This document shows positions 1 through 64,000 of a stretch of 64,000 bases of DNA, one piece after another. The position numbers and the translations under genes are program-made. How positions within the stretch are numbered: the first letter of the stretch is position 1; the number at the start of each line of letters is the position of its first letter. The DNA is from Sphingomonas panacis (GTDB lineage: Bacteria; Pseudomonadota; Alphaproteobacteria; Sphingomonadales; Sphingomonadaceae), in the NCBI RefSeq assembly GCF_001717955.1, contig NZ_CP014168.1, positions 1,054,001 through 1,118,000 on the forward strand. Direction: 5' to 3'. A model generated the notes under the pieces. The model had not been told where the DNA came from and searched no databases. It worked only from the letters and a program-made list of their open reading frames with translations.

Positions 1-8
1 CGCGGTAA

Positions 9-39
9 GCGCTCCGGTCCCACGCGGAAACCGGAGCGC
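9..39 (-). terminator. Hairpin after the M14 peptidase gene
   Basis: A perfect 10-bp inverted repeat (GCGCTCCGGT at 9-18, ACCGGAGCGC at 30-39) with an 11-nt loop lies 8 bp beyond the stop codon of the leftward peptidase gene. There is no clear T-run, so intrinsic termination is likely but not certain. Confidence 0.55.
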
Positions 40-47
40 CGCGCGGG

Positions 48-2672
48 TTACTTCGCGGTGGTCGGGTAGAGCGTGTTGAACAGCAGCTTGTAGGTGCCAT
101 GCGACTGGGCGCGCCACTGCGGCTTGAAGCCGTAGAGGTAGATCGTGCCCTTGCCGTAGGAGACCGACACCGCCGCCGCCTTGCCCTGGATCATTTCAGG
201 ATGGAGCAGCACGCCACTACGCAGCGGGTTGCCGGTCGCGGCATAAGACGCGAGGATATCGCCCTTGAACCCGGCCTTCGGCGCGAAGGCCGGCCCGCGC
301 TCGAACATCACGATCGGATTGGCCGGCATGCCTGCGGTCGCCGGCAATCCCTGCTTCAGCTCGACCGCCAGCAAGGCACCGGAACAGAAGAACTGCTCGC
401 TCTTCACATCCTTCAGGATGTTGGTGACGGGCAGATCGAACAAATCGATGATCGCGTCCGAGGCATTGTTAAGCGCCACCAGCGTCCCGCCCTCGCGGAC
501 GAACGCCATCAGCTTCGCTGCACCCTCGTTGCCGATCCCGCCGGCATATTGCGCGGGCATTTGGCTTGGGGCGAACCCATCCATCAGCGTGCCGAGCGGC
601 CCCTTGTACGAGGAGATCACGTCAGGCGCGGGCGCCGTATCGCCGGGGCGACCTTTGCTCGGCGCGTTCATGTCCGGGATAACGATCGTGTCGTACCTGC
701 CGGCAAGCCCGGCCTTCACGTCCGCATTGTAGACGCTCTTCGGCTCAAAATCATATTGCTCGAGCAGCCAGCGCGTCCAGCCTTCGTCGATGTTCGATCC
801 CCACGGGCGGTACAATGCGACGCGTCCTTTGTGGACAGTCGCGCCGCTGACCGTGTCCGGCGACGCCGTCACCACCGCGCTGAAATCCGTCGCGATCTTG
901 GCCATCGCCGGCGCGGTCACGCCGCTAATCGCGATCGCATCCTCGGGCGCCGCCCCCGGCTTGAGCACGGCGCTCGTCCAGACCGCCTTCCCGCCCGCCG
1001 CGAGCGCGCTGTTGAGCACGCGATAACTGTTGTTGACGCGGCGGCTGATCAGGTACGTCGCCCCCACCCCACGCACCGCGCCGACCGGCGGCGTGGCCTT
1101 GCTGATCTTGCGCATCCCGGCACGCGCTTCGGGCGCGATCGGCTCGACAATACGGTCGACCTGCACGCCCATCTGCATCGGCAGCGTCCACCCGGTAACG
1201 TCATAGGGCAGATCGACGGGTTTGCCGTTACCGTCGAGGATCGCATCCGGATAGGTCTGCTTGTCGAACAGTTCGCGCGCCAGCCCGGCGAAGGGCTGGT
1301 CGGTCGGCACGATCCAACTGCCGGCGTCGTAGCTGCGCCCGCCGATCAGCGTCGGCTTTTCGATCTGAAGCACGTCAAGGCCGTGGCTCAGCATCAACTG
1401 CGCGAGCGACGCCGCTTCGGGCATGTCGGTCTGGCCAGCCGGAATCACATACGCAGCCGGACCATCCTTGGCCGACGCCGCGACCATGTCGCGGCCGGCC
1501 TGATAGCGGTTGTACAGCAGGGTCTCGCTGTATTTCTGCGCGGTATCGAGCACCGCCATCGATGCGGTCACCATGTAATCGACCGAGTTCTTGAGGTGCC
1601 ATTCGCCGCCGCGCCACGGGTCGGGATACATGATCTGCGCCTTGAGATCGCGCGTGTTTTCCGGGAAGTCCGAAACCTTGGTGGTCATCGGCGTGGCGCT
1701 GTCGTGCGCGGTTTCGGTGAAGAAGGAGATCGTGTTGCGGAACACGTGAATGTAATCGAGGAAACCGGCATACCAATTGTCGAAACGCGCCTGCGCGATC
1801 GCGCCGGGCTTCTGTTCGGCCTGCATCCGCGTCATGATGTTGGTGCCGAGCGCGTTGGTCCAGATTCGCATATACGGGCTGATGTTCGACGATACCGGAT
1901 CGGCGAACGGGGGCACCCAGATCCGCGCCGGGAATGGTGCGGTCTGGTGCTGCGAATACCAGATCACCGGCGAATAGGTCTGCTCGGTCGCGACGACGAC
2001 CTGGCTTTCCTTCATGTTGAGCATATAGCCGTCGCGGTTGTTATCGTGACCGACATATTCCTGGTACAGCCACGGCGTCCGGCTGGTTTCCCATTTGGTG
2101 CCGCGTTGCTTGCGATACCAGTCGACCACCATGTCCTGTCCATCAGGGTTGAGCGTCGGCCACAGTACCAGGATGACCTTGTCGAGGATCGCGTCGATCT
2201 CGGCATCGTTCTTCGCCGACAGCAATTTGTAGGCGAGCGCGAGCGGCAGTTGGTGATCGGAGACTTCGCTCGAATGCATACCGCCATCGATGTGAACGAT
2301 GATCTTGCTGTTTTTGGCGAGTGCGCGCGCCTGCCCGTCGGTGAGCCCACGGGGATCGCCGAGTCGCTTCGAGATCGCCTTGTACTTCTCGAAGCTGGCG
2401 AGATTTGCGGTCGAGGAAATGACCGCATAGGTCATCGTGCGTCCCTGCGTCGTCTTGCCCGCGTCGAACAGCTTGATCCGGTTCGATGCCGCCGCCAGCG
2501 CGCGGAAATAGCGGATAGAATCCTCGTAATTGGCCAGGTAATAATCATCGCCGGGATCATGCCCCAGCACCGCTTTCGGACTCGGCACGGTTTGCGCCAC
2601 GGCAGGCGCGCACAGGCCGATCGCGGAGCTCAGGAACAACACGCGTACCGCGCGCGACAACGAATTGGTCAT
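48..2672 (-). CDS. M14 family zinc carboxypeptidase, secreted
   Basis: An 874-residue exported zinc peptidase. It opens with a Sec signal peptide of about 26 residues ending APAVAQ. The M14 zinc site is visible as GGMHSSE (HxxE, near residue 133) with a later candidate His in WYSQHQ; FFTETAH is a candidate for the catalytic Glu segment. The catalytic domain fills roughly residues 40-370. The long C-terminal half resembles the extra domains of large M14 enzymes and its role is unknown. It lies 27 bp after the TonB-dependent receptor gene on the same strand, so the two are probably co-transcribed: the receptor may import a peptide or modified peptide that the peptidase trims in the periplasm. 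The family call is firm; the substrate is unknown. Confidence 0.85.
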   Translation of the reverse strand: MTNSLSRAVRVLFLSSAIGLCAPAVAQTVPSPKAVLGHDPGDDYYLANYEDSIRYFRALAAASNRIKLFDAGKTTQGRTMTYAVISSTANLASFEKYKAISKRLGDPRGLTDGQARALAKNSKIIVHIDGGMHSSEVSDHQLPLALAYKLLSAKNDAEIDAILDKVILVLWPTLNPDGQDMVVDWYRKQRGTKWETSRTPWLYQEYVGHDNNRDGYMLNMKESQVVVATEQTYSPVIWYSQHQTAPFPARIWVPPFADPVSSNISPYMRIWTNALGTNIMTRMQAEQKPGAIAQARFDNWYAGFLDYIHVFRNTISFFTETAHDSATPMTTKVSDFPENTRDLKAQIMYPDPWRGGEWHLKNSVDYMVTASMAVLDTAQKYSETLLYNRYQAGRDMVAASAKDGPAAYVIPAGQTDMPEAASLAQLMLSHGLDVLQIEKPTLIGGRSYDAGSWIVPTDQPFAGLARELFDKQTYPDAILDGNGKPVDLPYDVTGWTLPMQMGVQVDRIVEPIAPEARAGMRKISKATPPVGAVRGVGATYLISRRVNNSYRVLNSALAAGGKAVWTSAVLKPGAAPEDAIAISGVTAPAMAKIATDFSAVVTASPDTVSGATVHKGRVALYRPWGSNIDEGWTRWLLEQYDFEPKSVYNADVKAGLAGRYDTIVIPDMNAPSKGRPGDTAPAPDVISSYKGPLGTLMDGFAPSQMPAQYAGGIGNEGAAKLMAFVREGGTLVALNNASDAIIDLFDLPVTNILKDVKSEQFFCSGALLAVELKQGLPATAGMPANPIVMFERGPAFAPKAGFKGDILASYAATGNPLRSGVLLHPEMIQGKAAAVSVSYGKGTIYLYGFKPQWRAQSHGTYKLLFNTLYPTTAK

Positions 2673-2699
2673 GGGGCGTACCTTTGTCTGTAAGGGCGT

Positions 2700-5003
2700 T
2701 CAGAAGCTCTTGCGCACGTTGATGCCGATCGTCCGCGGCGCCGCCGACGTGGCGGAATACGAGTTCGCGGTAGAGGATTGCGACGCACGGTTGATCGCGA
2801 CCGCATCGAACAGGTTGTTGACGAACAGATAGACCCCAGCATCGCTCTCCTTGAGATCGACGCCAACGCGCACGTTGGTCAGCGAATAGCCCGCCATCTT
2901 CACCCGGTAGACGCTGGCCGGGCGGAACTCCGAAAAGGACGATCCGACATAGTTGAAATCCGCGCGCGCGAAGAAATCGAGGCGGCTGCTAAGCGGCGCG
3001 GTATATTCCGCACCGGCGGACCCGGACCAGTTCGGGATATAGGGGATGCGATCGCCGACCCGGCCGGCGGCGACGACCGAAGCGTTGACCTGATCCTCCG
3101 TCAGTCGCGGATCGATATAATTGCCCGAGAAGGTGAGTTGCAGCCCGCGCGTCGGCCGGACGAACGCTTCGGCCTCGACACCCCGGATGCGGGCAGCGCC
3201 GGCATTCGACAGGAAGCTGAACGCACCGTTGGGCGTGCGGCCGCTGACCTGGATGTTGGTCCAGTCGATCTGGTACGCGGCGAGGTTCAGCGTCAGCTTG
3301 CGGTCAAACAGGCCGAGCTTAGCCCCGACCTCGTAGTTCCACAGGCTGTCCGACCTGTACGGGGTGAGGTCTGCGGACAAGCCGATTACCTGGTTGGCGC
3401 CCCCCGGGCGAAAGCCCTGGGACGCGGTGGCGTAGATCATCATGTCGGCGCTCGCTTGCCACGATGCGTTGAATTTGAGCAACGTGCCGCTTTCGGAGGA
3501 ATCCACCGACGATAGCGCGCGCGCCGGCGCGCCGATCAGCGTCCAGGCGACGTCGGTAAAGCCTTGCACCGTCTTGTTGTAGTTGAAGTAGCGGATGCCC
3601 GCGGTCAGTCCGATCGTTGACGTGGGGTGAAGGGTGCCCTCGCCGAACGCGGCATATTGTTCGAGCTGGTCGAAAATCTCGCGACGATAGAAGATTTGGT
3701 TTGGCGTGATGATATCGCCGCTCATCTTGTCGGCGCGCACGTCCTCCGATGTCACTTCGTTCTTGCGGTTCTGATAGAAGCCGCCAATCGTCCAGTCGAA
3801 CAGGTGCGTACCGTTCGAACTGATCCGTACCTCTTGCGTGAAATCCTTGGTCGATCCGGGATAGTAGATCGCCGCCGGAGTCAGGCTGTCGATGTAGCCG
3901 TAGTAACTGGTGAGCTGGCCGGCGGAACAGGGCGCACCACCGCTCGCGTTGACATACGCCGAGCATTTGGCAGCGGTGCGATAGCTGCCGATATAATAGC
4001 TGTCGTCCGCCGCATATGCGGAGCGGCGATGCTGGTAGGAGGTGATCGACGTCACCGAGGCCGAACCGAGATCGAGTTTGCCAGTGACATTGTAGATCTG
4101 CGAACGATCGGTGTAGGGCAGCATCACCTGCGTCGCAGACTTGTAGTTACCGACCGCAGGATTCCAGCTCGCCGAAAACGCGTCGGTATTCTCGACCATC
4201 GCCGAGCCATCGATCGTCAGGTTGGACGATGGCGTCAGGCGCACCATCAGCCGGCCACCTGTCGCGGTATAATCGTTGACGTTCTTGCGATTGAGGAAGC
4301 TGTTGTCGATATAGCCGTCGGCGTCACGGCGATACAGCACGGCTCGTACCGCCAGCAGATCGGTGACCAACGGCACGTTGACCATACCCTGGACGAAATA
4401 GCCCAAACCGCCGCCCTTGGTTCCGGCGATCTGCGATTCGATCTTGCCTTCATACGCTTGGGTTGGCTTGTTGAGGATGACCCGGATCGCGCCGCCCATC
4501 GAACTCGCGCCGTACAATGTACCCTGTGGGCCGCGCAGCACCTCGATGCGGCTGACGTCGAACAGCGTGAAATCGGCGGTGCGTCCGGCCGCATCGCTTG
4601 AGACACCCACCGAACCGGTCACCGGGGTATCATCGTAATAGACGCCCACCGTGGCTTCACCGGACGTCTGCACGCCGCGCAGGCTGACGCGGCGCTGGCC
4701 GGGACCGTTGTCCTGAATGCGCAGGCTGGGCACGAACTTGGCGTAGTCGGCGATGTTGGTGACGCCGGCGTTGGTCAGCGTCTGGCCGGTTAGCGCGGTG
4801 ATCGCCATCGGTGTCTTTTGCAATGAGGTGTCGCGGCGGGTTGCGGTGACGACGATGTCGTCGGGTTCGTCGGAGCCAGCGACCACAGAGGTGAACGTCG
4901 GCCTAGCGGCGGTCTGCGCGTGGGCTGCGGCGGCAAAACCGATCGAAAGAGCCAGTGTCGCCGTGCAGCCAAGCACGCGTATTTTTGCCGAGATCATGCG
5001 CAT
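2700..5003 (-). CDS. TonB-dependent outer-membrane receptor
   Basis: A 767-residue TonB-dependent receptor. The start is placed at the ATG at 5003, preceded by a GGGGGA Shine-Dalgarno, because translation from there begins with a clean signal peptide (cleavage near AAAAHAQT); an upstream ATG in frame would add 34 residues with no signal character. A plug domain follows (QKTPMAITALTGQTL, then RRVSLRGVQTS), then a 22-strand-type barrel ending in an aromatic residue (RKSF), as outer-membrane proteins do. The DDIVVTATRR stretch before the plug is the usual TonB-box region of sphingomonad receptors. It is the first gene of a probable two-gene operon with the M14 carboxypeptidase. The ligand cannot be read from the sequence; the operon suggests a peptide-like one. 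Confidence 0.9.
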   Translation of the reverse strand: MRMISAKIRVLGCTATLALSIGFAAAAHAQTAARPTFTSVVAGSDEPDDIVVTATRRDTSLQKTPMAITALTGQTLTNAGVTNIADYAKFVPSLRIQDNGPGQRRVSLRGVQTSGEATVGVYYDDTPVTGSVGVSSDAAGRTADFTLFDVSRIEVLRGPQGTLYGASSMGGAIRVILNKPTQAYEGKIESQIAGTKGGGLGYFVQGMVNVPLVTDLLAVRAVLYRRDADGYIDNSFLNRKNVNDYTATGGRLMVRLTPSSNLTIDGSAMVENTDAFSASWNPAVGNYKSATQVMLPYTDRSQIYNVTGKLDLGSASVTSITSYQHRRSAYAADDSYYIGSYRTAAKCSAYVNASGGAPCSAGQLTSYYGYIDSLTPAAIYYPGSTKDFTQEVRISSNGTHLFDWTIGGFYQNRKNEVTSEDVRADKMSGDIITPNQIFYRREIFDQLEQYAAFGEGTLHPTSTIGLTAGIRYFNYNKTVQGFTDVAWTLIGAPARALSSVDSSESGTLLKFNASWQASADMMIYATASQGFRPGGANQVIGLSADLTPYRSDSLWNYEVGAKLGLFDRKLTLNLAAYQIDWTNIQVSGRTPNGAFSFLSNAGAARIRGVEAEAFVRPTRGLQLTFSGNYIDPRLTEDQVNASVVAAGRVGDRIPYIPNWSGSAGAEYTAPLSSRLDFFARADFNYVGSSFSEFRPASVYRVKMAGYSLTNVRVGVDLKESDAGVYLFVNNLFDAVAINRASQSSTANSYSATSAAPRTIGINVRKSF

Positions 5004-5094
5004 AGGAGTCCCCCTGTTTGTTCGTTTGCTTCCGCTCTCCTGCAATTTCGCCTCTCGGGACGTTTTCTCGACGCCAATGATGATGCAAAAATAA

Positions 5095-5124
5095 TGTATA
5101 GACAAGAAATATTATTGCTCACAA
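5095..5124 (-). promoter_or_regulatory. Candidate promoter of the receptor-peptidase operon
   Basis: Read on the minus strand, TTGTGA (5124-5119) and TATACA (5100-5095) are separated by 18 bp, in a locally AT-rich patch that stands out from its surroundings. Transcription would start near 5088, giving a leader of about 85 nt before the ATG at 5003. Confidence 0.5.
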
Positions 5125-5654
5125 AGTAAGCACGCCAGCGAAAGGTTGCTGATCTTTTAGGCACGACGCACATTTGGCTTCACGTTTCGCCGCAATCCCC
5201 TCAATCTCATCGCGTGTGGGTCGACCTCGCCGATACGCAATACGGCGGGATGACGCGCGAAGGCTGATCGCAACGGCCCTCACTTCGCCGCACGAGCAAC
5301 GGCTCGCACGAGTAAAAGGGCGGCCCGTTCAGAGCCGTTGCAGAGGAATATAGGGGAAATCGCAAAGCGGCTGAATGAGAGGTGCTTGTAGCACCGCGCG
5401 CGATCGAAGCGGCCAGTCGCCAAAAAGCGAAGCGGCCCGGCGAGTTCTTGCGCGCAAATGGGAGGCTATATCGGGCAGGCAGCCACCCCCCTGTTCGGGC
5501 TCGGGCTGTCACCCATCTGTTGGTTCGGCCCGACGCGTGTTGCCAAGTGGAAGGGAGTGCGTTTGGGTTTCGATCGCTGAATCCCGCGACCCGGACCAAA
5601 ATGAAATGCGCCGGTTGGCAGCAATCCTCTTTCGATCCGGGCGCGAGCGGCACT
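5125..5654. other. Intergenic stretch without a supportable gene
   Basis: About 530 bp between the promoter of the first receptor operon and the terminator of the second receptor. The leftward open frame here (to 5207) has no recognisable domain, an odd Cys/Arg/Ser-rich composition and no ribosome-binding site. I see no tRNA or riboswitch. It could be a decayed gene. Confidence 0.5.
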
Positions 5655-5687
5655 GGACGATGGACGGCGGCAAGCCGTCCATCGTCC
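5655..5687 (-). terminator. Strong hairpin terminator of the second receptor gene
   Basis: A perfect 14-bp inverted repeat (GGACGATGGACGGC at 5655-5668 and its complement at 5674-5687) with a 5-nt loop, starting 5 bp after the TAA of the leftward receptor gene. Confidence 0.75.
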
Positions 5688-5692
5688 GCTTA

Positions 5693-8026
5693 TTAGAAGC
5701 CCTTCTTGACGGTCACGAAGAACTGGCGCGGTGCTCCGGCCAGCAGCGTCTGATTGTCACCGCTGTTGGTGAAGCCGTTCGAGCCGATCGTCGCGATGTA
5801 CTTCTTGTCGGTGAGGTTGGTGACATTGCCGACGATCGCGAAGCCGTGCAGCGGGCCGTCGCCGTCGAAGCGGTAGCCGATGCTGGCGTCCATCGTGACA
5901 CGGCCGGGCACCGACCGGTCGTTGGAGTAGGTGAAGTAGCGCTTGCTCATGTAGTCGGCGCCGACGCGGGCGGTGATGCCGTATTGATCATAGACGATCT
6001 CGCCCTTGAGCATATGCTCGGGGCTATCGACGGCGGTCTTGCCCTTGGTGTGGATAAGGCCGTCGGGCGTGTCGCGCGTGATCGCGGTGCTGACGTTATC
6101 CTGATATTGCGAGTGGTTGTACGAATAGCTCGCGAAGATCGAGAGCGGCTGGACGATCCGGTAATTGACCGAGAATTCCCCGCCATAGGTGTGGACGCTG
6201 CCGACGTTGTTGAGCGTCGGCGAGTTGCCGAGGATGCCGACGCCGTTCGCGACCGACAGCAGTCGGTTGCTGAAATCGACGTAATAGCCGACCGCGGACG
6301 CCTGGAAGCCGCCGCTACGCAGCCGCACGCCGCCTTCGACGGTTTTGGATTTCTCGGGCTTGAGCGTATTCTTCACCGCATCGAACAGCACCTGCGTGGT
6401 CGCGAAGGGACCGCCGGCGGCCGAACTGGTGAAGGCGCGCATGTTCTCGGTATAATCAGCGAACAGCTCGACATTCTGGGTTGCGCGGTACAGCACGCTC
6501 GCCTGCGGCTGGAACCAGTCCCGCGCGTCGATCCGGCCTTGCGCCAACGTGCCGACCCGCAGCTTGGCGTTGTTGATGACCTGCACACCCTTCCAGCCGG
6601 CGGAGATTTCGAGCGTGTCGCCGGCCAGCTTGAGCGTGTCCTCGACGTGATATTGCAGCGTGTCGGTGTCGTACTTGCCATCCCATGCGGTCGCATAGGG
6701 GTTGCTCTGATAGTCGAGCGCGCTGCGGTTGGGCGTGCCGAGCGTCATGCCGTAGAGACGGCGCGCGATGTTGAGCGTGCTGCTCTCGTACCAGCCGCCG
6801 AAACCGAAGGTGTTGGCGCCAGCCTCATAGCTCAGCGCGCTGATGATGCCGCCGCGCTTCAGGCCGTATTCGGTGGTGCGGAACGACAAGGGCGCGGGGT
6901 TGGTGATCGGCGTGCCATCGGTGTTCAGCGCACCGAGCGGAGTGGGATTGTACGGCGTGATCCACGAGCCCTGGCCCGTGTTCTCGTGATAATAGCCGGT
7001 GGTCTTGACGGTGACGCCGGGCGCCAGCTTGGCGTTGAAGGTCACGCCGCCGAGATAATCGCGGCGCAAACCGGCGGCGTCGTAATAGCTGTCGTCGAGC
7101 GTGCCGCCGCCGGGGAGCGGCTGGCCGGCCTGCGCCGCGGTGGCGATCGCGATGGCGAGCGGGTAATTGTTGCTAATGTTGTCCAGCGAGAGACCGCGAC
7201 GTTTGATCATGTCCAGGCTGAGATCCTGGTAGTCGTTTTCCTTGCGATCCGAATAGGCGAAGTAGGCCGAGATGTCGCCGAGCGTGCCGAGATCGGCGGT
7301 GACCTTGGCGTTGACCTGCTGCTGCTTCTGCTGGCCGTAGCCCTTCCACTTGTCGGTCTTGTAATAGGCGTAGCTGATATAGCCCTTGACGGTGTCGCCG
7401 ATCAGCCCGGAATCGAGCCGTGCGACGCCGCGCCAGGTGTTGTTGGAGCCGTAGGTGCCCGATCCGGTCACGTTCATCGTGTCCTTGGGGTCATCGCTGT
7501 GGAACTGGATCGTGCCGCCGAGATTGCTGGTCGAGGCGGTGCCGAGCGCGCCCGCACCCTGCGCGACGTCGGTGCTGCCGACGTTCTCGGAGATGATCGC
7601 GCGGCTGATGTGGAGCCCGTTGGTGGTGCCGTAGCTCATGTCGCCGAGCGGAATGCCGTCGAGCGTGAAGCCGAGCTGGTTCTGGTTGAAGCCGCGCAGC
7701 GAAATGCGGACCGCCCATTCGTAGTTGCCGAACGCGTCGGCAGACTGGAAGTTGACGCCGGGCAGCTTTTCGATCGCCTTGAGCGGGCTGGCGCCGGGGA
7801 CGATGCGCGCGATGTCGAGCGCGTCGACGGTCTGCACCTGACGGCTCTTGCCGAAGCCGAGCACGACGATGTCGGGGCTTTCGGTGCCGGCATCGCCGCT
7901 CGCAGGCGCTTCCGGCGCGGCGGGCGCGCTCTCGGGCGCTGGCGGGGTTTCGGCGAGCGCGGCGTGGGGCGCGAGCAGCGCGGCCAGCATCGAACCGGCG
8001 AGCAGAACAGTCTTGGAAAGACGCAT
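5693..8026 (-). CDS. TonB-dependent outer-membrane receptor
   Basis: A 777-residue receptor with a signal peptide (cleavage near APHAALAE), a Pro/Ala-rich linker to about residue 45, a VVLGFGKSRQ segment in TonB-box position, a plug domain with ISLRGFNQNQLGF and GGTIQFHSDDP, and a barrel ending KKGF. The ATG at 8026 fits both the signal peptide and an AAGGG-like ribosome-binding site. It lies 240 bp downstream of the MarR gene on the same strand, and a strong hairpin follows it. Sphingomonads import some lignin-derived aromatics through TonB-dependent receptors, so its place beside the ferulate cluster is suggestive, but nothing in the sequence fixes the ligand. It is not closely alike to the first receptor in this window. 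Confidence 0.9.
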   Translation of the reverse strand: MRLSKTVLLAGSMLAALLAPHAALAETPPAPESAPAAPEAPASGDAGTESPDIVVLGFGKSRQVQTVDALDIARIVPGASPLKAIEKLPGVNFQSADAFGNYEWAVRISLRGFNQNQLGFTLDGIPLGDMSYGTTNGLHISRAIISENVGSTDVAQGAGALGTASTSNLGGTIQFHSDDPKDTMNVTGSGTYGSNNTWRGVARLDSGLIGDTVKGYISYAYYKTDKWKGYGQQKQQQVNAKVTADLGTLGDISAYFAYSDRKENDYQDLSLDMIKRRGLSLDNISNNYPLAIAIATAAQAGQPLPGGGTLDDSYYDAAGLRRDYLGGVTFNAKLAPGVTVKTTGYYHENTGQGSWITPYNPTPLGALNTDGTPITNPAPLSFRTTEYGLKRGGIISALSYEAGANTFGFGGWYESSTLNIARRLYGMTLGTPNRSALDYQSNPYATAWDGKYDTDTLQYHVEDTLKLAGDTLEISAGWKGVQVINNAKLRVGTLAQGRIDARDWFQPQASVLYRATQNVELFADYTENMRAFTSSAAGGPFATTQVLFDAVKNTLKPEKSKTVEGGVRLRSGGFQASAVGYYVDFSNRLLSVANGVGILGNSPTLNNVGSVHTYGGEFSVNYRIVQPLSIFASYSYNHSQYQDNVSTAITRDTPDGLIHTKGKTAVDSPEHMLKGEIVYDQYGITARVGADYMSKRYFTYSNDRSVPGRVTMDASIGYRFDGDGPLHGFAIVGNVTNLTDKKYIATIGSNGFTNSGDNQTLLAGAPRQFFVTVKKGF

Positions 8027-8266
8027 GTCAGTATCCCTTTTCGGCCCCGAGTCACCGGCGCCTGTGGCACGTTTTTGAATGTCGAAAAGTCACGCCCGGT
8101 CGGCTGCCGCCGGAGCGTCATCAAGGTGCAAACCGCCGCCCCGTCGGGCGTTGTTTCGGCATCGAATCGCTTTTGCGATTTCCCGGCCGCCTCCACGCGC
8201 CCCTATGGTGGATGCGTGACGCCCGCGTGACAGCGGCGGCGATTCCATCGCGCATCGCGCGCCGCG

Positions 8267-8722
8267 TTATTCCTGCGCCGCGGTGTCCAACTGCGCGATC
8301 CGTGCCAGCGCCACGCGCAGGGCCTCGATGTCTTGGCCGGAGAACAAAGCTTCGAAGCGCCGCTCGTGCGCGAGCATGATCGCGTCCGCGGCGTCGCGCT
8401 GGGCGACGCCTTCGAGCGACAGCGACAATGCGAAGGACCGGCCGTCGACCGGATATCGCTCGATCAGGCGCTTGTTCACCAGCCCCGCCATCAACGGCAC
8501 CATGTTGGCGCGCTTGATACCGAGCAGCCGGCTGATCTCGCTTTGCGTGCAGCCGGTGTTGGCGCCGACCAGAATCAGGATCGTCGCCTCGACCGGACGG
8601 AGGCCGATCTCCGCCAGCGCGACGCCGAGCGCGCCCATCATCACCCCGGACGCACGGCGCAGAACATAGCCGAGCCGGTCCGAGATCGAGTCCTGCAATG
8701 TCGGTTCGTTCGCTGCCTCCAT
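8267..8722 (-). CDS. ferC: MarR family repressor, FerC-like
   Basis: A 151-residue winged-helix regulator of the MarR family. The helix-turn-helix is visible as TQSEISRLLGIKRANMVPLMA, followed by the wing around RYPVDGRSFAL. The start is taken at the ATG at 8722; a frame upstream of it would add 13 residues running into the shared promoter. It is divergent from the ferulate catabolic operon. In Sphingobium SYK-6 the ferBA operon is repressed by the MarR protein FerC and induced by feruloyl-CoA, and the same gene neighbours here support that role. A 19-bp inverted repeat in the 75-bp gap between the divergent genes is the likely binding site, so the protein probably also controls its own gene. 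The name rests on context, not alignment. Confidence 0.8.
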   Translation of the reverse strand: MEAANEPTLQDSISDRLGYVLRRASGVMMGALGVALAEIGLRPVEATILILVGANTGCTQSEISRLLGIKRANMVPLMAGLVNKRLIERYPVDGRSFALSLSLEGVAQRDAADAIMLAHERRFEALFSGQDIEALRVALARIAQLDTAAQE

Positions 8723-8741
8723 AAATATCGCGCTACCGAGC

Positions 8742-8790
8742 TTGCGCCGGAAACACAACATTGGTATGTTTCATAACAATAAAACAGGAG
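8742..8790 (+). promoter_or_regulatory. Ferulate operon promoter with MarR operator
   Basis: TTGCGC (8742-8747) and TATGTT (8765-8770) are 17 bp apart, a good sigma-70-type promoter for the rightward operon. An inverted repeat TTGGTATG-TTT-CATAACAA (8761-8779, one mismatch between the arms) covers the -10, where a bound dimer would block RNA polymerase. The Shine-Dalgarno AGGAG lies at 8786-8790, 7 nt before the GTG start. Confidence 0.65.
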
Positions 8791-8797
8791 AGCGCTT

Positions 8798-10249
8798 GTG
8801 TCAGGTAGCGAAGTAGCCCTTTCGATCGGCGGTACGCCACGCGCCACCCCCGAACAGTATGTGCGGACCAACCCCGTCTCGGGTGAGGTCGCCACGCGCG
8901 CCGCCGCCGCGAGCGTCGCCGATGCGACCGCCGCCGTCGATGCGGCGGCTGCGGCCTTCCCGGCATGGTCGGCGGTTGGCCCGACGGCACGCCGCATGTT
9001 GCTGCTCAGGGCGGCCGACGCGCTCGACGCCAAAGCCCAGGATTTCGTCGCGGCGATGATGGCGGAGATCGGCGCGACCGAAGGCTGGGCACGTTTCAAC
9101 CTGATGCTCGCCAGCGGCATGGTGCGCGAGGCGGCGGCGCTGACCACGCAGATCAGCGGCGAGGTGATCCCGTCCGACAAGCCGGGCTGCATCGCGATGG
9201 CGCTGCGCGAACCGGCGGGCGTGGTGCTCGGCATGGCGCCGTGGAACGCGCCGATCATCCTCGGCACGCGCGCGATCGCGGTCCCGTTGGCGTGCGGCAA
9301 TACCGTCGTGCTCAAGGCCTCCGAACAGTGTCCGCGCACGCATGCGCTGATCATCGAAGCGTTCATCGAGGCGGGTTTCGGCGATGGCATCGTCAACCTC
9401 ATCACCAACGCGCCCGCCGATGCCGGCGACGTGGTCGGCGCGATGATCGACCATCCCGCCGTGCGCCGGGTCAATTTCACCGGATCGACCGCGGTGGGCA
9501 GGATCATCGCGCGGCGCTGCGCCGACAACCTCAAGCCCGCGTTGCTCGAACTCGGCGGCAAGGCGCCGCTGATCGTGCTCGACGACGCCGATCTCGACGA
9601 GGCGGTGAAGGCGGCCGCGTTCGGTGCGTTCATGAACCAGGGCCAGATCTGTATGTCGACCGAACGGATCATCGTGGTCGATGCGATTGCGGATGCCTTC
9701 GTCGAGAAATTCGCCGCCAAGGTCGGCACGATGCCGGTCGGCGATCCGCGCGACGGCAAGACGCCGCTCGGCGCGGTGGTCGATCTCAAGACGGTCAGCC
9801 ATGTTCAGGGGCTGATCGACGACGCGGTCGCCGCCGGCGCGGTGCAGACCAATGGTGGCGCGGCCGATGGCGTGCTGATGCCCGCGCATGTCATCGACAA
9901 GGTGACGCCCGACATGAAGCTGTTCCGCGAGGAGAGTTTCGGCCCCGTCGTCGGCATCATCCGCGCACGTGACGAAGCCCATGCGATCGACCTCGCCAAC
10001 GATACCGAATATGGTCTGTCGGCGGCGGTGTTCACGCGCGACACCGCGCGGGGGCTTCGCGTCGCGCGGCAGATCAAGTCGGGCATCTGCCACGTCAACG
10101 GGCCGACAGTGCATGACGAGGCGCAGATGCCGTTCGGCGGCACCAAGGCGTCGGGCTACGGCAAGTTCGGCGGCAAGGCCGGTATCGACAGCTTCACCGA
10201 GTTGCGCTGGATCACGATCGAGACTCAGCCCGGCCATTTCCCGATCTGA
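8798..10249 (+). CDS. vdh: Vanillin-type aldehyde dehydrogenase (NAD(P)+)
   Basis: A 483-residue aldehyde dehydrogenase, first gene of the ferulate operon. The catalytic pair is present: Glu251 in ELGGKAP and Cys285 in NQGQICMS, 34 residues apart as usual in the superfamily; the motif APWNAPIILG marks the cofactor-binding half. It starts at a GTG (8798) with AGGAG 7 nt upstream. Context assigns the substrate: the operon also carries the hydratase/lyase that releases vanillin (or 4-hydroxybenzaldehyde) from the hydroxycinnamoyl-CoA, so this enzyme should oxidise vanillin to vanillate. It resembles the vanillin/salicylaldehyde dehydrogenase subgroup. Other aromatic aldehydes may be accepted. 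Confidence 0.85.
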   Translation: MSGSEVALSIGGTPRATPEQYVRTNPVSGEVATRAAAASVADATAAVDAAAAAFPAWSAVGPTARRMLLLRAADALDAKAQDFVAAMMAEIGATEGWARFNLMLASGMVREAAALTTQISGEVIPSDKPGCIAMALREPAGVVLGMAPWNAPIILGTRAIAVPLACGNTVVLKASEQCPRTHALIIEAFIEAGFGDGIVNLITNAPADAGDVVGAMIDHPAVRRVNFTGSTAVGRIIARRCADNLKPALLELGGKAPLIVLDDADLDEAVKAAAFGAFMNQGQICMSTERIIVVDAIADAFVEKFAAKVGTMPVGDPRDGKTPLGAVVDLKTVSHVQGLIDDAVAAGAVQTNGGAADGVLMPAHVIDKVTPDMKLFREESFGPVVGIIRARDEAHAIDLANDTEYGLSAAVFTRDTARGLRVARQIKSGICHVNGPTVHDEAQMPFGGTKASGYGKFGGKAGIDSFTELRWITIETQPGHFPI

Positions 10250-10255
10250 TCGCCG

Positions 10256-10723
10256 GTGACCGACTCCTCCGTCCCGACCCTCGACTTCGTTTTCTCGATC
10301 CGGGTGGCGGTGTCCGCGCCGGTCGAGACGGGCTTGGTCGACGGCCATCGCCGCCGCTGCATCCCGATCACGGGCGGTTCGGTCGATGGGCCGCGCCTGC
10401 ACGGCGTCGTCATGCCGCTCGGCGCGGACTGGCAGACGATCGACTCCGATGGCGTGACCGAACTCGACGCGCGCTATGCGATCATGGCGCACGACGGGAC
10501 GATCATCGAAGTTCGCAATCGTGGTGTCCGCGTCGCCGCGCCCGAGGTGAGCGATCGGCTCGCGCGCGGTGAGCCAGTCGATCCGGCGCTATATTATTTC
10601 CGCACCGCGCCGCGCTTCACCGTCGCCGCCGGCCCACACGATTGGCTGCGCCGGACCCTCTTCGTTGGTGCGGGGCTGCGCCGGCCCGACCACGTTCTCA
10701 TCAGCATCTACGCCGTCGGCTGA
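10256..10723 (+). CDS. DUF3237 family protein in the ferulate operon
   Basis: A 155-residue protein of the DUF3237 (UPF0311) family, recognised from LDFVFSIRVAVSAP near the N-terminus, ITGGSVDGPRLHGVVMPLGADWQ, and the ending LYYFRTAPRF...DHVLISIYAVG. Family members are small single-domain beta proteins without an established reaction. The GTG start at 10256 is 6 nt after the TGA of the aldehyde dehydrogenase, with no obvious Shine-Dalgarno, so translation is probably coupled. Its position between the dehydrogenase and the hydratase/lyase implies a role with an intermediate of the pathway (binding, hydrolysis of a by-product, or a side activity), but that is inference only. Confidence 0.75.
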   Translation: MTDSSVPTLDFVFSIRVAVSAPVETGLVDGHRRRCIPITGGSVDGPRLHGVVMPLGADWQTIDSDGVTELDARYAIMAHDGTIIEVRNRGVRVAAPEVSDRLARGEPVDPALYYFRTAPRFTVAAGPHDWLRRTLFVGAGLRRPDHVLISIYAVG

Positions 10724-10746
10724 CGGCCCCATCAGGAGACTTCTTC

Positions 10747-11583
10747 ATGACCATCGACCCCGTTGAACTGGCGACCGTCGCCGTCACCGTCGAAAACGGC
10801 ATCGCCTGGGTGAGCTTCAACCGGCCCGACAAGCGCAACTGCATGTCGCCCCGCCTCAACCGCCAGATGATGCGCGTGCTCGACGATCTCGAGTTCCGCG
10901 AGGATGTCGGCGTGCTGGTGCTGACCGGCGAAGGCACCGCCTGGTCGGCGGGCATGGATCTCAAGGAATATTTCCGCGAGACCGAGGTGGACGGACTTGG
11001 CGGCACGCGCAAGGCGCAGCGCGAAAGCTATGGCTGGTGGCGGCGGCTGCGCTGGTATCAGAAGCCGACGATCGCGATGGTCAACGGCTGGTGCTTCGGC
11101 GGCGGCTATGGCCCGCTGTTCGCGTGCGACCTCGCCTTCGCGGCGGAAGACGCGCAATTCGGCCTCAGCGAGATCAACTGGGGCATCCTGCCCGGCGGCG
11201 GCGCTGCCAAGGTCGCGACCGAACTCACCTCGTTCCGGCGCGCGATGTACCATGCGATGATGGGCGAGAATATCGACGGCAAGACCGCGGTCGAATGGGG
11301 CTTCGTCAACGAAGCGCTGCCGCTCGACCAGCTCAAGGCGCGCGTCGCCGAGGTGGCGGCGGTGCTGCTCAAGAAGAACCCGGTCGCGCTGAAGGCGACC
11401 AAGGACTCGATCCGCCGCGTGCGCGAGATGACCTATGACAATGCCGAGGATTATCTGATCCGCGCGCAGGAAGCCGCCAACAGCTACGACAGCGAGGGCC
11501 GCAAGGAAGGCATCAAGCAGTTCATCGACGACAAGACCTACAAGCCCGGTCTTGGCGCCTATGACAAGACCAAGCAGCGCTGA
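10747..11583 (+). CDS. ferB: Feruloyl-CoA hydratase/lyase (HCHL family)
   Basis: A 278-residue crotonase-fold enzyme that hydrates feruloyl- or coumaroyl-CoA and cleaves the product to acetyl-CoA and vanillin or 4-hydroxybenzaldehyde. It follows the Pseudomonas HCHL enzyme closely: NRPDKRN, AWSAGMDLKEYF with Met70, MVNGWCFGGG, and the catalytic Glu142 in GLSEINWGI (Glu143 in HCHL). One difference stands out: the residue matching HCHL Ser123 is Gly122 (GGGYGPL instead of GGGFSPL). The true start is the ATG at 10747 with AGGAG at 10734-10738; a longer in-frame extension overlaps the DUF3237 gene and is not protein-like. The C-terminus (KQFIDDKTYKPGL) also matches the family. It pairs functionally with the CoA ligase that follows 15 bp later. 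Confidence 0.93.
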   Translation: MTIDPVELATVAVTVENGIAWVSFNRPDKRNCMSPRLNRQMMRVLDDLEFREDVGVLVLTGEGTAWSAGMDLKEYFRETEVDGLGGTRKAQRESYGWWRRLRWYQKPTIAMVNGWCFGGGYGPLFACDLAFAAEDAQFGLSEINWGILPGGGAAKVATELTSFRRAMYHAMMGENIDGKTAVEWGFVNEALPLDQLKARVAEVAAVLLKKNPVALKATKDSIRRVREMTYDNAEDYLIRAQEAANSYDSEGRKEGIKQFIDDKTYKPGLGAYDKTKQR

Positions 11584-11598
11584 GCGGGAGCGGACATC

Positions 11599-13731
11599 AT
11601 GACGGTCGAGACCCTGACGCCACCCGCCGCTTTGGCAACCGGTCACACGCTCGACCGGCTGCTTCGGCCCCGATCGGTCGCGATCGTCGGCGCATCCGAC
11701 AAGCCCGGCGCGCTCGGCGCGTCGGTGCTGGCCAACCTGGATCGCAACGGCTTTTCCGGGGCGATCCACCTCATCAACCCGAAGCGCGCCGAGATCGGCG
11801 GGCGGCCTTGCCTCGCCTCGGTCGCCGATCTCCCCGACGGCGTCGATGCGGCGGTGCTGGCGATCCCGCGCGTGGCGGTGCTCGACACGGTCAAGGCGCT
11901 GGCGGCGCGTGGCGTCGGCGCAGCGGTGATCTTCTCGGCCGGGTTCGCCGAAGGGGGCGAGGAAGGGCTGGCCGAACAGCGCGAGATCGGCCGGATCGCA
12001 CACGAGACCGGCATGGTGGTGGAGGGGCCGAACTGCCTCGGCATGACCAACTTCATCGATCGCATACCGCTCACGTTCGTCGAGACGAACGCGGTGCCGC
12101 TGGGCGATCGCAAGGGCATCGGCATCGTTTCGCAGAGCGGCGCGATGGCGTGCGTGCTGGGCACGATGCTGGCGAGCCGCGACCTTGGCCTGTCCTTCTC
12201 GGTTTCGACCGGCAATGAAGCAGCCTCGGGCGTGGAGGATTATGTCGAATATCTCCTCGATGATCCCGCCACCGACGTGATCGCGATGATCGTCGAACAA
12301 TTTCGTAAACCGCAGCGCTTCCTCGCGGCGGCGCTGCGCGCGCGGACGCTCGGCAAGACGATCGTGCTGCTGCATCCCGGCAAATCGAGCGCGGCGCGCG
12401 AATCCGCCGCGACGCATACCGGCGCGATGGCGGGCGACTATGCGGTGATGCGCGTGAAGGTCGAACGGGCCGGCGTGGTCTTCGCCGAAACGCTGGAGGA
12501 GCTTGGCGACATCGCCGAGATCGCGCTGCGTTGTCCGACCGTTCCGCCCGCAGGCGTCGCGGTGCTCGGCGAATCGGGCGCGTTCAAGGCGCTGACGCTC
12601 GATCTGTGCGAGGCACTCGACCTCGATCTGCCGGTGATCGACGATGCCTCCGCGCCCGCCTTGCGCGCGGCGCTGCCCGAGTTCGTGGGGGTGAGCAATC
12701 CGCTCGACCTGACCGCACAGGGGCTGGTCGATCCCGACCTCTACTACCGCACGCTCGCCGCGCTGTTCGGCGACGATCGTTTCGGCAGCATCGTCGCCGG
12801 CATCATCCAGACCGATCCGGTAACGGTCGGCATCAAGCTGCCGCCGATCCTGCGCGCGGTGTCCGAGCTCAGGCCCGCCAAGCCGGTGATCTTCGCCGGG
12901 CTGGACGAAGGCGCCGCAGTGTCGGCCGAGTATCTCGCGCAGCTTCGCGCACTCGGCATCCCGTACTTCCCCTCGACCGAACGCGCGCTGCGTGCGCTCA
13001 AGCGGCTGACGGCGCTTGGCGGGCGCGATTTCGCGGAAGCGGCCGCGGAGCCGATCGCCGGTCTCGATCTGCCGGCGGGGGGCGTGATGCCCGAATATCG
13101 GGCGAAGGCGCTGTTGGCTCCGCTCGGCATTCCCGTGCCCGCCGGCGTGTTCGCGACCACCGTCGAGGCGGCGCTCGCGGGGGCGGAGACGCTCGGCTAT
13201 CCGGTCGCGATCAAGGCGCAATCGCCCGATCTCAGCCACAAGAGCGATGCCGGCGGCGTGATCCTCAACCTCGCCGATGCCGATGCGCTGCGCGACGGCT
13301 GGGCGCGGCTTTACGCCAATGTCGCCGCCTATGACCCCGGTCTGGCGCTCGACGGCGTGCTGATCGAGGCGATGGGCCAGCGCGGGGTCGAGCTGATCGT
13401 CGGCGCGAAGAATGATCCCGAATGGGGTCCGGTGATTCTGGTCGGGTTCGGCGGCGTGACGGCGGAAATCCTCCACGATGTCCGGCTGCTGACGCCCGAC
13501 CTGCCGGTCGCGGCGATCGAGCGGGAACTCTACCAGCTCAAGAGCGCGGCGCTGTTGCGGGGGTTTCGCGGATCGCCCGCGCTCGACGTGGGCGCGGTGG
13601 CCGAGCTGGTGGCGACGGTCGGCCGGATCATGCAGTCCGCGCCGAGCATCGCCGAGATCGATCTCAACCCGGTGATCGTCTATCCGCACGGGGCAATCGC
13701 ACTCGACGCGCTGATCCTGATGGCGCCCTAA
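11599..13731 (+). CDS. ferA: Feruloyl-CoA synthetase, ADP-forming type
   Basis: A 710-residue acyl-CoA synthetase of the nucleoside-diphosphate-forming superfamily, the type used for ferulate by Sphingobium SYK-6 (FerA), not the AMP-forming Fcs of pseudomonads. Order of domains: CoA-binding Rossmann domain (SVAIVGASDKPGALG, residues about 25-150), two succinyl-CoA-ligase-like flavodoxin domains (about 155-460) and an ATP-grasp domain (about 485-710, with YPVAIKAQSPDLSHKSDAGGV and GPVILVGFGG). His273 in ATHTGAMAG lies in the segment that carries the phosphohistidine in this superfamily. The ATG at 11599 has GGGAG upstream. The gene directly follows ferB, the same pairing as in known ferulate operons. 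Substrates probably include p-coumarate and caffeate. Confidence 0.9.
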   Translation: MTVETLTPPAALATGHTLDRLLRPRSVAIVGASDKPGALGASVLANLDRNGFSGAIHLINPKRAEIGGRPCLASVADLPDGVDAAVLAIPRVAVLDTVKALAARGVGAAVIFSAGFAEGGEEGLAEQREIGRIAHETGMVVEGPNCLGMTNFIDRIPLTFVETNAVPLGDRKGIGIVSQSGAMACVLGTMLASRDLGLSFSVSTGNEAASGVEDYVEYLLDDPATDVIAMIVEQFRKPQRFLAAALRARTLGKTIVLLHPGKSSAARESAATHTGAMAGDYAVMRVKVERAGVVFAETLEELGDIAEIALRCPTVPPAGVAVLGESGAFKALTLDLCEALDLDLPVIDDASAPALRAALPEFVGVSNPLDLTAQGLVDPDLYYRTLAALFGDDRFGSIVAGIIQTDPVTVGIKLPPILRAVSELRPAKPVIFAGLDEGAAVSAEYLAQLRALGIPYFPSTERALRALKRLTALGGRDFAEAAAEPIAGLDLPAGGVMPEYRAKALLAPLGIPVPAGVFATTVEAALAGAETLGYPVAIKAQSPDLSHKSDAGGVILNLADADALRDGWARLYANVAAYDPGLALDGVLIEAMGQRGVELIVGAKNDPEWGPVILVGFGGVTAEILHDVRLLTPDLPVAAIERELYQLKSAALLRGFRGSPALDVGAVAELVATVGRIMQSAPSIAEIDLNPVIVYPHGAIALDALILMAP

Positions 13732-13776
13732 TCCGAACGTCGGCCACCAAATCGGCGCGGGTGCGTTCAGGCGTGA

Positions 13777-14634
13777 ATGACCGGTCAAGGCTTCTCGCTT
13801 CAGCATCGCGCCAGGCGCAGCATCGTGCGGCGCGTGCAGGCGTTGTTCAACGATCAGGCACGCGGCGAGCAGCCCGTCATCCGCAGCGACACGGCGCTGT
13901 TCGCCGCGTCCTCGCCGATCTGGCGGGTTCATGGCGACGTCACGACGATGATGATCGGCGGCGTGACGGCACTGCTGCTCCAGATGCTCCATCCGGCGGT
14001 GCTTGCGGGCGTGTGGGATCATTCGGGGTTTCGCGCCGACATGCTGGGGCGACTGCGGCGGACGGCGCGGTTCGTCTCGATCACGACCTATGGAGACAGG
14101 GCAGAAGCCGCCGCTGCCATCGCGCGTGTCCGCGAGATTCATGGCCGGATCACGGGGACGTTGCCCGACGGTACGCCCTACCGCGCCGACGACCCCGACC
14201 TGCTCGGCTGGGTGCATGTCACCGAGGCGTGGAGCTTTCTCGCGGCGTGGCAGCGATATGGCGACGGCCGGTTGTCGCGCGCCGAGGCCGATCTTTACTG
14301 CGCGGATTTCGCGACCATCGGCCACGCGCTTGGTGCGATATCCGCGCCCCGCGACACTGCCGGTACGGTCCGCGCGCTCGAGGGCGGGCGGGCGCGGCTC
14401 GCGGCGGATGATCGCACCCGCGAGGTCGCGCGGACGGTTCTCGGCCACATGCCCGACAACCCGCTTGCGATTCCGTTGCAGCGCGTGACGATGCAGGCTG
14501 CCGTCGATCTGCTGCCGGCATGGGCGCGGCGCATGCATGGCCTGCCAGCGTCCCCGCCGCTTGCGCGCCCCATCGTCAGCACCGGGGCGCTCGGTCTCGC
14601 GACGACGTTGCGCTGGGCGTTCGCGAGCCCCTGA
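13777..14634 (+). CDS. MpaB/DUF2236 family oxygenase-like protein
   Basis: A 285-residue member of the DUF2236 family, the catalytic domain shared by fungal MpaB oxygenases and bacterial latex-clearing (rubber) oxygenases. The signature is LLLQMLHPAVLAGVWDHSGF, RLRRTARFVSITTYGD and, further on, DLLGWVHVTEAWSFL, containing His residues that are candidates for metal or haem ligation. No signal peptide is seen, so it is probably cytoplasmic or membrane-associated. It starts 45 bp after ferA on the same strand and may be the fifth gene of the operon. DUF2236 proteins are mostly uncharacterised; whether this one acts on an aromatic, an alkene side chain or a lipid cannot be told from sequence. Confidence 0.75.
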   Translation: MTGQGFSLQHRARRSIVRRVQALFNDQARGEQPVIRSDTALFAASSPIWRVHGDVTTMMIGGVTALLLQMLHPAVLAGVWDHSGFRADMLGRLRRTARFVSITTYGDRAEAAAAIARVREIHGRITGTLPDGTPYRADDPDLLGWVHVTEAWSFLAAWQRYGDGRLSRAEADLYCADFATIGHALGAISAPRDTAGTVRALEGGRARLAADDRTREVARTVLGHMPDNPLAIPLQRVTMQAAVDLLPAWARRMHGLPASPPLARPIVSTGALGLATTLRWAFASP

Positions 14635-14695
14635 GCGGGTTGGTTCACATCCGAACGCACGCTAAACGAAACCGCGACCGTCGAGGAGATCAACC

Positions 14696-15772
14696 ATGCC
14701 GTTTCCCACGCCCTATACCGCCGACCCGGCCCGCTATGACGGACGCATGCCCTATCGCCGCACCGGGCGGAGCGGGCTGCGATTGCCGGCGATCAGCCTC
14801 GGGCTGTGGCAGAATTTCGGCGGCGCGGACGTGTTCGAGACCGGCCGGGCGATCCTGCGCCGGGCGTTCGATCGCGGCGTGACCCATTTCGATCTCGCCA
14901 ACAATTACGGCCCGCCCTACGGCTCGGCCGAGGAGAATTTCGGGCGCGTGTTCGCCGCCGACTTCGCTGGCCACCGGGACGAACTGATCATCTCGACCAA
15001 GGCGGGCTGGGACATGTGGCCGGGGCCATATGGCGATGTCGGCTCGTCCAAGAAATATCTGATCGCGAGCTGCGACCAGAGCCTCAAGCGGATGGGGCTC
15101 GACTATGTCGATATCTTCTATTCGCACCGGGTCGATCCGGCGACGCCGCTCGAAGAGACGATGGGCGCGCTGGTCCAGCTCCACCGGCAGGGCAAGGCGC
15201 TGTATGTCGGCATATCCTCCTACGAACCCGGGCTGACCCGGCAGGCCGCCGCGATCCTCGCCGAAGAGAAGGTGCCGCTCTTCATCCATCAGCCGAGCTA
15301 TTCGATCCTCAACCGCTGGATCGAGCAGGGCTTGCTCGCCACGCTGGATGCGCTCGGCACGGGCTGCATCGCTTTCTCGCCGCTTGCCCAGGGCATGCTG
15401 ACCGCCAAATATCTCGGCGGCGTGCCGCAAGACGCTCGGGCGAGCCGACAGGGATCGCTGTCGCAGGCGCTGCTGAGCGAGCGAAACCTGACCGCGATCC
15501 GCACGCTCGACGGAATCGCGAAGCAGCGTGGCCAGACGCTCGCGCAGATGGCGATCGCCTGGGTTTTGCGTGACCCGCGAATCACCTCGGCGCTGATCGG
15601 CGCGCGCACCGTCGAACAGCTCGACGATTCGCTCGATGCCGTGAAAGACCTTCAGTTCACGGCGGACGAGCTCGCCGCGATCGACGCAGCGGCGGAGGAC
15701 GGCGGGATCAACATCTGGTCGGGATCGTCGGAAATCTCGACGCTACCGCCCGCGCAAGGCGTGCCGGTCTGA
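14696..15772 (+). CDS. Aldo/keto reductase, YghZ-like
   Basis: A 358-residue NADP(H)-dependent aldo/keto reductase of the YghZ / L-glyceraldehyde-3-phosphate reductase subgroup. The catalytic tetrad can be placed: Asp66 and Tyr71 (FDLANNYGPPYG), Lys102 (STKAGWDMWPGPYG) and His144 (FYSHRVD). The cofactor loop SPLAQGMLTAKYL and the C-terminal ALIGARTVEQLDDSL are also typical. It is 61 bp after the MpaB-like gene and convergent with vanR (17 bp between stop codons). It could reduce an aldehyde or ketone side product of lignin-monomer breakdown, or simply be a general carbonyl-detoxifying enzyme; the neighbourhood favours the first but does not prove it. Confidence 0.88.
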   Translation: MPFPTPYTADPARYDGRMPYRRTGRSGLRLPAISLGLWQNFGGADVFETGRAILRRAFDRGVTHFDLANNYGPPYGSAEENFGRVFAADFAGHRDELIISTKAGWDMWPGPYGDVGSSKKYLIASCDQSLKRMGLDYVDIFYSHRVDPATPLEETMGALVQLHRQGKALYVGISSYEPGLTRQAAAILAEEKVPLFIHQPSYSILNRWIEQGLLATLDALGTGCIAFSPLAQGMLTAKYLGGVPQDARASRQGSLSQALLSERNLTAIRTLDGIAKQRGQTLAQMAIAWVLRDPRITSALIGARTVEQLDDSLDAVKDLQFTADELAAIDAAAEDGGINIWSGSSEISTLPPAQGVPV

Positions 15773-15788
15773 CGGTGCCGCCCGCCGG

Positions 15789-16526
15789 CTACGGTCCGGG
15801 CGGTATCCCCCCGAACACGCGCTCGCTGCCGACCGCCGCCCAGGCATGATCCCGCATGATGCGTTCAGCGTCGTCGGGATCGCGCCGCAGGATCGCGTCG
15901 ATCACGTCGCAATGCGCCTGGTGCGCGCCGCGCAGATGCTCGAATTCGGATGGACGATCGCTCCAGTCGAGCGCCAGCGCCGACGCCGAGGCGAACGGGA
16001 GATGGTTGTTGCGCGCGAGAGCATAGCCGATCGACGGGTTGCCGCTCGCATCGATCAGCAAGCTGTGGAACGCGACGTTGTAAGCGTAGAACAGATCGAG
16101 CGCGCCGTCGGCCAACACACCATCGGCGAAGATCGCCGCACCTTCGGCCAGGCACGTTCGAAAGGCGTGCTGTTCGGCCGTGGTCAGCCCGCGCTGCGCC
16201 AGCCGCCGGGCGGCCAGCCCTTCCAGTACGCCACGGACTTCGATCGCGCCGTTGATTTCCGACGCGGTGATCGAGCGGGCCGCATACCCCCGCGCCCCCA
16301 GCCTGACCACGAGCCCCTCGGCCTCCAACGCCCGCAGCGCGGTGCGCACCGGCATGCGCGACACGCCGAGCGCCTCGGCCGTGGCGACTTCGCCGATCCG
16401 TTCGCCGGGCTGGAACGTGCCCTCGGCGATCATCCGCCGCAGCGAGACGATGACGTGCTGGCCGGGTTTGAGCGGCTTTGCGGCTGGCGGGGTCGGAGTC
16501 GAGGGTGGGGGCGATCGATCGTTCAT
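15789..16526 (-). CDS. vanR: GntR/FCD family regulator, VanR-like
   Basis: A 245-residue GntR-family regulator: N-terminal winged helix-turn-helix (residues about 22-90; PGERIGEVATAEALGVSRMPV, then ALEAEGLVVRLGARGY) and a C-terminal all-helical FCD ligand-binding domain. It lies 31 bp downstream of vanA on the same strand, so it is probably co-transcribed with vanA. The vanA promoter carries two copies of the sequence bound by Caulobacter VanR, which makes this gene the obvious candidate for the repressor that vanillate releases. In Caulobacter vanR is divergent from vanAB; here it sits inside the operon it would control, which would give negative feedback. Confidence 0.85.
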   Translation of the reverse strand: MNDRSPPPSTPTPPAAKPLKPGQHVIVSLRRMIAEGTFQPGERIGEVATAEALGVSRMPVRTALRALEAEGLVVRLGARGYAARSITASEINGAIEVRGVLEGLAARRLAQRGLTTAEQHAFRTCLAEGAAIFADGVLADGALDLFYAYNVAFHSLLIDASGNPSIGYALARNNHLPFASASALALDWSDRPSEFEHLRGAHQAHCDVIDAILRRDPDDAERIMRDHAWAAVGSERVFGGIPPGP

Positions 16527-16557
16527 GGGCGTGCTTGTGGACTGGCCCGCGCCGCCG

Positions 16558-17649
16558 TCAAAGCGCCACCATTTCCTCCGTCTCGGTTTCCTGCGCTTCG
16601 GCGCCCGGCTGTTCGGCGGCGATCGCCCGCTCGATCATCATGCGCGAGCGAACCCCGCCCGCATCGATGTTGAGCTTGAGGAGCTTGCGATCGGGATAGC
16701 GGCTGAGGTTGGCCTGCTGCCGCTCCAGCATCTCGAGGTCTTCACCGAAAATCCGGCCCTGCCCTTCGCGGATCGTATCGGTCAGCGCCGCGTCCGCGAT
16801 GGCGAAGCGGCGCGCCATGCCCCAGAAATAATGGTGCGATGTCTCGGTCTCGGGCGTGATGAAATCGACCACGATGGAGGATGCCTTGGCCGCATCCTCG
16901 GCGTCATATCCGCCGCGCCCCTGAAGCGCGACGCCGACCTCGATCATGACATGGCTCGGCAGGGTGAATCGGCAAATCTGCCAGCGATCGACCAGTCCGT
17001 CGTCGGGCAACCCGGCACCGCGAAGTGCCATTTGCCAGAAGGGCGGCGCGACGATCGCGTCCATGAAACGGCTGGTGACGACCTCTTCGGGCGTGGCGCG
17101 AGTCTTGACGGGCGCCTCGTCGATCTCCTTCTGCCCGATGCTGCTCGCATGGACATAGGTTTCGTGCGTAAGGTCCATCAGATTGTCGACCATCAAGCGA
17201 TAGTCGCAGTCGATATGGTAATAGCCGCCGCCATAAGCCCATTGCGGGCTTTCCGCCCATTCCAGATGGTGAAGCTTGGCGGGGTCCGCCGCTTCCGCGT
17301 CACCGGGCCAGACCCAGATGAAACCATAGCGTTCGATGACCGGATAGCGACGGATCGCCGGAAAGCCGCCGACCCGCTGCCCCGGCATGTCGGAGACCTT
17401 GCCACGGCAGTCGGCCGCCAGACCATGATAGCCACACACCAGAGCGCCATCGCGAACGAAGCCCAATGACAGAGGCGCGCCGCGATGCGGGCAGAAATCC
17501 TCGAGCGCGGATACGGACCCATCCGTGGTGCGGAAGAAGACCATCTTCTCACCACAGATCGTCCGGCCGAGCGGGCCGGTTCCGACCTCGTCCGCGGCAC
17601 AGCCGACATACCATGCGTTACGAATCCACGGTGTCACACCTTCACTCAC
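16558..17649 (-). CDS. vanA: Vanillate O-demethylase oxygenase subunit
   Basis: A Rieske non-haem iron oxygenase of about 363 residues that demethylates vanillate to protocatechuate and formaldehyde. Counting from the ATG at 17658, the Rieske cluster ligands are Cys56, His58, Cys75 and His78 (CPHRGAPLSLG, CGYHGL); the bridging Asp162 and iron ligands His165 and His170 are in DNLMDLTHETYVH. The GTG at 17649 is chosen as start because AGGAG directly abuts the ATG at 17658 (spacing 0) but is 9 nt from the GTG; the difference is three residues. The promoter has two VanR-type operators. No vanB ferredoxin-reductase gene adjoins it, unlike most vanAB operons, so electrons must come from a reductase encoded elsewhere. 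Related oxygenases can demethylate other methoxybenzoates. Confidence 0.88.
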   Translation of the reverse strand: MSEGVTPWIRNAWYVGCAADEVGTGPLGRTICGEKMVFFRTTDGSVSALEDFCPHRGAPLSLGFVRDGALVCGYHGLAADCRGKVSDMPGQRVGGFPAIRRYPVIERYGFIWVWPGDAEAADPAKLHHLEWAESPQWAYGGGYYHIDCDYRLMVDNLMDLTHETYVHASSIGQKEIDEAPVKTRATPEEVVTSRFMDAIVAPPFWQMALRGAGLPDDGLVDRWQICRFTLPSHVMIEVGVALQGRGGYDAEDAAKASSIVVDFITPETETSHHYFWGMARRFAIADAALTDTIREGQGRIFGEDLEMLERQQANLSRYPDRKLLKLNIDAGGVRSRMMIERAIAAEQPGAEAQETETEEMVAL

Positions 17650-17668
17650 GACATCCATCTCCTGTTTG

Positions 17669-17705
17669 TTGGATCCAATACATGCCGTACTGGATCCAAT
17701 GTCAA
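17669..17705 (-). promoter_or_regulatory. vanA promoter with two VanR-type operators
   Basis: On the minus strand TTGACA (17705-17700) and TGTATT (17682-17677) are 17 bp apart. Two palindromes with core TGGATCCA (17691-17698 and 17670-17677) lie exactly 21 bp, two helical turns, apart. One fills the promoter spacer, the other overlaps the -10 and start point. Each matches the known Caulobacter VanR operator ATTGGATCCAAT at 11 of 12 bases. Confidence 0.85.
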
Positions 17706-17764
17706 GAAGATGTCGTCGCCACCGCGCGGCGGCGGGGGGCCGAGAAGCGCCTTTCAGTGACCTG

Positions 17765-19747
17765 TCACGCTACGATCTGAAGCCTCGGCTTGCCTGCCGG
17801 CACTGGTTGGAAATCGGTGGCCCATTCCCGGTCGAGCGATTTGAGGAATGCGCGGAGCCCCATGGGCCGGGCGAAGAAATAGCCCTGCGCCATTCTGTAG
17901 CCGAGTTCACGCAACTGCTGGAGTTGAGCATCCGTTTCGACGCCCTCGATGATACAATCGAGTCCGAGCGTCTGGCATAGCCCGAGGATCGCGGAAATGA
18001 TGTTGCGTCCCGACGCTTCATCCATGTCGGCGATGAAACTGCGGTCGACCTTGACCTTGTCCAGAGGCAGCCGGTGCAGGTAGCTCAGGCTTGAATAGCC
18101 CGAGCCGAAATCGTCCAGCGCGATCCGTATCCCAAGCGCGCGCAAGCGTTTGATGCTGGCGACCGCCGCCTCGAAATCGCGCATCAACGCGGTCTCGGTC
18201 AGTTCGAACGTGATCCGCTTGGGATCGATATTCCCCCGTTCGATCATGTCGATGAGCAGGTCGATCGTGTCGGCGGAGACGATGTCGCGCGCCGACAGGT
18301 TGAACGAAAGCCCGATCCGTTCGGGCATTTGCGCGAAGCACGTCAGTGCGTTCCGGAACAGGCTGGCGGTGATGACGTGCATGAAGCCGAGCCGTTCCGC
18401 GGCCATGATGAACTGGTCCGGTTTTATCGCGCCGAGCGTTGGGCTGGTCCAGCGCCCCAGCGCTTCGACGCCGAGCACGGCCATATTCTCCGTACAGAAG
18501 ATCGGCTGAAACTGGACGTGCAGTTCCGTGTCGAAATCGGCGGTCTGCATCGCCGCTTCGAGGACGCGTTCGGATCGTATGAGAGTCTCATGCTCTGTCG
18601 AAAAGAGTGCGCACGTACCGGGATTGAGCGACTTGACGTGATATAGCGCATAATCGGAGCGATCGAACAGTTGATGGACCGAAGCGCCGGCATCCGGGAA
18701 GATCGCGACCCCGCCGGAGCAGCCGAGTGCGATCCGCTGCCCTTCGATGTCGAACGGCTCGGTCAGCAGGTCGCAAACCCGCTGGCCGATTTCACGCGCG
18801 TGGTCGATATCCTCCAGGATCAGGATTCCGAACTCGTCGCCTCCGAGCCGGGCCACCTCGCATGTCTTGCTGGCAACGCTCTCAAGTCTCGCGCCCACAG
18901 CGGTGAGAAGACGGTCGCCGAAGACGTGCCCATAGGTATCGTTCACGGGCTTGAAGCGGTCTAGATCGAGAACGCCGACGGCAAACCGTTCGCCGGTCAG
19001 CTTGCGCGATGTCAACACGGCGTCGAGCTGCGCGAAGAAATGCCGCCGGTTGGGCAGCCCGGTCAACGCATCGGTCAGCGCCAGCCGTGCGTTTTCCCTG
19101 CTCAGGCGTTCGGCCTCGGCCTGCTCCGCCGCAAGGCTCACCTGCGATCGGACGAGAGTCGCGAATGCCGCGAAGCTGTTCTGCAACACCCGGATCATCA
19201 CGCCCGACACCAAAACGATGTTGAGCGCCATCGCGATGAAGACCGAGCTGCCGTGGAGAAAATTGTATATGAGGTACGGGCTCAACACCGTTATGGTGAC
19301 GAGAAACGCCGTCTGCGGGACGCTGATCAGGCAGAAGATGCAACCGATCACCGTGACGGCGACGAAAAGCGAGACATGCGCTTGCTCGGACGGGCCTCCA
19401 TATCGGTAGAGCGTCAGCGACCAGCCGACGAAGGCCACGCAGAGCGGGCCGGCGAAAGCCGTCGTCCTGCGCAACGTCCGGCGGGCGACCACCGCGTCGA
19501 TCGCGGTGACGGGAGGCGCAAACGCCCATATCGTCATTCGCCAGCAACACACCAGGATCAGCCCGCCGGCGGCGCCCAGCGTCAACCACCCCGGTGCGTA
19601 AGCATAATGGGTGTAGCTTACCGCGCACGCGTTCAGGACGAGCAGCGAATACATGAGAGGTATCTGCCGTTTCAGCTCGCCATATTGCGCGACCCGAATA
19701 TCGGGTTCGCCTGCGAAGCTGAGCCAAGTGTAGAAACGGCGCAACAT
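17765..19747 (-). CDS. Membrane GGDEF-EAL cyclic-di-GMP protein
   Basis: A 660-residue inner-membrane protein. About six hydrophobic segments fill residues 30-200, followed by a short coiled linker (about 205-235), a GGDEF domain with an intact motif (residues 302-306, RLGGDEF) and an EAL domain starting EAL at 428-430 (GVEALGRW). EAL metal- and substrate-binding segments are also intact: FELTETALMRD, LDDFGSGYSSL and IEGVETDAQ. The RxxD inhibitory site usually five residues before GGDEF is absent, so product inhibition is not expected. Both activities may therefore be possible; which dominates cannot be read. It is monocistronic, with no sensory domain other than the membrane part, which resembles no MHYT or MASE domain I can name with confidence. 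Confidence 0.9.
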   Translation of the reverse strand: MLRRFYTWLSFAGEPDIRVAQYGELKRQIPLMYSLLVLNACAVSYTHYAYAPGWLTLGAAGGLILVCCWRMTIWAFAPPVTAIDAVVARRTLRRTTAFAGPLCVAFVGWSLTLYRYGGPSEQAHVSLFVAVTVIGCIFCLISVPQTAFLVTITVLSPYLIYNFLHGSSVFIAMALNIVLVSGVMIRVLQNSFAAFATLVRSQVSLAAEQAEAERLSRENARLALTDALTGLPNRRHFFAQLDAVLTSRKLTGERFAVGVLDLDRFKPVNDTYGHVFGDRLLTAVGARLESVASKTCEVARLGGDEFGILILEDIDHAREIGQRVCDLLTEPFDIEGQRIALGCSGGVAIFPDAGASVHQLFDRSDYALYHVKSLNPGTCALFSTEHETLIRSERVLEAAMQTADFDTELHVQFQPIFCTENMAVLGVEALGRWTSPTLGAIKPDQFIMAAERLGFMHVITASLFRNALTCFAQMPERIGLSFNLSARDIVSADTIDLLIDMIERGNIDPKRITFELTETALMRDFEAAVASIKRLRALGIRIALDDFGSGYSSLSYLHRLPLDKVKVDRSFIADMDEASGRNIISAILGLCQTLGLDCIIEGVETDAQLQQLRELGYRMAQGYFFARPMGLRAFLKSLDREWATDFQPVPAGKPRLQIVA

Positions 19748-19998
19748 GCCAAGAACCTCCAGATATGGCTATGCAGGCGCAGAGGTTAAGAAGAACCTAT
19801 GATCGGTATAGGGATCATGCGCCCAGCAGCTTCAAAGTACAGTATAGCAGGATTCTTGAAGATCGCGCCAAATGTAAGCGCGAGCTGATCGTCTTCACGG
19901 TTGATGGCGGCCTGGATCAGCGTGGCCGGATGTCCAGCACGCACACAGGCTACCGATCGTCTCGAATCGATCGACGACGGGCGCAACGGCGACAAAGC

Positions 19999-20601
19999 TC
20001 AGCCGGCAAGTTCCGCCAAGAAGGCGACATGATCGAGCGGACGCGAGAACATCGGGAAATTCTTGGTGATCGACGCTTCCTGTTCGGCCGCGCTGAGCGT
20101 GGCGGTGCAGTCGGTCAGCGTGACCACCCGGTAGCCACGCTCATAGGCCGAGCGCATGGTCGATTCTACGCAGCAATTGGTCAGGAACCCGGCGATGGCG
20201 AGATCGGTGATTCCACGCTGGCGCAGGATGAAATCGAGGTTGGTGCTGGCGAAGCAATCCAGCCCGCGCTTGCCCTCGATCACGATATCGTTCTCGGCGG
20301 GCGCCATATCGGACGCGATCTCGGCGCCCCAGGTGCCCTTGCGGAACGCCTGCGCCTGAACGATCCCGGCGAGGATGCCATAGGGTTCGCTCGGCACTTC
20401 GGGATAGCCGGGCGCGAACAGGATCGGCGCATGCAGGATCGCGGCGCCGGCCGCACGCGCCTGCTCCGCGACCGCGCGGCTGTGCGCGAGCATATCGGTC
20501 CGCGCCATCACCTCGGCGACGGCGGCGTGCTGCGCGCCGCCTTCGCTCACGAAATCGTTCTGATATTCGATGAACAGCACGGCGGTGGTGGCGGGGTTCA
20601 T
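19999..20601 (-). CDS. Isochorismatase-like cysteine hydrolase
   Basis: A 200-residue alpha/beta hydrolase of the isochorismatase superfamily. The catalytic triad is readable: Asp16 (FIEYQND), Lys111 (EGKRG) and Cys144 (LTNCCVEST). Members hydrolyse amides, imides or vinyl ethers (nicotinamidase, N-carbamoylsarcosine amidase, isochorismatase), and the sequence does not decide between them. It starts 17 bp after the stop of the molybdenum subunit gene on the same strand, so it is probably the last gene of the aldehyde-oxidoreductase operon. If so, its substrate may be a nitrogen heterocycle or amide processed by the molybdoenzyme, but this is inference. Confidence 0.85.
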   Translation of the reverse strand: MNPATTAVLFIEYQNDFVSEGGAQHAAVAEVMARTDMLAHSRAVAEQARAAGAAILHAPILFAPGYPEVPSEPYGILAGIVQAQAFRKGTWGAEIASDMAPAENDIVIEGKRGLDCFASTNLDFILRQRGITDLAIAGFLTNCCVESTMRSAYERGYRVVTLTDCTATLSAAEQEASITKNFPMFSRPLDHVAFLAELAG

Positions 20602-20617
20602 GTCGGATCTCCGATGG

Positions 20618-22837
20618 TCATACCAGCGCCGGCAGGCGTTCGAGATGCTTGTCGAGCGTCATCGGATAGTCGCGGATTCGCACGCCCGTCGCATTATAGA
20701 CCGCGTTCGCCACTGCCGCGCCGACGCCGCACAGCCCGAGTTCGCCGACGCCCTTGGCCTTCATCGGGTTCGCCTTGTCATCGGCTTCTTCGAGGAAGAC
20801 GACCTCCTGATGCGGGATGTCGGCGTGGACCGGAACCTCATAGCCGGCGAGATCGTGGTTGACGAAGAAGCCGAAGCGCGTGTCGACGGTCAACTCCTCC
20901 ATCAACGCGCCGCCGACGCCCATCGTCATCGCGCCGATCACCTGGCTGCGCGCGGTCTGCGGGTTGAGGATACGCCCCGCCGCGCACACCGCGAGCATGC
21001 GGCGCACGCGGGTGACGCCGGTGAACGCATCGACGCCGACCTCGACGAAGTGCGCGCCGAAGGTGGAAAGCTGATAGGTCTTGTCGAGCTTGCCATATTC
21101 GATCTTGTCCTCGGCGACCAATTCGCCGGCATTGGCCGCCTGCGCGAGATCGGCCGAGCGGTTGCCGCTGCGCACCTTGCCGCCCTCGAACATCGTGTCC
21201 GCCGAGTTGAAGCCGAGCCGCTGCGCGACCGCCTCGCGCAGCTTCACGCACGCGGCGTAAACGCCGGCGGTGGCATTGGCCGCACCGAACTGCCCGCCCG
21301 ACCCCGCCGATACGGGGAAGTCCGAATCGCCGAGCTTCACCACCACCGCATCGACGGGTACGCCCATCATCTCGGCGGCGGTCTGCGCGATGATCGTGTA
21401 GCTGCCGGTGCCGATGTCGGTCATGTCGGTCTCGACCGTGACGACGCCGCCCTTGCCGAGCCGGACGCGCGCGCCCGACGCCATGTTGATATGGTCGCGG
21501 AACGCGGCGGCGACGCCCATGCCGACCAGCCAGCGCCCGTCGCGGACCTGTGCCGGCTTGGCATTGCGCCGCGACCAGCCGAACCGTTTCGCGCCATCCT
21601 CGAGGCAGCGGACGAGTTGCCGTTCGGAATATGTCCGCTCGGGCTTCTCGGGATCGACCTGCGTGTCGTTCTTGATGCGGAAGGCGATCGGGTCAATGCC
21701 GAGCTTCTCGGCCATCTCATCCATTGCGATCTCCAGCGCCATCAGCCCCGGCGCCTCGCCCGGCGCACGCATCGCATTGCCTTCGGGAAGATCGATCTCG
21801 GCGAGGTGCATCGAGATCATCCGGTTGGCGCCCGCGTACAGCTTCTTGGTCTGGTTGACCGCTGTTTCCGGGCTGCCGCCGGGCTGGTCGCCCGAACCGC
21901 TGTCATGCGCGATCGCGGTGATGGTGCCGTCCTTGGTCGCGCCGATGCGGATATGCTGGCGCGTCGCGGGGCGGTGCGTCGTGTTGTTGGCGATGAGCGG
22001 CCGTTGCAGCGCGAGCTTGACCGGCCGCCCCGCCGCGCGCGCGCCGAGGGCTGCGAGCACCGCATCGCTGCGCAGGAACAGCTTCCCGCCGAAACCGCCA
22101 CCGACATACGGCGATACCAGCCGGACCTTGTCCTTGGGAATGCCGAGCGTCCTGGCGAGATCGCCGCGCCCCCAGTCGATCATCTGGTTCGAGGTCCACA
22201 CCGTCAGCGCGTCGCCGCGCCACGATGCGATCGAGGCGAACGGCTCCATCATCGCGTGGCTCTGGTCCGGCGTGCTGTAATGCGCGTCGAGCTTGACGGG
22301 AGCCGCCGCGAACGCCTGCTCGAAGTGGCCGACCCGGTCGATACCGGGCGATGCGCTGCCTTCGTCGCTGGAACCGCCCGTGAGCGGCGCGGTCTTCAGC
22401 GCCTCGTCGAGATCGAAGCGGCCGTCGGCGCGCGCATAATCGATTCGGATCAGCGCTGCCGCCGCGCGCGCCTGCTCGAACGTCTCGGCGACGACGATCG
22501 CGATCGCCTGATGATAGTGATCGATCTCGGGGCCGCCGAGCAGCTTGGCGGTGTTGAACTTGCCCTTGCCGAGCTTGCCGGCGGTATCGGCGGTGACGAT
22601 CGCCACGACGCCGGGCGCCGCCTTGGCCTGGGCGAGATCGATCGCGCTGATCCGGCCCTTGCCGATCGCCGCGCCGACGACATAGCCATAGGCCGGGTTG
22701 GCGATCTCGCGGTGATGCTCATAGGCGTAGGGCGCGGTACCGGTCGTCTTGAGCGGGCCGTCGATCCGCGTGTGCGCGCGGCCGACCACGGTCATCCGGT
22801 CGATGGGATTGTCGCCCGAAGGCGTCTCGAACTTCAT
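20618..22837 (-). CDS. paoC: Molybdenum-cofactor subunit of aldehyde oxidoreductase (PaoC-like)
   Basis: A 739-residue large subunit of the xanthine oxidase family, closest in layout to E. coli PaoC. The catalytic Glu699 sits in [11 protein letters not shown]; the cofactor-binding segments include [16 protein letters not shown] and [18 protein letters not shown]. The ATG at 22837 overlaps the stop of the FAD subunit gene by 4 bp (ATGA), which settles the start; an upstream extension would be an artefact of the overlapping frame. With the two smaller subunits it forms a three-subunit molybdenum hydroxylase that oxidises aldehydes, especially aromatic ones, to acids. It has no signal of its own and should be exported as a folded complex through the Tat signal on the iron-sulphur subunit. 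No PaoD/XdhC-type maturation factor is nearby. Confidence 0.9.
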
Positions 22838-23790
22838 GCGGTCGTCCTCGCTTCGGCCATCGCCGCCGCCAGCGCGCGTTCGGCGAGTGGCAGTTTGAAC
22901 GCATTGTCGTGCGTGGGCTTGGCGCCGGCGAGCAGCTTGGCGGTGACCGCCCTCGCGCCGCGCGGCAGCTCTGCCTCCGCTGCCGCATCGCGCCACGGCT
23001 TGTGCGCGACACCGCCGAGCGCGACTCGGCCGGTGCCGTCGGGCTGGATCACCGCCGCGACCGAGACCAACGCGAAGGCGTAGGAAGCGCGGTCGCGCAC
23101 CTTCTCGTAGACATGCCGCCCGCCAATCGGCTTGGGCAACGTCACCGCCGTGATCAGCTCGCCGGGTGCCAGCGCGGTTTCGATATGCGGCGTATCGCCG
23201 GGCAAGCGGTGGAAATCGGCGATCGCGATCGCACGGGTTTCGCCGGCCGCGTTGACCGTCTCCACCGTCGCGTCGAGCAGGCGCATCGCCACCGCCATGT
23301 CAGACGGATGCGTGGCGATGCATTTGTCGCTCGACCCGATCACCGCGAGCTGGCGCGAAACCCCGCCGATCGCCGCGCAGCCGGAGCCGGGCTTGCGTTT
23401 GTTGCACGGCATGTTGGTGTCGTAGAAATACGCGCAGCGCGTGCGCTGGAGCAGGTTACCCGCCGTGGTGGCCTTGTTGCGGAGCTGGCCCGAAGCGCCC
23501 GCGGCGATCGCGCGCGCGAGCACGCCGTACTCGCGGCGGACGCGGGAATCGGTGGCCAGATCGGTGTTGGTGACGAGCGCACCGATACGCAGTCCGCCCG
23601 CGTCAGTCGGCTCGATCCGATCGAGCTTGAGATCCTGCACGTCGACGAGGTGGACAGGGGTTTCCACCTCGATCTTCATCAGATCGAGCAAATTGGTGCC
23701 GCCGGCGATGAAGCGCGCGCCCGGCCTAGCCGCCACCGCGCGCGCCGCCGCGACGGGATCATGCGCCCGCTCGTAGGTGAAAGCCTTCAT
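22834..23790 (-). CDS. paoB: FAD and [4Fe-4S] subunit of aldehyde oxidoreductase (PaoB-like)
   Basis: A 318-residue FAD-binding subunit. FAD motifs are [16 protein letters not shown] and [13 protein letters not shown]. As in E. coli PaoB, it has a cysteine-rich insertion expected to hold an extra [4Fe-4S] cluster: Cys119, Cys129, Cys138 and probably Cys157 ([31 protein letters not shown]). This distinguishes it from ordinary xanthine dehydrogenases. The ATG at 23790 overlaps the preceding stop by 4 bp, and the gene's own stop overlaps paoC by 4 bp, so the three subunits are translationally coupled. Confidence 0.9.
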
Positions 23791-24425
23791 GCTTTTTCTC
23801 CGGCGACTTCGGCGATCGCCTCGGCGATGTTCGAATAGGCGCCGCAACGACAGATGTTGCCGCTCATCCGCTCGCGCAGTTCGATGTTCGAGAAGGCAGG
23901 GCTCACCGCAATGTCGGCCTGAACGTGGCTCGGCACGCCGCGCCTGATCTCGTCGAGAACGCCGACCGCCGAGCAGATCTGCCCCGGCGTGCAATAGCCG
24001 CACTGATAGCCATCGTGCCGCACGAACGCGGCCTGAAGCGGGTGAAGCTTTTCGGGGGTGCCAAGCCCCTCGATCGTGGTCACGTCGTCGCCTTCGTGCA
24101 TGACCGCGAGGCTGAGGCAGGAATTGATCCGCACGCCACCCACCAGCACGGTACAGGCGCCGCACTGGCCATGATCGCAGCCCTTCTTGGTGCCGGTGAG
24201 GTGAAGATGCTCGCGCAGCGCATCGAGCAACGTCGTGCGCGTATCGAGCGCAAGATCGCGCCGCTCACCATTGACCTTAAACGAAACCTTCACCGGTGCG
24301 GGATCGGCGGCAGGCCTGTCGCCTGCACGCGCGGCATTGGCCGGGCTTGCGGCGACGACTGCGGTCGCCGCTCCACCGGCAAGCACGCCGCGCCTCGACA
24401 CTACCGGTTCCGGCATGTTCGGCAT
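23787..24425 (-). CDS. paoA: Tat-exported [2Fe-2S] subunit of aldehyde oxidoreductase (PaoA-like)
   Basis: A 212-residue small subunit with two [2Fe-2S] clusters. A twin-arginine signal opens the protein (SRRGVLAGG at residues 10-18, hydrophobic stretch, cleavage near PANAARAG). Cluster ligands: Cys83, Cys88, Cys91, Cys103 ([12 protein letters not shown]) and Cys142, Cys145, Cys192, Cys194 ([14 protein letters not shown]). The start is placed at the ATG at 24425, with AGAGAG about 7 nt upstream; a longer frame from 24467 would bury the Tat signal. First gene of the paoABC-cysteine hydrolase operon. The complex is periplasmic and would detoxify aldehydes, plausibly vanillin and related compounds given the rest of the window. 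Confidence 0.9.
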
Positions 24426-24554
24426 CGCATCGTCTCTCTTTGCTGTACGGGAATCGCGTGTCACCATGGTTTAACGCACGTCTCACGATTATGTCACCGT
24501 GACTGCGGTTCATATCAGTGGTGAGCGGGATTCATGGACAATTAGCGGTGTGCG

Positions 24555-25358
24555 CTATGCCTTCAACCGATCGATCAGTGCCATCGCGCCATGCGGCGCG
24601 CGAACCTTGGCGCCGTTGATGAAGAGCACGAAGGTCTCGCGCGGGCGCTTGCCGGGGGCTTCGGACGAGGCATAGGGCAAGCCGCCGGGCTGTTCGCCGC
24701 GCGCCCACCGCCGCGATACGTCGGCCCAATGGTCGAGCGCGTCGGGCGCATAGCCCGCCGGCTCGTCTTCGGTCGCATTCTCCAGCCGCGCGTAGACGAA
24801 ATCGCCGGTCACGTCGGCGATGGCGGGATAGTCGGCCGAATCGGCATAGACCAAGGCAACGCCGGCCTCCCGCGCCATCGCGACGAACTCGGGCACCGCG
24901 AAGCTCTCGTGGCGCACCTGAACCGCATGGCGCAGCGAAACGCCTTCGTGGTTCGCGGGCAACAGCGCGAGGAAGGCCCGGAAATCCTCCGGGTCGAATT
25001 TCTTGGTAGCCATGAACTGCCACAGGATCGGGCCGAGCCGGTCGCCCAATTCGACGATGCCCTGTCCGACGAACTTGGCGACCGATTCGCCTGCCTCGGC
25101 CAGCACCTTGCGATTGGTGCAATAGCGCGACGCCTTGAGCGTGAAGACAAAACCGTCGGGCACCGCCTCCGCCCAGCTCGCGAAGGTCGCCGGCTTCTGG
25201 CTGCTGTAATAGGTGCCGTTGACCTCGATCGCGGTCAGCTTTCCCGCCGCATATTCGAGCTCGCGCTTGTGCGGCCATTTCTCGGGAAAGAAGCTGCCGC
25301 GCCACGGCTCGTAGGTCCAACCGCCGATGCCGACGCGAATCGCAGGGGTGTCGCTCAT
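24555..25358 (-). CDS. DUF72 (YecE-like) family protein
   Basis: A 267-residue protein of the DUF72 family, which has a TIM-barrel-like fold and no established reaction. Recognised from the N-terminal VGIGGWTYEPWRGSFFPEKW, EVNGTYYSSQKPATFASWAE, LGPILWQFMATKKFD and the C-terminal FVLFINGAKVRAPHGAMALI. It starts at the ATG at 25358, is transcribed away from the reductase gene that follows, and appears monocistronic. Nothing in the context suggests its substrate. Confidence 0.85.
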   Translation of the reverse strand: MSDTPAIRVGIGGWTYEPWRGSFFPEKWPHKRELEYAAGKLTAIEVNGTYYSSQKPATFASWAEAVPDGFVFTLKASRYCTNRKVLAEAGESVAKFVGQGIVELGDRLGPILWQFMATKKFDPEDFRAFLALLPANHEGVSLRHAVQVRHESFAVPEFVAMAREAGVALVYADSADYPAIADVTGDFVYARLENATEDEPAGYAPDALDHWADVSRRWARGEQPGGLPYASSEAPGKRPRETFVLFINGAKVRAPHGAMALIDRLKA

Positions 25359-25462
25359 GCCGGCAGTATAGCCCGATGGTTCCCGCGCCGCCCGAAAATA
25401 TCCAGGTGGAATGCCGAGCGCCGGATACCTAGCTCAACCGCCTGACAGAACGGAGTTTGGAC

Positions 25463-26527
25463 ATGGCCGGATCGGCATTGGTGGTGGGCGCGAGCGGGAT
25501 CGTCGGCAGCGCGACCGCAGCGTTACTCGGTGCGCACGGATGGACCGTGCATGGGCTGGCCCGACGGCCGCTCCTGCAGGCCGGTGTTACGCCGGTCGCC
25601 GCCGATTTGCAGGATGCCGCCGCGACGGCAGCGGCGCTCGCCGGACTGAGCGTCGATGCGGTGTTCATCACGACATGGCTGCGGCAGGACAGCGAGGCCG
25701 AGAACATCCGCGTCAATTCGGCGATGGTGCGCAATCTGCTCGATGGGCTACGTGCCGCCAATGCCGGGGCGCGGCATGTCGCGCTGGTGACGGGCCTCAA
25801 ACATTATCTCGGGCCGTTCGAATCCTATGGCAAGGGCACGCTGCCGCAGACGCCGTTCCGCGAGGAACAGGGCCGGCTCGACGTCGAGAATTTCTATTAC
25901 GCGCAGGAGGATGAGCTGTTCGCCGCCGCCGCGCGCGATGGTTTCTCGTGGAGCGTGCATCGCCCGCACACCGTGATCGGCAAGGCGGTCGGCAATGCGA
26001 TGAACATGGGCACGACGCTCGCCGTCTACGCCACGCTCTGCCGCGAGACCGGGCGGCCGTTCCGCTTTCCCGGATCACCCGCGCAATGGCATGGCCTGAC
26101 CGACATGACCGATGCGAAGCTGCTCGCGCGCCACCTGCTGTGGGCGACCGAGACGCCCGCCGCCGCCAACGAAGCGTTCAACGTCGTCAACGGCGACGTT
26201 TTCCGCTGGAGCTGGATGTGGGGGCGGATCGCCGCCTGGTTCGGGCTGGAACCCGCACCGTTCGACGGCGAGATCCTGCCGCTCGAAACGCAGATGGCGG
26301 ACGACGCGGCGGTGTGGCGGCGAATCGCCGAGCGTGAAGACCTCGCCGAGCCCGATCTCGCCCGGCTCGCCTCGCCGTGGCACACCGATGCCGACCTCGG
26401 CCGGCCCGTGGAAGTCGTCACCGATATGTCGAAGAGCCGACGGCTCGGCTTCACCGGATATCAGCCGACCGACGATGCCTTCACCGATCTGTTCACGCAG
26501 CTTCGCGCCGAGCGGCTGATCCCGTGA
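25463..26527 (+). CDS. PRISE-type short-chain reductase (enone 5-beta-reductase family)
   Basis: A 354-residue NAD(P)H-dependent reductase. The Rossmann motif GASGIVG is at residues 9-15, and TGLKHYLGPFE plus NFYYAQEDEL are the signatures of the progesterone-5-beta-reductase / iridoid-synthase (PRISE) branch, whose conserved Tyr and Lys reduce activated C=C bonds of enones. The ATG at 25463 follows CGGAG by 7 nt and is preferred over a TTG two codons earlier. In bacteria this branch is little studied; it may reduce alpha,beta-unsaturated carbonyls. It stands alone between DUF72 (divergent) and kup (convergent). Confidence 0.8.
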   Translation: MAGSALVVGASGIVGSATAALLGAHGWTVHGLARRPLLQAGVTPVAADLQDAAATAAALAGLSVDAVFITTWLRQDSEAENIRVNSAMVRNLLDGLRAANAGARHVALVTGLKHYLGPFESYGKGTLPQTPFREEQGRLDVENFYYAQEDELFAAAARDGFSWSVHRPHTVIGKAVGNAMNMGTTLAVYATLCRETGRPFRFPGSPAQWHGLTDMTDAKLLARHLLWATETPAAANEAFNVVNGDVFRWSWMWGRIAAWFGLEPAPFDGEILPLETQMADDAAVWRRIAEREDLAEPDLARLASPWHTDADLGRPVEVVTDMSKSRRLGFTGYQPTDDAFTDLFTQLRAERLIP

Positions 26528-26537
26528 CGGTGCGCGG

Positions 26538-28472
26538 CTAGACGGTCACCTGCTCGCCCAGTTCCAGCACCTTGCCGGGCGGGATGTGGAAGAAGTCGGT
26601 CGGGTCGCTCGCGTTGCGTTGCAGGAACATGAAGATGCGGTCCTGCCAGATCGGCATGCCGACATCGGCGACGGGCTTGATCGTGTTGCGGCCGATGAAA
26701 TAGCTCGTCTTGGCCGGGTTGAGCAGCTTGCGCTCGTCGCCCCGGGCCAGGCCGAGATCGTGCGGCACGTCAGGCGATTCCATGAAGCCGTAGGTCAGCA
26801 CGACCGAGCTGAAATTGTCGTCGATCGGCTTGGCGCGGACGCGTTCGTCGGCATCCACGAACGGCCGGTCGGCGGTGCGGATGCTGACGATCAGGTTGCG
26901 TTCGTGAAGCACCTTGTTGTGCTTGAGGTTGTGGAGCAGCGCGCCCGGCGCGCCCTCGGCATTGGCGGTCAGGAACACCGCCGTACCCTCGACTCGTTCG
27001 GGCGGCCGCTTGGCGAGCGCGGCGGCGAGATCGGCGAGCGGGATGCTCTGCCGCTTCTCGAACGCGCGCACGATGCCGCGCCCGCGCACCCAGGTGTAGA
27101 TCATGAAGCCGATGACCGCCGCCACCAGCAGCGGCACCCAGCCCCCCTCGATCACGCGCAGAATGTTCGCGCCGAAGAAGATCACGTCGAGCACCAGGAA
27201 CGGCGCGATCAGCGGGATCGCGCGCAGCCGCGACCAGCCCCAGGTGTGCCGCACCACGATATAGGCGAGGCACGTCGTGACGACCATCGTGCCGGTGACG
27301 GCGATGCCGTAGGCTGCCGCCATCGACGACGAGGTGCGGAACTGGACGACCAGGATCAGCACGCCGGCCAGCAGCATCCAGTTGATCGACGGCAGATAGA
27401 TCTGCCCGGCCTGCGACGCCGAGGTCTGACGGATGCGAAGCCGGGGCAGCAAACCGAGCTGGATCGCCTGTTGCGTCAGCGAGAACGCGCCGGTGATGAC
27501 CGCCTGGCTGGCGATGATCGTGGCGAGCATCGCCAGAATCACCAGCACTGGCCGTACCGGCTCCGGCGCCATCAGGAAGAACCAGTCGCGGTCGCCGATG
27601 TCGCCGCCCGCTGCATGCGCGGCTTCCAGCGCGCTCAGCACGAACGCGCCCTGCCCGAGATAGTTGAGGAACAGGCACGGCAGCACCAACGCGAACCAGC
27701 CGATTCGGATCGGCCGCCGTCCGAAATGGCCCATGTCGGCGGTCAGCGCTTCGGCTCCCGTCACGGTCAGGAACACGGCGCCGAGCACGAACAGCCCGGT
27801 AACGCCGTGCGTGAACAGAAAGATCGCGCCGTAATGCGGCAGGAACGCGCGCAGGATCGAGATTTCGTCGGTGATGTGCCACAGCCCCAACCCGCCGATG
27901 CACACGAACCACAGGATACAGACCGGGCCGAACAGCTTCGATACCTGCGCGGTGCCGCGCGACTGGATCGCGAACAGCCCGATCAGAATCGCGATCGTCA
28001 ACAGCAGGATCAGATCATCGCTGAACATATTGCCCGCGCCGGGCAGCGTCTTCAGCCCCTCGACCGCCGACAGGACCGACAGCGCCGGCGTGATGATCGC
28101 ATCGCCGTAGAACAGCGCCGCGCCCGACGCGCCGAGCACCAGCGCGATCAGCGACCGCTTGCCCAGCCCGCGCCGCGCCAACGCGGTGAGCGCCAGAACG
28201 CCGCCTTCGCCGTGGTTGTCGGCGCGCATCAGGAAGACGACATATTTGATCGTCACGACGAAGATCAGCGACCATAAGGCGAGGCTCAGCACGCCGATCA
28301 CCTCGTTCGCCTCGGCGCCATCGGCGGTGGTGAGCGCGAGGGCGGTGCGGAACGCGTAGATCGGGCTGGTGCCGATATCGCCGAACACGACTCCGATCGC
28401 GCCGACCGTCGTCGCGACGAGCGCTGGATGCGGGTGTGCGGGATGACCTGTCGCTTCAGGCACGGAGGACAT
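26538..28472 (-). CDS. kup: Kup low-affinity potassium transporter
   Basis: A 644-residue inner-membrane K+ uptake protein. The N-terminus has the family hallmark GVVFGDIGTSPIYAFR followed by ADNHGEGGVLAL and ALFYGDAIITPALSV; about twelve membrane segments extend to residue 440, and a cytoplasmic C-terminal domain ends at residue 644. The start is the ATG at 28472 (protein begins MSSVPEATG); the frame continues upstream without protein-like sequence. Kup imports K+ with H+ and matters at low pH or hyperosmotic stress. It is divergent from pdeM with a 131-bp gap. Confidence 0.95.
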   Translation of the reverse strand: MSSVPEATGHPAHPHPALVATTVGAIGVVFGDIGTSPIYAFRTALALTTADGAEANEVIGVLSLALWSLIFVVTIKYVVFLMRADNHGEGGVLALTALARRGLGKRSLIALVLGASGAALFYGDAIITPALSVLSAVEGLKTLPGAGNMFSDDLILLLTIAILIGLFAIQSRGTAQVSKLFGPVCILWFVCIGGLGLWHITDEISILRAFLPHYGAIFLFTHGVTGLFVLGAVFLTVTGAEALTADMGHFGRRPIRIGWFALVLPCLFLNYLGQGAFVLSALEAAHAAGGDIGDRDWFFLMAPEPVRPVLVILAMLATIIASQAVITGAFSLTQQAIQLGLLPRLRIRQTSASQAGQIYLPSINWMLLAGVLILVVQFRTSSSMAAAYGIAVTGTMVVTTCLAYIVVRHTWGWSRLRAIPLIAPFLVLDVIFFGANILRVIEGGWVPLLVAAVIGFMIYTWVRGRGIVRAFEKRQSIPLADLAAALAKRPPERVEGTAVFLTANAEGAPGALLHNLKHNKVLHERNLIVSIRTADRPFVDADERVRAKPIDDNFSSVVLTYGFMESPDVPHDLGLARGDERKLLNPAKTSYFIGRNTIKPVADVGMPIWQDRIFMFLQRNASDPTDFFHIPPGKVLELGEQVTV

Positions 28473-28603
28473 GGCGGATTTTGGACCTGACGTTAGACGC
28501 GCGGCTGTACGCGCGCTGAACGGGCGTGCAAAGGGGTTTGTTGCGCCGCCACATCGCCCCGGCGGGGCTTGATTGCGCCGCCGCTTTGGCCGCATAGCGG
28601 CGT

Positions 28604-29266
28604 ATGGTTCGCTTTTCGTTCGCAAATTTCGAGCTGGTCGCGCTCGCGCAAGGCGCGCTGTTCTGGCCGGCGCGGGCGGCGCTGATCGTCGCCGATCTGC
28701 ACTTCGAAAAAGCGAGCTGGTTCGCGATGCGCGGGCAGATGCTCCCGCCCTATGATTCGCTGGCGACGCTGGCGGACCTGACCGCGCTGGCGACCGCGAC
28801 CGGTGCGGCGGAAATCTGGTGCCTCGGCGACAGCTTCCACGACAGCGCCGGGTGCGAGCGCCTGCCGGACGCGGCACAGGACATGCTGCGCGCGCTGGCG
28901 GCCACGCGCCGGTGGACGTGGATCACCGGCAACCACGATTCCCGGCTGATCGATCGCTGCGGCGGCGAGGTCGTCGAGGAAGCGGTGGTCGATGGGCTGG
29001 TGCTGCGCCACGAGGCGGTGGCGGGCGAGACGCGCGCCGAACTCTCCGGCCATTACCACCCCAAGCTGCGGCTGCGCGTGCGCGGCCAGAGCATCTCGCG
29101 CCGCTGCTTCGTCGCGACGCCGACCAAGCTGATCCTGCCGGCGTTCGGGTCGCTCACCGGCGGACTCGACGCCGGCCATCCCGAAATCGTTCGTGCGGTT
29201 GGCCTGGGCGCCGAAGCGCTGGTGCCGGTCGAGAACCGGCTGCTGCGGTTTCCGATCGCGGCGTAA
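28604..29266 (+). CDS. pdeM: PdeM, metallophosphoesterase-type DNA repair nuclease
   Basis: A 220-residue calcineurin-like phosphoesterase. Metal-binding motifs appear in order: DLHFEKAS (Asp31, His33), LGDSFHD, TGNHDSR, SGHYHPK; the ending PAFGSLTGG is typical of the family called ligase-associated DNA damage response endonuclease PdeM. In many bacteria pdeM stands beside an Lhr-like helicase and ligase genes; here it is alone. It would cleave or trim DNA ends in a repair pathway. A palindromic repeat separates it from the convergent methyltransferase gene. Confidence 0.88.
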   Translation: MVRFSFANFELVALAQGALFWPARAALIVADLHFEKASWFAMRGQMLPPYDSLATLADLTALATATGAAEIWCLGDSFHDSAGCERLPDAAQDMLRALAATRRWTWITGNHDSRLIDRCGGEVVEEAVVDGLVLRHEAVAGETRAELSGHYHPKLRLRVRGQSISRRCFVATPTKLILPAFGSLTGGLDAGHPEIVRAVGLGAEALVPVENRLLRFPIAA

Positions 29267-29277
29267 CGCCCCATGCT

Positions 29278-29358
29278 CCGTTCGTGCTGAGCCTGTCGAA
29301 GCACGTGCCGCAGGGGCGGCGCTTTTGGCACGCACTTCGACAAGCTCAGTGCGAACGG
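29278..29358. repeat. Sphingomonad palindromic repeat, copy 1
   Basis: Two inverted arms of about 32 bp (left arm begins CCGTTCGTGCTGAGC, right arm ends CTCAGTGCGAACGG) around a 17-bp loop. It lies between convergent genes and could form a long hairpin serving as a two-way terminator. Four further copies are in this window. Confidence 0.85.
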
Positions 29359-29372
29359 CGGGGGTTGGAAAG

Positions 29373-29987
29373 TCAGTCCTTCCACGCCCAGAACAGGTGC
29401 GCGGGGGGCACGTTCCACCATTCGAAGCCGTGGTCGATCCGCTTGAAATCGGGCGCGAGGAAATCGCGCACGCGCGCACGGAACTGGTAGACGAGGAACG
29501 CGCCGCCGGGGCGAAGCACCTCATGAGTCGCGCTGGCGATCGATTCGCCGACGCCCGCCGGCAGCGTCGAGAAGGGCAGGCCCGACAATACGTAATCGGC
29601 CGACTCGAAGCCGTGTTCGGCGATGATCGCCTGGACGTCCGCGGCCGAACCGAGATGCGCGATGAAGCGCGAATCGCGGATCTCGTCGCGCAGATGGTCG
29701 ATGAAATCGGGGTTGGTGTCGATCGCGATCAGAGTCGCGTCGGGGGCGAGCCGGTCGAGGATCGGCTGGCAGAAGGTGCCGACGCCGGGGCCGTATTCGA
29801 CGAACAGCTTGGTCTTGGCCCAATCCACCCGCGACAGCATCTGCCGGATCAGCCGCTGCGAGGAGGGAACGACCGAACCCACCATCACCGGATGCTTGAG
29901 GAATCCGCGCAGGAACAGCGCCTGCTGCGATGGCCGGCGCGCCGGCGCTGGCGATCGATCACCGGTTGTCGAGAGGGTCAACGGCAT
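29373..29987 (-). CDS. SAM-dependent methyltransferase, PmtA-like
   Basis: A 204-residue class I methyltransferase. The SAM-binding motif is VEYGPGVGTF (about residues 63-72), followed by ATLIAIDTNPDF, YVLSGLPFSTLP and VLRPGGAFLVYQF. The N-terminal FLRGFLKHPVMVGSVVPSS resembles membrane-associated phospholipid N-methyltransferases (PmtA type), which methylate phosphatidylethanolamine. Start ATG at 29987 has AGGA upstream. Lipid substrate is probable but not proven; other small-molecule methyltransferases share this layout. Confidence 0.78.
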   Translation of the reverse strand: MPLTLSTTGDRSPAPARRPSQQALFLRGFLKHPVMVGSVVPSSQRLIRQMLSRVDWAKTKLFVEYGPGVGTFCQPILDRLAPDATLIAIDTNPDFIDHLRDEIRDSRFIAHLGSAADVQAIIAEHGFESADYVLSGLPFSTLPAGVGESIASATHEVLRPGGAFLVYQFRARVRDFLAPDFKRIDHGFEWWNVPPAHLFWAWKD

Positions 29988-30073
29988 ATCCTGTTCTGGT
30001 TGTCACATTCGCGTAACCAACACGTCGGCAAATCGGTTGCAAGCCCATTGCGTACGGCGCATCGCCCGGCCGC

Positions 30074-30394
30074 ATGGATCAGGATCGCACCGGGCAAACA
30101 CTCGTCATCTTCCTGTCGGCGCGCATCGCCACCGACGACCTTGGCTATGCCGCGGCGGCGGCGGAGATGGCGGAACTCGTCGCGCGGCAACCCGGCTATC
30201 GCGGCGTCGAGAGCACGCGTGGGTCCGACGGGTTCGGCATCACCGTCAGCTTCTGGGCCGACGCGGCGAGCGCGCTGGCGTGGCGTGCGCACCCGCGCCA
30301 CTCCGAAATTCGCGAGCTTGGGCGGGGGCGGTGGTATGAATCCTATGAGGTGATCGTGGCTGAGGCGACGCGTGGCTATCGCTGGTCGAAATGA
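30074..30394 (+). CDS. Antibiotic biosynthesis monooxygenase-fold protein
   Basis: A 106-residue dimeric alpha/beta barrel (ABM-like) protein. Features are TLVIFLSARI at the start, MAELVARQPGYRGVES and ITVSFWADAASALAWRAHPRH, the usual pattern of a strand, a helix, then W-x-A-x-A and His. Such small proteins include quinol monooxygenases and haem-degrading enzymes but many have no known activity. It lies alone, divergent from the methyltransferase gene and convergent with the AAA+ gene. No clear Shine-Dalgarno precedes the ATG. Confidence 0.72.
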   Translation: MDQDRTGQTLVIFLSARIATDDLGYAAAAAEMAELVARQPGYRGVESTRGSDGFGITVSFWADAASALAWRAHPRHSEIRELGRGRWYESYEVIVAEATRGYRWSK

Positions 30395-30400
30395 CCGTCG

Positions 30401-30418
30401 CCCCGGCGAAGGCCGGGG
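30401..30418. terminator. GC-rich hairpin between convergent genes
   Basis: CCCCGGC-GAAG-GCCGGGG, a 7-bp perfect stem just after the ABM-like gene, followed by another GC-rich inverted segment to about 30473. It has the look of the short intergenic palindromes common in alphaproteobacteria and may terminate transcription from both sides. Confidence 0.5.
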
Positions 30419-30480
30419 CCGTCATGGGGCGGGCGCAATGCCAGCCACACAGCGGCCCCGGCCCGCGCCGGCGCGACGCG

Positions 30481-32763
<2,283 letters not shown>

Positions 32764-32851
32764 CATCCGCTCCTGTCGCAGGACCAAGCGCAGGAGATAG
32801 GGTGACGGTTCCGCTTATGCGAGGGGTTGTGCGACCTGACGGATTGACGAC

Positions 32852-32920
32852 AAAAAAAGGCCAGCCCCGAAGGGCTGGCCGTGAAAGTTTTAGGAGAGGA
32901 TGCCTGAAAGGCACCCCCTA
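32852..32920 (-). ncRNA. Probable small RNA with UUCG terminator (SuhB/MmgR-like layout)
   Basis: Leftward transcript candidate with no gene of its own strand behind it. From 5' to 3' on the minus strand: a G-run (32918-32914), a short hairpin TGCCT-TTC-AGGCA (32913-32901), a single-stranded pyrimidine-rich stretch with CCTCTCCT and AAAACTTTC (about 32900-32882), then a perfect 9-bp stem GGCCAGCCC closed by UUCG (32880-32859) and seven Ts (32858-32852). A TTGCAC box is 17 bp before CACATA upstream. This order of elements resembles the alphaproteobacterial SuhB/MmgR (alpha-r8) family of Hfq-binding sRNAs. The exact 5' end is uncertain. Confidence 0.6.
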
Positions 32921-33066
32921 TGTGCAGCGCAGCACGATCTTGTGCAAGTGCGAAGAGATTGTGTTGGCGTGCAGAAATTGCAATCGCGACTCGCTTTTTG
33001 CACGATGAGGGTGGTAGATTCGATTCGAAGCAATTATGTTGCGCTGCACAAGGAACCCGGAGTTCG

Positions 33067-33957
33067 ATGCGCAGACTGCCCCCTTTGACCGCGATCGAGG
33101 CGTTTGTTCAGGTCGCGCGGCTCGGCTCGATCAAGGCCGCGTCGCAGGAACTCGCGTTATCCGCACCCGCGCTCAGCCGCCGCGTGCAGGCGCTCGAACG
33201 CTTTATCGGCAAGCCGCTGTTCGAACGGCGGCATCAGGCGGTGGTGCTCAACGCCGACGGTGAACGCCTGCTCCAGCAGATCGCGCCCGCGCTCGACAGT
33301 CTCTCCGACGCGGTCGAAATCATGACCAGCGGCACCGAAATGCTGCGGCTGCGGCTCGGCATCATGCCGCTGTTCGCCTCGCAGCGGCTGTTCCCCAAAC
33401 TCGCCGAGCTGCGCCAGAAACATCCCGAACTTCACCTCGACATCGATACCGCCGGGCACGGCTTCGCCCGGCTCGGCGAGGGACTCGACGCGGTGATTGC
33501 GCTGGCGCGCGAGATGGACCCCGCGCTGTACGGCAAGCGGCTCGACCGCAACTCGATCTATGTGATCGGCGCCCGGGCGATGCTCGAAGGCCCCAAGCCG
33601 ATCACCAAACCCGAGCAGCTCGCCGGACTGACCGCGCTCGTCCACAAGGACATGCCCGACCTGTTCACCGAATTCCGCGCCGCCGCCGGACTCGAGAACA
33701 CCCCGCCGCTCGCGATCGACCATTTCGATTCGGGGCCGCTGATGCTGGAGGCGGCCGCGCAGGGGCTTGGCGTCGCGTTCATGCACGAAAGCCATTTCGA
33801 GGATGCGCGCGATCCCCGGCTGGTGCGGCTGTTCGATATCGAGATCGAGAGCCCGTATAGTTATTGGTTCGCCTGCCGCCCGCGCGCGATGCTGCAGCGG
33901 CCGGTGAAGCTGTTTCACGACTGGCTGGTTACGGCGATCGCCGATCCCAGCGTTTAG
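33067..33957 (+). CDS. LysR family transcriptional regulator
   Basis: A 296-residue LysR-type regulator. The N-terminal helix-turn-helix is clear (LTAIEAFVQVARLGSIKAAS, then LSRRVQALERFIGKPLFERR), and residues about 90-290 form the periplasmic-binding-like effector domain. Start ATG at 33067 with GGAG 4 nt upstream; longer frames toward 32900 run into the sRNA locus and are not protein-like. Its 5' neighbour is the probable sRNA on the opposite strand, so the two share a divergent control region. LysR proteins often regulate the divergent neighbour, which makes the sRNA a possible target; no effector can be inferred. Confidence 0.9.
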   Translation: MRRLPPLTAIEAFVQVARLGSIKAASQELALSAPALSRRVQALERFIGKPLFERRHQAVVLNADGERLLQQIAPALDSLSDAVEIMTSGTEMLRLRLGIMPLFASQRLFPKLAELRQKHPELHLDIDTAGHGFARLGEGLDAVIALAREMDPALYGKRLDRNSIYVIGARAMLEGPKPITKPEQLAGLTALVHKDMPDLFTEFRAAAGLENTPPLAIDHFDSGPLMLEAAAQGLGVAFMHESHFEDARDPRLVRLFDIEIESPYSYWFACRPRAMLQRPVKLFHDWLVTAIADPSV

Positions 33958-33971
33958 GGCGGGAGGAAAGT

Positions 33972-34075
33972 CCTCTCCCCGCTTGCGGGGAGAGGATTTA
34001 GGAGAGGGGCAGTCCGAAGCGGTGCGCTGCTGGACTGCCCCTCTCCCCGGCCCTCTCCCCGCTTGCGGGGAGAGG
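33972..34075. repeat. Compound palindrome between convergent genes
   Basis: Two copies of a palindrome with arms CCTCTCCCCGC / GCGGGGAGAGG (33972-33995 and 34052-34075) flank an inner inverted pair (AGGAGAGGGGCAGTCC at about 34000-34015 and its complement from 34032). The whole 104-bp unit can fold into a cruciform and occupies the gap between the convergent LysR and cyclophilin genes. Similar elements are common between genes in GC-rich proteobacteria. Confidence 0.75.
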
Positions 34076-34082
34076 GAGAAGA

Positions 34083-34541
34083 TTACGCCGCGACGGCCTT
34101 GACGATCTTGCCCGGCGTGCGGGGCGGCTCGCCCTTGGGGAGCGCGTCGACATGTTCCATGCCCGAGGTCACTTCGCCCCAGACGGTGTACTGGCCGTCG
34201 AGGAAGCGGGCATCGTCGAAGCAGATGAAGAACTGGCTGTTCGCGCTGTTCGGATCGTTGGTGCGCGCCATCGACGCGACGCCGCGTACGTGCGGCTCCT
34301 TCGAGAATTCGGCCGGCAGGTTCGGCTTGTCCGAGCCGCCGGTGCCGTTGTGGTTCTTGCCGTCACCGCCCTGCGCCATGAAGCCGGGAATGACGCGGTG
34401 GAACGGCACGCCGTTGTAATAGCCTTCGTTGGCCAGCTCGGCGATGCGCGCGACGTGCTTGGGCGCGAGATCGGGGCGGAGCTTGATGACGACGTCGCCG
34501 GTTTCGAGCGTGAGCGTCAGCGTTTCGGGGGTATCGGCCAT
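34083..34541 (-). CDS. Cyclophilin-type peptidyl-prolyl isomerase
   Basis: A 152-residue single-domain cyclophilin without signal peptide, so cytoplasmic. Active-site segments are intact: FHRVIPGFMAQGGD (Arg49), MARTNDPNSANSQFFICF and VWGEVTSGME. It catalyses cis-trans isomerisation of proline peptide bonds. The ATG at 34541 begins MADTPETLTL. Divergent from mgtE. Confidence 0.93.
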   Translation of the reverse strand: MADTPETLTLTLETGDVVIKLRPDLAPKHVARIAELANEGYYNGVPFHRVIPGFMAQGGDGKNHNGTGGSDKPNLPAEFSKEPHVRGVASMARTNDPNSANSQFFICFDDARFLDGQYTVWGEVTSGMEHVDALPKGEPPRTPGKIVKAVAA

Positions 34542-34684
34542 CCTGCTATCCTTCTGTACAATGTGCCCCCGCCACTAGCCGCGACCGAAGCGCCATGCAA
34601 ACCGTGGCGGGCGTTGGCTTTCCGGGAATGCGGCGCTAGGGCTGGCCGCGATCCGGTTGCCGAGCATGGCCCAGGAGGCAGATC

Positions 34685-36098
34685 ATGAGCGAAACCGAAC
34701 TGCCCCCGCAGGACGACGGCACCGAGGCCGATGTCGCCCAGCTCGACGAGGATGACCGGCTCAAGCCCGAATTCGTCCGCGCCGTGCTCGATGCGGTGTA
34801 TGCGGGCGATGCCGAAGGCGCGCGTGCGCTGGTCGAGCCGCTCCACCCCGCCGACATCGCCGATCTGTTCGAGCTGACCCCGCACGAGGATCGTGCCGAT
34901 CTCGCCAAGGCGATCACCGACCTGCTCGACGCCGACGTGTTCGCCGAGATGAACGATTACGTCCGCGAGGATCTGATCGACGCACTCGAGCCGCACGAGA
35001 TCGCCGACATCGCCGCCGAACTCGATACCGACGATGCGGTCGCGATCATCGAGGACATGGATGTCGAGGACCAGCGCGAGGTGCTTCGCGCGCTCGACCC
35101 AGACGATCGCGCCGCGATCGAGGAGGCGCTGAGCTATCCCGAGGAATCCGCCGGCCGCCTGATGCAGCGCGAGCTGATCGCGGTGCCCGAACATTGGAGC
35201 GTCGGCGACACGCTCGATTACCTGCGGCTGCACGAGGAACTGACCACCGACTTCTGGGAAATCTATGTGGTCGATCCCGCCCACAAGCCGGTCGGCACGT
35301 GCAAGCTCTCGTGGATTCTCCGCACCCCGCGCAACATCGCGATCAGCGACGTGATGCAGCGTGAGCAGACGCTGATCCCGGTCGACATGGACCAGGAAGA
35401 GGTCGCGCTGCGCTTCCAGAAATACGCGTTGATCTCGGCGGCGGTGGTCGATCTCAACGGGCGGCTGGTCGGCATGATCACCGTCGATGACGTCGTCCAC
35501 ATCATCCAGCAGGAGGCCGGCGAGGACATCCTGCGGCTGTCGGGCGCGGGCGAAGGCGACATCAACGAGCCGATCCTGCTGACGGTGCGCACGCGAATCA
35601 CCTGGCTGGTCGTCAACCTCGGCACCGCGATCCTCGCGGCGTCGGTGGTCGGGCTGTTCCAGGGCGAGATCGGGCGGTTCGCGCTGCTCGCGGTGCTGAT
35701 GCCGATCGTCTCGGGGATGGGCGGCAATGCCGGCACGCAGACGCTGGCGGTGGTGGTGCGCGCGCTCGCCACCAACCAGCTCACCGAATCGAACACGATC
35801 CGCATGATCCTGCGCGAGTTCCGCATCGCCGCCGCCAACGGCGCGATGCTCGGCGTGCTGATCGGGTGTGGTACGTTGCTGATCTTCGGCAATCCGGGGC
35901 TCGCGCTGGTGATCGCGCTGGCGATGGTCATCAACAACCTGGTCGCGGGGCTGGCCGGCGTGCTGGTGCCGGTGACGCTCGACCGGCTCGATGTCGATCC
36001 CGCCGTATCCTCGGCGGTGTTCGTGACGACGATGACCGATGTGATGGGGTTTTTTCTCATTTCTCGGGCTCGCGACCTTGTGGGGCCTTGGCAGCTAG
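34685..36098 (+). pseudogene. mgtE: MgtE magnesium transporter, frameshifted near the 3' end
   Basis: MgtE Mg2+ channel: acidic N-domain (residues about 20-150), two CBS domains (about 155-285), and a five-helix membrane domain (about 300-470; LMPIVSGMGGNAGTQTLAVVVRAL). Start ATG at 34685 with AGGAGG. After TDVMGFF the frame goes wrong at a run of six Ts (36050-36055): as given, it runs on for about 55 unlike residues to 36223. Skipping one T restores the normal MgtE ending FFSFLGLATLWGLGS and a TAG at 36096-36098, giving 470 residues. Only the last half of the final helix is affected. Either a sequencing or assembly error in the homopolymer or a genuine recent mutation; the rest of the gene shows no decay, so an intact gene is quite possible. 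Confidence 0.85.
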
Positions 36099-36123
36099 GG
36101 CGGCCGTGGCCAGATGGGGTGGG

Positions 36124-36525
36124 ATGGCATTGCATCTCACGAAAGTCGCGTTCGGCGCGACCAGTTACGAGCATCTCGAAGGCCGGCTGCGCGAGCGCGC
36201 CGAGGCCGGGCCGCTGTTCCTGACGACGCGCTATCTGCCCAAGCGCCACGAGGAGATCACCGGCGAAGGGTCTTTGTTCTGGATCCTGAAGCACATGCTG
36301 GTCGCGCGCTCACCGATTCTCGGCTTTGGCGAGGCCGAGGGCGGGCGGGTTGCGATCCTGCTCGGGCCGCTGGTGCGAGTCCAGCCGCGCCCGAAGCGTG
36401 CGCATCAGGGCTGGCGCTATCTGGAGGCGGGCGACGCACCGGCCGATTTCGGCGAGGGCGATTATGACGCCGAGGCGATGCCGGCGGCGCTGACCGCGAA
36501 GCTGAGCGCGCTCGCGCTGATCTGA
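36124..36525 (+). CDS. DUF1489 family protein
   Basis: A 133-residue alphaproteobacterial DUF1489 protein, recognised from MALHLTKVAFGATSYEHLEGRL, LTTRYLPKRHEEIT, GSLFWILKHMLVARSPILGF and GWRYLEAGDAPAD. Function unknown. It begins 25 bp after the restored stop of mgtE, so the two are likely co-transcribed. The ATG at 36124 is preferred; a GTG six codons earlier is possible. Confidence 0.85.
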   Translation: MALHLTKVAFGATSYEHLEGRLRERAEAGPLFLTTRYLPKRHEEITGEGSLFWILKHMLVARSPILGFGEAEGGRVAILLGPLVRVQPRPKRAHQGWRYLEAGDAPADFGEGDYDAEAMPAALTAKLSALALI

Positions 36526-36544
36526 CCACGCTGTATCCGATAAT

Positions 36545-36626
36545 CCGTTCGTGCTGAGCTTGTCGAAGCACGTGCCCCAGGCGCCGTCTTACCGGGCACC
36601 TGCTTCGACAAGCTCAGCACGAACGG
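36545..36626. repeat. Sphingomonad palindromic repeat, copy 2
   Basis: The best-conserved copy: left arm CCGTTCGTGCTGAGC... and right arm ...GCTCAGCACGAACGG pair over 26 bp without mismatch. It lies between the convergent DUF1489 and GIN-domain genes. Confidence 0.88.
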
Positions 36627-36638
36627 GAAAATACGAAC

Positions 36639-37358
36639 CTATTGCGCCGGCGCGCGCTCGATCCTGCCGCAACTCACTGGCCCACCCGCGACCGCGTTCA
36701 CCGTGCAGGCGGGCTTGCCGTAGACGGTCACCGTGCCGAGTCCGCTGGTGGTGACGGCGGCGGTGTAGCGTGCCTGTGCGTCGATCGCGCCATTGCCGTC
36801 GAGCCGGACGGTGAGATCGTCCGCGACCAGCGATGCGGCGGCGATGCTGGCGGTGCCGCTCGTCGTCAGCCGCGCCTTGGCGGCGCGGCCGCCGAGCGTG
36901 ATCGTGCCCGAGCCGAGCACCGTCGCGAAAAGCTGGTCGGCGTCGATCGACGGCGCGGCGAGCGTGCCGCTGCCGGTCAGCGACAGGTCTAGCCGCTGGC
37001 CGCGAAACGGCCCGCCGACCGAAACTTGCGCCGCGCCGACCGTGACGATGCTGCGGATCGCCTGAGTCGACACACGCACCACCGGCGCAGACGGCCGACC
37101 CATGCCGCCCTGCTCGCCCCAGCCATTCAGGCCCGCACGTACGATCAGCGTGCCACCGTCGACACGCACGTCAAGATCGCTGATCGCGCGGGCATCGCCT
37201 TCGGCGCTGCCGCCCGGCGACCCGCCGAGCGTGACGATGACGCGGAACGGGCCGTCGATCCGCACCCGATCGAAACTGCCGATCGCGAAGCTGCGCTGCT
37301 CGGCGGCGGCGGGTACGGCGAGACAGAGCAGCGGCAGGGCGGCGAGGAGGTGTTTCAC
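36639..37358 (-). CDS. Secreted GIN-domain (DUF2807) protein
   Basis: A 239-residue exported protein. Starting at the GTG at 37358 gives a typical signal peptide (KHLLAALPLLCLAVPAAAE); an upstream ATG at 37397 would put a charged stretch before it and overlap a palindromic repeat. The rest is a right-handed beta-helix-like GIN/DUF2807 domain of alternating short strands (FDRVRIDGPFRVIVTLGG, LDLSLTGSGTL, LFATVLGSGTITLGG). It ends near Cys-rich VSCGRIERAPAQ. Function of the family is unknown; it is thought to be a surface or periplasmic putative adhesin. A paralogue is immediately upstream on the same strand. Confidence 0.8.
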   Translation of the reverse strand: MKHLLAALPLLCLAVPAAAEQRSFAIGSFDRVRIDGPFRVIVTLGGSPGGSAEGDARAISDLDVRVDGGTLIVRAGLNGWGEQGGMGRPSAPVVRVSTQAIRSIVTVGAAQVSVGGPFRGQRLDLSLTGSGTLAAPSIDADQLFATVLGSGTITLGGRAAKARLTTSGTASIAAASLVADDLTVRLDGNGAIDAQARYTAAVTTSGLGTVTVYGKPACTVNAVAGGPVSCGRIERAPAQ

Positions 37359-37404
37359 AGCGACGGCATCGCTTGCTTTGCAACGCGGTGCAAGCATCCC
37401 ATGC

Positions 37405-37483
37405 CCGTTCGCACCGCCTGTCGGCGTGCGTGTCACGAGCGCACCGTTTGGGGCACGTGCTTCGACAGGCTCAGCCCGAACGG
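37405..37483. repeat. Sphingomonad palindromic repeat, copy 3 (degenerate)
   Basis: The right arm (37450-37483, GCACGTGCTTCGACAGGCTC, then AGCCCGAACGG) is well conserved, while the left arm from 37405 is worn (CCGTTCGCACCGCCTGTCGG). It lies between the two GIN-domain genes. Confidence 0.65.
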
Positions 37484-37499
37484 GGACAGGTTGGGCGAG

Positions 37500-38222
37500 C
37501 TACTTGCCGCAGCGAACCTCGCCGGTGCCGGCGTTGGTCGTCGTGCAATGCGCGGCCGCGCCGAGATCGACATCGCCCGTTCCCGTCACCGATACCTGCG
37601 CAGGGCCGTCCACCGTCGCGTGGACATCGCCGGTGCCCGCGACCGACACGCTCGCGCGCGCCGCTTTCAATTCGGGCGCATCGACGTCGCCCGATCCGCT
37701 CAGGTCGATCTTGAGCTGGTGCGCGCGACCCTTGGCGGTCAGCGTGCCAGTGCCCGACAGCGACAGATCGGCGGATTCGACGCTGAGCGCGCCGATCGCG
37801 ATGTCGCCCGATCCCTTGCTGTCGACACGGAAGCGCTCGCCCTCGACTCGGTCGATCGCGAGGTCGCCGGTGCCGCTGAGCTCGGCTGTCGTGATGCGCG
37901 GCATCGTCACGAAGATCTTCACGTGCGCCGTCCGGCCCCATTGGAACGCGAATGAGTCCTTGCGGCCGATGCGAAGCACGTCGCCGTCGCGGACGATGCG
38001 GAGCGTGTCGAGCTCGGCGGCCGGCCCTTCGGCGCGCACCGAGAAGCCGCTGCCGACGCGGACATCGACGTCATCCGATGCGCGCAGCGCGACGCCGGTG
38101 AAGTCGGCCACCTGGTAGATGCGCGCGGTGCCGCCACTGGTCGCGGCGACGCCGGGGTCGCGATCCTCGGCGGGCGAGCAGGCGACCAACGCCAGCATTG
38201 CGATGAGAGACGCAGACCGCAT
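37500..38222 (-). CDS. GIN-domain (DUF2807) lipoprotein
   Basis: A 240-residue GIN-domain protein with a lipoprotein signal (MRSASLIAMLALVACSPAED; lipobox LVAC, lipidated Cys15), so it is membrane-anchored, unlike its secreted paralogue downstream. The domain shows the same repeating pattern (VALRASDDVDVRVGSGF, LSGTGDLAIDRVEG, DLSLSGTGTLTAKG, ISVTGTGDVDLGAA-like strands). The two genes probably arose by duplication. Function unknown. Confidence 0.82.
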   Translation of the reverse strand: MRSASLIAMLALVACSPAEDRDPGVAATSGGTARIYQVADFTGVALRASDDVDVRVGSGFSVRAEGPAAELDTLRIVRDGDVLRIGRKDSFAFQWGRTAHVKIFVTMPRITTAELSGTGDLAIDRVEGERFRVDSKGSGDIAIGALSVESADLSLSGTGTLTAKGRAHQLKIDLSGSGDVDAPELKAARASVSVAGTGDVHATVDGPAQVSVTGTGDVDLGAAAHCTTTNAGTGEVRCGK

Positions 38223-38275
38223 TCAATCCTCCTTGTGTATTGCCTTTATAATACACAGTCGCGCCGAACACAACG

Positions 38276-38309
38276 AAAAAGGGGCGACCGTCGCCGGCCG
38301 CCCCTTTTT
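38276..38309 (-). terminator. carD terminator
   Basis: AAAAAGGGGCG at 38276-38286 and CGCCCCTTTTT at 38299-38309 form a GC stem flanked by As and Ts, so it can terminate in both directions. It is 24 bp after the carD stop, giving a T-run in the carD direction. Confidence 0.75.
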
Positions 38310-38333
38310 GGAACCCTGGAAAAGGTGCCGCGA

Positions 38334-38867
38334 TCAGGCGGGAACCTTGTCCTTGTTGTGGATCGCCGCGGCCTTGCGGAGGATCTCGAGGATCTTCTCC
38401 TGCGCGGTCGGCTCGTCGACCTGCTCCATCGCGGCGAGTTCGCGCGCGAGCCGGCTCGTCGCCGCTTCGAAGATCTGGCGTTCGGAATAGCTCTGCTCGG
38501 GCTGGTCGTCGGCCCGGAACAGATCACGCACCACTTCGGCGATCGAGACGAGATCGCCCGAATTGATCTTCGCTTCATATTCCTGCGCGCGGCGCGACCA
38601 CATGGTGCGCTTGACGCGCGGCTTGCCGGTCAGCGTTTCGAGGGCTTCGCGCAGCGTCTTGTCGCTGGAGAGCTTGCGCATGCCGACGCTTTCGGCCTTG
38701 TTGGTCGGTACGCGGAGCGTCATACGCTCCTTTTCGAAGCGGAGCACATAGAGTTCGAGTTGCATCCCGGCGATTTCCTGCCGTTGCAGCTCGATGACAC
38801 GGCCGACGCCGTGCTTGGGGTAAACGACATAATCGCCGACGTCGAAGGACAGCGCCTTGGCAGCCAT
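38334..38867 (-). CDS. carD: CarD/CdnL family RNA polymerase-binding regulator
   Basis: A 177-residue protein with an N-terminal Tudor-like RNA-polymerase-interacting domain (FDVGDYVVYPKHGVGRVIELQ and MTLRVPTNKAESVGMRKLSS) and a helical C-terminal DNA-binding domain (WSRRAQEYEAKINSGDLVSI, AEVVRDLFRADDQPEQSYSE). It stabilises the open promoter complex at many promoters, notably rRNA ones, and is usually essential or growth-supporting. Start ATG at 38867 after AAAGG; the long upstream frame is not protein-like. A strong terminator follows. Confidence 0.93.
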   Translation of the reverse strand: MAAKALSFDVGDYVVYPKHGVGRVIELQRQEIAGMQLELYVLRFEKERMTLRVPTNKAESVGMRKLSSDKTLREALETLTGKPRVKRTMWSRRAQEYEAKINSGDLVSIAEVVRDLFRADDQPEQSYSERQIFEAATSRLARELAAMEQVDEPTAQEKILEILRKAAAIHNKDKVPA

Positions 38868-39093
38868 TCCGTTAGCCTTTCTGTAGGACCGGTGTTCCCG
38901 TGCGACAGCACCGCGCGCAAAGGGCTGCGAGGGTGCAAGCGGGTGTGGGTGTGTGAACGTCTCCAGCGGGAGAACGCGCAACCGCGCCTCCGTCTCCGAT
39001 CGTATAACACACCAGCAATAAAATTACCAGCCCGCCGTCATGGACGCGCGGGGGCCGCCGTAGCGGGTCGATCCTACAGGGTGGCGGGCGCGA

Positions 39094-39435
39094 TCAGTCG
39101 CCGGCACCCGGTTCGGGCGAGAAGTATTTGTCATACTTGCCGGTTTCGCCCTTCATCGCATCGGCATCGGCCGGCGTCTGGTTGAGCTTGCGGGTGACGT
39201 TGGGCCATTGCGCCGAGAACGTCGTGTTGAGTTCCAGCCACTGTTCGAGATTGCTCTCGGTATCGGGCAGGATCGCTTCGGCGGGGCATTCGGGCTCGCA
39301 CACGCCGCAATCGATGCACTCGCTCGGGTTGATGACGAGCATGTTCTCGCCTTCATAGAAGCAGTCGACCGGACACACTTCTACGCAGTCCATATACTTG
39401 CAGCGAATGCAGGCATCGGTGACGACGTAGGTCAT
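39094..39435 (-). CDS. fdxA: Seven-iron ferredoxin FdxA
   Basis: A 113-residue ferredoxin with [3Fe-4S] and [4Fe-4S] clusters. Cysteines are at 9, 12, 17, 21, 25, 40, 43, 46 and 50 ([18 protein letters not shown] and [14 protein letters not shown]), matching the Azotobacter-type 7Fe ferredoxins. The long C-terminal tail (about residues 60-113) is usual in alphaproteobacteria. Start ATG at 39435, with GGAG upstream. Its order next to the S4 protein and helicase on one side and carD on the other recurs in related genomes (from general knowledge). Confidence 0.94.
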
Positions 39436-39489
39436 TAAGCTCACTCCGGGACGACAATCGCGCCCTGCTATGCGCGGGGACAAGCCCCG

Positions 39490-39801
39490 TCAATCACCGG
39501 GGGCAAGATGAGAACCGTTCTCAAGCAAATCGCTGTAGCAGGCGCGGCCCTCGGCGGGTGGCCCGCGCCGCGCCGGCAGCGCCTCGACGCGGATCGCGCG
39601 CACGCGGCCCGCCGGAGTCGCGAAGGCGATCACCACGCCGATCCGGACCGGCGCGGCGGCACGGTCGACTGGGCGGCCATCGAGGCGGAGACGGCCGGCG
39701 GTGGCGAGCGCCTGGGCGATCGCCCGCGTCTTGACGATCCGGGCATGCCAGAGGAACACGTCGAGCCGCATCGAGCCTTCAGCCCCGGTCTTTTCAGCCA
39801 A
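39490..39801 (-). CDS. S4-domain RNA-binding protein, Hsp15-like
   Basis: A 103-residue protein whose S4 domain (MRLDVFLWHARIVKTRAIAQ, LATAGRLRLDGRPVDRA) resembles Hsp15, which binds stalled 50S subunits carrying nascent chains. A TTG start at 39801 would overlap the helicase stop by 8 bp; an ATG at 39771 (start of MRLDVFLW, with AAGG before it) is an equally good choice. Translational coupling to the helicase gene is likely either way. Confidence 0.82.
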   Translation of the reverse strand: MAEKTGAEGSMRLDVFLWHARIVKTRAIAQALATAGRLRLDGRPVDRAAAPVRIGVVIAFATPAGRVRAIRVEALPARRGPPAEGRACYSDLLENGSHLAPGD

Positions 39802-42286
39802 GCCGCGCTCCCAATTCGGCGAGCGCCGCGAAGGCGTTGTCGCGTGGCGGCGCGGTCTGCACGGCGCGGGTCAGCCCGCGCCATGCCCAGCGCGGCTGGC
39901 CATCCTCGGGGCGTGCGGCACGGAATCCCAGCGCCGCCATCAGCCGTGCGAGCGTGTCCGGCGTCATCCCGATCGAGGTGGCGAGCGCGGGATCGGGCGC
40001 GAACGGACGGTGGCCGTCGCGCGCATCATGCACCGCGCGCGCGATCCGCTCGGCGAGATCGACTCGCACCGCCTGGCTGCCGAGCGGGCGATAGCCGTGC
40101 TGGAGGTGCGCGCCGGCGGCCTGACGCGGCAAGACCGTCGGGCCGGCGGGTGGCGCTGCGGACACGGCCACGCCGCGCGCGGCGAGCAGCATCCGCCGCC
40201 AGCGCGCCGGCTCGGGCTTGAGCAGGCGCGGATCGAACAGGTCGAGCGCGCCGATCGTCACGCCGGCCGCGCGCAACCGCTTGCGCGCTGCCGAATCGAG
40301 CGCATCGACCGCGTGGCCGATGCTCATCCGCGTTGCGATCCCGCCCGCATCGACCAGCCCTGCCGCGACCGCACGCAGCGGCGGTGACGCCTGCGCATCG
40401 CGCAGCACCGCGTCGAGCGTGCCGAGCGCGGGCAGCCGCCGCGCGACCTGTGCGGCGATCCAGCGTTCGAGCCGCTCGCGCACTGCCGCCTGCACCGGGC
40501 GGTCGAGGCAATCGAGCGCGCGATCGAGCAATACGCGCGGCCGCGCCAGCGACGGTCCCGGCCCGAGCCGCGCGACCTCATGCCCCGCCCAATGAACCGC
40601 GGGCGCGTCGTCGGCGAGCGTGAAATCGGCATCGGGCGCGTCGATCAGCGCCTGCGCCCGCCGACCGCGCTCGCTCCCCAGTCGGCGCTCGGCGGCGGCG
40701 AGCAGCAGCCGTTTGTCAGCGAGCCGCGCATCGGGGGCGACGGTGAAGCGGAAGCCGGTCAGCGTGCCGATCGGATGATCCTCGACGCTGACCTCACCCT
40801 GTGGCCCGACGGTAACGGGCAGAGCGCGCGGATCGGCGCCGATCTGGCGCATCAGCAGCGTGGTGCGCTTGTCGACGAAGCGTTGCGTCAGACTGAGGTG
40901 GAGCGCGTCGGACAGCCGTTCCTCGACCGCGCCGGCGCGCGCACTCCAATGCGCCGGGTCGGCGAGCCAGTCGGCGCGGTTGGCGATATAGGCCCAGCTC
41001 CGCGCCGCCGCGATCCGCCCGGCGAGCGTCTCGACATCGCCCGCGACGTTATCGAGCCGCGCGATCTCGTTAGCGAACCATTCGTGCGGCACGTAGCCCA
41101 GCCCCTCGCTCAGATAGCCGAACACCCGGCCGACGAAGCGCGCATGCGGATCGACGCCGAGCTTGCGGAAATCGGGCAGGCCGCACGCCGCCCACAGCCG
41201 CGCGACCATCTTTTGACCGCGTACCCGGTCGCGCACCCAATCCTCGCCCGCCAGCCGCTTGAGCACGGCCAGATCGGTCGCTTCCGGCGCGGCGCGCAGC
41301 ACGCGCGCTTCGGGGCGCAGTTCGAGGCTGGCAATCAGCGCGTTGATGCTCGACAGATCGGGCACGCCCTCGCGCCAATAGAGATGCTCGAGCGGCGCGA
41401 AGCGATGCTCCTCGATCGCCAGCACCTCTTCGGGGCCGAACGCGCTCGGCCCATCATCGACGAGCGCGCCGAACGTGCCATCGCGCTGGTGGCGCCCGGC
41501 GCGGCCGGCGATCTGCGCCATTTCGGCCACCGTCAACCGGCGCTGGCGATGCCCGTCGAACTTATGGAGCGAGGCGAAGGCGACATGGCTGACATCCATG
41601 TTGAGCCCCATGCCGATCGCGTCGGTCGCGACGAGATAATCGACCTCGCCCGCCTGGAACATCGCGACCTGCGCGTTGCGCGTGCGCGGGCTAAGCGCGC
41701 CCATCACCACCGCCGCACCACCGCGCAGCCGCCGCAGCATCTCGGCGACGGCGTAGACCTCCTCGGCCGAGAAGGCGACGATCGCCGAACGTTTGGGGAG
41801 CCGGCTGATCTTCCGCACGCCAGCGTAGCTCAACGTCGAGAAGCGCGGTCGGGTGATGATCTCGGCATCCCTGACCAGCGCCTTGACCATCGGCCTGAGC
41901 GATTCCGAGCCGAGCAGCATCGTCTCTTCACGCCCGCGTGCGCGTAAAATGCGATCGGTGAAGACGTGGCCGCGCTCGGGATCGGCGCCCAGTTGCGCCT
42001 CGTCTAGCGCGACGAAGGCGACCTCGCGTTCGAGCGGCATGCTCTCGGCTGTGCAGAGGAACCAGCGCGCGTCCTTGGGGACGATCTTTTCTTCGCCGGT
42101 GATGAGCGCGACCTGGTTGGCGCCCTTGATCTTGACGACGCGGTCATAGACCTCGCGCGCGAGGAGGCGCAGCGGGAAGCCGATCATCCCGCTCGAATGC
42201 GCGCACATCCGCTCGACCGCGAGATGCGTCTTGCCGGTGTTGGTCGGCCCCAGAACGGCGGTGACCCGGTGGTCGGCGCGTGACAT
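39794..42286 (-). CDS. Suv3-like DEAD-box RNA/DNA helicase
   Basis: An 830-residue superfamily 2 helicase of the alphaproteobacterial family related to mitochondrial Suv3. Walker A GPTNTGKT lies at residues 13-20, then the DEAQ box (VALDEAQLGADPERGH), motif V/VI region (YLVATDAIGMGLNMDVSHVAF, QIAGRAGRHQRDG) and the Suv3-type C-terminal part. The remaining 450 residues are helical and Arg/Ala-rich, without a domain I can name. Start ATG at 42286 is preferred over an upstream GTG at 42328. By analogy with Suv3 it may unwind structured RNA for decay, but bacterial members are barely studied. It is followed by, and overlaps, the S4 RNA-binding gene. Confidence 0.88.
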   Translation of the reverse strand: MSRADHRVTAVLGPTNTGKTHLAVERMCAHSSGMIGFPLRLLAREVYDRVVKIKGANQVALITGEEKIVPKDARWFLCTAESMPLEREVAFVALDEAQLGADPERGHVFTDRILRARGREETMLLGSESLRPMVKALVRDAEIITRPRFSTLSYAGVRKISRLPKRSAIVAFSAEEVYAVAEMLRRLRGGAAVVMGALSPRTRNAQVAMFQAGEVDYLVATDAIGMGLNMDVSHVAFASLHKFDGHRQRRLTVAEMAQIAGRAGRHQRDGTFGALVDDGPSAFGPEEVLAIEEHRFAPLEHLYWREGVPDLSSINALIASLELRPEARVLRAAPEATDLAVLKRLAGEDWVRDRVRGQKMVARLWAACGLPDFRKLGVDPHARFVGRVFGYLSEGLGYVPHEWFANEIARLDNVAGDVETLAGRIAAARSWAYIANRADWLADPAHWSARAGAVEERLSDALHLSLTQRFVDKRTTLLMRQIGADPRALPVTVGPQGEVSVEDHPIGTLTGFRFTVAPDARLADKRLLLAAAERRLGSERGRRAQALIDAPDADFTLADDAPAVHWAGHEVARLGPGPSLARPRVLLDRALDCLDRPVQAAVRERLERWIAAQVARRLPALGTLDAVLRDAQASPPLRAVAAGLVDAGGIATRMSIGHAVDALDSAARKRLRAAGVTIGALDLFDPRLLKPEPARWRRMLLAARGVAVSAAPPAGPTVLPRQAAGAHLQHGYRPLGSQAVRVDLAERIARAVHDARDGHRPFAPDPALATSIGMTPDTLARLMAALGFRAARPEDGQPRWAWRGLTRAVQTAPPRDNAFAALAELGARLG

Positions 42287-42534
42287 GACCCGGATAACAT
42301 CGGCTGCCGCGCCGGGATGCGCAACCACCAGATTGCCAACAACCGGCTATTTTCGCTCAGCAATGCCAACGATATCCGGTGCCTGCGCTTCTTGCCCGAC
42401 TCGGCGAACGCCTCACCGCACCGACGTGTATCGCGCCGCCGGGTTAAATTGACTTTCATCTTTTCACGCCACACAAAATCGGGCCTCACGCCGGGGGTCG
42501 ATGTGCTGGGCGGCGTCATGGGGGGCGGTCAGCC

Positions 42535-44013
42535 GTGTTTTTGCGTAGCGATTCCGGATTCGAACAGGCTGGTGGCACGGCCACCGTGTCGTTCGGCCGG
42601 ACGCTGTCGCCGCTTCCCGCCCCGACCGCATTCGACCGTTTCCGCGCTGGCCTCGCCAAAGTCGATTGGGTGCCCGATCTCGGCGCGCGGATCGGCTCGG
42701 CGGAATGGTGGCGCGGTGCGTTGACCTGCACCGCATTATGCGCGAGCGCGGTGGCATTGGCGCCGCGCCTTCATCCGATCGCCGGCACCGTCGCGCCGCC
42801 GCTCGCCGGCGCGCAATGGGACGAAGCGCGCGCGCAGTCGATCGCGCCGCTCGCCTACGGCGCCAACACCGGCCACCGCATGGCCGCCAATGATTTCGTC
42901 GCGCCACTCACCCAGACGCCCGAACGGCCAAGCATCGACCTGTCGGCGAGCTACGGCGCTGGCGACAGTTTCGCGGCGGTGCTGCGCCGCGCCGGCGTGT
43001 CCGAACGTGATTCCGACGCGGCGATGCGGCTCGTCACCGGCGCTACCGCACTCGACGATCTCAAGCCCGGCACGCAGATCGATCTGACGCTCGGCCGCCG
43101 TGCCGACAAGACCGTGGCACGCCCGCTCGACCAACTCTCGTTCCGCGCGCGCTTCGACTTGCAACTGTCGCTGAAGCGCGTCGGTGGCGCGCTTGCCCTC
43201 ACCCGGCAGGTGATCGCGGTCGATCATACGCCGTTGCGCATCCAGGGGCTGGTCGGATCGAGCCTGTACCGTTCGGCGCGGGCAGCGGGTGCACCAGCCA
43301 AAGCGGTCGAATCCTATATCCGCGCGATCGCCAGCCGGCTCTCGGTCGGCCACGACGTGCGGTCTGCCGACCGTTTCGACCTGATCGTCGAGCAGGCGCG
43401 CGCCGCCACCGGCGAAGTGCAGCTCGGCGGGCTGTTGTTCGCCGGGCTGGCGCGCGGCGGCGGCAAGCCGCTCCAGCTCGTCAAATGGGGCGATGGCGAG
43501 CGCGCGCAATGGTTCGAATCTTCCGGCCAGACCGAGCAGCGCGGCGCGATGGGGATGCCCGTCTCCGGGCACATCACCTCGACCTTCGGCTTACGCATGC
43601 ATCCGATCCTCGGTATCCTCAGGATGCATAAAGGCATGGACATCGGCGCGCCGTGGGGATCGCCGATCCACGCCGCGACCGATGGTGTGATCCAGTTCGC
43701 CGGCCGCACCGGCGGCTATGGCAATTTCGTCAAACTCGCCGGACCGGGCGGAATCGCCACCGGCTATGGCCATATGAGCCGGATCGCGGTGCGTACCGGC
43801 ACGCGCGTGTCGCGCGGGCAAGTGATCGGCTATGTCGGATCGACCGGGCTTTCGACCGGGCCGCATCTGCACTGGGAGGTTTGGCGCAACGGCGTGTCGG
43901 TCAACCCGCGCACGATCTCGCTGTCGAGCGTGGTGCAGCTTTCGGGCGAAGCGCTGCGCGCGTTCAGGGCGCGGGTGGGGTCCTTGCTGTCGGTGAAGCC
44001 GGGCGGGCGGTGA
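42535..44013 (+). CDS. M23 family peptidoglycan endopeptidase, membrane-anchored
   Basis: A 492-residue envelope hydrolase with one N-terminal membrane segment (about residues 61-80, TCTALCASAVALAP), a linker, a helical region with a LysM-like/OapA-like fold (about 140-330) and a C-terminal LytM domain. Zn ligands are intact: His365 and Asp369 (MHKGMDIGAPWG) and His446 in HLHWEVW (His444-x-His446). It should cut peptide cross-links in the cell wall. GTG start at 42535 after a G-rich Shine-Dalgarno. Divergent from the helicase gene; no partner adjoins it. Confidence 0.9.
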   Translation: MFLRSDSGFEQAGGTATVSFGRTLSPLPAPTAFDRFRAGLAKVDWVPDLGARIGSAEWWRGALTCTALCASAVALAPRLHPIAGTVAPPLAGAQWDEARAQSIAPLAYGANTGHRMAANDFVAPLTQTPERPSIDLSASYGAGDSFAAVLRRAGVSERDSDAAMRLVTGATALDDLKPGTQIDLTLGRRADKTVARPLDQLSFRARFDLQLSLKRVGGALALTRQVIAVDHTPLRIQGLVGSSLYRSARAAGAPAKAVESYIRAIASRLSVGHDVRSADRFDLIVEQARAATGEVQLGGLLFAGLARGGGKPLQLVKWGDGERAQWFESSGQTEQRGAMGMPVSGHITSTFGLRMHPILGILRMHKGMDIGAPWGSPIHAATDGVIQFAGRTGGYGNFVKLAGPGGIATGYGHMSRIAVRTGTRVSRGQVIGYVGSTGLSTGPHLHWEVWRNGVSVNPRTISLSSVVQLSGEALRAFRARVGSLLSVKPGGR

Positions 44014-44152
44014 GATTGAGCGGCGCGTCCGCTAGAGGATAGCAGAATCCGGCAACGTACCGTGACGCGTGACACTGACGATCGCCCCGGAGCGGTTGGA
44101 TTATCACTGCAACAATATTGCGCGCGGATAGATAAAGCATCAGTCTGCGGGC

Positions 44153-45343
44153 ATGGCGCCGACACTCACACATTTGCTCACCTTTGCTCTGGCCGGTGTG
44201 GCAGTTCCGCTGTCTTGCACAGTCGCTCAAATGCCGGCTCCGCCGAAGGTGTCGGAAGATGCGGTCCCACACGAAATAGTCGTCACTGCGGAACCGCTCA
44301 GTAAGCTGCAGCGCGAACTCGACACGTGTCTGGCGCGCCACTGTGCGCCCAAGGAAGATATCGACCGCTCGCTCGCCTATGCCGAGGGCCAGTTCGTCGC
44401 CGGCGACTATTACGGCAGCCGCCAGACCCTGCTGGCGGCGCGCAGGCGCAACGCGCGCTTTGCTGCCGAGCTTCCGGTCGAGGTGTCCTCGCTTCACCGC
44501 GCAAACGCTCGGCTGGCCGGGCTAAACGGCGCGTCCGATCAGGAGCGAATAGACACGTTCGACATGGTTGGCGCGCTCAAGGCGGGTCTTGACCGGCGGG
44601 ACGCCAAGGTCATGCTCGCGCGGATGGAGGTCGGCGATCTGGAGGCGCGCCAAGGTCGCCCTGACAATGCGCTCGACACATATCACAGGATCGCCGCACA
44701 GGCGCATCGCGCCAATCTGCCGGCGGTGGAAGCCTTCGCGCTGTTCCGCAAGGCGGCGCTGCTCTCGGCGGTGGCGCAGTCGAACGCATCGTACCGGTCG
44801 AGCGCCCGCGAGGCGATCGCCGAGGTAGAGCGATCGACCGATCCGGCCTTCGCGCCGTTCCGCAACGGCGCGCGCCTGATCGCGCTGCGCATGCTGCCGG
44901 CGAAGAAGCAGGCTGCGGCGGCCGGCGCGATCCTCGCGACGATCGAACCAGTCGATACCGTTCGGCCGCTGCTCGCTTATGCGCCGCCGATCGAAACCGA
45001 TTCGATGACCGTGACCAGCGACGGAAGCGACAATTCGGAATGGGCCGATGTCGCCTATACCATCACCTCCGACGGGCTTGTGAGCGACGTGCACCCGGTC
45101 CGCACGTCGGCGCGGCTGAACGACCGATGGCTCGCGATTGCGCTCAAGGCGCTGAGGGAGCGGCGCTACGTGCCAGTCAAAACCAAGACTATGATCGGTT
45201 TCCCACGCGTCGTTCGCTTGTCCTTCGTCAACGACATGGTCAACACGAAGGGCACGCGTATCGTCGTGCGATCGGGCCAGACGCGCGTCCTGGAGATCGA
45301 CATGACCGTATACCCGAACGAGAAGGCGGGCAGTATCTACTGA
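44153..45343 (+). CDS. Exported protein with helical-repeat and TonB-C-like domains
   Basis: A 396-residue protein not assigned to a named family. A hydrophobic N-terminus (about residues 5-22) ends in VPLSCTVAQ, so it may be a lipoprotein or be cleaved. Residues 30-45 hold HEIVVTAEPL, a phrase common in sphingomonad exported proteins and reminiscent of a TonB box. Residues about 60-250 are alpha-helical and repeat-like (TPR-like). The C-terminal 110 residues (VAYTITSDGLVSDVHPVRTS, ALKALRERRYVPVKTK, RVVRLSFVND) look like the TonB C-terminal fold. Proteins of this layout are found in sphingomonads as stand-alone envelope proteins; function unknown. Confidence 0.65.
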   Translation: MAPTLTHLLTFALAGVAVPLSCTVAQMPAPPKVSEDAVPHEIVVTAEPLSKLQRELDTCLARHCAPKEDIDRSLAYAEGQFVAGDYYGSRQTLLAARRRNARFAAELPVEVSSLHRANARLAGLNGASDQERIDTFDMVGALKAGLDRRDAKVMLARMEVGDLEARQGRPDNALDTYHRIAAQAHRANLPAVEAFALFRKAALLSAVAQSNASYRSSAREAIAEVERSTDPAFAPFRNGARLIALRMLPAKKQAAAAGAILATIEPVDTVRPLLAYAPPIETDSMTVTSDGSDNSEWADVAYTITSDGLVSDVHPVRTSARLNDRWLAIALKALRERRYVPVKTKTMIGFPRVVRLSFVNDMVNTKGTRIVVRSGQTRVLEIDMTVYPNEKAGSIY

Positions 45344-45358
45344 TCGGCACGGTATGCG

Positions 45359-47002
45359 CTATCGCCCCTGCGCGCGCCAGCGTTTGATCGTGCGCGCGAT
45401 GATCGCGTCCTCGTCGCCGGTTTCGGTCCACAGGCTGGAGAACAATGGATCGTCCGACGCCGGGCGCTTCGCTTCTTCCAGATCGTCGAACGCAACGCGG
45501 ATCGGGATCGCGACGCCCTCGCCGCTGATGATGCACTCGCGGTTGCGAAGCGCCGGGATCGAATCGAGGAAGCCGCGCGCGCCTTCGGGCATCGCGGCGC
45601 GCACGAACGCCTGGTCGCGATCGTTGTTGAGCCGCATCGCGATGATCGTGCCGCATTGCGACAGCACGCCTTCCGCCAGATCGGACGGGCGCTGCGTGAT
45701 GAGGCCGAGCGACACGCCGTATTTGCGGCCTTCCTTGGCGATGCGGCTGAGGATGCGGCCGACCGAGGACGCATCGGCGTTGCGTTCATTGGGGATGTAG
45801 CGGTGCGCCTCCTCGCAGACGAGCAGGATCGGGCGCTGCGGCTCGTTCCTGGACCAGATCGCGAAGTCGAACACCATCCGGCTCAGCATCGCCACCACCA
45901 CCGCGGTGATTTCGGACGGCACGCCCGACACGTCGATGATCGAGATCGGCTTGCCGCCGCCGGGCAGGCGGAAGATGCGCTCGATGAACCCCGCCATCGT
46001 ATCCGCCACCAATAGCCCCGAGAACATGAAGCCGTAGCGCGGATCGGCCTTGATCTCTTCGATCTTGGTTTTCAGCCGCATGTACGGCGCGGTGTCTCCG
46101 GCGCGGTCGAGCTTGCCCATCTCAAGCTGGATGAACGCGATGAGGTCGCCGAGCAGATAGGGGATCGGCGCATCGACGGTGAGCTTGGCGATTTCCTGCC
46201 CCAGCCGGCTTTTGCCCCGCGCGAGCAGCAGGCATTTGGCGAGGATGTCGGCATCCATCTGCCGTGATGAGCCGGTTGCGGTGAGGAACACCTCGCAATG
46301 TTCGGCGAAGTTCATCAGCCAATAGGGCATTTGCAAGTTCGACACGTCGAAGATCGCGCCGTTGGCGGTGAACGCGGCGGCATATTCGCCGTGCGGATCG
46401 ATCATCAGGATATGGCCTTGCGGCGCGAGATCGCAGATTCGGTGCAGGATTAGCGCGGCGCTGGTCGACTTGCCGGTGCCGGTGCTGCCGAGCAGCGCGA
46501 AATGCTTGCCGAGCAGCGCATCGACATACAGCGCCGCGCGGACGTCGCGGGTCGGATGGACCGTGCCGATCTCGATATGCGCGCGGTCCTCGGTCGCGTA
46601 GATCTCGCGCAGGTCGGCAGTGGCGAGCGGATAGACGTGACAACCCGGCATCGGATAGCGCGTGACGCCGCGGCGGAAGCGGGCGAGCACGCCGGTCTCG
46701 GGTGTCTCATCGCCTTCGCCGAGGAAATCGACCAGAGCGGTGATCCGCTCGCCGTCGTCAGTGAGCTTGAGCGAGCGCACATTGGCGACCAGCCAGATGC
46801 CGCCGACGCGCAGCTTGACCTGGCTGCCGACCGAGCCGGCGGCGGCGATGATCGGATCGTCATGCCCGCCGAGCGCGGCGAGCCGTTCGGGATCGAACAC
46901 GATCTGGCCGCGCGATCCGGCGATCTCGATGACCATGCCGATCGGATCGCGCAGGCGTGCGGCGGGAGTGGCGAAGGCGTCGCCGCCCGGCATTTCGGTC
47001 AT
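45359..47002 (-). CDS. HerA-like ATPase
   Basis: A 547-residue HerA/FtsK-superfamily ATPase. It opens with a HAS-barrel (residues about 15-120), then a P-loop GSTGTGKSTSA (about 173-183), Walker B at ILMIDPHGEY and ILLVCEEAHRYIPNE, and an arginine-finger region RIAKEGRKYGVSLGLITQRPSDL. In archaea HerA works with the nuclease NurA in DNA end resection; bacterial HerA is also found in phage defence. No NurA, SIR2, DUF4297 or other effector lies beside it here, so it is best read as a solitary housekeeping or repair ATPase. Convergent with the preceding gene (15 bp between stops). Confidence 0.87.
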   Translation of the reverse strand: MTEMPGGDAFATPAARLRDPIGMVIEIAGSRGQIVFDPERLAALGGHDDPIIAAAGSVGSQVKLRVGGIWLVANVRSLKLTDDGERITALVDFLGEGDETPETGVLARFRRGVTRYPMPGCHVYPLATADLREIYATEDRAHIEIGTVHPTRDVRAALYVDALLGKHFALLGSTGTGKSTSAALILHRICDLAPQGHILMIDPHGEYAAAFTANGAIFDVSNLQMPYWLMNFAEHCEVFLTATGSSRQMDADILAKCLLLARGKSRLGQEIAKLTVDAPIPYLLGDLIAFIQLEMGKLDRAGDTAPYMRLKTKIEEIKADPRYGFMFSGLLVADTMAGFIERIFRLPGGGKPISIIDVSGVPSEITAVVVAMLSRMVFDFAIWSRNEPQRPILLVCEEAHRYIPNERNADASSVGRILSRIAKEGRKYGVSLGLITQRPSDLAEGVLSQCGTIIAMRLNNDRDQAFVRAAMPEGARGFLDSIPALRNRECIISGEGVAIPIRVAFDDLEEAKRPASDDPLFSSLWTETGDEDAIIARTIKRWRAQGR

Positions 47003-47096
47003 TCGCGGGTCGTCCCAAATCAGGATGACGTGCTTAACGGCTGAGTCGTAAAGATTGCGTTCGGCCCTCGACGTCGCTTGGGACGAACGGCTGGCG

Positions 47097-47861
47097 CTAA
47101 AACCGGCGCGCGATCAGTCCCGCGCCCCAGCCGAACGCGACCGACAGCGCGACCGCGACCAGCCCGTAGAGTATGGCGTTGCGCTCCGCCGAGCGCGCGA
47201 CGAAGCGTTCGAAGCCCGATTTGCGGATCTCGATGTCGCGGGTCGCCACCGCGAGGACGTGGCCGTCGCGGACCAGGAAGGTCTCGGCGGTAAAGCGCCC
47301 GACCGGAACGCGCGCGGGGATCGTCACCACCGCGCGGTACAGCACGCCATCGGTGATCTCGACCGCGCCGGGCGCCTCGACATACAGGCCGGCGCGGCGC
47401 TTGAGATCGACGAGGCCACGCGCGAACCGGTCCTGCCGGTCGTCGAGCGCACTGGTGGCGGGCGAGAGTTGCAGGCTGTCGAGCCCGAGTTCGTAGATCG
47501 CGCGGGTGCGCTCATCGAGCAATGTCGCGATCGGCCGCGACGAGGCGATCGCGTAGAAGCTCGGCGCCGAGCGATAGCGCAGCCGCGCGGCATTGACCCA
47601 GATCAGCCCGCCGAGTTTCTCCTTCTCGCGCACCAGGATCGATTGCGTCGGCCCCTTCACCACCACGACGATGTCGGTCGGCTTGTCGTCGTCGGGCAGG
47701 CGCCCGCCGGGATAGAGGATCGCGCCGAACAGCAGCAGATCGGCACCGGTGAAGCTGTAGACGATCTCGACATTGCGCTGCGACACGTCGGGGACGAGCA
47801 CCGGCTTGCTCTCCGCCGCGACCAGCAACGGCGCGAGAACCACCATCCACCACGCTTTCAC
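47097..47861 (-). CDS. TIGR02186 family membrane-anchored protein
   Basis: A 254-residue alphaproteobacterial protein with a signal peptide (AWWMVVLAPLLVAAES), an extracytoplasmic domain (VPDVSQRNVEIVYSFTGADLLLFGAILYPGG), and a C-terminal membrane anchor (about 230-250). The GTG at 47861 overlaps the TGA of the permease gene (GTGA, 4 bp), fixing the start and coupling the two. TIGR02186 proteins nearly always accompany a TSUP permease; their role is not established. Confidence 0.82.
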   Translation of the reverse strand: MKAWWMVVLAPLLVAAESKPVLVPDVSQRNVEIVYSFTGADLLLFGAILYPGGRLPDDDKPTDIVVVVKGPTQSILVREKEKLGGLIWVNAARLRYRSAPSFYAIASSRPIATLLDERTRAIYELGLDSLQLSPATSALDDRQDRFARGLVDLKRRAGLYVEAPGAVEITDGVLYRAVVTIPARVPVGRFTAETFLVRDGHVLAVATRDIEIRKSGFERFVARSAERNAILYGLVAVALSVAFGWGAGLIARRF

Positions 47862-48772
47862 GACGCTTCGACCGAATAGATTTCGGCGGGCCGCCAGCCC
47901 AGCCCGATCGCGATCCATACCGCGAGCGCCAGCACGATGATCGCCAGCGCCAGCCGCAGATATTCGGGCTTGGCCTTCGCGGCGAAGCGCGCGCCGACCT
48001 GCGCGCCGGCGACCGAGCCGAGCAGCAGCAGCGCCGCCAGCACGATATCGACCGCCTTGGTGGTGGTGGCATGGACCATCGTCGCCATCGCGGTGACGAA
48101 CAAGGTCTGGAACAGCGAGGTGCCGACCACCACCTGAGTCGTCATGCCGAGCAGGTACAGCATCGCCGGCACGAGGATGAAGCCACCGCCGACGCCGAGC
48201 AGGATCGTCAGGATGCCGACGAAGAACCCCAGCAGAAGCGGCGCGAGCGGCGAGATGTACAGCCCCGAGCGATAGAAGCGCGTGCGGAACGGCAGCGCCG
48301 CGACGAGCGGGTGGTGCCGGCGCTTGCGCGCGCGCGGCGCCGCCGCGCCATGCGCGACGCGAATCGCGCCGATCGCCTCGCGCCCCATCATCGACCCGAT
48401 GAAGCCGAGCAGCAGCACATAGATGATCGCGATCACCGTATCGATCTGCCCGGTCGCCTGAAGCAGCCGGAAGACCTGCCCGCCGGCGAGACTGCCGAGC
48501 AGCCCGCCCGCGACCAGCACCCCGCCCATCTTGGTATCGACCCCGTCGCGGCGGAAATGCGCGAACACCCCCGACACGCTCGCCCCCGTCACCTGGCTCG
48601 CGGCAGAGGCGGCGGCGACGGTCGGCGGAATGCCGTAGACGATCAGCAGCGGCGTCGTCAGGAACCCGCCGCCGACACCCAACATGCCCGACAACAGCCC
48701 GACGCCGCCGCCGAGCAGCACGATCACCAGCGCGTTGACCGACAGATTGGCGATGGGCAGGTAGATGTCCAT
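47858..48772 (-). CDS. TSUP (TauE/SafE) family permease
   Basis: A 304-residue inner-membrane transporter with eight or so membrane segments and the two family repeats, each marked by a glycine-rich helix (SGMLGVGGGFLTTPLLIVYG and ILLGVGGGFILVPAMLY). TSUP members move sulphite, sulphonates, sulphoacetate or related anions. Coupled by a 4-bp overlap to the TIGR02186 gene, a pairing conserved in alphaproteobacteria. ATG at 48772 has GGGG upstream. Confidence 0.88.
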   Translation of the reverse strand: MDIYLPIANLSVNALVIVLLGGGVGLLSGMLGVGGGFLTTPLLIVYGIPPTVAAASAASQVTGASVSGVFAHFRRDGVDTKMGGVLVAGGLLGSLAGGQVFRLLQATGQIDTVIAIIYVLLLGFIGSMMGREAIGAIRVAHGAAAPRARKRRHHPLVAALPFRTRFYRSGLYISPLAPLLLGFFVGILTILLGVGGGFILVPAMLYLLGMTTQVVVGTSLFQTLFVTAMATMVHATTTKAVDIVLAALLLLGSVAGAQVGARFAAKAKPEYLRLALAIIVLALAVWIAIGLGWRPAEIYSVEAS

Positions 48773-48876
48773 TGCCCCAAGGCGATAGCCGGTTGCGGGC
48801 GCGAGGCAAAGCGCGGGTGGCGCTTCGGGTGAAAAAGGCGGGGAAGCGCTTCCCCCTTCCCGTTCGGTCGACGCGC

Positions 48877-49911
48877 CTAGAAATCCGCGCCCAGCGTCAG
48901 CGCCACCCCCGAACCCGGGCGCGCGCCGCCGGCGACCCGTTCGCGCCAATCGAGCGAAACGCGCAGGCGTTGGTTGGCGATCGGCAGCGTCGCGGTGATC
49001 GACGGGCCGACATCGAGCCGCTCGGCGCCGCGCTGCGCGCCACCCCACAGGCCGGCGCCGACATCGATCGAGATCGGGCCGAGTGCGCCGATCGGGTGCG
49101 AGAGGTGCGCCGCGCCATCGACGAAGCCTTCGGTGCGGTCGCGGTGGATCGCGCCGGCCTGTGCGTAGCTTTCGAGGCGGAAGCCACCGCCGATGGGGAG
49201 CGGGCCAAAGCCGCCGACGAGTTCGACGGCAGGGCCGCCCTTGCCGCCATCGATGGCGATGCGCTGCTCGGCGACGATCCGCACCGGCAACCGCGTCGGC
49301 TGCCATTCGAGGCCGATCGCCGCCTCGCGCAGCCCCGATCCGAGCGGGCTGGTGACGCGCGCCATCACGGCGAGGCGGTGCCTGCGATCGAGCAGATACG
49401 CCAGCCGCAACCCCGCCTGCGCGCCGCCGAGTTGCCCGCCGAGCGGCGCGCTGGTGACGCCGCCGCCGCCGCGCGCGACCAGCCAGAAGCTGCCCGAGAG
49501 CCGGGACGGTTCGGTCGTGCCGGCCGTCGCAGCGGCCGGCACGGAACGCGGCAGGCCAGCGATGGGCGGCGGTGGCGCTTGCGGACGGTCGCGCTCGCCG
49601 ACCGGCACGGCGAATGGCGGCGGCTGAATCGATCGCACCGCACCGCCGCCATGCGCCGAAGCGGCGGGCGCAGCGCGCCACGCCGCCGTGAGCCGAACCG
49701 GCTCGCCCGGCGGCGGAGCCGGACGCGCCATGGCCGGAGCCGCCGTTGCGGCTGCCGGCGCCCGCGCCACCGCAACCGCGCCGCGCGCCAGATCGGGCAC
49801 CGGATCAGGCACCCCCTGGGCATGCGGCCACAGCATGACCGTGCGTAAGCCGATCCAGCCCGCGACCAACACGCCGATAAAGCGCAACGGCCGGCCCTGC
49901 CCGGCGATCAC
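48877..49911 (-). CDS. Outer-membrane beta-barrel protein, NfrA-type partner of the glycosyltransferase
   Basis: A 344-residue protein with an N-terminal hydrophobic segment (FIGVLVAGWIGLRTVMLW), a Pro/Ala-rich linker (about residues 30-130) and a C-terminal barrel of alternating strands ending in an aromatic residue (GVALTLGADF). It overlaps the NfrB-like gene by 4 bp (GTGA), so the two are translationally coupled. E. coli NfrA is a large outer-membrane protein with helical repeats and a barrel; here only the barrel part remains, so it may be the exit channel for the sugar polymer made by the partner enzyme. The assignment rests mainly on the gene pairing. Confidence 0.65.
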   Translation of the reverse strand: MIAGQGRPLRFIGVLVAGWIGLRTVMLWPHAQGVPDPVPDLARGAVAVARAPAAATAAPAMARPAPPPGEPVRLTAAWRAAPAASAHGGGAVRSIQPPPFAVPVGERDRPQAPPPPIAGLPRSVPAAATAGTTEPSRLSGSFWLVARGGGGVTSAPLGGQLGGAQAGLRLAYLLDRRHRLAVMARVTSPLGSGLREAAIGLEWQPTRLPVRIVAEQRIAIDGGKGGPAVELVGGFGPLPIGGGFRLESYAQAGAIHRDRTEGFVDGAAHLSHPIGALGPISIDVGAGLWGGAQRGAERLDVGPSITATLPIANQRLRVSLDWRERVAGGARPGSGVALTLGADF

Positions 49912-51323
49912 GGCTCGATCGCCGCATCATCCGGGAAGACGTGCGCGGTCTTGTCCCAGCGCACGTCCGCGCCGCGCAGCATCGCGGCGTAACGCCACAC
50001 GGCGCGGCGCACCGCGAGCAGCGCGATCAGATTGGCGACCAGCATGCGTGGCAGCGACCACAGCCCTTCGCGCCAGCCGTAGTCGCGCGTCGTGAATGCT
50101 ACGCGCGCGACGAGCCGCCACAGCAACATCGCGGCATTCACCCGCAGCAACACAGCGGTCGCGGTGCCGACACGCGGGATCGGCGTGGCCGCCAGCCAGT
50201 GCGCGAGGTTGGACGCGCCCCAGCCGAGCAGCGCGACATAAGCGACGGCCAACACCAGCATCGCCAGCGGCGCGCGGCGATCGCGCATCCGCATCCAATG
50301 TTCGGACCAATGGCGCGCGCGCGCCCAGCCGAGCCGGTCCCACCCGGCGAACGCGATGCCGATCATCCAGCGCGCCTTTTGCCGCACCGCCGTCTCGAGC
50401 GTCGCGGGAAAATAGGCGCGCACTGCGACCAGCGGCGTGCCGGCGCCTTCGCGGATGCGCGCGACCACGCCCGTGGCACCGCGCTGGCTGAGCATGAGGC
50501 CGAGTTCGTAATCCTCGGTCAGACTGCCACCGTCGAACGGGTTGCCGCCGCGCGCAGCGGCGACCGCCGCGAGCGAATCCCGCGCTATCGCGCAGCCGAC
50601 TCCGGCGAGCGGCAGGCCAGCACCGAGCGCCTGCCGCACGACGAGGTTCTTGGTGTGCGCTTCGGAGAATTCGTCGGCATAATGGCCCGAGACGAGCCGC
50701 GCGCGGCGGTCGATCAGCGGCAAGACCGGCAATTGCACGACCGCGTAGCGATCCAGCAGCGCATCGTAGATCCGCAGTTCGTGGCGATCGACGACGTCCT
50801 CGGCATCGTGCAGCACGATCGCATCCGCGCGCCATCCGCCCGCCGCGTCGCGCTGCAACGCGTGCCACAGCGTGTTGAGGCAATCGGCCTTGGTGGTCGG
50901 CCCGGCGACGCCACCGATCACCAGCCGAACGCGCGCGGCCTGGCCGGCTATGGCCGCGACCGCATCGATCGTCGCGCGGTCATTGGGATAGGCGCCGACG
51001 TAGACGCGGTAGTCGGCCGCACCGAACCGCGCCAGCGTGGTGCGCAGCATCGCGCCGATCACCGCCGCCTCGTCCCAGGCGGGCACGAACACCGCGAAAC
51101 GGCGCGGCGTGGGACGGGCCGGATATTCCGCGAGCGTCCCGTCGCCGTTGCCGATACTGGCCGGACTCAATCGCCGCCGCGCCCACACTGTCAGGAACAC
51201 GAGGTCAACCGCGAGATCGTCGATTCCGCCGATCAGAAAACCCACGGCCGCGAACAGCATGGTTTCGCGCGCAGCCGCGTCGAGCGCGGCAAGGACGATC
51301 CCCCCAACCTCCAAACGCCTCAC
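49908..51323 (-). CDS. nfrB: NfrB-like family 2 glycosyltransferase
   Basis: A 471-residue inner-membrane GT2 enzyme similar to E. coli NfrB. Shared marks: GGIDDLAVDLVF near the N-terminus, VPAWDEAAVIGAML, YVGAYPNDRAT, LHDAEDVVDRHELR (acidic metal site), LTEDYELGL, RQKARWMIGIAFAGWDRLGW, and the ending VRWDKTAHVFPDD. It stops exactly where E. coli NfrB (about 745 residues) continues into its C-terminal MshEN-like region that senses cyclic di-GMP, so this is a core-only version. E. coli NfrAB make and export the surface glycan used by phage N4. Start GTG at 51323 is uncertain; an ATG at 51260 is the alternative. Confidence 0.82.
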   Translation of the reverse strand: MRRLEVGGIVLAALDAAARETMLFAAVGFLIGGIDDLAVDLVFLTVWARRRLSPASIGNGDGTLAEYPARPTPRRFAVFVPAWDEAAVIGAMLRTTLARFGAADYRVYVGAYPNDRATIDAVAAIAGQAARVRLVIGGVAGPTTKADCLNTLWHALQRDAAGGWRADAIVLHDAEDVVDRHELRIYDALLDRYAVVQLPVLPLIDRRARLVSGHYADEFSEAHTKNLVVRQALGAGLPLAGVGCAIARDSLAAVAAARGGNPFDGGSLTEDYELGLMLSQRGATGVVARIREGAGTPLVAVRAYFPATLETAVRQKARWMIGIAFAGWDRLGWARARHWSEHWMRMRDRRAPLAMLVLAVAYVALLGWGASNLAHWLAATPIPRVGTATAVLLRVNAAMLLWRLVARVAFTTRDYGWREGLWSLPRMLVANLIALLAVRRAVWRYAAMLRGADVRWDKTAHVFPDDAAIEP

Positions 51324-51451
51324 CCCCGAATCAGCGTTATCGATTCGTCGCTATTGTTTCGCAGCCGCAACGTGCAAGCAAGCTACAATCAAAGCTTTAC
51401 GCCCGCCGTGCCGCCCCGTAGCGTCGCGCCGCTCCTGGGGAGGAACGTTCA

Positions 51452-54400
51452 ATGAAGGTCGCAGGCCGTATCGCGCTGCTGATGTTGGCGCTCGCGCCGG
51501 TCGCCGCGCTTGGCGATTCCTCGCCGCAGGTCGTGCTGGCGACGCCGGGCATCGGCGACGGCGCGATCGAACGCTTCACCACCCGATTCAGCCAGCCGAT
51601 GGTCGCGCTCGGCGATCCGCGCGCGGCCTCGCCCTATGACGTGAAATGCGATGTCAGCGGCACCGGCCGCTGGGTCGATCCGCAGACCTATGTCTATGAG
51701 TTCGTGAGCGGCCTGCCCGGCGGCACGACCTGTTCGTTCACGATCCACGACAAGCTCAAGAGCGTGTCGGGCTATGAGGTGACCGGCCAGCGCGTGTTCA
51801 AGGTCGATGCCGGCGGCCCGGTCGCGCGCGCGGTGCTGCCGGCGCAATATGACGGCGAGATCGAGGAGGACCAGACCTTCCTCGTCGCCGCCAACCTGCC
51901 CGCCACCCCCGCCTCGATCGCCGCCAACGCCTATTGCGCGGTCGACGGCATCGGCGAGAAGATCCCGGTCGACGTGCTCCCCGCCGATCTGCCCGGCAAA
52001 TTGCTTGGCGAGATGGGCACGAGCAACTGGAACGTCCGCAGCTTCCTCGATAACGGCGGGCTGCCGGCGGCGGTGCCGGCGAGCGCTGCCGATCGCCAGA
52101 AGGCCTATGCCGGCGTGACCGCGCTCAAATGCCGCCGCCCGCTGCCGCCGGGCCGCGACATGGCCTTGGTGTGGGGCGCGAACATCGCCAGCGCGGGCGG
52201 CAAGACCGCCGGCGCGGACCAGCGTTTCGATTATACGGTGCGCAAACCCTTCAGCGCGCGGTTCGAATGCAGCCGGGTCAATGCGCAGGCGGGCTGCTCG
52301 CCGGTCGAGAAGGCCTATGTCCGCTTCACCGCGCCGATCGCGATGTCGGCGGCACAGCAAATCCGCATCGCCACCGCCGATGGCAAGGCGATCGCGCCCA
52401 AGTTCGACAAGGACGACGCCAAGAAAGCGACGATCAGCGACATCACCTTCGCGGCCCCTCTGCCCGCCGCCACCACGGCCAAGCTGACTCTCCCGGCCGG
52501 CCTGAAGGACGAGAGCGGCCGCGTGCTGTCGAATGCCGAGCGCTTTCCGCTCGACGTGACGTTCGACGAAGCGCCGCCGCTCATCAAGTTCGCAGCCCCC
52601 TTCGGCATCCTCGAAGCCAAGCAGGGCGGCGTGCTGCCTGTCACCGTCCGCAATGTCGAGCCGGCGTTGCAGGGGCAGAGCATGGCGATGCCCGGACAGT
52701 CGCTACGCGTCGCGGGCTCGGACGGTGAGGTCGCGCAATGGCTCCGCACCGTCGCCAAGGCTGGCGAAGAGAAAAGCCACACCGTCAAGCGCGGCGGCAA
52801 GGACGTGCGTATCAACGACACCGGATCGGAGGCGATCCTGAGCGCAGGCCAGGGCAAGGCGCTGTCGCTCGGCCTGCCCGGCAAGGGCAAGGATTTCGAA
52901 GTGTTCGGCATCCCGCTCGGGCGCCCGGGCTTCTACGTTGTCGAACTGGCCAGCCCGGTGCTGGGGCAGGCTTTGCTCGGGCGGAATGCGCCGCGCTATG
53001 TCGCGTCGGCGGCGCTCGTCACCAATCTCGCGGTGCATTTCAAATGGGGCCGCGAGCGAAGCCTCGCCTGGGTGACCCAGCTCGACACCGGAAAACCCGC
53101 CGCCAACGCCGAGGTGCGCGTTACCGATAGCTGCACCGGCGCTTTGCTCGCACGCGGCACCACCGACAAGGCCGGCGGGCTGTACGTGCCCAAGGGCCTG
53201 CCCGAGCCGGAAACCTATGCGAGTTGCGAAGAGAGCAGCAGCGCGCACCCGCTGATGGTGTCGGCGCGGCTCGCCGACGATTTCAGCTTCACGCTGACCG
53301 GTTGGGGCGAGGGCATCCGCCCGTATGACTTCGATCTGCCTTATGGCTATTCGGCGGCGGGCGACCTGCTCCATACCGTGTTCGACCGCGCGCTCGTCCG
53401 TCAGGGCGAGACGATCCACATGAAGCATATCCTGCGCCAGCAGATCGGTGCCGGGTTCGGCCTCGCCCCCGCCACATCGGGCACGCTCAAGCTGTCGCAT
53501 CGCGGATCGGACACGGTGTTCGAACTACCCGTGACGATCGACGCCAACGGTATCGGCGAATCGGAATGGACCGCGCCGCAGGGCGCACCGATGGGCGATT
53601 ACGACATCCGCATCGAAGCGGGCGGCAAGACGCTCTCCTCGGGCCAGTCGTTCAAGGTCGACGAATACAAATTGCCCACGATGCGCGCGACCGTCACGGG
53701 TCCCAAGGACGCGCAGGTGCGCCCGAAGGCGCTGCCGCTCGACCTGTTCGTCGGCTATCTCTCGGGCGGCGGTGCGCCCAATCTGCCGGTCGATCTGCGC
53801 ATCGGCTATTTCGGCCGCACCGCGACGCCCGACGGCTATGAGAAATACACGTTCGGCGGCGCCAAGGTGACCGAGGGCACCAAGCCGCTCGACGGCGATG
53901 GCGAGGAGGAGAAGACCCCGCTGCCGCCGACCCAGACCCTGCCCGCCAAGCTCGGCGGCGACGGTACCACCAAGACGACGGTCGATGTGCCGCAAAGCCT
54001 CGACGCCGCCACCGACATGCTCGTCGAGATGGATTATCAAGACGCCAATGGCGAGGTGCTGACCGCCTCCAAGCGAATCCCGATCTTCCCGAGTGCGGTT
54101 CAGCTCGGCATCAAGACCGATGGCTGGCTGATGAAGCAGGACGATTTGCGCCTGAGCTTCGTCGCGCTGACCACCGAAGGCAAGCCGATCGCCAACCAGA
54201 AGGTTTCGGTCGCGCTCTACAACCGCAAGATCCTGACCGCGCGGCGGCGGCTGATCGGCGGCTTCTACGCTTACGACAACCAGATGACGACGACCAAGCT
54301 GTCGGCGGATTGCACCGCGACCACCGATGCGCAGGGCCTCGCGAGTTGCAAGATCGATCCCGGCACCTCGGGCGAAATCTACGCCGTCGCCACCACCGCC

Positions 54401-57250
54401 GATACCAACGGCAATGTCGCGCGTGCGGCCACCTCGGTGTGGCTGGCGGGCGACGAGGATTGGTGGTTCGGCGGCGACAATGGCGACCGCATGGACGTGG
54501 TGCCCGAGAAGCTCAGCTATACCGCCGGCGAAACCGGCCGCTTCCAGGTGCGGATGCCGTTCCGAAGCGCGACTGCGCTCGTCACGGTCGAGCGCGAGGG
54601 CGTGCTGTCGAGCTTCGTCACACAGCTTTCGGGCAAAGACCCGGTCGTCGAAGTGCCGATGCCGGGGGCCTATGCGCCCGACGTGTTCGTCTCGGTGATG
54701 GTGGTGCGCGGCCGCGTCGAGAGCGGGTTCTGGAGCTGGCTGCACGGCATCGCGCGCTCGCTCGGGCTGGAGAGCGGGCCGCCCGAGGGGCAGGAACCGA
54801 CCGCGCTCGTCGATCTCGCCAAGCCGAGCTACCGGCTCGGTATCGCCAAGGTGAAGGTGGGCTGGGAGGCGCATACGCTCGCGGTCGCGGTCAAGGCCGA
54901 TCGCCAGCGTTATGCCGCACGCGATGTCGCGCAGGTCGATGTGTCGGTGAAGACGCCAGACGGCAAGCCGGCGCGCGAAGCCGATGTCGCCTTCGCCGCG
55001 GTCGACGAGGCGTTGCTCCAGCTCGCCCCCAACGAAAGCTGGGACGTGCTGAGCGCGATGATGGGCGAACGCCCGCTTTCGGTGCTGACCTCGACCGCGC
55101 AGACTCAGGTGGTCGGCAAGCGCCATTACGGCAAGAAAGCGGTCGAGGCCGGCGGCGGCGGTGGCGCCGATTCGTCCGGGCTCAACCGCGAGAATTTCCA
55201 GCCGGTGCTGTTGTGGAAGGACCATGTCGCGCTCGACGCCAACGGCCACGCGCGAGTCGCGGTGCCGATGTCGGACGCGCTCTCCGCGTTCAAGCTGGTC
55301 GCGATCGCGACTCAGGGCGCGCAGCTTTACGGCACCGGATCGACCGAGGTGCGCACCGCGCAGGATCTGTCGATCTACGCGGCGATGCCGCCGCTGGTGC
55401 GATCGGGCGATTATTACGCGGCCGGGTTCACGCTCCGCAACGGCTCGGACAAGCCGATGACCGTCACCGCCAGCGTCGATCTCACCCCCCGCATCGCGCA
55501 GGGCCATCCGCTGACCGTGCAAATCCCGGCGGGCGGCGCGGTGCCGATCGCCTGGAACCTGACCGCACCCGAGAACGTCGCCAATCTGCGCTGGCACGTC
55601 ACCGCCAAGACGGCGGACGACAAGGCTGGCGACCAGCTCACCGTCAATCAGGATGTCGTACCGGCCTTCCCGGTCGAGGTGTGGGCGGCCACGCTGGCGC
55701 ATGTCGGCGACGCCACCACGATCCCGATCGCACCGCCCGCCGGCGCGCTCGCCGGGCGCGGCACGGTCGATATCCGGCTCGACGACAGCCTCGCGCCGCC
55801 GCTTGCCGGCGTGCGCGCGTTCATGGCGGCCTATCCGTACACCTGCTTCGAACAGCGGCTGTCGCGCGCGGTCGCGCTCGGCGACGCCAGCGCGTGGACA
55901 TCGCTTGCGAGCGATATCCCGACCTATCAGGCGAGTGACGGGCTGCTGCGGTACTGGCCGTCGGACACGCTGAGCGGATCGGAAGCGCTGACCGCCTATG
56001 TGCTGTCGATGACCTCAGAAGCGGGCCTGCCAATTCCCGATGCGGCGCGCACGCGGATGATCGAGGGGCTGAAGGCGGTGCTCGACGGGCGCGTGCGGCA
56101 CGAAACCTATGGCGATCCCCGCCCGCAGAAGATCGCGGCGTTCGCGGCGCTCGCCCGCGCTGGCGCGGCGACACCGGCGATGCTCGGCCAGATCGCGATG
56201 ACGCCGAAGGAAATGCCGACCGCAAGCCTCGCCGACTATCTGATCGCACTCGATCACGTTCCCGGCCTCGCCAACGCCGCCGCGCTCAAGGCCAATGCCG
56301 AGGCCGAGTTGCGCACGCGGCTGGTGTACGAAGGCACAAGGCTAGACCTGTCCGACAAGGGCAACAGCCTGTGGTGGCTGATGTCCTCGACCGACGAGGC
56401 CTCGATCAAGGCGGTGATCGCCACGCTCGGTCGCCCGGGCTGGCAGGACGAAGCCGCGAAGATGATGGTCGGCGTCGCGCTGCGCCAGTCGCATGGCCAT
56501 TGGGACACCACCACCGCCAACGCCTGGGGCACGATCGCCGCGCGCAAGTTCGGTGCGCTCTATCCGGCGAGCGCGATCACCGGCGCGACCACGCTGACGC
56601 TCGGCGCGAAGACGCTGAGCAAAAACTGGCCGCTCGCCACCGACCAGCGCCTCGCCAGCTTCGCGCTGCCGGCGGTGCAAACGCCGCTGGTGCTGCGTCA
56701 GGCCGGCGGCGCCGGGCCGTGGGCGAGCGTCTCGGTGTCGGCGGCGGTGCCGCTCAAACAACCGTTGTTCGCGGGCTACCGGATGGTGCGATCGGTCGAG
56801 GTGGTGCAGCGCCGCACGCCCGGCAAGCTGACGCGCGGCGACGTGCTTAAGATCACCATCGGCGTCGAGGCGAGCGCCGAGCGCAACTGGGTGGTCATCA
56901 ACGATCCGATTCCGGCGGGCGCGACGATCATCGGCGATCTCGGCGGGCAATCGCAGATGCTCGCCGACAAGGGGCAAGCGGGTGACGGCACGCGCTTCAA
57001 CATCCGCGACGCCGACGGGAAGCTGTGGGACGTGCAGGCGGGCGTTTCGGCCGCCTATGTCGAGCGGCGCAACGATAGCTGGCGCGCCTATTTCGACTGG
57101 GTGCCGCGCGGCAAATTCGCCGCGTCGTACCTGATCCGCCTGAACGGGGCGGGCCGCTTCCAACTGCCGCCGAGCCGGGTCGAGGCGATGTACTCGCCCG
57201 CGATCCGCGCACAGGTGCCGCTCGCGCCGATGGTGGTGGAGCAGCGGTGA
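51452..57250 (+). CDS. Bacterial alpha-2-macroglobulin with thioester
   Basis: A 1932-residue exported protease trap. It starts with a signal peptide (RIALLMLALAPVAALGDSS), runs through macroglobulin-type beta domains, and carries the thioester motif CFEQ at residues 1465-1468 (YTCFEQRLSRAV) inside a helical thioester domain, then a C-terminal MG10-like domain (KITIGVEASAERNWVVINDP). No lipobox is seen, unlike the membrane-anchored E. coli YfhM, so it may be free in the periplasm. Proteins of this class react covalently with attacking proteases after cleavage of a bait region. GGGGAGGAA precedes the ATG. The next gene encodes PBP1C, the classic partner; together they are thought to guard and repair the envelope after damage. 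Confidence 0.93.
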   Translation: MKVAGRIALLMLALAPVAALGDSSPQVVLATPGIGDGAIERFTTRFSQPMVALGDPRAASPYDVKCDVSGTGRWVDPQTYVYEFVSGLPGGTTCSFTIHDKLKSVSGYEVTGQRVFKVDAGGPVARAVLPAQYDGEIEEDQTFLVAANLPATPASIAANAYCAVDGIGEKIPVDVLPADLPGKLLGEMGTSNWNVRSFLDNGGLPAAVPASAADRQKAYAGVTALKCRRPLPPGRDMALVWGANIASAGGKTAGADQRFDYTVRKPFSARFECSRVNAQAGCSPVEKAYVRFTAPIAMSAAQQIRIATADGKAIAPKFDKDDAKKATISDITFAAPLPAATTAKLTLPAGLKDESGRVLSNAERFPLDVTFDEAPPLIKFAAPFGILEAKQGGVLPVTVRNVEPALQGQSMAMPGQSLRVAGSDGEVAQWLRTVAKAGEEKSHTVKRGGKDVRINDTGSEAILSAGQGKALSLGLPGKGKDFEVFGIPLGRPGFYVVELASPVLGQALLGRNAPRYVASAALVTNLAVHFKWGRERSLAWVTQLDTGKPAANAEVRVTDSCTGALLARGTTDKAGGLYVPKGLPEPETYASCEESSSAHPLMVSARLADDFSFTLTGWGEGIRPYDFDLPYGYSAAGDLLHTVFDRALVRQGETIHMKHILRQQIGAGFGLAPATSGTLKLSHRGSDTVFELPVTIDANGIGESEWTAPQGAPMGDYDIRIEAGGKTLSSGQSFKVDEYKLPTMRATVTGPKDAQVRPKALPLDLFVGYLSGGGAPNLPVDLRIGYFGRTATPDGYEKYTFGGAKVTEGTKPLDGDGEEEKTPLPPTQTLPAKLGGDGTTKTTVDVPQSLDAATDMLVEMDYQDANGEVLTASKRIPIFPSAVQLGIKTDGWLMKQDDLRLSFVALTTEGKPIANQKVSVALYNRKILTARRRLIGGFYAYDNQMTTTKLSADCTATTDAQGLASCKIDPGTSGEIYAVATTADTNGNVARAATSVWLAGDEDWWFGGDNGDRMDVVPEKLSYTAGETGRFQVRMPFRSATALVTVEREGVLSSFVTQLSGKDPVVEVPMPGAYAPDVFVSVMVVRGRVESGFWSWLHGIARSLGLESGPPEGQEPTALVDLAKPSYRLGIAKVKVGWEAHTLAVAVKADRQRYAARDVAQVDVSVKTPDGKPAREADVAFAAVDEALLQLAPNESWDVLSAMMGERPLSVLTSTAQTQVVGKRHYGKKAVEAGGGGGADSSGLNRENFQPVLLWKDHVALDANGHARVAVPMSDALSAFKLVAIATQGAQLYGTGSTEVRTAQDLSIYAAMPPLVRSGDYYAAGFTLRNGSDKPMTVTASVDLTPRIAQGHPLTVQIPAGGAVPIAWNLTAPENVANLRWHVTAKTADDKAGDQLTVNQDVVPAFPVEVWAATLAHVGDATTIPIAPPAGALAGRGTVDIRLDDSLAPPLAGVRAFMAAYPYTCFEQRLSRAVALGDASAWTSLASDIPTYQASDGLLRYWPSDTLSGSEALTAYVLSMTSEAGLPIPDAARTRMIEGLKAVLDGRVRHETYGDPRPQKIAAFAALARAGAATPAMLGQIAMTPKEMPTASLADYLIALDHVPGLANAAALKANAEAELRTRLVYEGTRLDLSDKGNSLWWLMSSTDEASIKAVIATLGRPGWQDEAAKMMVGVALRQSHGHWDTTTANAWGTIAARKFGALYPASAITGATTLTLGAKTLSKNWPLATDQRLASFALPAVQTPLVLRQAGGAGPWASVSVSAAVPLKQPLFAGYRMVRSVEVVQRRTPGKLTRGDVLKITIGVEASAERNWVVINDPIPAGATIIGDLGGQSQMLADKGQAGDGTRFNIRDADGKLWDVQAGVSAAYVERRNDSWRAYFDWVPRGKFAASYLIRLNGAGRFQLPPSRVEAMYSPAIRAQVPLAPMVVEQR

Positions 57251-57269
57251 TGATCGCACGCCATCCCCT

Positions 57270-57358
57270 CCTCCGTTCGCCCTGAGCGTGTCGAAGGGCG
57301 TGCCACACGCGCCAGCGTTTGGGGCACGTGCTTCGACTTCGCTCAGCACGAACGGAGG
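57270..57358. repeat. Sphingomonad palindromic repeat, copy 4
   Basis: Outer arms CCTCCGTTCG (57270-57279) and CGAACGGAGG (57349-57358) with inner segments related to the other copies (TGAGCGTGTCGAAGGGCGTG, GCACGTGCTTCGACTTCGCT). It lies between the two co-directional genes for alpha-2-macroglobulin and PBP1C, so it may attenuate read-through. Confidence 0.8.
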
Positions 57359-57480
57359 ATATTTTCCTCTTCCCCGGCAAACGCCAGGGTGCAGTTACGG
57401 ACCGTCGCGTGATTGACTGCAGCGCCCTGTTACAGCGGCTTTCCCAACTGGACGCACGTCTGCGCCTGTGCGGTGCAGCC

Positions 57481-59607
57481 GTGTGGAAAAGCCTGTGGAC
57501 AAAAGGTGGCATAACCGTCGCCGCGCTGGGTCTGGCGGTGCTGGTCTTCGCCGCGATCGATTATGCGACCTTCCCGCCGCCGCTCCCCGTTTACCGCGAG
57601 GTGCGCAGCCAGTGGCACCCGTCCGAGGCCTGGCTCTATGACCGCAACGGCACGCTGATCGACTCCGCGCGAGTCGACTTCAAGGCGCGCCGTCTCGCGT
57701 GGACGCCCCTTGCCCACGTCTCGCCCGTCGCACGCGACACGATCGTCGCTGCCGAGGATCAGCGCTTCTACGGGCATGGCGGGGTCGATTGGCTGGCGTT
57801 GCTCGGCATCGCGCGCGACAAGGCGCAGGGGGAGCGCGGGCGGGGTGGATCGACGCTGTCGATGCAGCTCGCCGGCTTCCTCGCGCCCGATCTCGCCGCG
57901 CCGGGGCGGCGGCATGTGTGGGACAAGCTTCGCCAGATGCGCGCCGCCTGGGCGATCGAACGCGGCTGGAGCAAGGACCAGATCCTCGAAGCCTATCTCA
58001 ACCTCGCCGGCTTCCGTGGCGAGGCGCAGGGAATCGGCGCGGCCGCGCTCGGGCTGTTCGGCAAGACCCCCGATGCGCTCGCCCGCGACGATGCGTTGCT
58101 GCTCGCCGCGCTGCTGCCCGAGCCGCAAGCGGGCGCGACCATCATCGCGCGCCGCGCCTGCGCGATGGCTCGCGAGCGCGATTGCAGCCGGTTCGAGGGC
58201 GAGGCGGTGGCGATGCTCGGGCCGGCGCGCAGCCTCGCGCTCGATCCCGGCCTTGCGCCGCACCTCTCCGACCGGCTGCTGACAAAGCCCGGCCTGCGCA
58301 TCACCACCACGCTCGACAAACAGATCCAGGCAATCGCGATCCAGGCGTTGCGGCGCCAGTTGCAGGGCCTCGGCGGCGCGCGCGCGCGTGACGGCGCGGT
58401 GGTGGTGCTCGACAATGCCAGCGGCGATGTGCTCGCCTATGTCGGCGGGATCGGTGGCGCCTCGACCGCGCCTTCGGTCGATGGCGCGAACGCCTATCGC
58501 CAGGCGGGATCGACGCTCAAGCCGTTCCTCTACGCCGAGGCGATCGAGAAGGGCTATCTCACCCCCGCCTCGATCCTCGACGATTCGCCGGTCCAGCTCG
58601 ACACCGCTTCTGGCCTCTACGTGCCGCAGAATTATGATCGCGGCTTCAAGGGGCCGGTGTCGGCACGCTCGGCGCTGGCGGGGTCGCTCAACGTGCCCGC
58701 GGTGCGGACGTTGCTGCTGGTCGGGGTCGATGCGTTTCGCGACCGGCTGTGGGACAGCGGCTATCGCGGGCTGGTCGAGGATGGCGATTATTACGGCTAT
58801 TCGCTCGCGCTCGGCTCGGCCGAGGTGACGTTGCTCGAACAGGCCAACGCGTATCGCAGCCTGTCGCAAGGCGGGCGCTGGTCGCCGGCACGACTGACCA
58901 ACGATGATCCACGGGAAACACCGCGCGCGGTCACCAGCCCGCAAGCCGCGTGGATCGTCGCCGACATGATCGCCGATCCCAACGCGCGCGCCGCCACGTT
59001 CGGGCTCGATTCGGCGCTGCGGCTGCCGTTCTGGGCGGCGGTGAAGACCGGCACGTCCAAGGCGATGCGCGACAATTGGTGCATCGGCTTCACGCGCCGC
59101 TACACGGTCGCGGTCTGGGTGGGCAATCTCGAAGGCGATTCGATGCGCGCCGTCTCGGGCGTGAGCGGCGCCGCGCCGGTTTGGCGCGATGTGATGATGG
59201 CGTTGGGTGGCGGGCAAGACAGCGGCCCACCGCCGCGCCCGACCGGGATCGAGCGCGCAAACGTCCGTTTTGCCAGCAATGTCGAACAGCCGCGTAGCGA
59301 ATATTTCCTCGCGGGCACCGCGCAGACGCTGATCACCTTCGCGCCGGATGCAGCGCGCCGGCCGCGCATCACCAATCCGGTATCGGGTGCGGTCTATGCG
59401 ATCGATCCCGATATCCCGCCCGATCGGCAGCGGCTGGCGGTGACGGTTTCAGGGTCGGCGGCGACTCACCGGCTGCTGCTCGACCGCCGCGATCTCGGCT
59501 CGGCGACCGCACAACCGCAAATTCTGGCGCCGCCGGGGCAGCACCGGCTTCGGCTCGTCGATGTTGCGGGTCGGGTCGTCGATCAGGTGCTGTTTACGGT
59601 GCGCTGA
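57481..59607 (+). CDS. pbpC: Penicillin-binding protein 1C
   Basis: A bifunctional class A PBP of about 708 residues. An N-terminal membrane segment (ITVAALGLAVLVFAAIDYA) is followed by the GT51 transglycosylase (VAAEDQRFYGHGGVDW, GGSTLSMQLAGFL), the transpeptidase with STLK (in AGSTLKPF), SLN and KTGTS motifs (VKTGTSKAMRDNW), and a C-terminal BiPBP_C domain (PRITNPVSGAVYAIDPDIP). The start is unsure: GTG at 57481 gives the shortest sensible N-terminus; GTG at 57409 is possible. An in-frame ATG at 57319 lies inside the palindromic repeat and is unlikely. It follows the alpha-2-macroglobulin gene, the same order as in many proteobacteria. Confidence 0.9.
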   Translation: MWKSLWTKGGITVAALGLAVLVFAAIDYATFPPPLPVYREVRSQWHPSEAWLYDRNGTLIDSARVDFKARRLAWTPLAHVSPVARDTIVAAEDQRFYGHGGVDWLALLGIARDKAQGERGRGGSTLSMQLAGFLAPDLAAPGRRHVWDKLRQMRAAWAIERGWSKDQILEAYLNLAGFRGEAQGIGAAALGLFGKTPDALARDDALLLAALLPEPQAGATIIARRACAMARERDCSRFEGEAVAMLGPARSLALDPGLAPHLSDRLLTKPGLRITTTLDKQIQAIAIQALRRQLQGLGGARARDGAVVVLDNASGDVLAYVGGIGGASTAPSVDGANAYRQAGSTLKPFLYAEAIEKGYLTPASILDDSPVQLDTASGLYVPQNYDRGFKGPVSARSALAGSLNVPAVRTLLLVGVDAFRDRLWDSGYRGLVEDGDYYGYSLALGSAEVTLLEQANAYRSLSQGGRWSPARLTNDDPRETPRAVTSPQAAWIVADMIADPNARAATFGLDSALRLPFWAAVKTGTSKAMRDNWCIGFTRRYTVAVWVGNLEGDSMRAVSGVSGAAPVWRDVMMALGGGQDSGPPPRPTGIERANVRFASNVEQPRSEYFLAGTAQTLITFAPDAARRPRITNPVSGAVYAIDPDIPPDRQRLAVTVSGSAATHRLLLDRRDLGSATAQPQILAPPGQHRLRLVDVAGRVVDQVLFTVR

Positions 59608-59706
59608 GGCAAAAAGGCCGTGAACCATTTCGGGTGGGCGGCGTTCAGCACCACAGTCCCTTTCCCCCCTTTCGGGACTAGTGCCTAGTAGCTTTGACCC
59701 GGCACC

Positions 59707-59738
59707 GGCCGCGCACCTCCCCCACCCTGTGCGCGGCC
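59707..59738 (-). terminator. Hairpin after the RcnB-like gene
   Basis: GGCCGCGCAC (59707-59716) pairs perfectly with GTGCGCGGCC (59729-59738). It follows the stop of the leftward RcnB-like gene by 14 bp and also lies beyond pbpC from the other side. No T-run. Confidence 0.5.
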
Positions 59739-59751
59739 GACCGGGGAAAGT

Positions 59752-60258
59752 TTACCGGTAGAAGCCGCGGATCACGTCGACGACGTAACCGCGCCGCGTA
59801 TCGACCAGCACCACGTCGTTGTAATGCCGCACCCAGCTCTGGCCGAAACGGACTGGCGGCAGGTGGTAGCGCCACGGATCGACGACGACATAGCGCGTGC
59901 CGTAATAACTCGGCGCGATCCGCACACCCGGACGGAACACGTTGTAGCGGAACGGCGCACGCCAATCGCCGGCCGCATAGAGCCGCGCGTTGCGATCGCG
60001 CCAGCCGCGCCAGTCGTCACGCCCGAAGCGGCGGTTGCGGTCGGCGACATCCTCGCGATATTCCTGCCGCGCTTCGCGCAGGTCGCGGTGTTCCGCGCGG
60101 ATGCGGTTCGGATCGCCGCTGCGATAGGCGCGATCGAGGTCGCGGCGCTGTTCCCGGATCTCGCGGCGGTCGTGCCGGATCTCGCCGGCGGATTGCGCCT
60201 GTGCCGCCACCGGCAGCACGGTCGCCGCCATGAGCGCGGTGATGATGAATGAGCGCAT
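59752..60258 (-). CDS. RcnB-like periplasmic protein
   Basis: A 168-residue secreted protein with a signal peptide (FIITALMAATVLPVAAQAQS), a strongly charged Arg/Asp/Glu-rich helical middle (about residues 22-75) and a C-terminal domain of the RcnB type (YVVVDPWRYHLPP, GQSWVRHYNDVVLVDTRRGYV, VDVIRGFYR). RcnB affects nickel/cobalt export in E. coli, but most members of the wide family have no known function. ATG at 60258 has AGGAA upstream. No metal transporter adjoins it. Confidence 0.8.
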   Translation of the reverse strand: MRSFIITALMAATVLPVAAQAQSAGEIRHDRREIREQRRDLDRAYRSGDPNRIRAEHRDLREARQEYREDVADRNRRFGRDDWRGWRDRNARLYAAGDWRAPFRYNVFRPGVRIAPSYYGTRYVVVDPWRYHLPPVRFGQSWVRHYNDVVLVDTRRGYVVDVIRGFYR

Positions 60259-60390
60259 GATGCTGTTCCTTTCCTGACGTGGCGATCGCAGGCTTGCGCC
60301 GCGATCACCCGGTCGTTCTGGACCCATCACGCTGAATGGCGTGCGAATGCCGCCTTCATCAACCAGAAAGGCAGAGCATCGCCGCGGCGA

Positions 60391-60879
60391 TCAGGGCGTG
60401 TTGCGACCGCCGCCCTGTTGGCCGCCGCCACCGCCGACCGCGCCGACCGTGCCGATATTGCCGAACAGTTCCGAGAAGAAGCTGCTCTTGCGCCCGAGCG
60501 TCGGGGTAGTCTTCTGCATCGGCGAGATCGAGGCGGTCTGTTCGATGCCAGTCCGGTGGATGCCGGTGACGGTGCCCTTGCCGTCGAAGCTGATCCGCAG
60601 CGTGGTCTGCGACTTCACGTGGGGGTTGTTGTACGCGAAATTGCGCGCGTCACGCGACACATAATACCAGTCGCCCTGGTTGAACTGGCTGGTCAGCGTC
60701 GGCTTGCCGAGCACCTGGAGCACAGACTGGCGGGTATCGACCCCCGGCTGCACCGAGTTGACGAGATCGGCATCGATCACATAGCCCTGATGCGAGCGCA
60801 GCGGCGTGCAGCCGCCGGCGGCGACGCCGGCGAGGATCAGGGCAGGCCCCAGAAGCGAACGGGCCGAAAACAACGTCAT
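60391..60879 (-). CDS. bamE: Outer-membrane assembly lipoprotein BamE
   Basis: A 162-residue lipoprotein (lipobox AAGGC, lipidated Cys24). The BamE/SmpA fold is visible in HQGYVIDADLVNSVQPGVDT, RQSVLQVLGKPTLTSQFNQG, DWYYVSRD and LRISFDGKGTVTGI. The C-terminal tail is low-complexity (Gly/Gln-rich). It is a component of the Bam complex that folds outer-membrane proteins. Start at the ATG at 60879; the gene is divergent from the chaperone gene. Confidence 0.92.
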   Translation of the reverse strand: MTLFSARSLLGPALILAGVAAGGCTPLRSHQGYVIDADLVNSVQPGVDTRQSVLQVLGKPTLTSQFNQGDWYYVSRDARNFAYNNPHVKSQTTLRISFDGKGTVTGIHRTGIEQTASISPMQKTTPTLGRKSSFFSELFGNIGTVGAVGGGGGQQGGGRNTP

Positions 60880-61009
60880 CACAATCTCCCCGGCACCCGG
60901 CCATGTCACAAGGCCGCCGCCCACGCGAAAACCGCGCATTGCATCGTACCGCGATCGCCTCAATATGCCGAGCTTGATGGCCAAACAAGGGCCGCCCTTT
61001 CGGGAGTCG

Positions 61010-61522
61010 ATGCGCTTGAGCTGGATCGGTCGAATGCTGGGCACGCGCGATACCGAAGCGCTGCCGCTCTACACCGCTGTCGTCGCGCGCGGGCGCGAAC
61101 CGCATTGGTATCTGGAGGGCAGCGTGCCCGACACGATCGACGGGCGCTTCGACATGATCGCGGGCGTCCTCACCTTCGTGTTGCTTCGGCTGGAGGGCGA
61201 TCCCCAAGGCGCCGAGACGGTGGCGCGCGTGACCGAGCGGTTCGTCGATGACATGGACGGGCAGCTTCGCCAGATCGGCATCGGCGATATCATCGTCGGC
61301 AAGCATATCGGCAAGATGATGAGCATGCTTGGCGGCCGGATCGGTGCCTATCGCGACGCGCTGACGGCGGGGAGCCTCGATGCCGCGCTGATCCGCAACC
61401 TCTACCGCGGCGAGGCGCCGGCCGAACCGGCCTTGCGCCATGTCGCGGCGCGGCTGTACGCGTTGCGCGACGCGCTTGCCGTGGCGCCCACTGCCGCGAT
61501 CATCGCCGGAGACCTGCCATGA
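61010..61522 (+). CDS. Ubiquinol-cytochrome c chaperone family protein
   Basis: A 170-residue alphaproteobacterial relative of mitochondrial Cbp3/UQCC1, which helps assemble cytochrome bc1. Family marks: LYTAVVARGREPHWYLEGSV, DTIDGRFDMIAGVLTFVLLR, ERFVDDMDGQLRQIGIGDI and VGKHIGKMMSMLGGRIGAYR. The ATG at 61010 (MRLSWIGRMLG) is chosen because family members start this way; an ATG at 60965 is possible. The next gene overlaps by 4 bp. Confidence 0.88.
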   Translation: MRLSWIGRMLGTRDTEALPLYTAVVARGREPHWYLEGSVPDTIDGRFDMIAGVLTFVLLRLEGDPQGAETVARVTERFVDDMDGQLRQIGIGDIIVGKHIGKMMSMLGGRIGAYRDALTAGSLDAALIRNLYRGEAPAEPALRHVAARLYALRDALAVAPTAAIIAGDLP

Positions 61523-62064
61523 CTGCCCCTGAATTCTCCCGCCCCGAGCGAATAGACACGATCGGCGCGGGCGAGCGCGGCGTGACGATCGCCGCCGAGC
61601 CCATCGAGCGTGTCGCACTCGCCGCACGCTTCGGGCTGCTGTCGGTCGATCGGCTCGAGGCGACTCTGACGGTTCGGCGCGAGGCGGCGGGGATCGTGGT
61701 GCGCGGGCGAGTCGGCGCCGATGTCGTGCAGGCCTGTACCGTCACCGACGAGCCGATCCCGGTGACGATCGACGAACCCGTGGCATTGCGGTTCGTGGAG
61801 AGCGGGGATGCGGGGGCGGACGCAGGCGGGGATGCGGAGATCGAACTCGACGAACACGCGCTCGACACGATTCCCTATGAAGGCGGCGCGGTCGATCTCG
61901 GCGAGGCGGCGGCGGAGACGATGGCGCTCGCGCTCGATCCCTTCCCGCGCAGCGCCAACGCCGCCGCAGCGCTGCGTGCCGCAGGCGTGCTCAGCGAGGA
62001 TGAGGTGAAACCGCTGGGCGGGCTGGCCGGGCTTGGCGATCTGCTCAAGAACAAGTCTTCGTAA
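61519..62064 (+). CDS. DUF177/YceD family protein
   Basis: A 181-residue YceD-like protein. Its ATG overlaps the stop of the chaperone gene (ATGA), so the two are coupled. Recognisable parts are VRGRVGADVVQACTVTDEPI, ELDEHALDTIPYEGGAVDLG and ALALDPFPRSANA. YceD is linked to 23S rRNA processing and often precedes rpmF; here the order is the alphaproteobacterial one with the bc1 chaperone. Confidence 0.86.
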   Translation: MTAPEFSRPERIDTIGAGERGVTIAAEPIERVALAARFGLLSVDRLEATLTVRREAAGIVVRGRVGADVVQACTVTDEPIPVTIDEPVALRFVESGDAGADAGGDAEIELDEHALDTIPYEGGAVDLGEAAAETMALALDPFPRSANAAAALRAAGVLSEDEVKPLGGLAGLGDLLKNKSS

Positions 62065-62091
62065 GATTACAAAAAGCGCTGACCAACCACT

Positions 62092-62158
62092 CCGTTCGTC
62101 CTGAGCGTGTCGAAGGGCGTGTTCGGAACACGTGCTTCGACAGGCTCAGCACGAACGG
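62092..62158. repeat. Sphingomonad palindromic repeat, copy 5
   Basis: Arms CCGTTCGTCCTGAGCGTGTC and (right end) CAGGCTCAGCACGAACGG, with CGAAGGGCGTG / CACGTGCTTCG inside and a short loop. Located between the convergent DUF177 and phosphatase genes. It is the shortest copy. Confidence 0.82.
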
Positions 62159-62186
62159 TTGAAAGGGTCACTCCGTCGTCGAGCGC

Positions 62187-62726
62187 TCAATCCTGATCCG
62201 GCCCGAGCGTCGGATCGAGATCGCGCGGGCGTACGAAGCGTTCGAGCACCGCGCCGCCCGCGCCCACACCGCGCCAGCCGGCCACGTCGAACGCCATCCG
62301 CGCCACGCTCGCGGTCGGGTATTTCTGCTCGATCGCACCGCGCAGGCCATCCATGGCTTCGGGCACCAGCATCAGGACCAGATCCTCAAGGCCCGGATTG
62401 TGGCCGACCAGCAGCACGTCACCGGTGCTGTCGGGCAACTCCTGCACGACATCGAGCAACGTCTCGGCCGAGGCGAGGTACAGCCGCCGGTCCCAGGCCG
62501 TGTTGAGCGCCTTGCCGTAGCCGCGCTCGATCTCGTCGAGCGTTTCCATCACGCGCACCGCGGGGGAGGCGACGACATGGTCGAACGACAGGCCGAGCGC
62601 GCGCATATGCCGGCCCATCATCGCGGCCGCGCGCTTGCCCTTGCCGTTGAGCGGCCTGTCGAAATCGCGCGCGACCGGATCGTCCCAGCCCGATTTGGCG
62701 TGGCGGAGGAGGGTAAGCGATTTCAA
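62187..62726 (-). CDS. SixA-like histidine phosphatase
   Basis: A 179-residue histidine-phosphatase-superfamily protein. The phospho-acceptor His is in LLRHAKSGWDD (RHG-type motif), the second His in VGHNPGLEDL, and FDRPLNGKGKRAA is typical of SixA, which dephosphorylates phosphohistidine proteins. It begins at a TTG at 62726 with GGAGACGG upstream, 13 bp after the helicase stop, so it is likely co-transcribed with the helicase. Confidence 0.85.
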   Translation of the reverse strand: MKSLTLLRHAKSGWDDPVARDFDRPLNGKGKRAAAMMGRHMRALGLSFDHVVASPAVRVMETLDEIERGYGKALNTAWDRRLYLASAETLLDVVQELPDSTGDVLLVGHNPGLEDLVLMLVPEAMDGLRGAIEQKYPTASVARMAFDVAGWRGVGAGGAVLERFVRPRDLDPTLGPDQD

Positions 62727-62739
62727 ATGGCCGTCTCCG

Positions 62740-64000
62740 TCAGGCGTCGATCACCTCTTGCCCCGATTCGATGACGGAAGGAAGACGCCGCGCGCGCTCG
62801 ATCGCCTCGTCCAGCGTCACGCGTGCCACCGGCACGCCGGGCGGAAACGCCGACAGCAGCCGCGACGGCATCGCCGAGGAGAGCAAGACGAACATGCCGC
62901 GATCGTCGGCGCGGCGGATCAGCCGCCCGAAGGCCTGCGCCAGCCGCGCGCGCACGATTCGGTCGTCATAGGCCGATCCGCCGCCCGCGAGCCGTCGCGC
63001 GGCATGGAGCACGCTCGGCTTGGGCCAGGGAACACCCTCCATCGCGACCAGCCGCAGCGATCGGCCGGGCACATCTACCCCGTCGCGCAATGCATCGGTG
63101 CCGAGCAGCGAGGCGGAAAGATCGTCGCGGAAGATATCGACCAGCGTGCCGGTGTCGATCGGATCGACATGCTGCGCGTAGAGCGGCAGGCCCTCGCGCG
63201 CGAGCCGATCGGCGATGCGGGCGTGGACCGCGCGCAGCCGCCGGATCGCGGTGAACAGCCCGAGCATCCCGCCCCCGCTCGCCAGCGCGAGCCGCGCATA
63301 CGCGTTGGCGAGCGCGCCGAGATCGCCGCGTTTCACGTCGGTGACGATCAGCACCTGCGCGTGATTGGCGTAATCGAACGGACTCGCCGCCGAGAAACGC
63401 GCGCCGGGGCGGATCAGATGCTGCGCGCCGCTGCGTGCCTCGGCGACGGTCCAGCCTTCGTCGGGATCGGCCCCGCCGCCGCGCAAGGTTGCTGAGGTGA
63501 CGAGCGCGCCGTGTGCCGGGCGCAGCACGATCTCGGCGAAAGGCTTGCTCGGATCGAGCCAGTGGCGCAGCAGGCCGATATCGTAATCGCGGCCCTCGAT
63601 CCGGTTGACGATCAGCCAGTCGACGAACTGCTCCGCCGCCGGCCCGCCGACGCGCGCGAGCAATGCCAACCACGATGCCACCGTCTCCGCGCGCCAGCCG
63701 AGCGAAGCGATGGCACCTTCGATTCGGGCGCGGGCTGGCGCATCCATCCAGTCGGGCGCGTCGGCCAGCACGGCCTCCAGCCGCCGCCCGAGCGCGACCA
63801 GCGGCCGCACCAACGCATCGAGCGCGTGCGCCGCCTGCCCGGCTGCCTCGACCAGAGCCGCGTCGGGCTCGACCAGTTCGGTCTCCAGCCCGTATCCGGC
63901 ATCGCCGTCGGTCTCGGCCCGCGCATAGGTCAGCCCGCGCACGGCGGCGAGCAGATGCTCGATCGGCCCGAACGGCGCGCCCTCCGCCAGCCGTTGCAGC
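62740..64000 (-). CDS. DinG/Rad3-type DNA helicase, 3' part only
   Basis: The open frame continues past the right edge of the window, so the N-terminus, including Walker A and the Fe-S domain, is missing. The 420 residues present contain the C-terminal helicase lobe of the DinG/XPD type: APGTRRA-like HGALVTSATLRGGG (motif Ia-III transition), SLLGTDALRDGVDVPG (motif V), and QAFGRLIRRADDRGMFVLLS (motif VI). Probably a 5'-3' DNA helicase active on damaged or structured DNA. Ends VIDA. Confidence 0.8.
   Translation of the reverse strand, partial: LQRLAEGAPFGPIEHLLAAVRGLTYARAETDGDAGYGLETELVEPDAALVEAAGQAAHALDALVRPLVALGRRLEAVLADAPDWMDAPARARIEGAIASLGWRAETVASWLALLARVGGPAAEQFVDWLIVNRIEGRDYDIGLLRHWLDPSKPFAEIVLRPAHGALVTSATLRGGGADPDEGWTVAEARSGAQHLIRPGARFSAASPFDYANHAQVLIVTDVKRGDLGALANAYARLALASGGGMLGLFTAIRRLRAVHARIADRLAREGLPLYAQHVDPIDTGTLVDIFRDDLSASLLGTDALRDGVDVPGRSLRLVAMEGVPWPKPSVLHAARRLAGGGSAYDDRIVRARLAQAFGRLIRRADDRGMFVLLSSAMPSRLLSAFPPGVPVARVTLDEAIERARRLPSVIESGQEVIDA

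Follow-up and report, generated by a model that had tools for sequence, protein, structure and literature searches.

How would Sphingomonas panacis carry ferulate down to protocatechuate, when the enzyme expected to remove the methyl group stands without its usual partner gene? The ferulate chemistry is already known, and it is the unpartnered demethylating enzyme that raises the question. The locus lies in the window, the whole stretch of 64,000 nucleotides that was analysed, and comprises nine genes from 8267 to 17658, in which marR is divergent from vdh-DUF3237-ferB-ferA-mpaB-akr and this operon runs tail-to-tail with vanR-vanA (Table 1). All nine genes were present in the order and on the strands that the initial annotation had given. 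We read the island as a chromosomal funnel for ferulate and hydroxycinnamates with two repressor-controlled units and a VanA that probably works on shared electron carriers, and hold this reading at a probability of about 0.78. In the first unit FerA would convert ferulate to feruloyl-CoA, FerB would hydrate and cleave the latter to vanillin and acetyl-CoA, and Vdh would turn vanillin into vanillate. In the second, VanA would demethylate vanillate to protocatechuate, which would then be passed to 4,5-cleavage. The lig cluster for this ring cleavage is present in the genome at a distance of about 0.75 Mb and encodes LigA and LigB, along with a LigC-like oxidoreductase and a pair of amidohydrolases. 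Gene content and families come directly from computation, as do the uniqueness and conservation of the operators, the searches that found no LigM or VanB, and the presence of the lig cluster and of candidate electron carriers; substrates, effectors, cotranscription and electron partners are what we infer. The island is not a chance assembly, because its genes, mpaB excepted, are collinear in Sphingomonas populi (L004), where the DNA identity gene by gene is 89.8–97.2%, the DUF3237 gene standing apart at 62–71%. A scan for promoters and terminators returned signal no better than that of shuffled sequences.

Table 1. Genes and putative operators of the island, numbered from the first letter of the window.
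Feature	Position	Strand	Evidence
MarR-family repressor, FerC/CouR-like, divergent from fer operon	8722..8267	-	Pfam MarR_2, 34 bits
Probable MarR operator, 21-bp palindrome ATTGGTATG-TTT-CATAACAAT	8760..8780	.	In the gap between marR and vdh
Vdh/LigV-like aldehyde dehydrogenase, presumed vanillin dehydrogenase	8798..10249	+	Pfam Aldedh, 486 bits
DUF3237 (UPF0311) small beta-barrel protein	10256..10723	+	Pfam domain common to PinX
FerB, hydroxycinnamoyl-CoA hydratase/lyase	10747..11583	+	NCBIfam and solved-structure match
FerA-like CoA ligase, ADP-forming / ATP-grasp type	11599..13731	+	CoA_binding_2, Succ_CoA_lig, ATP-grasp_5
MpaB/DUF2236-type oxygenase-like gene, between ferA and akr	13777..14634	+	Pfam, 217 bits
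Aldo-keto reductase (akr), YghZ-like subfamily	14696..15772	+	NCBIfam PRK09912, 490 bits against a cut-off of 448
GntR/FCD repressor VanR	16526..15789	-	Pfam GntR and FCD; 31-bp gap to vanA, same strand
VanA, Rieske oxygenase subunit of vanillate O-demethylase	17658..16558	-	Rieske and VanA_C
Two putative VanR operators, vanA promoter: TTGGATCCAA and CTGGATCCAAT	17668..17700	.	Motif match

The upper part of the route was compared with 80 related ferA loci, of which 50 hold ferA and ferB in one locus and 30 hold ferA only. At the level of sequence the family assignment of FerB is firm: it scores 465 bits against the NCBIfam model for p-hydroxycinnamoyl CoA hydratase/lyase (cut-off 276), and its best solved match is the feruloyl-CoA hydratase/lyase 7xwc (442 bits; the start is placed at 10747, and several analyses used the same frame from 10750). 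The locus thus encodes both the ADP-forming-type synthetase and the hydratase/lyase of a CoA-dependent, non-beta-oxidative pathway of the FerA/FerB type. A vdh relative (at least 60%) is found in the same locus in 42 of the 50 ferBA loci. Vdh certainly belongs to the Aldedh family; since it reached no NCBIfam equivalog cut-off among the matches listed (25 of 44), the vanillin-dehydrogenase-specific one included, its presumed substrate rests on this linkage. By family assignment, the proposed series from ferulate through feruloyl-CoA, vanillin and vanillate to protocatechuate is supported. No transporter gene is among the nine, while an MFS transporter is present in 25 of the 50 ferBA loci.

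The fer operon would be repressed by the divergent MarR protein through a single palindrome. The best solved relative of this protein is CouR (6c28, E 4.6e-12), and its orthologs elsewhere are divergent from vdh or ferB. As in FerC/CouR-type systems, a probable palindromic operator lies in the divergent gap; the list of open reading frames also offers an alternative marR start at 8761. With as many as two mismatches allowed, the palindrome ATTGNTATGNNNCATANCAAT is matched once in the 5.32-Mb genome and the reversed-pattern control not at all; with as many as three, 0.03 sites are expected in the window. Of seven loci with a MarR of 56% identity or more, five have the full palindrome upstream of marR; the core of the palindrome is found in only 16 of 38 MarR rows, and the misses are mostly MarR proteins below 50% identity. 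FerC/CouR-type MarR repressors have a CoA thioester as effector, and by analogy with them the island MarR would most likely be released by such a compound.

The general plan resembles that of ferC/ferBA in Sphingobium sp. SYK-6, which likewise has FerA, FerB, a MarR-type repressor and protocatechuate 4,5-cleavage downstream. There FerA is SLG_25020 and FerB is SLG_25030 (PMC12997858, in excerpt), and FerC with the ferulate pathway is described in PMC6888825 (in excerpt). Unlike SYK-6, the island has vanR-vanA beside the operon and DUF3237 inside it, and LigM was not found; the available portion of PMC6888825 gives SYK-6 LigM for vanillate and no gene similar to vanR.

The assignment of VanA to its family is firm as far as sequence goes. 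Its iron sites are intact (the Rieske CxH(n)CxxH as CPH(n)CGYH, and the NxxDxxHxxxxH site as NLMDLTHETYVH), the VanA_C domain is present, and a homologue from Caulobacter segnis shares 75% identity with the protein. Because long branches and weak deeper forks affect the VanA tree, only close groupings were used; the only starred group joins VanA with S. populi, among Caulobacter and sphingomonad rows. Among proteins of solved structure, dicamba O-demethylase (DdmC) is closest to VanA in sequence, so the substrate could be a methoxybenzoate other than vanillate. The Rieske enzyme might then demethylate other or several methoxybenzoates while vanillate flux takes another route, and DmtS, a distant VanA-like sphingomonad oxygenase, is in the accessible part of PMC8091115 not clustered with a VanB gene and its specificity was not determined directly. 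We consider this unlikely: the identity to the C. segnis protein points to vanillate, vanA is linked to ferBA in several genomes, LigM was not found, and the operator upstream of vanA is shared with a vanillate-driven construct of Caulobacter.

That operator belongs to the second switch, in which VanR would repress vanA and vanR through two GGATCC operators and be released by vanillate. The island has a GntR/FCD protein next to vanA, which reached none of the NCBIfam cut-offs, together with paired TTGGATCCAA-type operators as in the Caulobacter type. The perfect palindrome TTGGATCCAA has its only exact match in the 5.32-Mb genome at vanA (the reversed-pattern control was empty), and next to CTGGATCCAAT the strand of vanA carries a TTGACA hexamer. 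An TTGGATCC-type operator goes with vanR: it lies within 330 nt upstream in all 11 class-1 loci where a GntR gene adjoins vanA, eight of them from one genus, and in none of seven class-1 loci without such a gene, nor in any of eight class-2 loci. Three rhizobial loci pair a GntR protein (38% identity) with vanA (41%) and lack an operator of this type, so the Caulobacter-type operator marks a subgroup. The same motif pair is found in a vanillate-driven construct of C. crescentus (PMC6538847); literature searches on the VanR operator found no primary paper describing it. Vanillate is the effector of Caulobacter VanR (PMC6888825, in excerpt), and by analogy, helped by the matching operator, the island VanR would sense it too. 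With each operator unique in the genome, the earlier suggestion of two separately controlled modules gains support. Caulobacter crescentus vanAB/VanR thus shares with the island a GntR-type VanR, paired GGATCC operators and a VanA of the class of the C. segnis protein. It differs in that vanAB includes the VanB reductase, and in that vanA and vanR of the island make up a single unit that faces the ferulate operon.

VanA appears to stand in place of LigM, as had been proposed. A LigM query (its identity confirmed by a 5tl4/5x1i match of 471 bits) had no match in the genome at E 1e-60, and PF01571 gave only two genome frames, one of 417 aa read as GcvT and one of 995 aa. Among the 50 ferBA loci, five have this VanA class, three a second class, three a rhizobial VanA and five LigM, with none having both VanA and LigM. 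VanA beside ferBA is therefore a recurrent minority alternative to LigM. The initial annotation had called the pairing a notable variant, which holds for the replacement of LigM; the pairing as a unique oddity is ruled out, since other bacteria show it as well, with VanA of two classes. In a family survey, counted by hand and apparently leaving out Sphingobium (labelled Sphingobiaceae in the VanA tree), LigM (at least 64%) was among the matches listed in 0 of 13 class-1 VanA genomes and 59 of 397 overall, about 1.9 being expected by chance, and in three of at least 23 class-2 VanA genomes; the exclusion is not statistically firm. In one class-1 VanA match (G196) a stop codon was counted inside.

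The initial annotation also placed mpaB and akr in the island, and membership of the two in the pathway was not borne out. As pathway enzymes they are rejected, as mpaB has no match in any of the 80 other loci (0 of 50 with ferBA) and akr (at least 60%) occurs in one of the 50 ferBA loci, that of S. populi. They could still be working parts of the operon, for example in side-chain or aldehyde handling, and so make it a broader phenylpropanoid unit; both lie on the operon strand, 45 bp separating ferA from mpaB and 61 bp mpaB from akr, and akr is retained in S. populi. Against this stand the same counts and the spread of close MpaB relatives through Sphingomonas, which make up the majority of named relatives among the matches listed, and we regard it as quite improbable. 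In S. populi ferA directly adjoins akr, and mpaB is probably a passenger.

The island had further been described as complete, and here the description fails because a VanB-type reductase was found neither in the island nor in the genome. VanB of a compared locus (L022) had no match in the genome as a query, while the positive controls, Asticcacaulis and Rhizobium, were matched. VanA therefore probably uses carriers encoded elsewhere, a free [2Fe-2S] ferredoxin and an FAD ferredoxin reductase. Seven Fer2 matches are present in the genome, of which one is NuoG, three are small subunits of the Fer2_2 type and three are free ferredoxins (C1:4351949, C1:3696344 and C1:2786210), the third ferredoxin assigned by eye. 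The candidates are a putidaredoxin-like ferredoxin and a reductase that shares 67% identity with one encoded after a class-2 vanA (L046), neither of them encoded beside vanA; ferredoxin reductases lie at C1:2773704 and C1:3581768. Such borrowing would follow LigXa of SYK-6, whose ferredoxin and reductase genes are scattered (SLG_07770, SLG_08500 and SLG_21200; PMC12997858 and PMC6874591, both in excerpt). LigXa/LigXc/LigXd, the 5,5'-dehydrodivanillate O-demethylase, likewise has a sphingomonad O-demethylase oxygenase with carrier genes elsewhere; the LigXa substrate differs from that of VanA, and the pairing of VanA with such carriers is put forward by analogy. That the missing VanB leaves the lower module idle or weak, with ferulate taken only to vanillate, is very unlikely, given a vanA with intact motifs and 92% DNA identity to the S. 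populi copy, the working LigXa, and the 12 other class-1 vanA genomes of the family survey, where among the matches listed a VanB match was absent in five, only distant in six and clear in one, so that vanA persists in genomes where no VanB is obvious.

The least understood part of the island is DUF3237. Its gene is present in 17 of the 50 ferBA loci and in none of the 30 ferA-only loci, and relative to S. populi, the nearest named relative, it appears from sequence to have been swapped as a single gene. The protein carries the DUF3237 domain, as does PinX, which is homologous to PhcF and PhcG (PMC12607616 and PMC12997858, both in excerpt). PinX is a lariciresinoate (lignan) decarboxylase and PhcF/PhcG are dilignol decarboxylases, and the likeness to the island protein is this Pfam domain; the phenolic acid decarboxylase PadC was not among its listed fold matches, an absence that rules nothing out. 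Tentatively, and with more doubt than confidence, DUF3237 may be a component that recurs in ferulate operons and has so far gone unrecognised. It would be an enzyme with a small barrel, akin to PinX/PhcF, whose substrate is a phenylpropanoid that is either carboxylated or of the quinone-methide type, derived from a dimer as a fragment or from ferulate as a by-product, and whose product feeds FerBA-Vdh; its exported and cytosolic forms would pass between close relatives as a cassette of one gene.

For lignin funnelling, the locus raises the questions of which redox carriers serve a VanA without VanB and what role DUF3237 has in ferulate operons. It is a compact example of an O-demethylation step, by LigM or several VanA classes, exchanged beside one conserved ferBA core, and its two operators, each unique in the genome, are potential sensors for vanillate and hydroxycinnamates. 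If the proposed role of DUF3237 and the use of shared redox carriers by VanA are both true, the island would be an entry point for lignin dimers and not only a ferulate pathway.

All nine genes named in the initial annotation were recovered, in the order given there, by ORF, domain and family searches of the window (C1:1054001-1118000 in a genome of 5.32 Mb on two contigs). The island proposed there is real and was mostly read correctly, but it falls short of the completeness claimed for it. Its pathway is of a known kind and its arrangement, though in the minority, is recurrent; sequence evidence for two predicted private switches is strong. From the ORF coordinates, the intergenic gaps of the fer operon are 6, 23, 15, 45 and 61 bp. 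Only 16 bp lie between the tail-to-tail genes akr and vanR, and 31 bp separate vanA and vanR. Judged by FerA (94%), Sphingomonas populi 3-7 is the closest named relative.

Coordinates of features in the window and elsewhere (plain numbers, window positions; C1, own-genome contig; L068 and L073, fetched loci)
Feature	Position	Remark
TonB-dependent receptor	2700-5105	minus strand, after marR
TonB-dependent receptor	5693-8026	minus strand, first after marR
Predicted MarR operator	8760-8780	21-bp palindrome between marR and vdh
DUF3237 gene	10256-10723	
FerB start	10747	
GGDEF-EAL protein	17765-19747	directly upstream of vanA
lig cluster	~C1:1.822-1.830 Mb	LigA, LigB, LigC-like oxidoreductase, two amidohydrolases, divergent FAD hydroxylase
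Ferredoxin reductase	C1:2773704	
Free ferredoxin	C1:2786210	
LigB-like pieces	C1:3565954-3566743	internal stop codons
LigM	L068:13122-14510	~1 kb after ferA
LigM	L073:13142-14527	~1 kb after ferA

In the upper module, FerA carries the domains of ADP-forming acyl-CoA synthetases, and FerB exceeds the curated cut-off for hydroxycinnamoyl-CoA hydratase/lyase, its best solved match being a feruloyl-CoA hydratase/lyase. Vdh is an aldehyde dehydrogenase for which none of the matches listed reached a specific cut-off; its role rests on linkage, since it occurs at ≥60% identity in 42 of 50 loci with both ferA and ferB (window excluded; every locus chosen for the similarity of its FerA to that of the window; flanks of 10 kb, less on some contigs). 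In a further 30 loci, mostly from Novosphingobium (e.g., L025, L027, L029), a close FerA relative is present, but the stretch fetched, on some short contigs, contains neither FerB at ≥60% nor Vdh; one of them, L081, has a partial FerB match. Compared with S. populi, the DUF3237 gene shows a replacement at the gene borders, and the leader-like N-terminus of the S. populi copy is missing from the window copy.

The closest solved structure to the MarR protein is CouR. Its predicted operator is the sole such site genome-wide at ≤2 mismatches, and 0.03 sites would be expected in the window at ≤3. The full palindrome precedes marR in five of the seven loci whose MarR is ≥56% identical; L005 keeps the core with different spacing, and L006 has a different palindrome instead. 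A related core is present in 5/5 rhizobial loci, and the core was found in 16 of 38 MarR rows overall. As for the neighboring TonB-dependent receptors, the first has a match only in S. populi among 80 fer loci (E 1e-20, >30%), and conservation with ferBA is absent; by analogy with DdvT in SYK-6, the two are possible uptake genes.

VanA contains Rieske and VanA_C domains with both metal-site motifs and shares 75% identity with a protein of Caulobacter segnis. Two GGATCC palindromes lie upstream of its gene: allowing one mismatch, the window holds four strand matches, all at these two places (0.48 expected; four reached in 1 of 100 shuffles), and the genome has a single exact copy of TTGGATCCAA. 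A C. crescentus vanillate-promoter reporter construct contains ATTGGATCCAAT and GATTGGATCCAG (PMC6538847), in a stretch that we read as the promoter. In C. crescentus, a GntR-type VanR represses vanAB, and its effector is vanillate (PMC6888825). Eight-base parts of the palindrome were sought within 330 nt upstream of vanA matches in the fetched loci (class 1, the class of the window VanA, ≥69% identity; class 2, 47–51%). They occur in 11/11 class-1 genes with an adjacent GntR gene, loci that are not independent because eight of them are from one genus. Within the same 330 nt they occur in 0/7 class-1 genes without an adjacent GntR gene, and likewise in 0/8 class-2 and 0/3 rhizobial genes; two paralogue rows and L033, a fragmentary match, lack them too. 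Of the 50 ferBA loci, only that of S. populi encodes a counterpart of the GGDEF-EAL protein at ≥60%.

A LigM query, identified by its solved relatives, has no match in this genome at E 1e-60; the GCV_T family is represented by two frames, one of 417 aa, which its sequence marks as GcvT, and one of 995 aa. The VanB query, the protein after vanA in Asticcacaulis L022 and a relative of phthalate dioxygenase reductase, gave zero matches here. Across 19 genomes it matched in 12, clearly (37–40% identity) in a Rhizobium genome, G393, G401 and Asticcacaulis itself, and only more weakly in eight (G001, G162, G234, G262, G307, G372, G397, G399); seven gave no match (G000, G090, G149, G196, G286, G297, G402). 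Because several of the weaker matches reach 29–34% over most of the query, within longer frames, a working reductase may exist in those genomes. Class-1 VanA is present in 13 genomes of the family, and among these the VanB match is absent in six, distant in six and clear in one.

Other carriers are encoded in this genome. Its seven ferredoxin-domain matches comprise NuoG, three Fer2_2-type small subunits and three free ferredoxins (that of L097 was identified by eye). At L046 a FAD ferredoxin reductase gene comes after a class-2 vanA; the reductase has two relatives here (67% and 60%), the former closest to solved structure 3lxd, and a putidaredoxin-like ferredoxin is also encoded in this genome. 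Oxygenases apart from their reductase genes have precedents: LigXc and LigXd are encoded separately from SYK-6 LigXa (PMC12997858, PMC6874591), and N. aromaticivorans DmtS is described as not clustered with a VanB gene (PMC8091115). By analogy, the carriers encoded in this genome may serve the window VanA. The tabulated ferredoxin reductase and free ferredoxin, ~11 kb apart, are a possible shared redox pair.

Protocatechuate and 4-hydroxybenzoate derived from p-coumarate could both enter at the lig cluster, whose oxidoreductase, amidohydrolases and hydroxylase we take to be LigC, LigI/LigJ and PobA. The LigB-like pieces elsewhere are probably a decayed ring-cleavage gene, judging from their stop codons.

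In an evenly drawn survey of 397 family genomes, counted by hand (class 1 ≥70%, class 2 45–52%, LigM ≥64%), class-1 VanA was present in 13 including this one and LigM in 59 among the matches listed, and class 2 in at least 23; among these matches LigM overlaps with class 1 in no genome and with class 2 in three. The 50 ferA and ferB loci include five with class-1 VanA (one from Asticcacaulis), three with class 2, three with rhizobial VanA and five with LigM at ≥60%, two more having a LigM relative at 35–60%; VanA and LigM occur together in none of the 50. In G285 (L172, same genus) and G093 (L171), class-2 vanA lies no more than 10 kb from ferBA, amid ring-cleavage genes that look lig-like by eye, which is a fuller ferulate-to-ring-cleavage cluster near ferBA-vdh. 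The ferA-LigM layout of L068 and L073, the latter LigM identified by solved structures, parallels the arrangement in the window, with LigM in place of VanA. From this distribution of VanA classes and LigM beside ferBA, the O-demethylation step there is therefore exchangeable.
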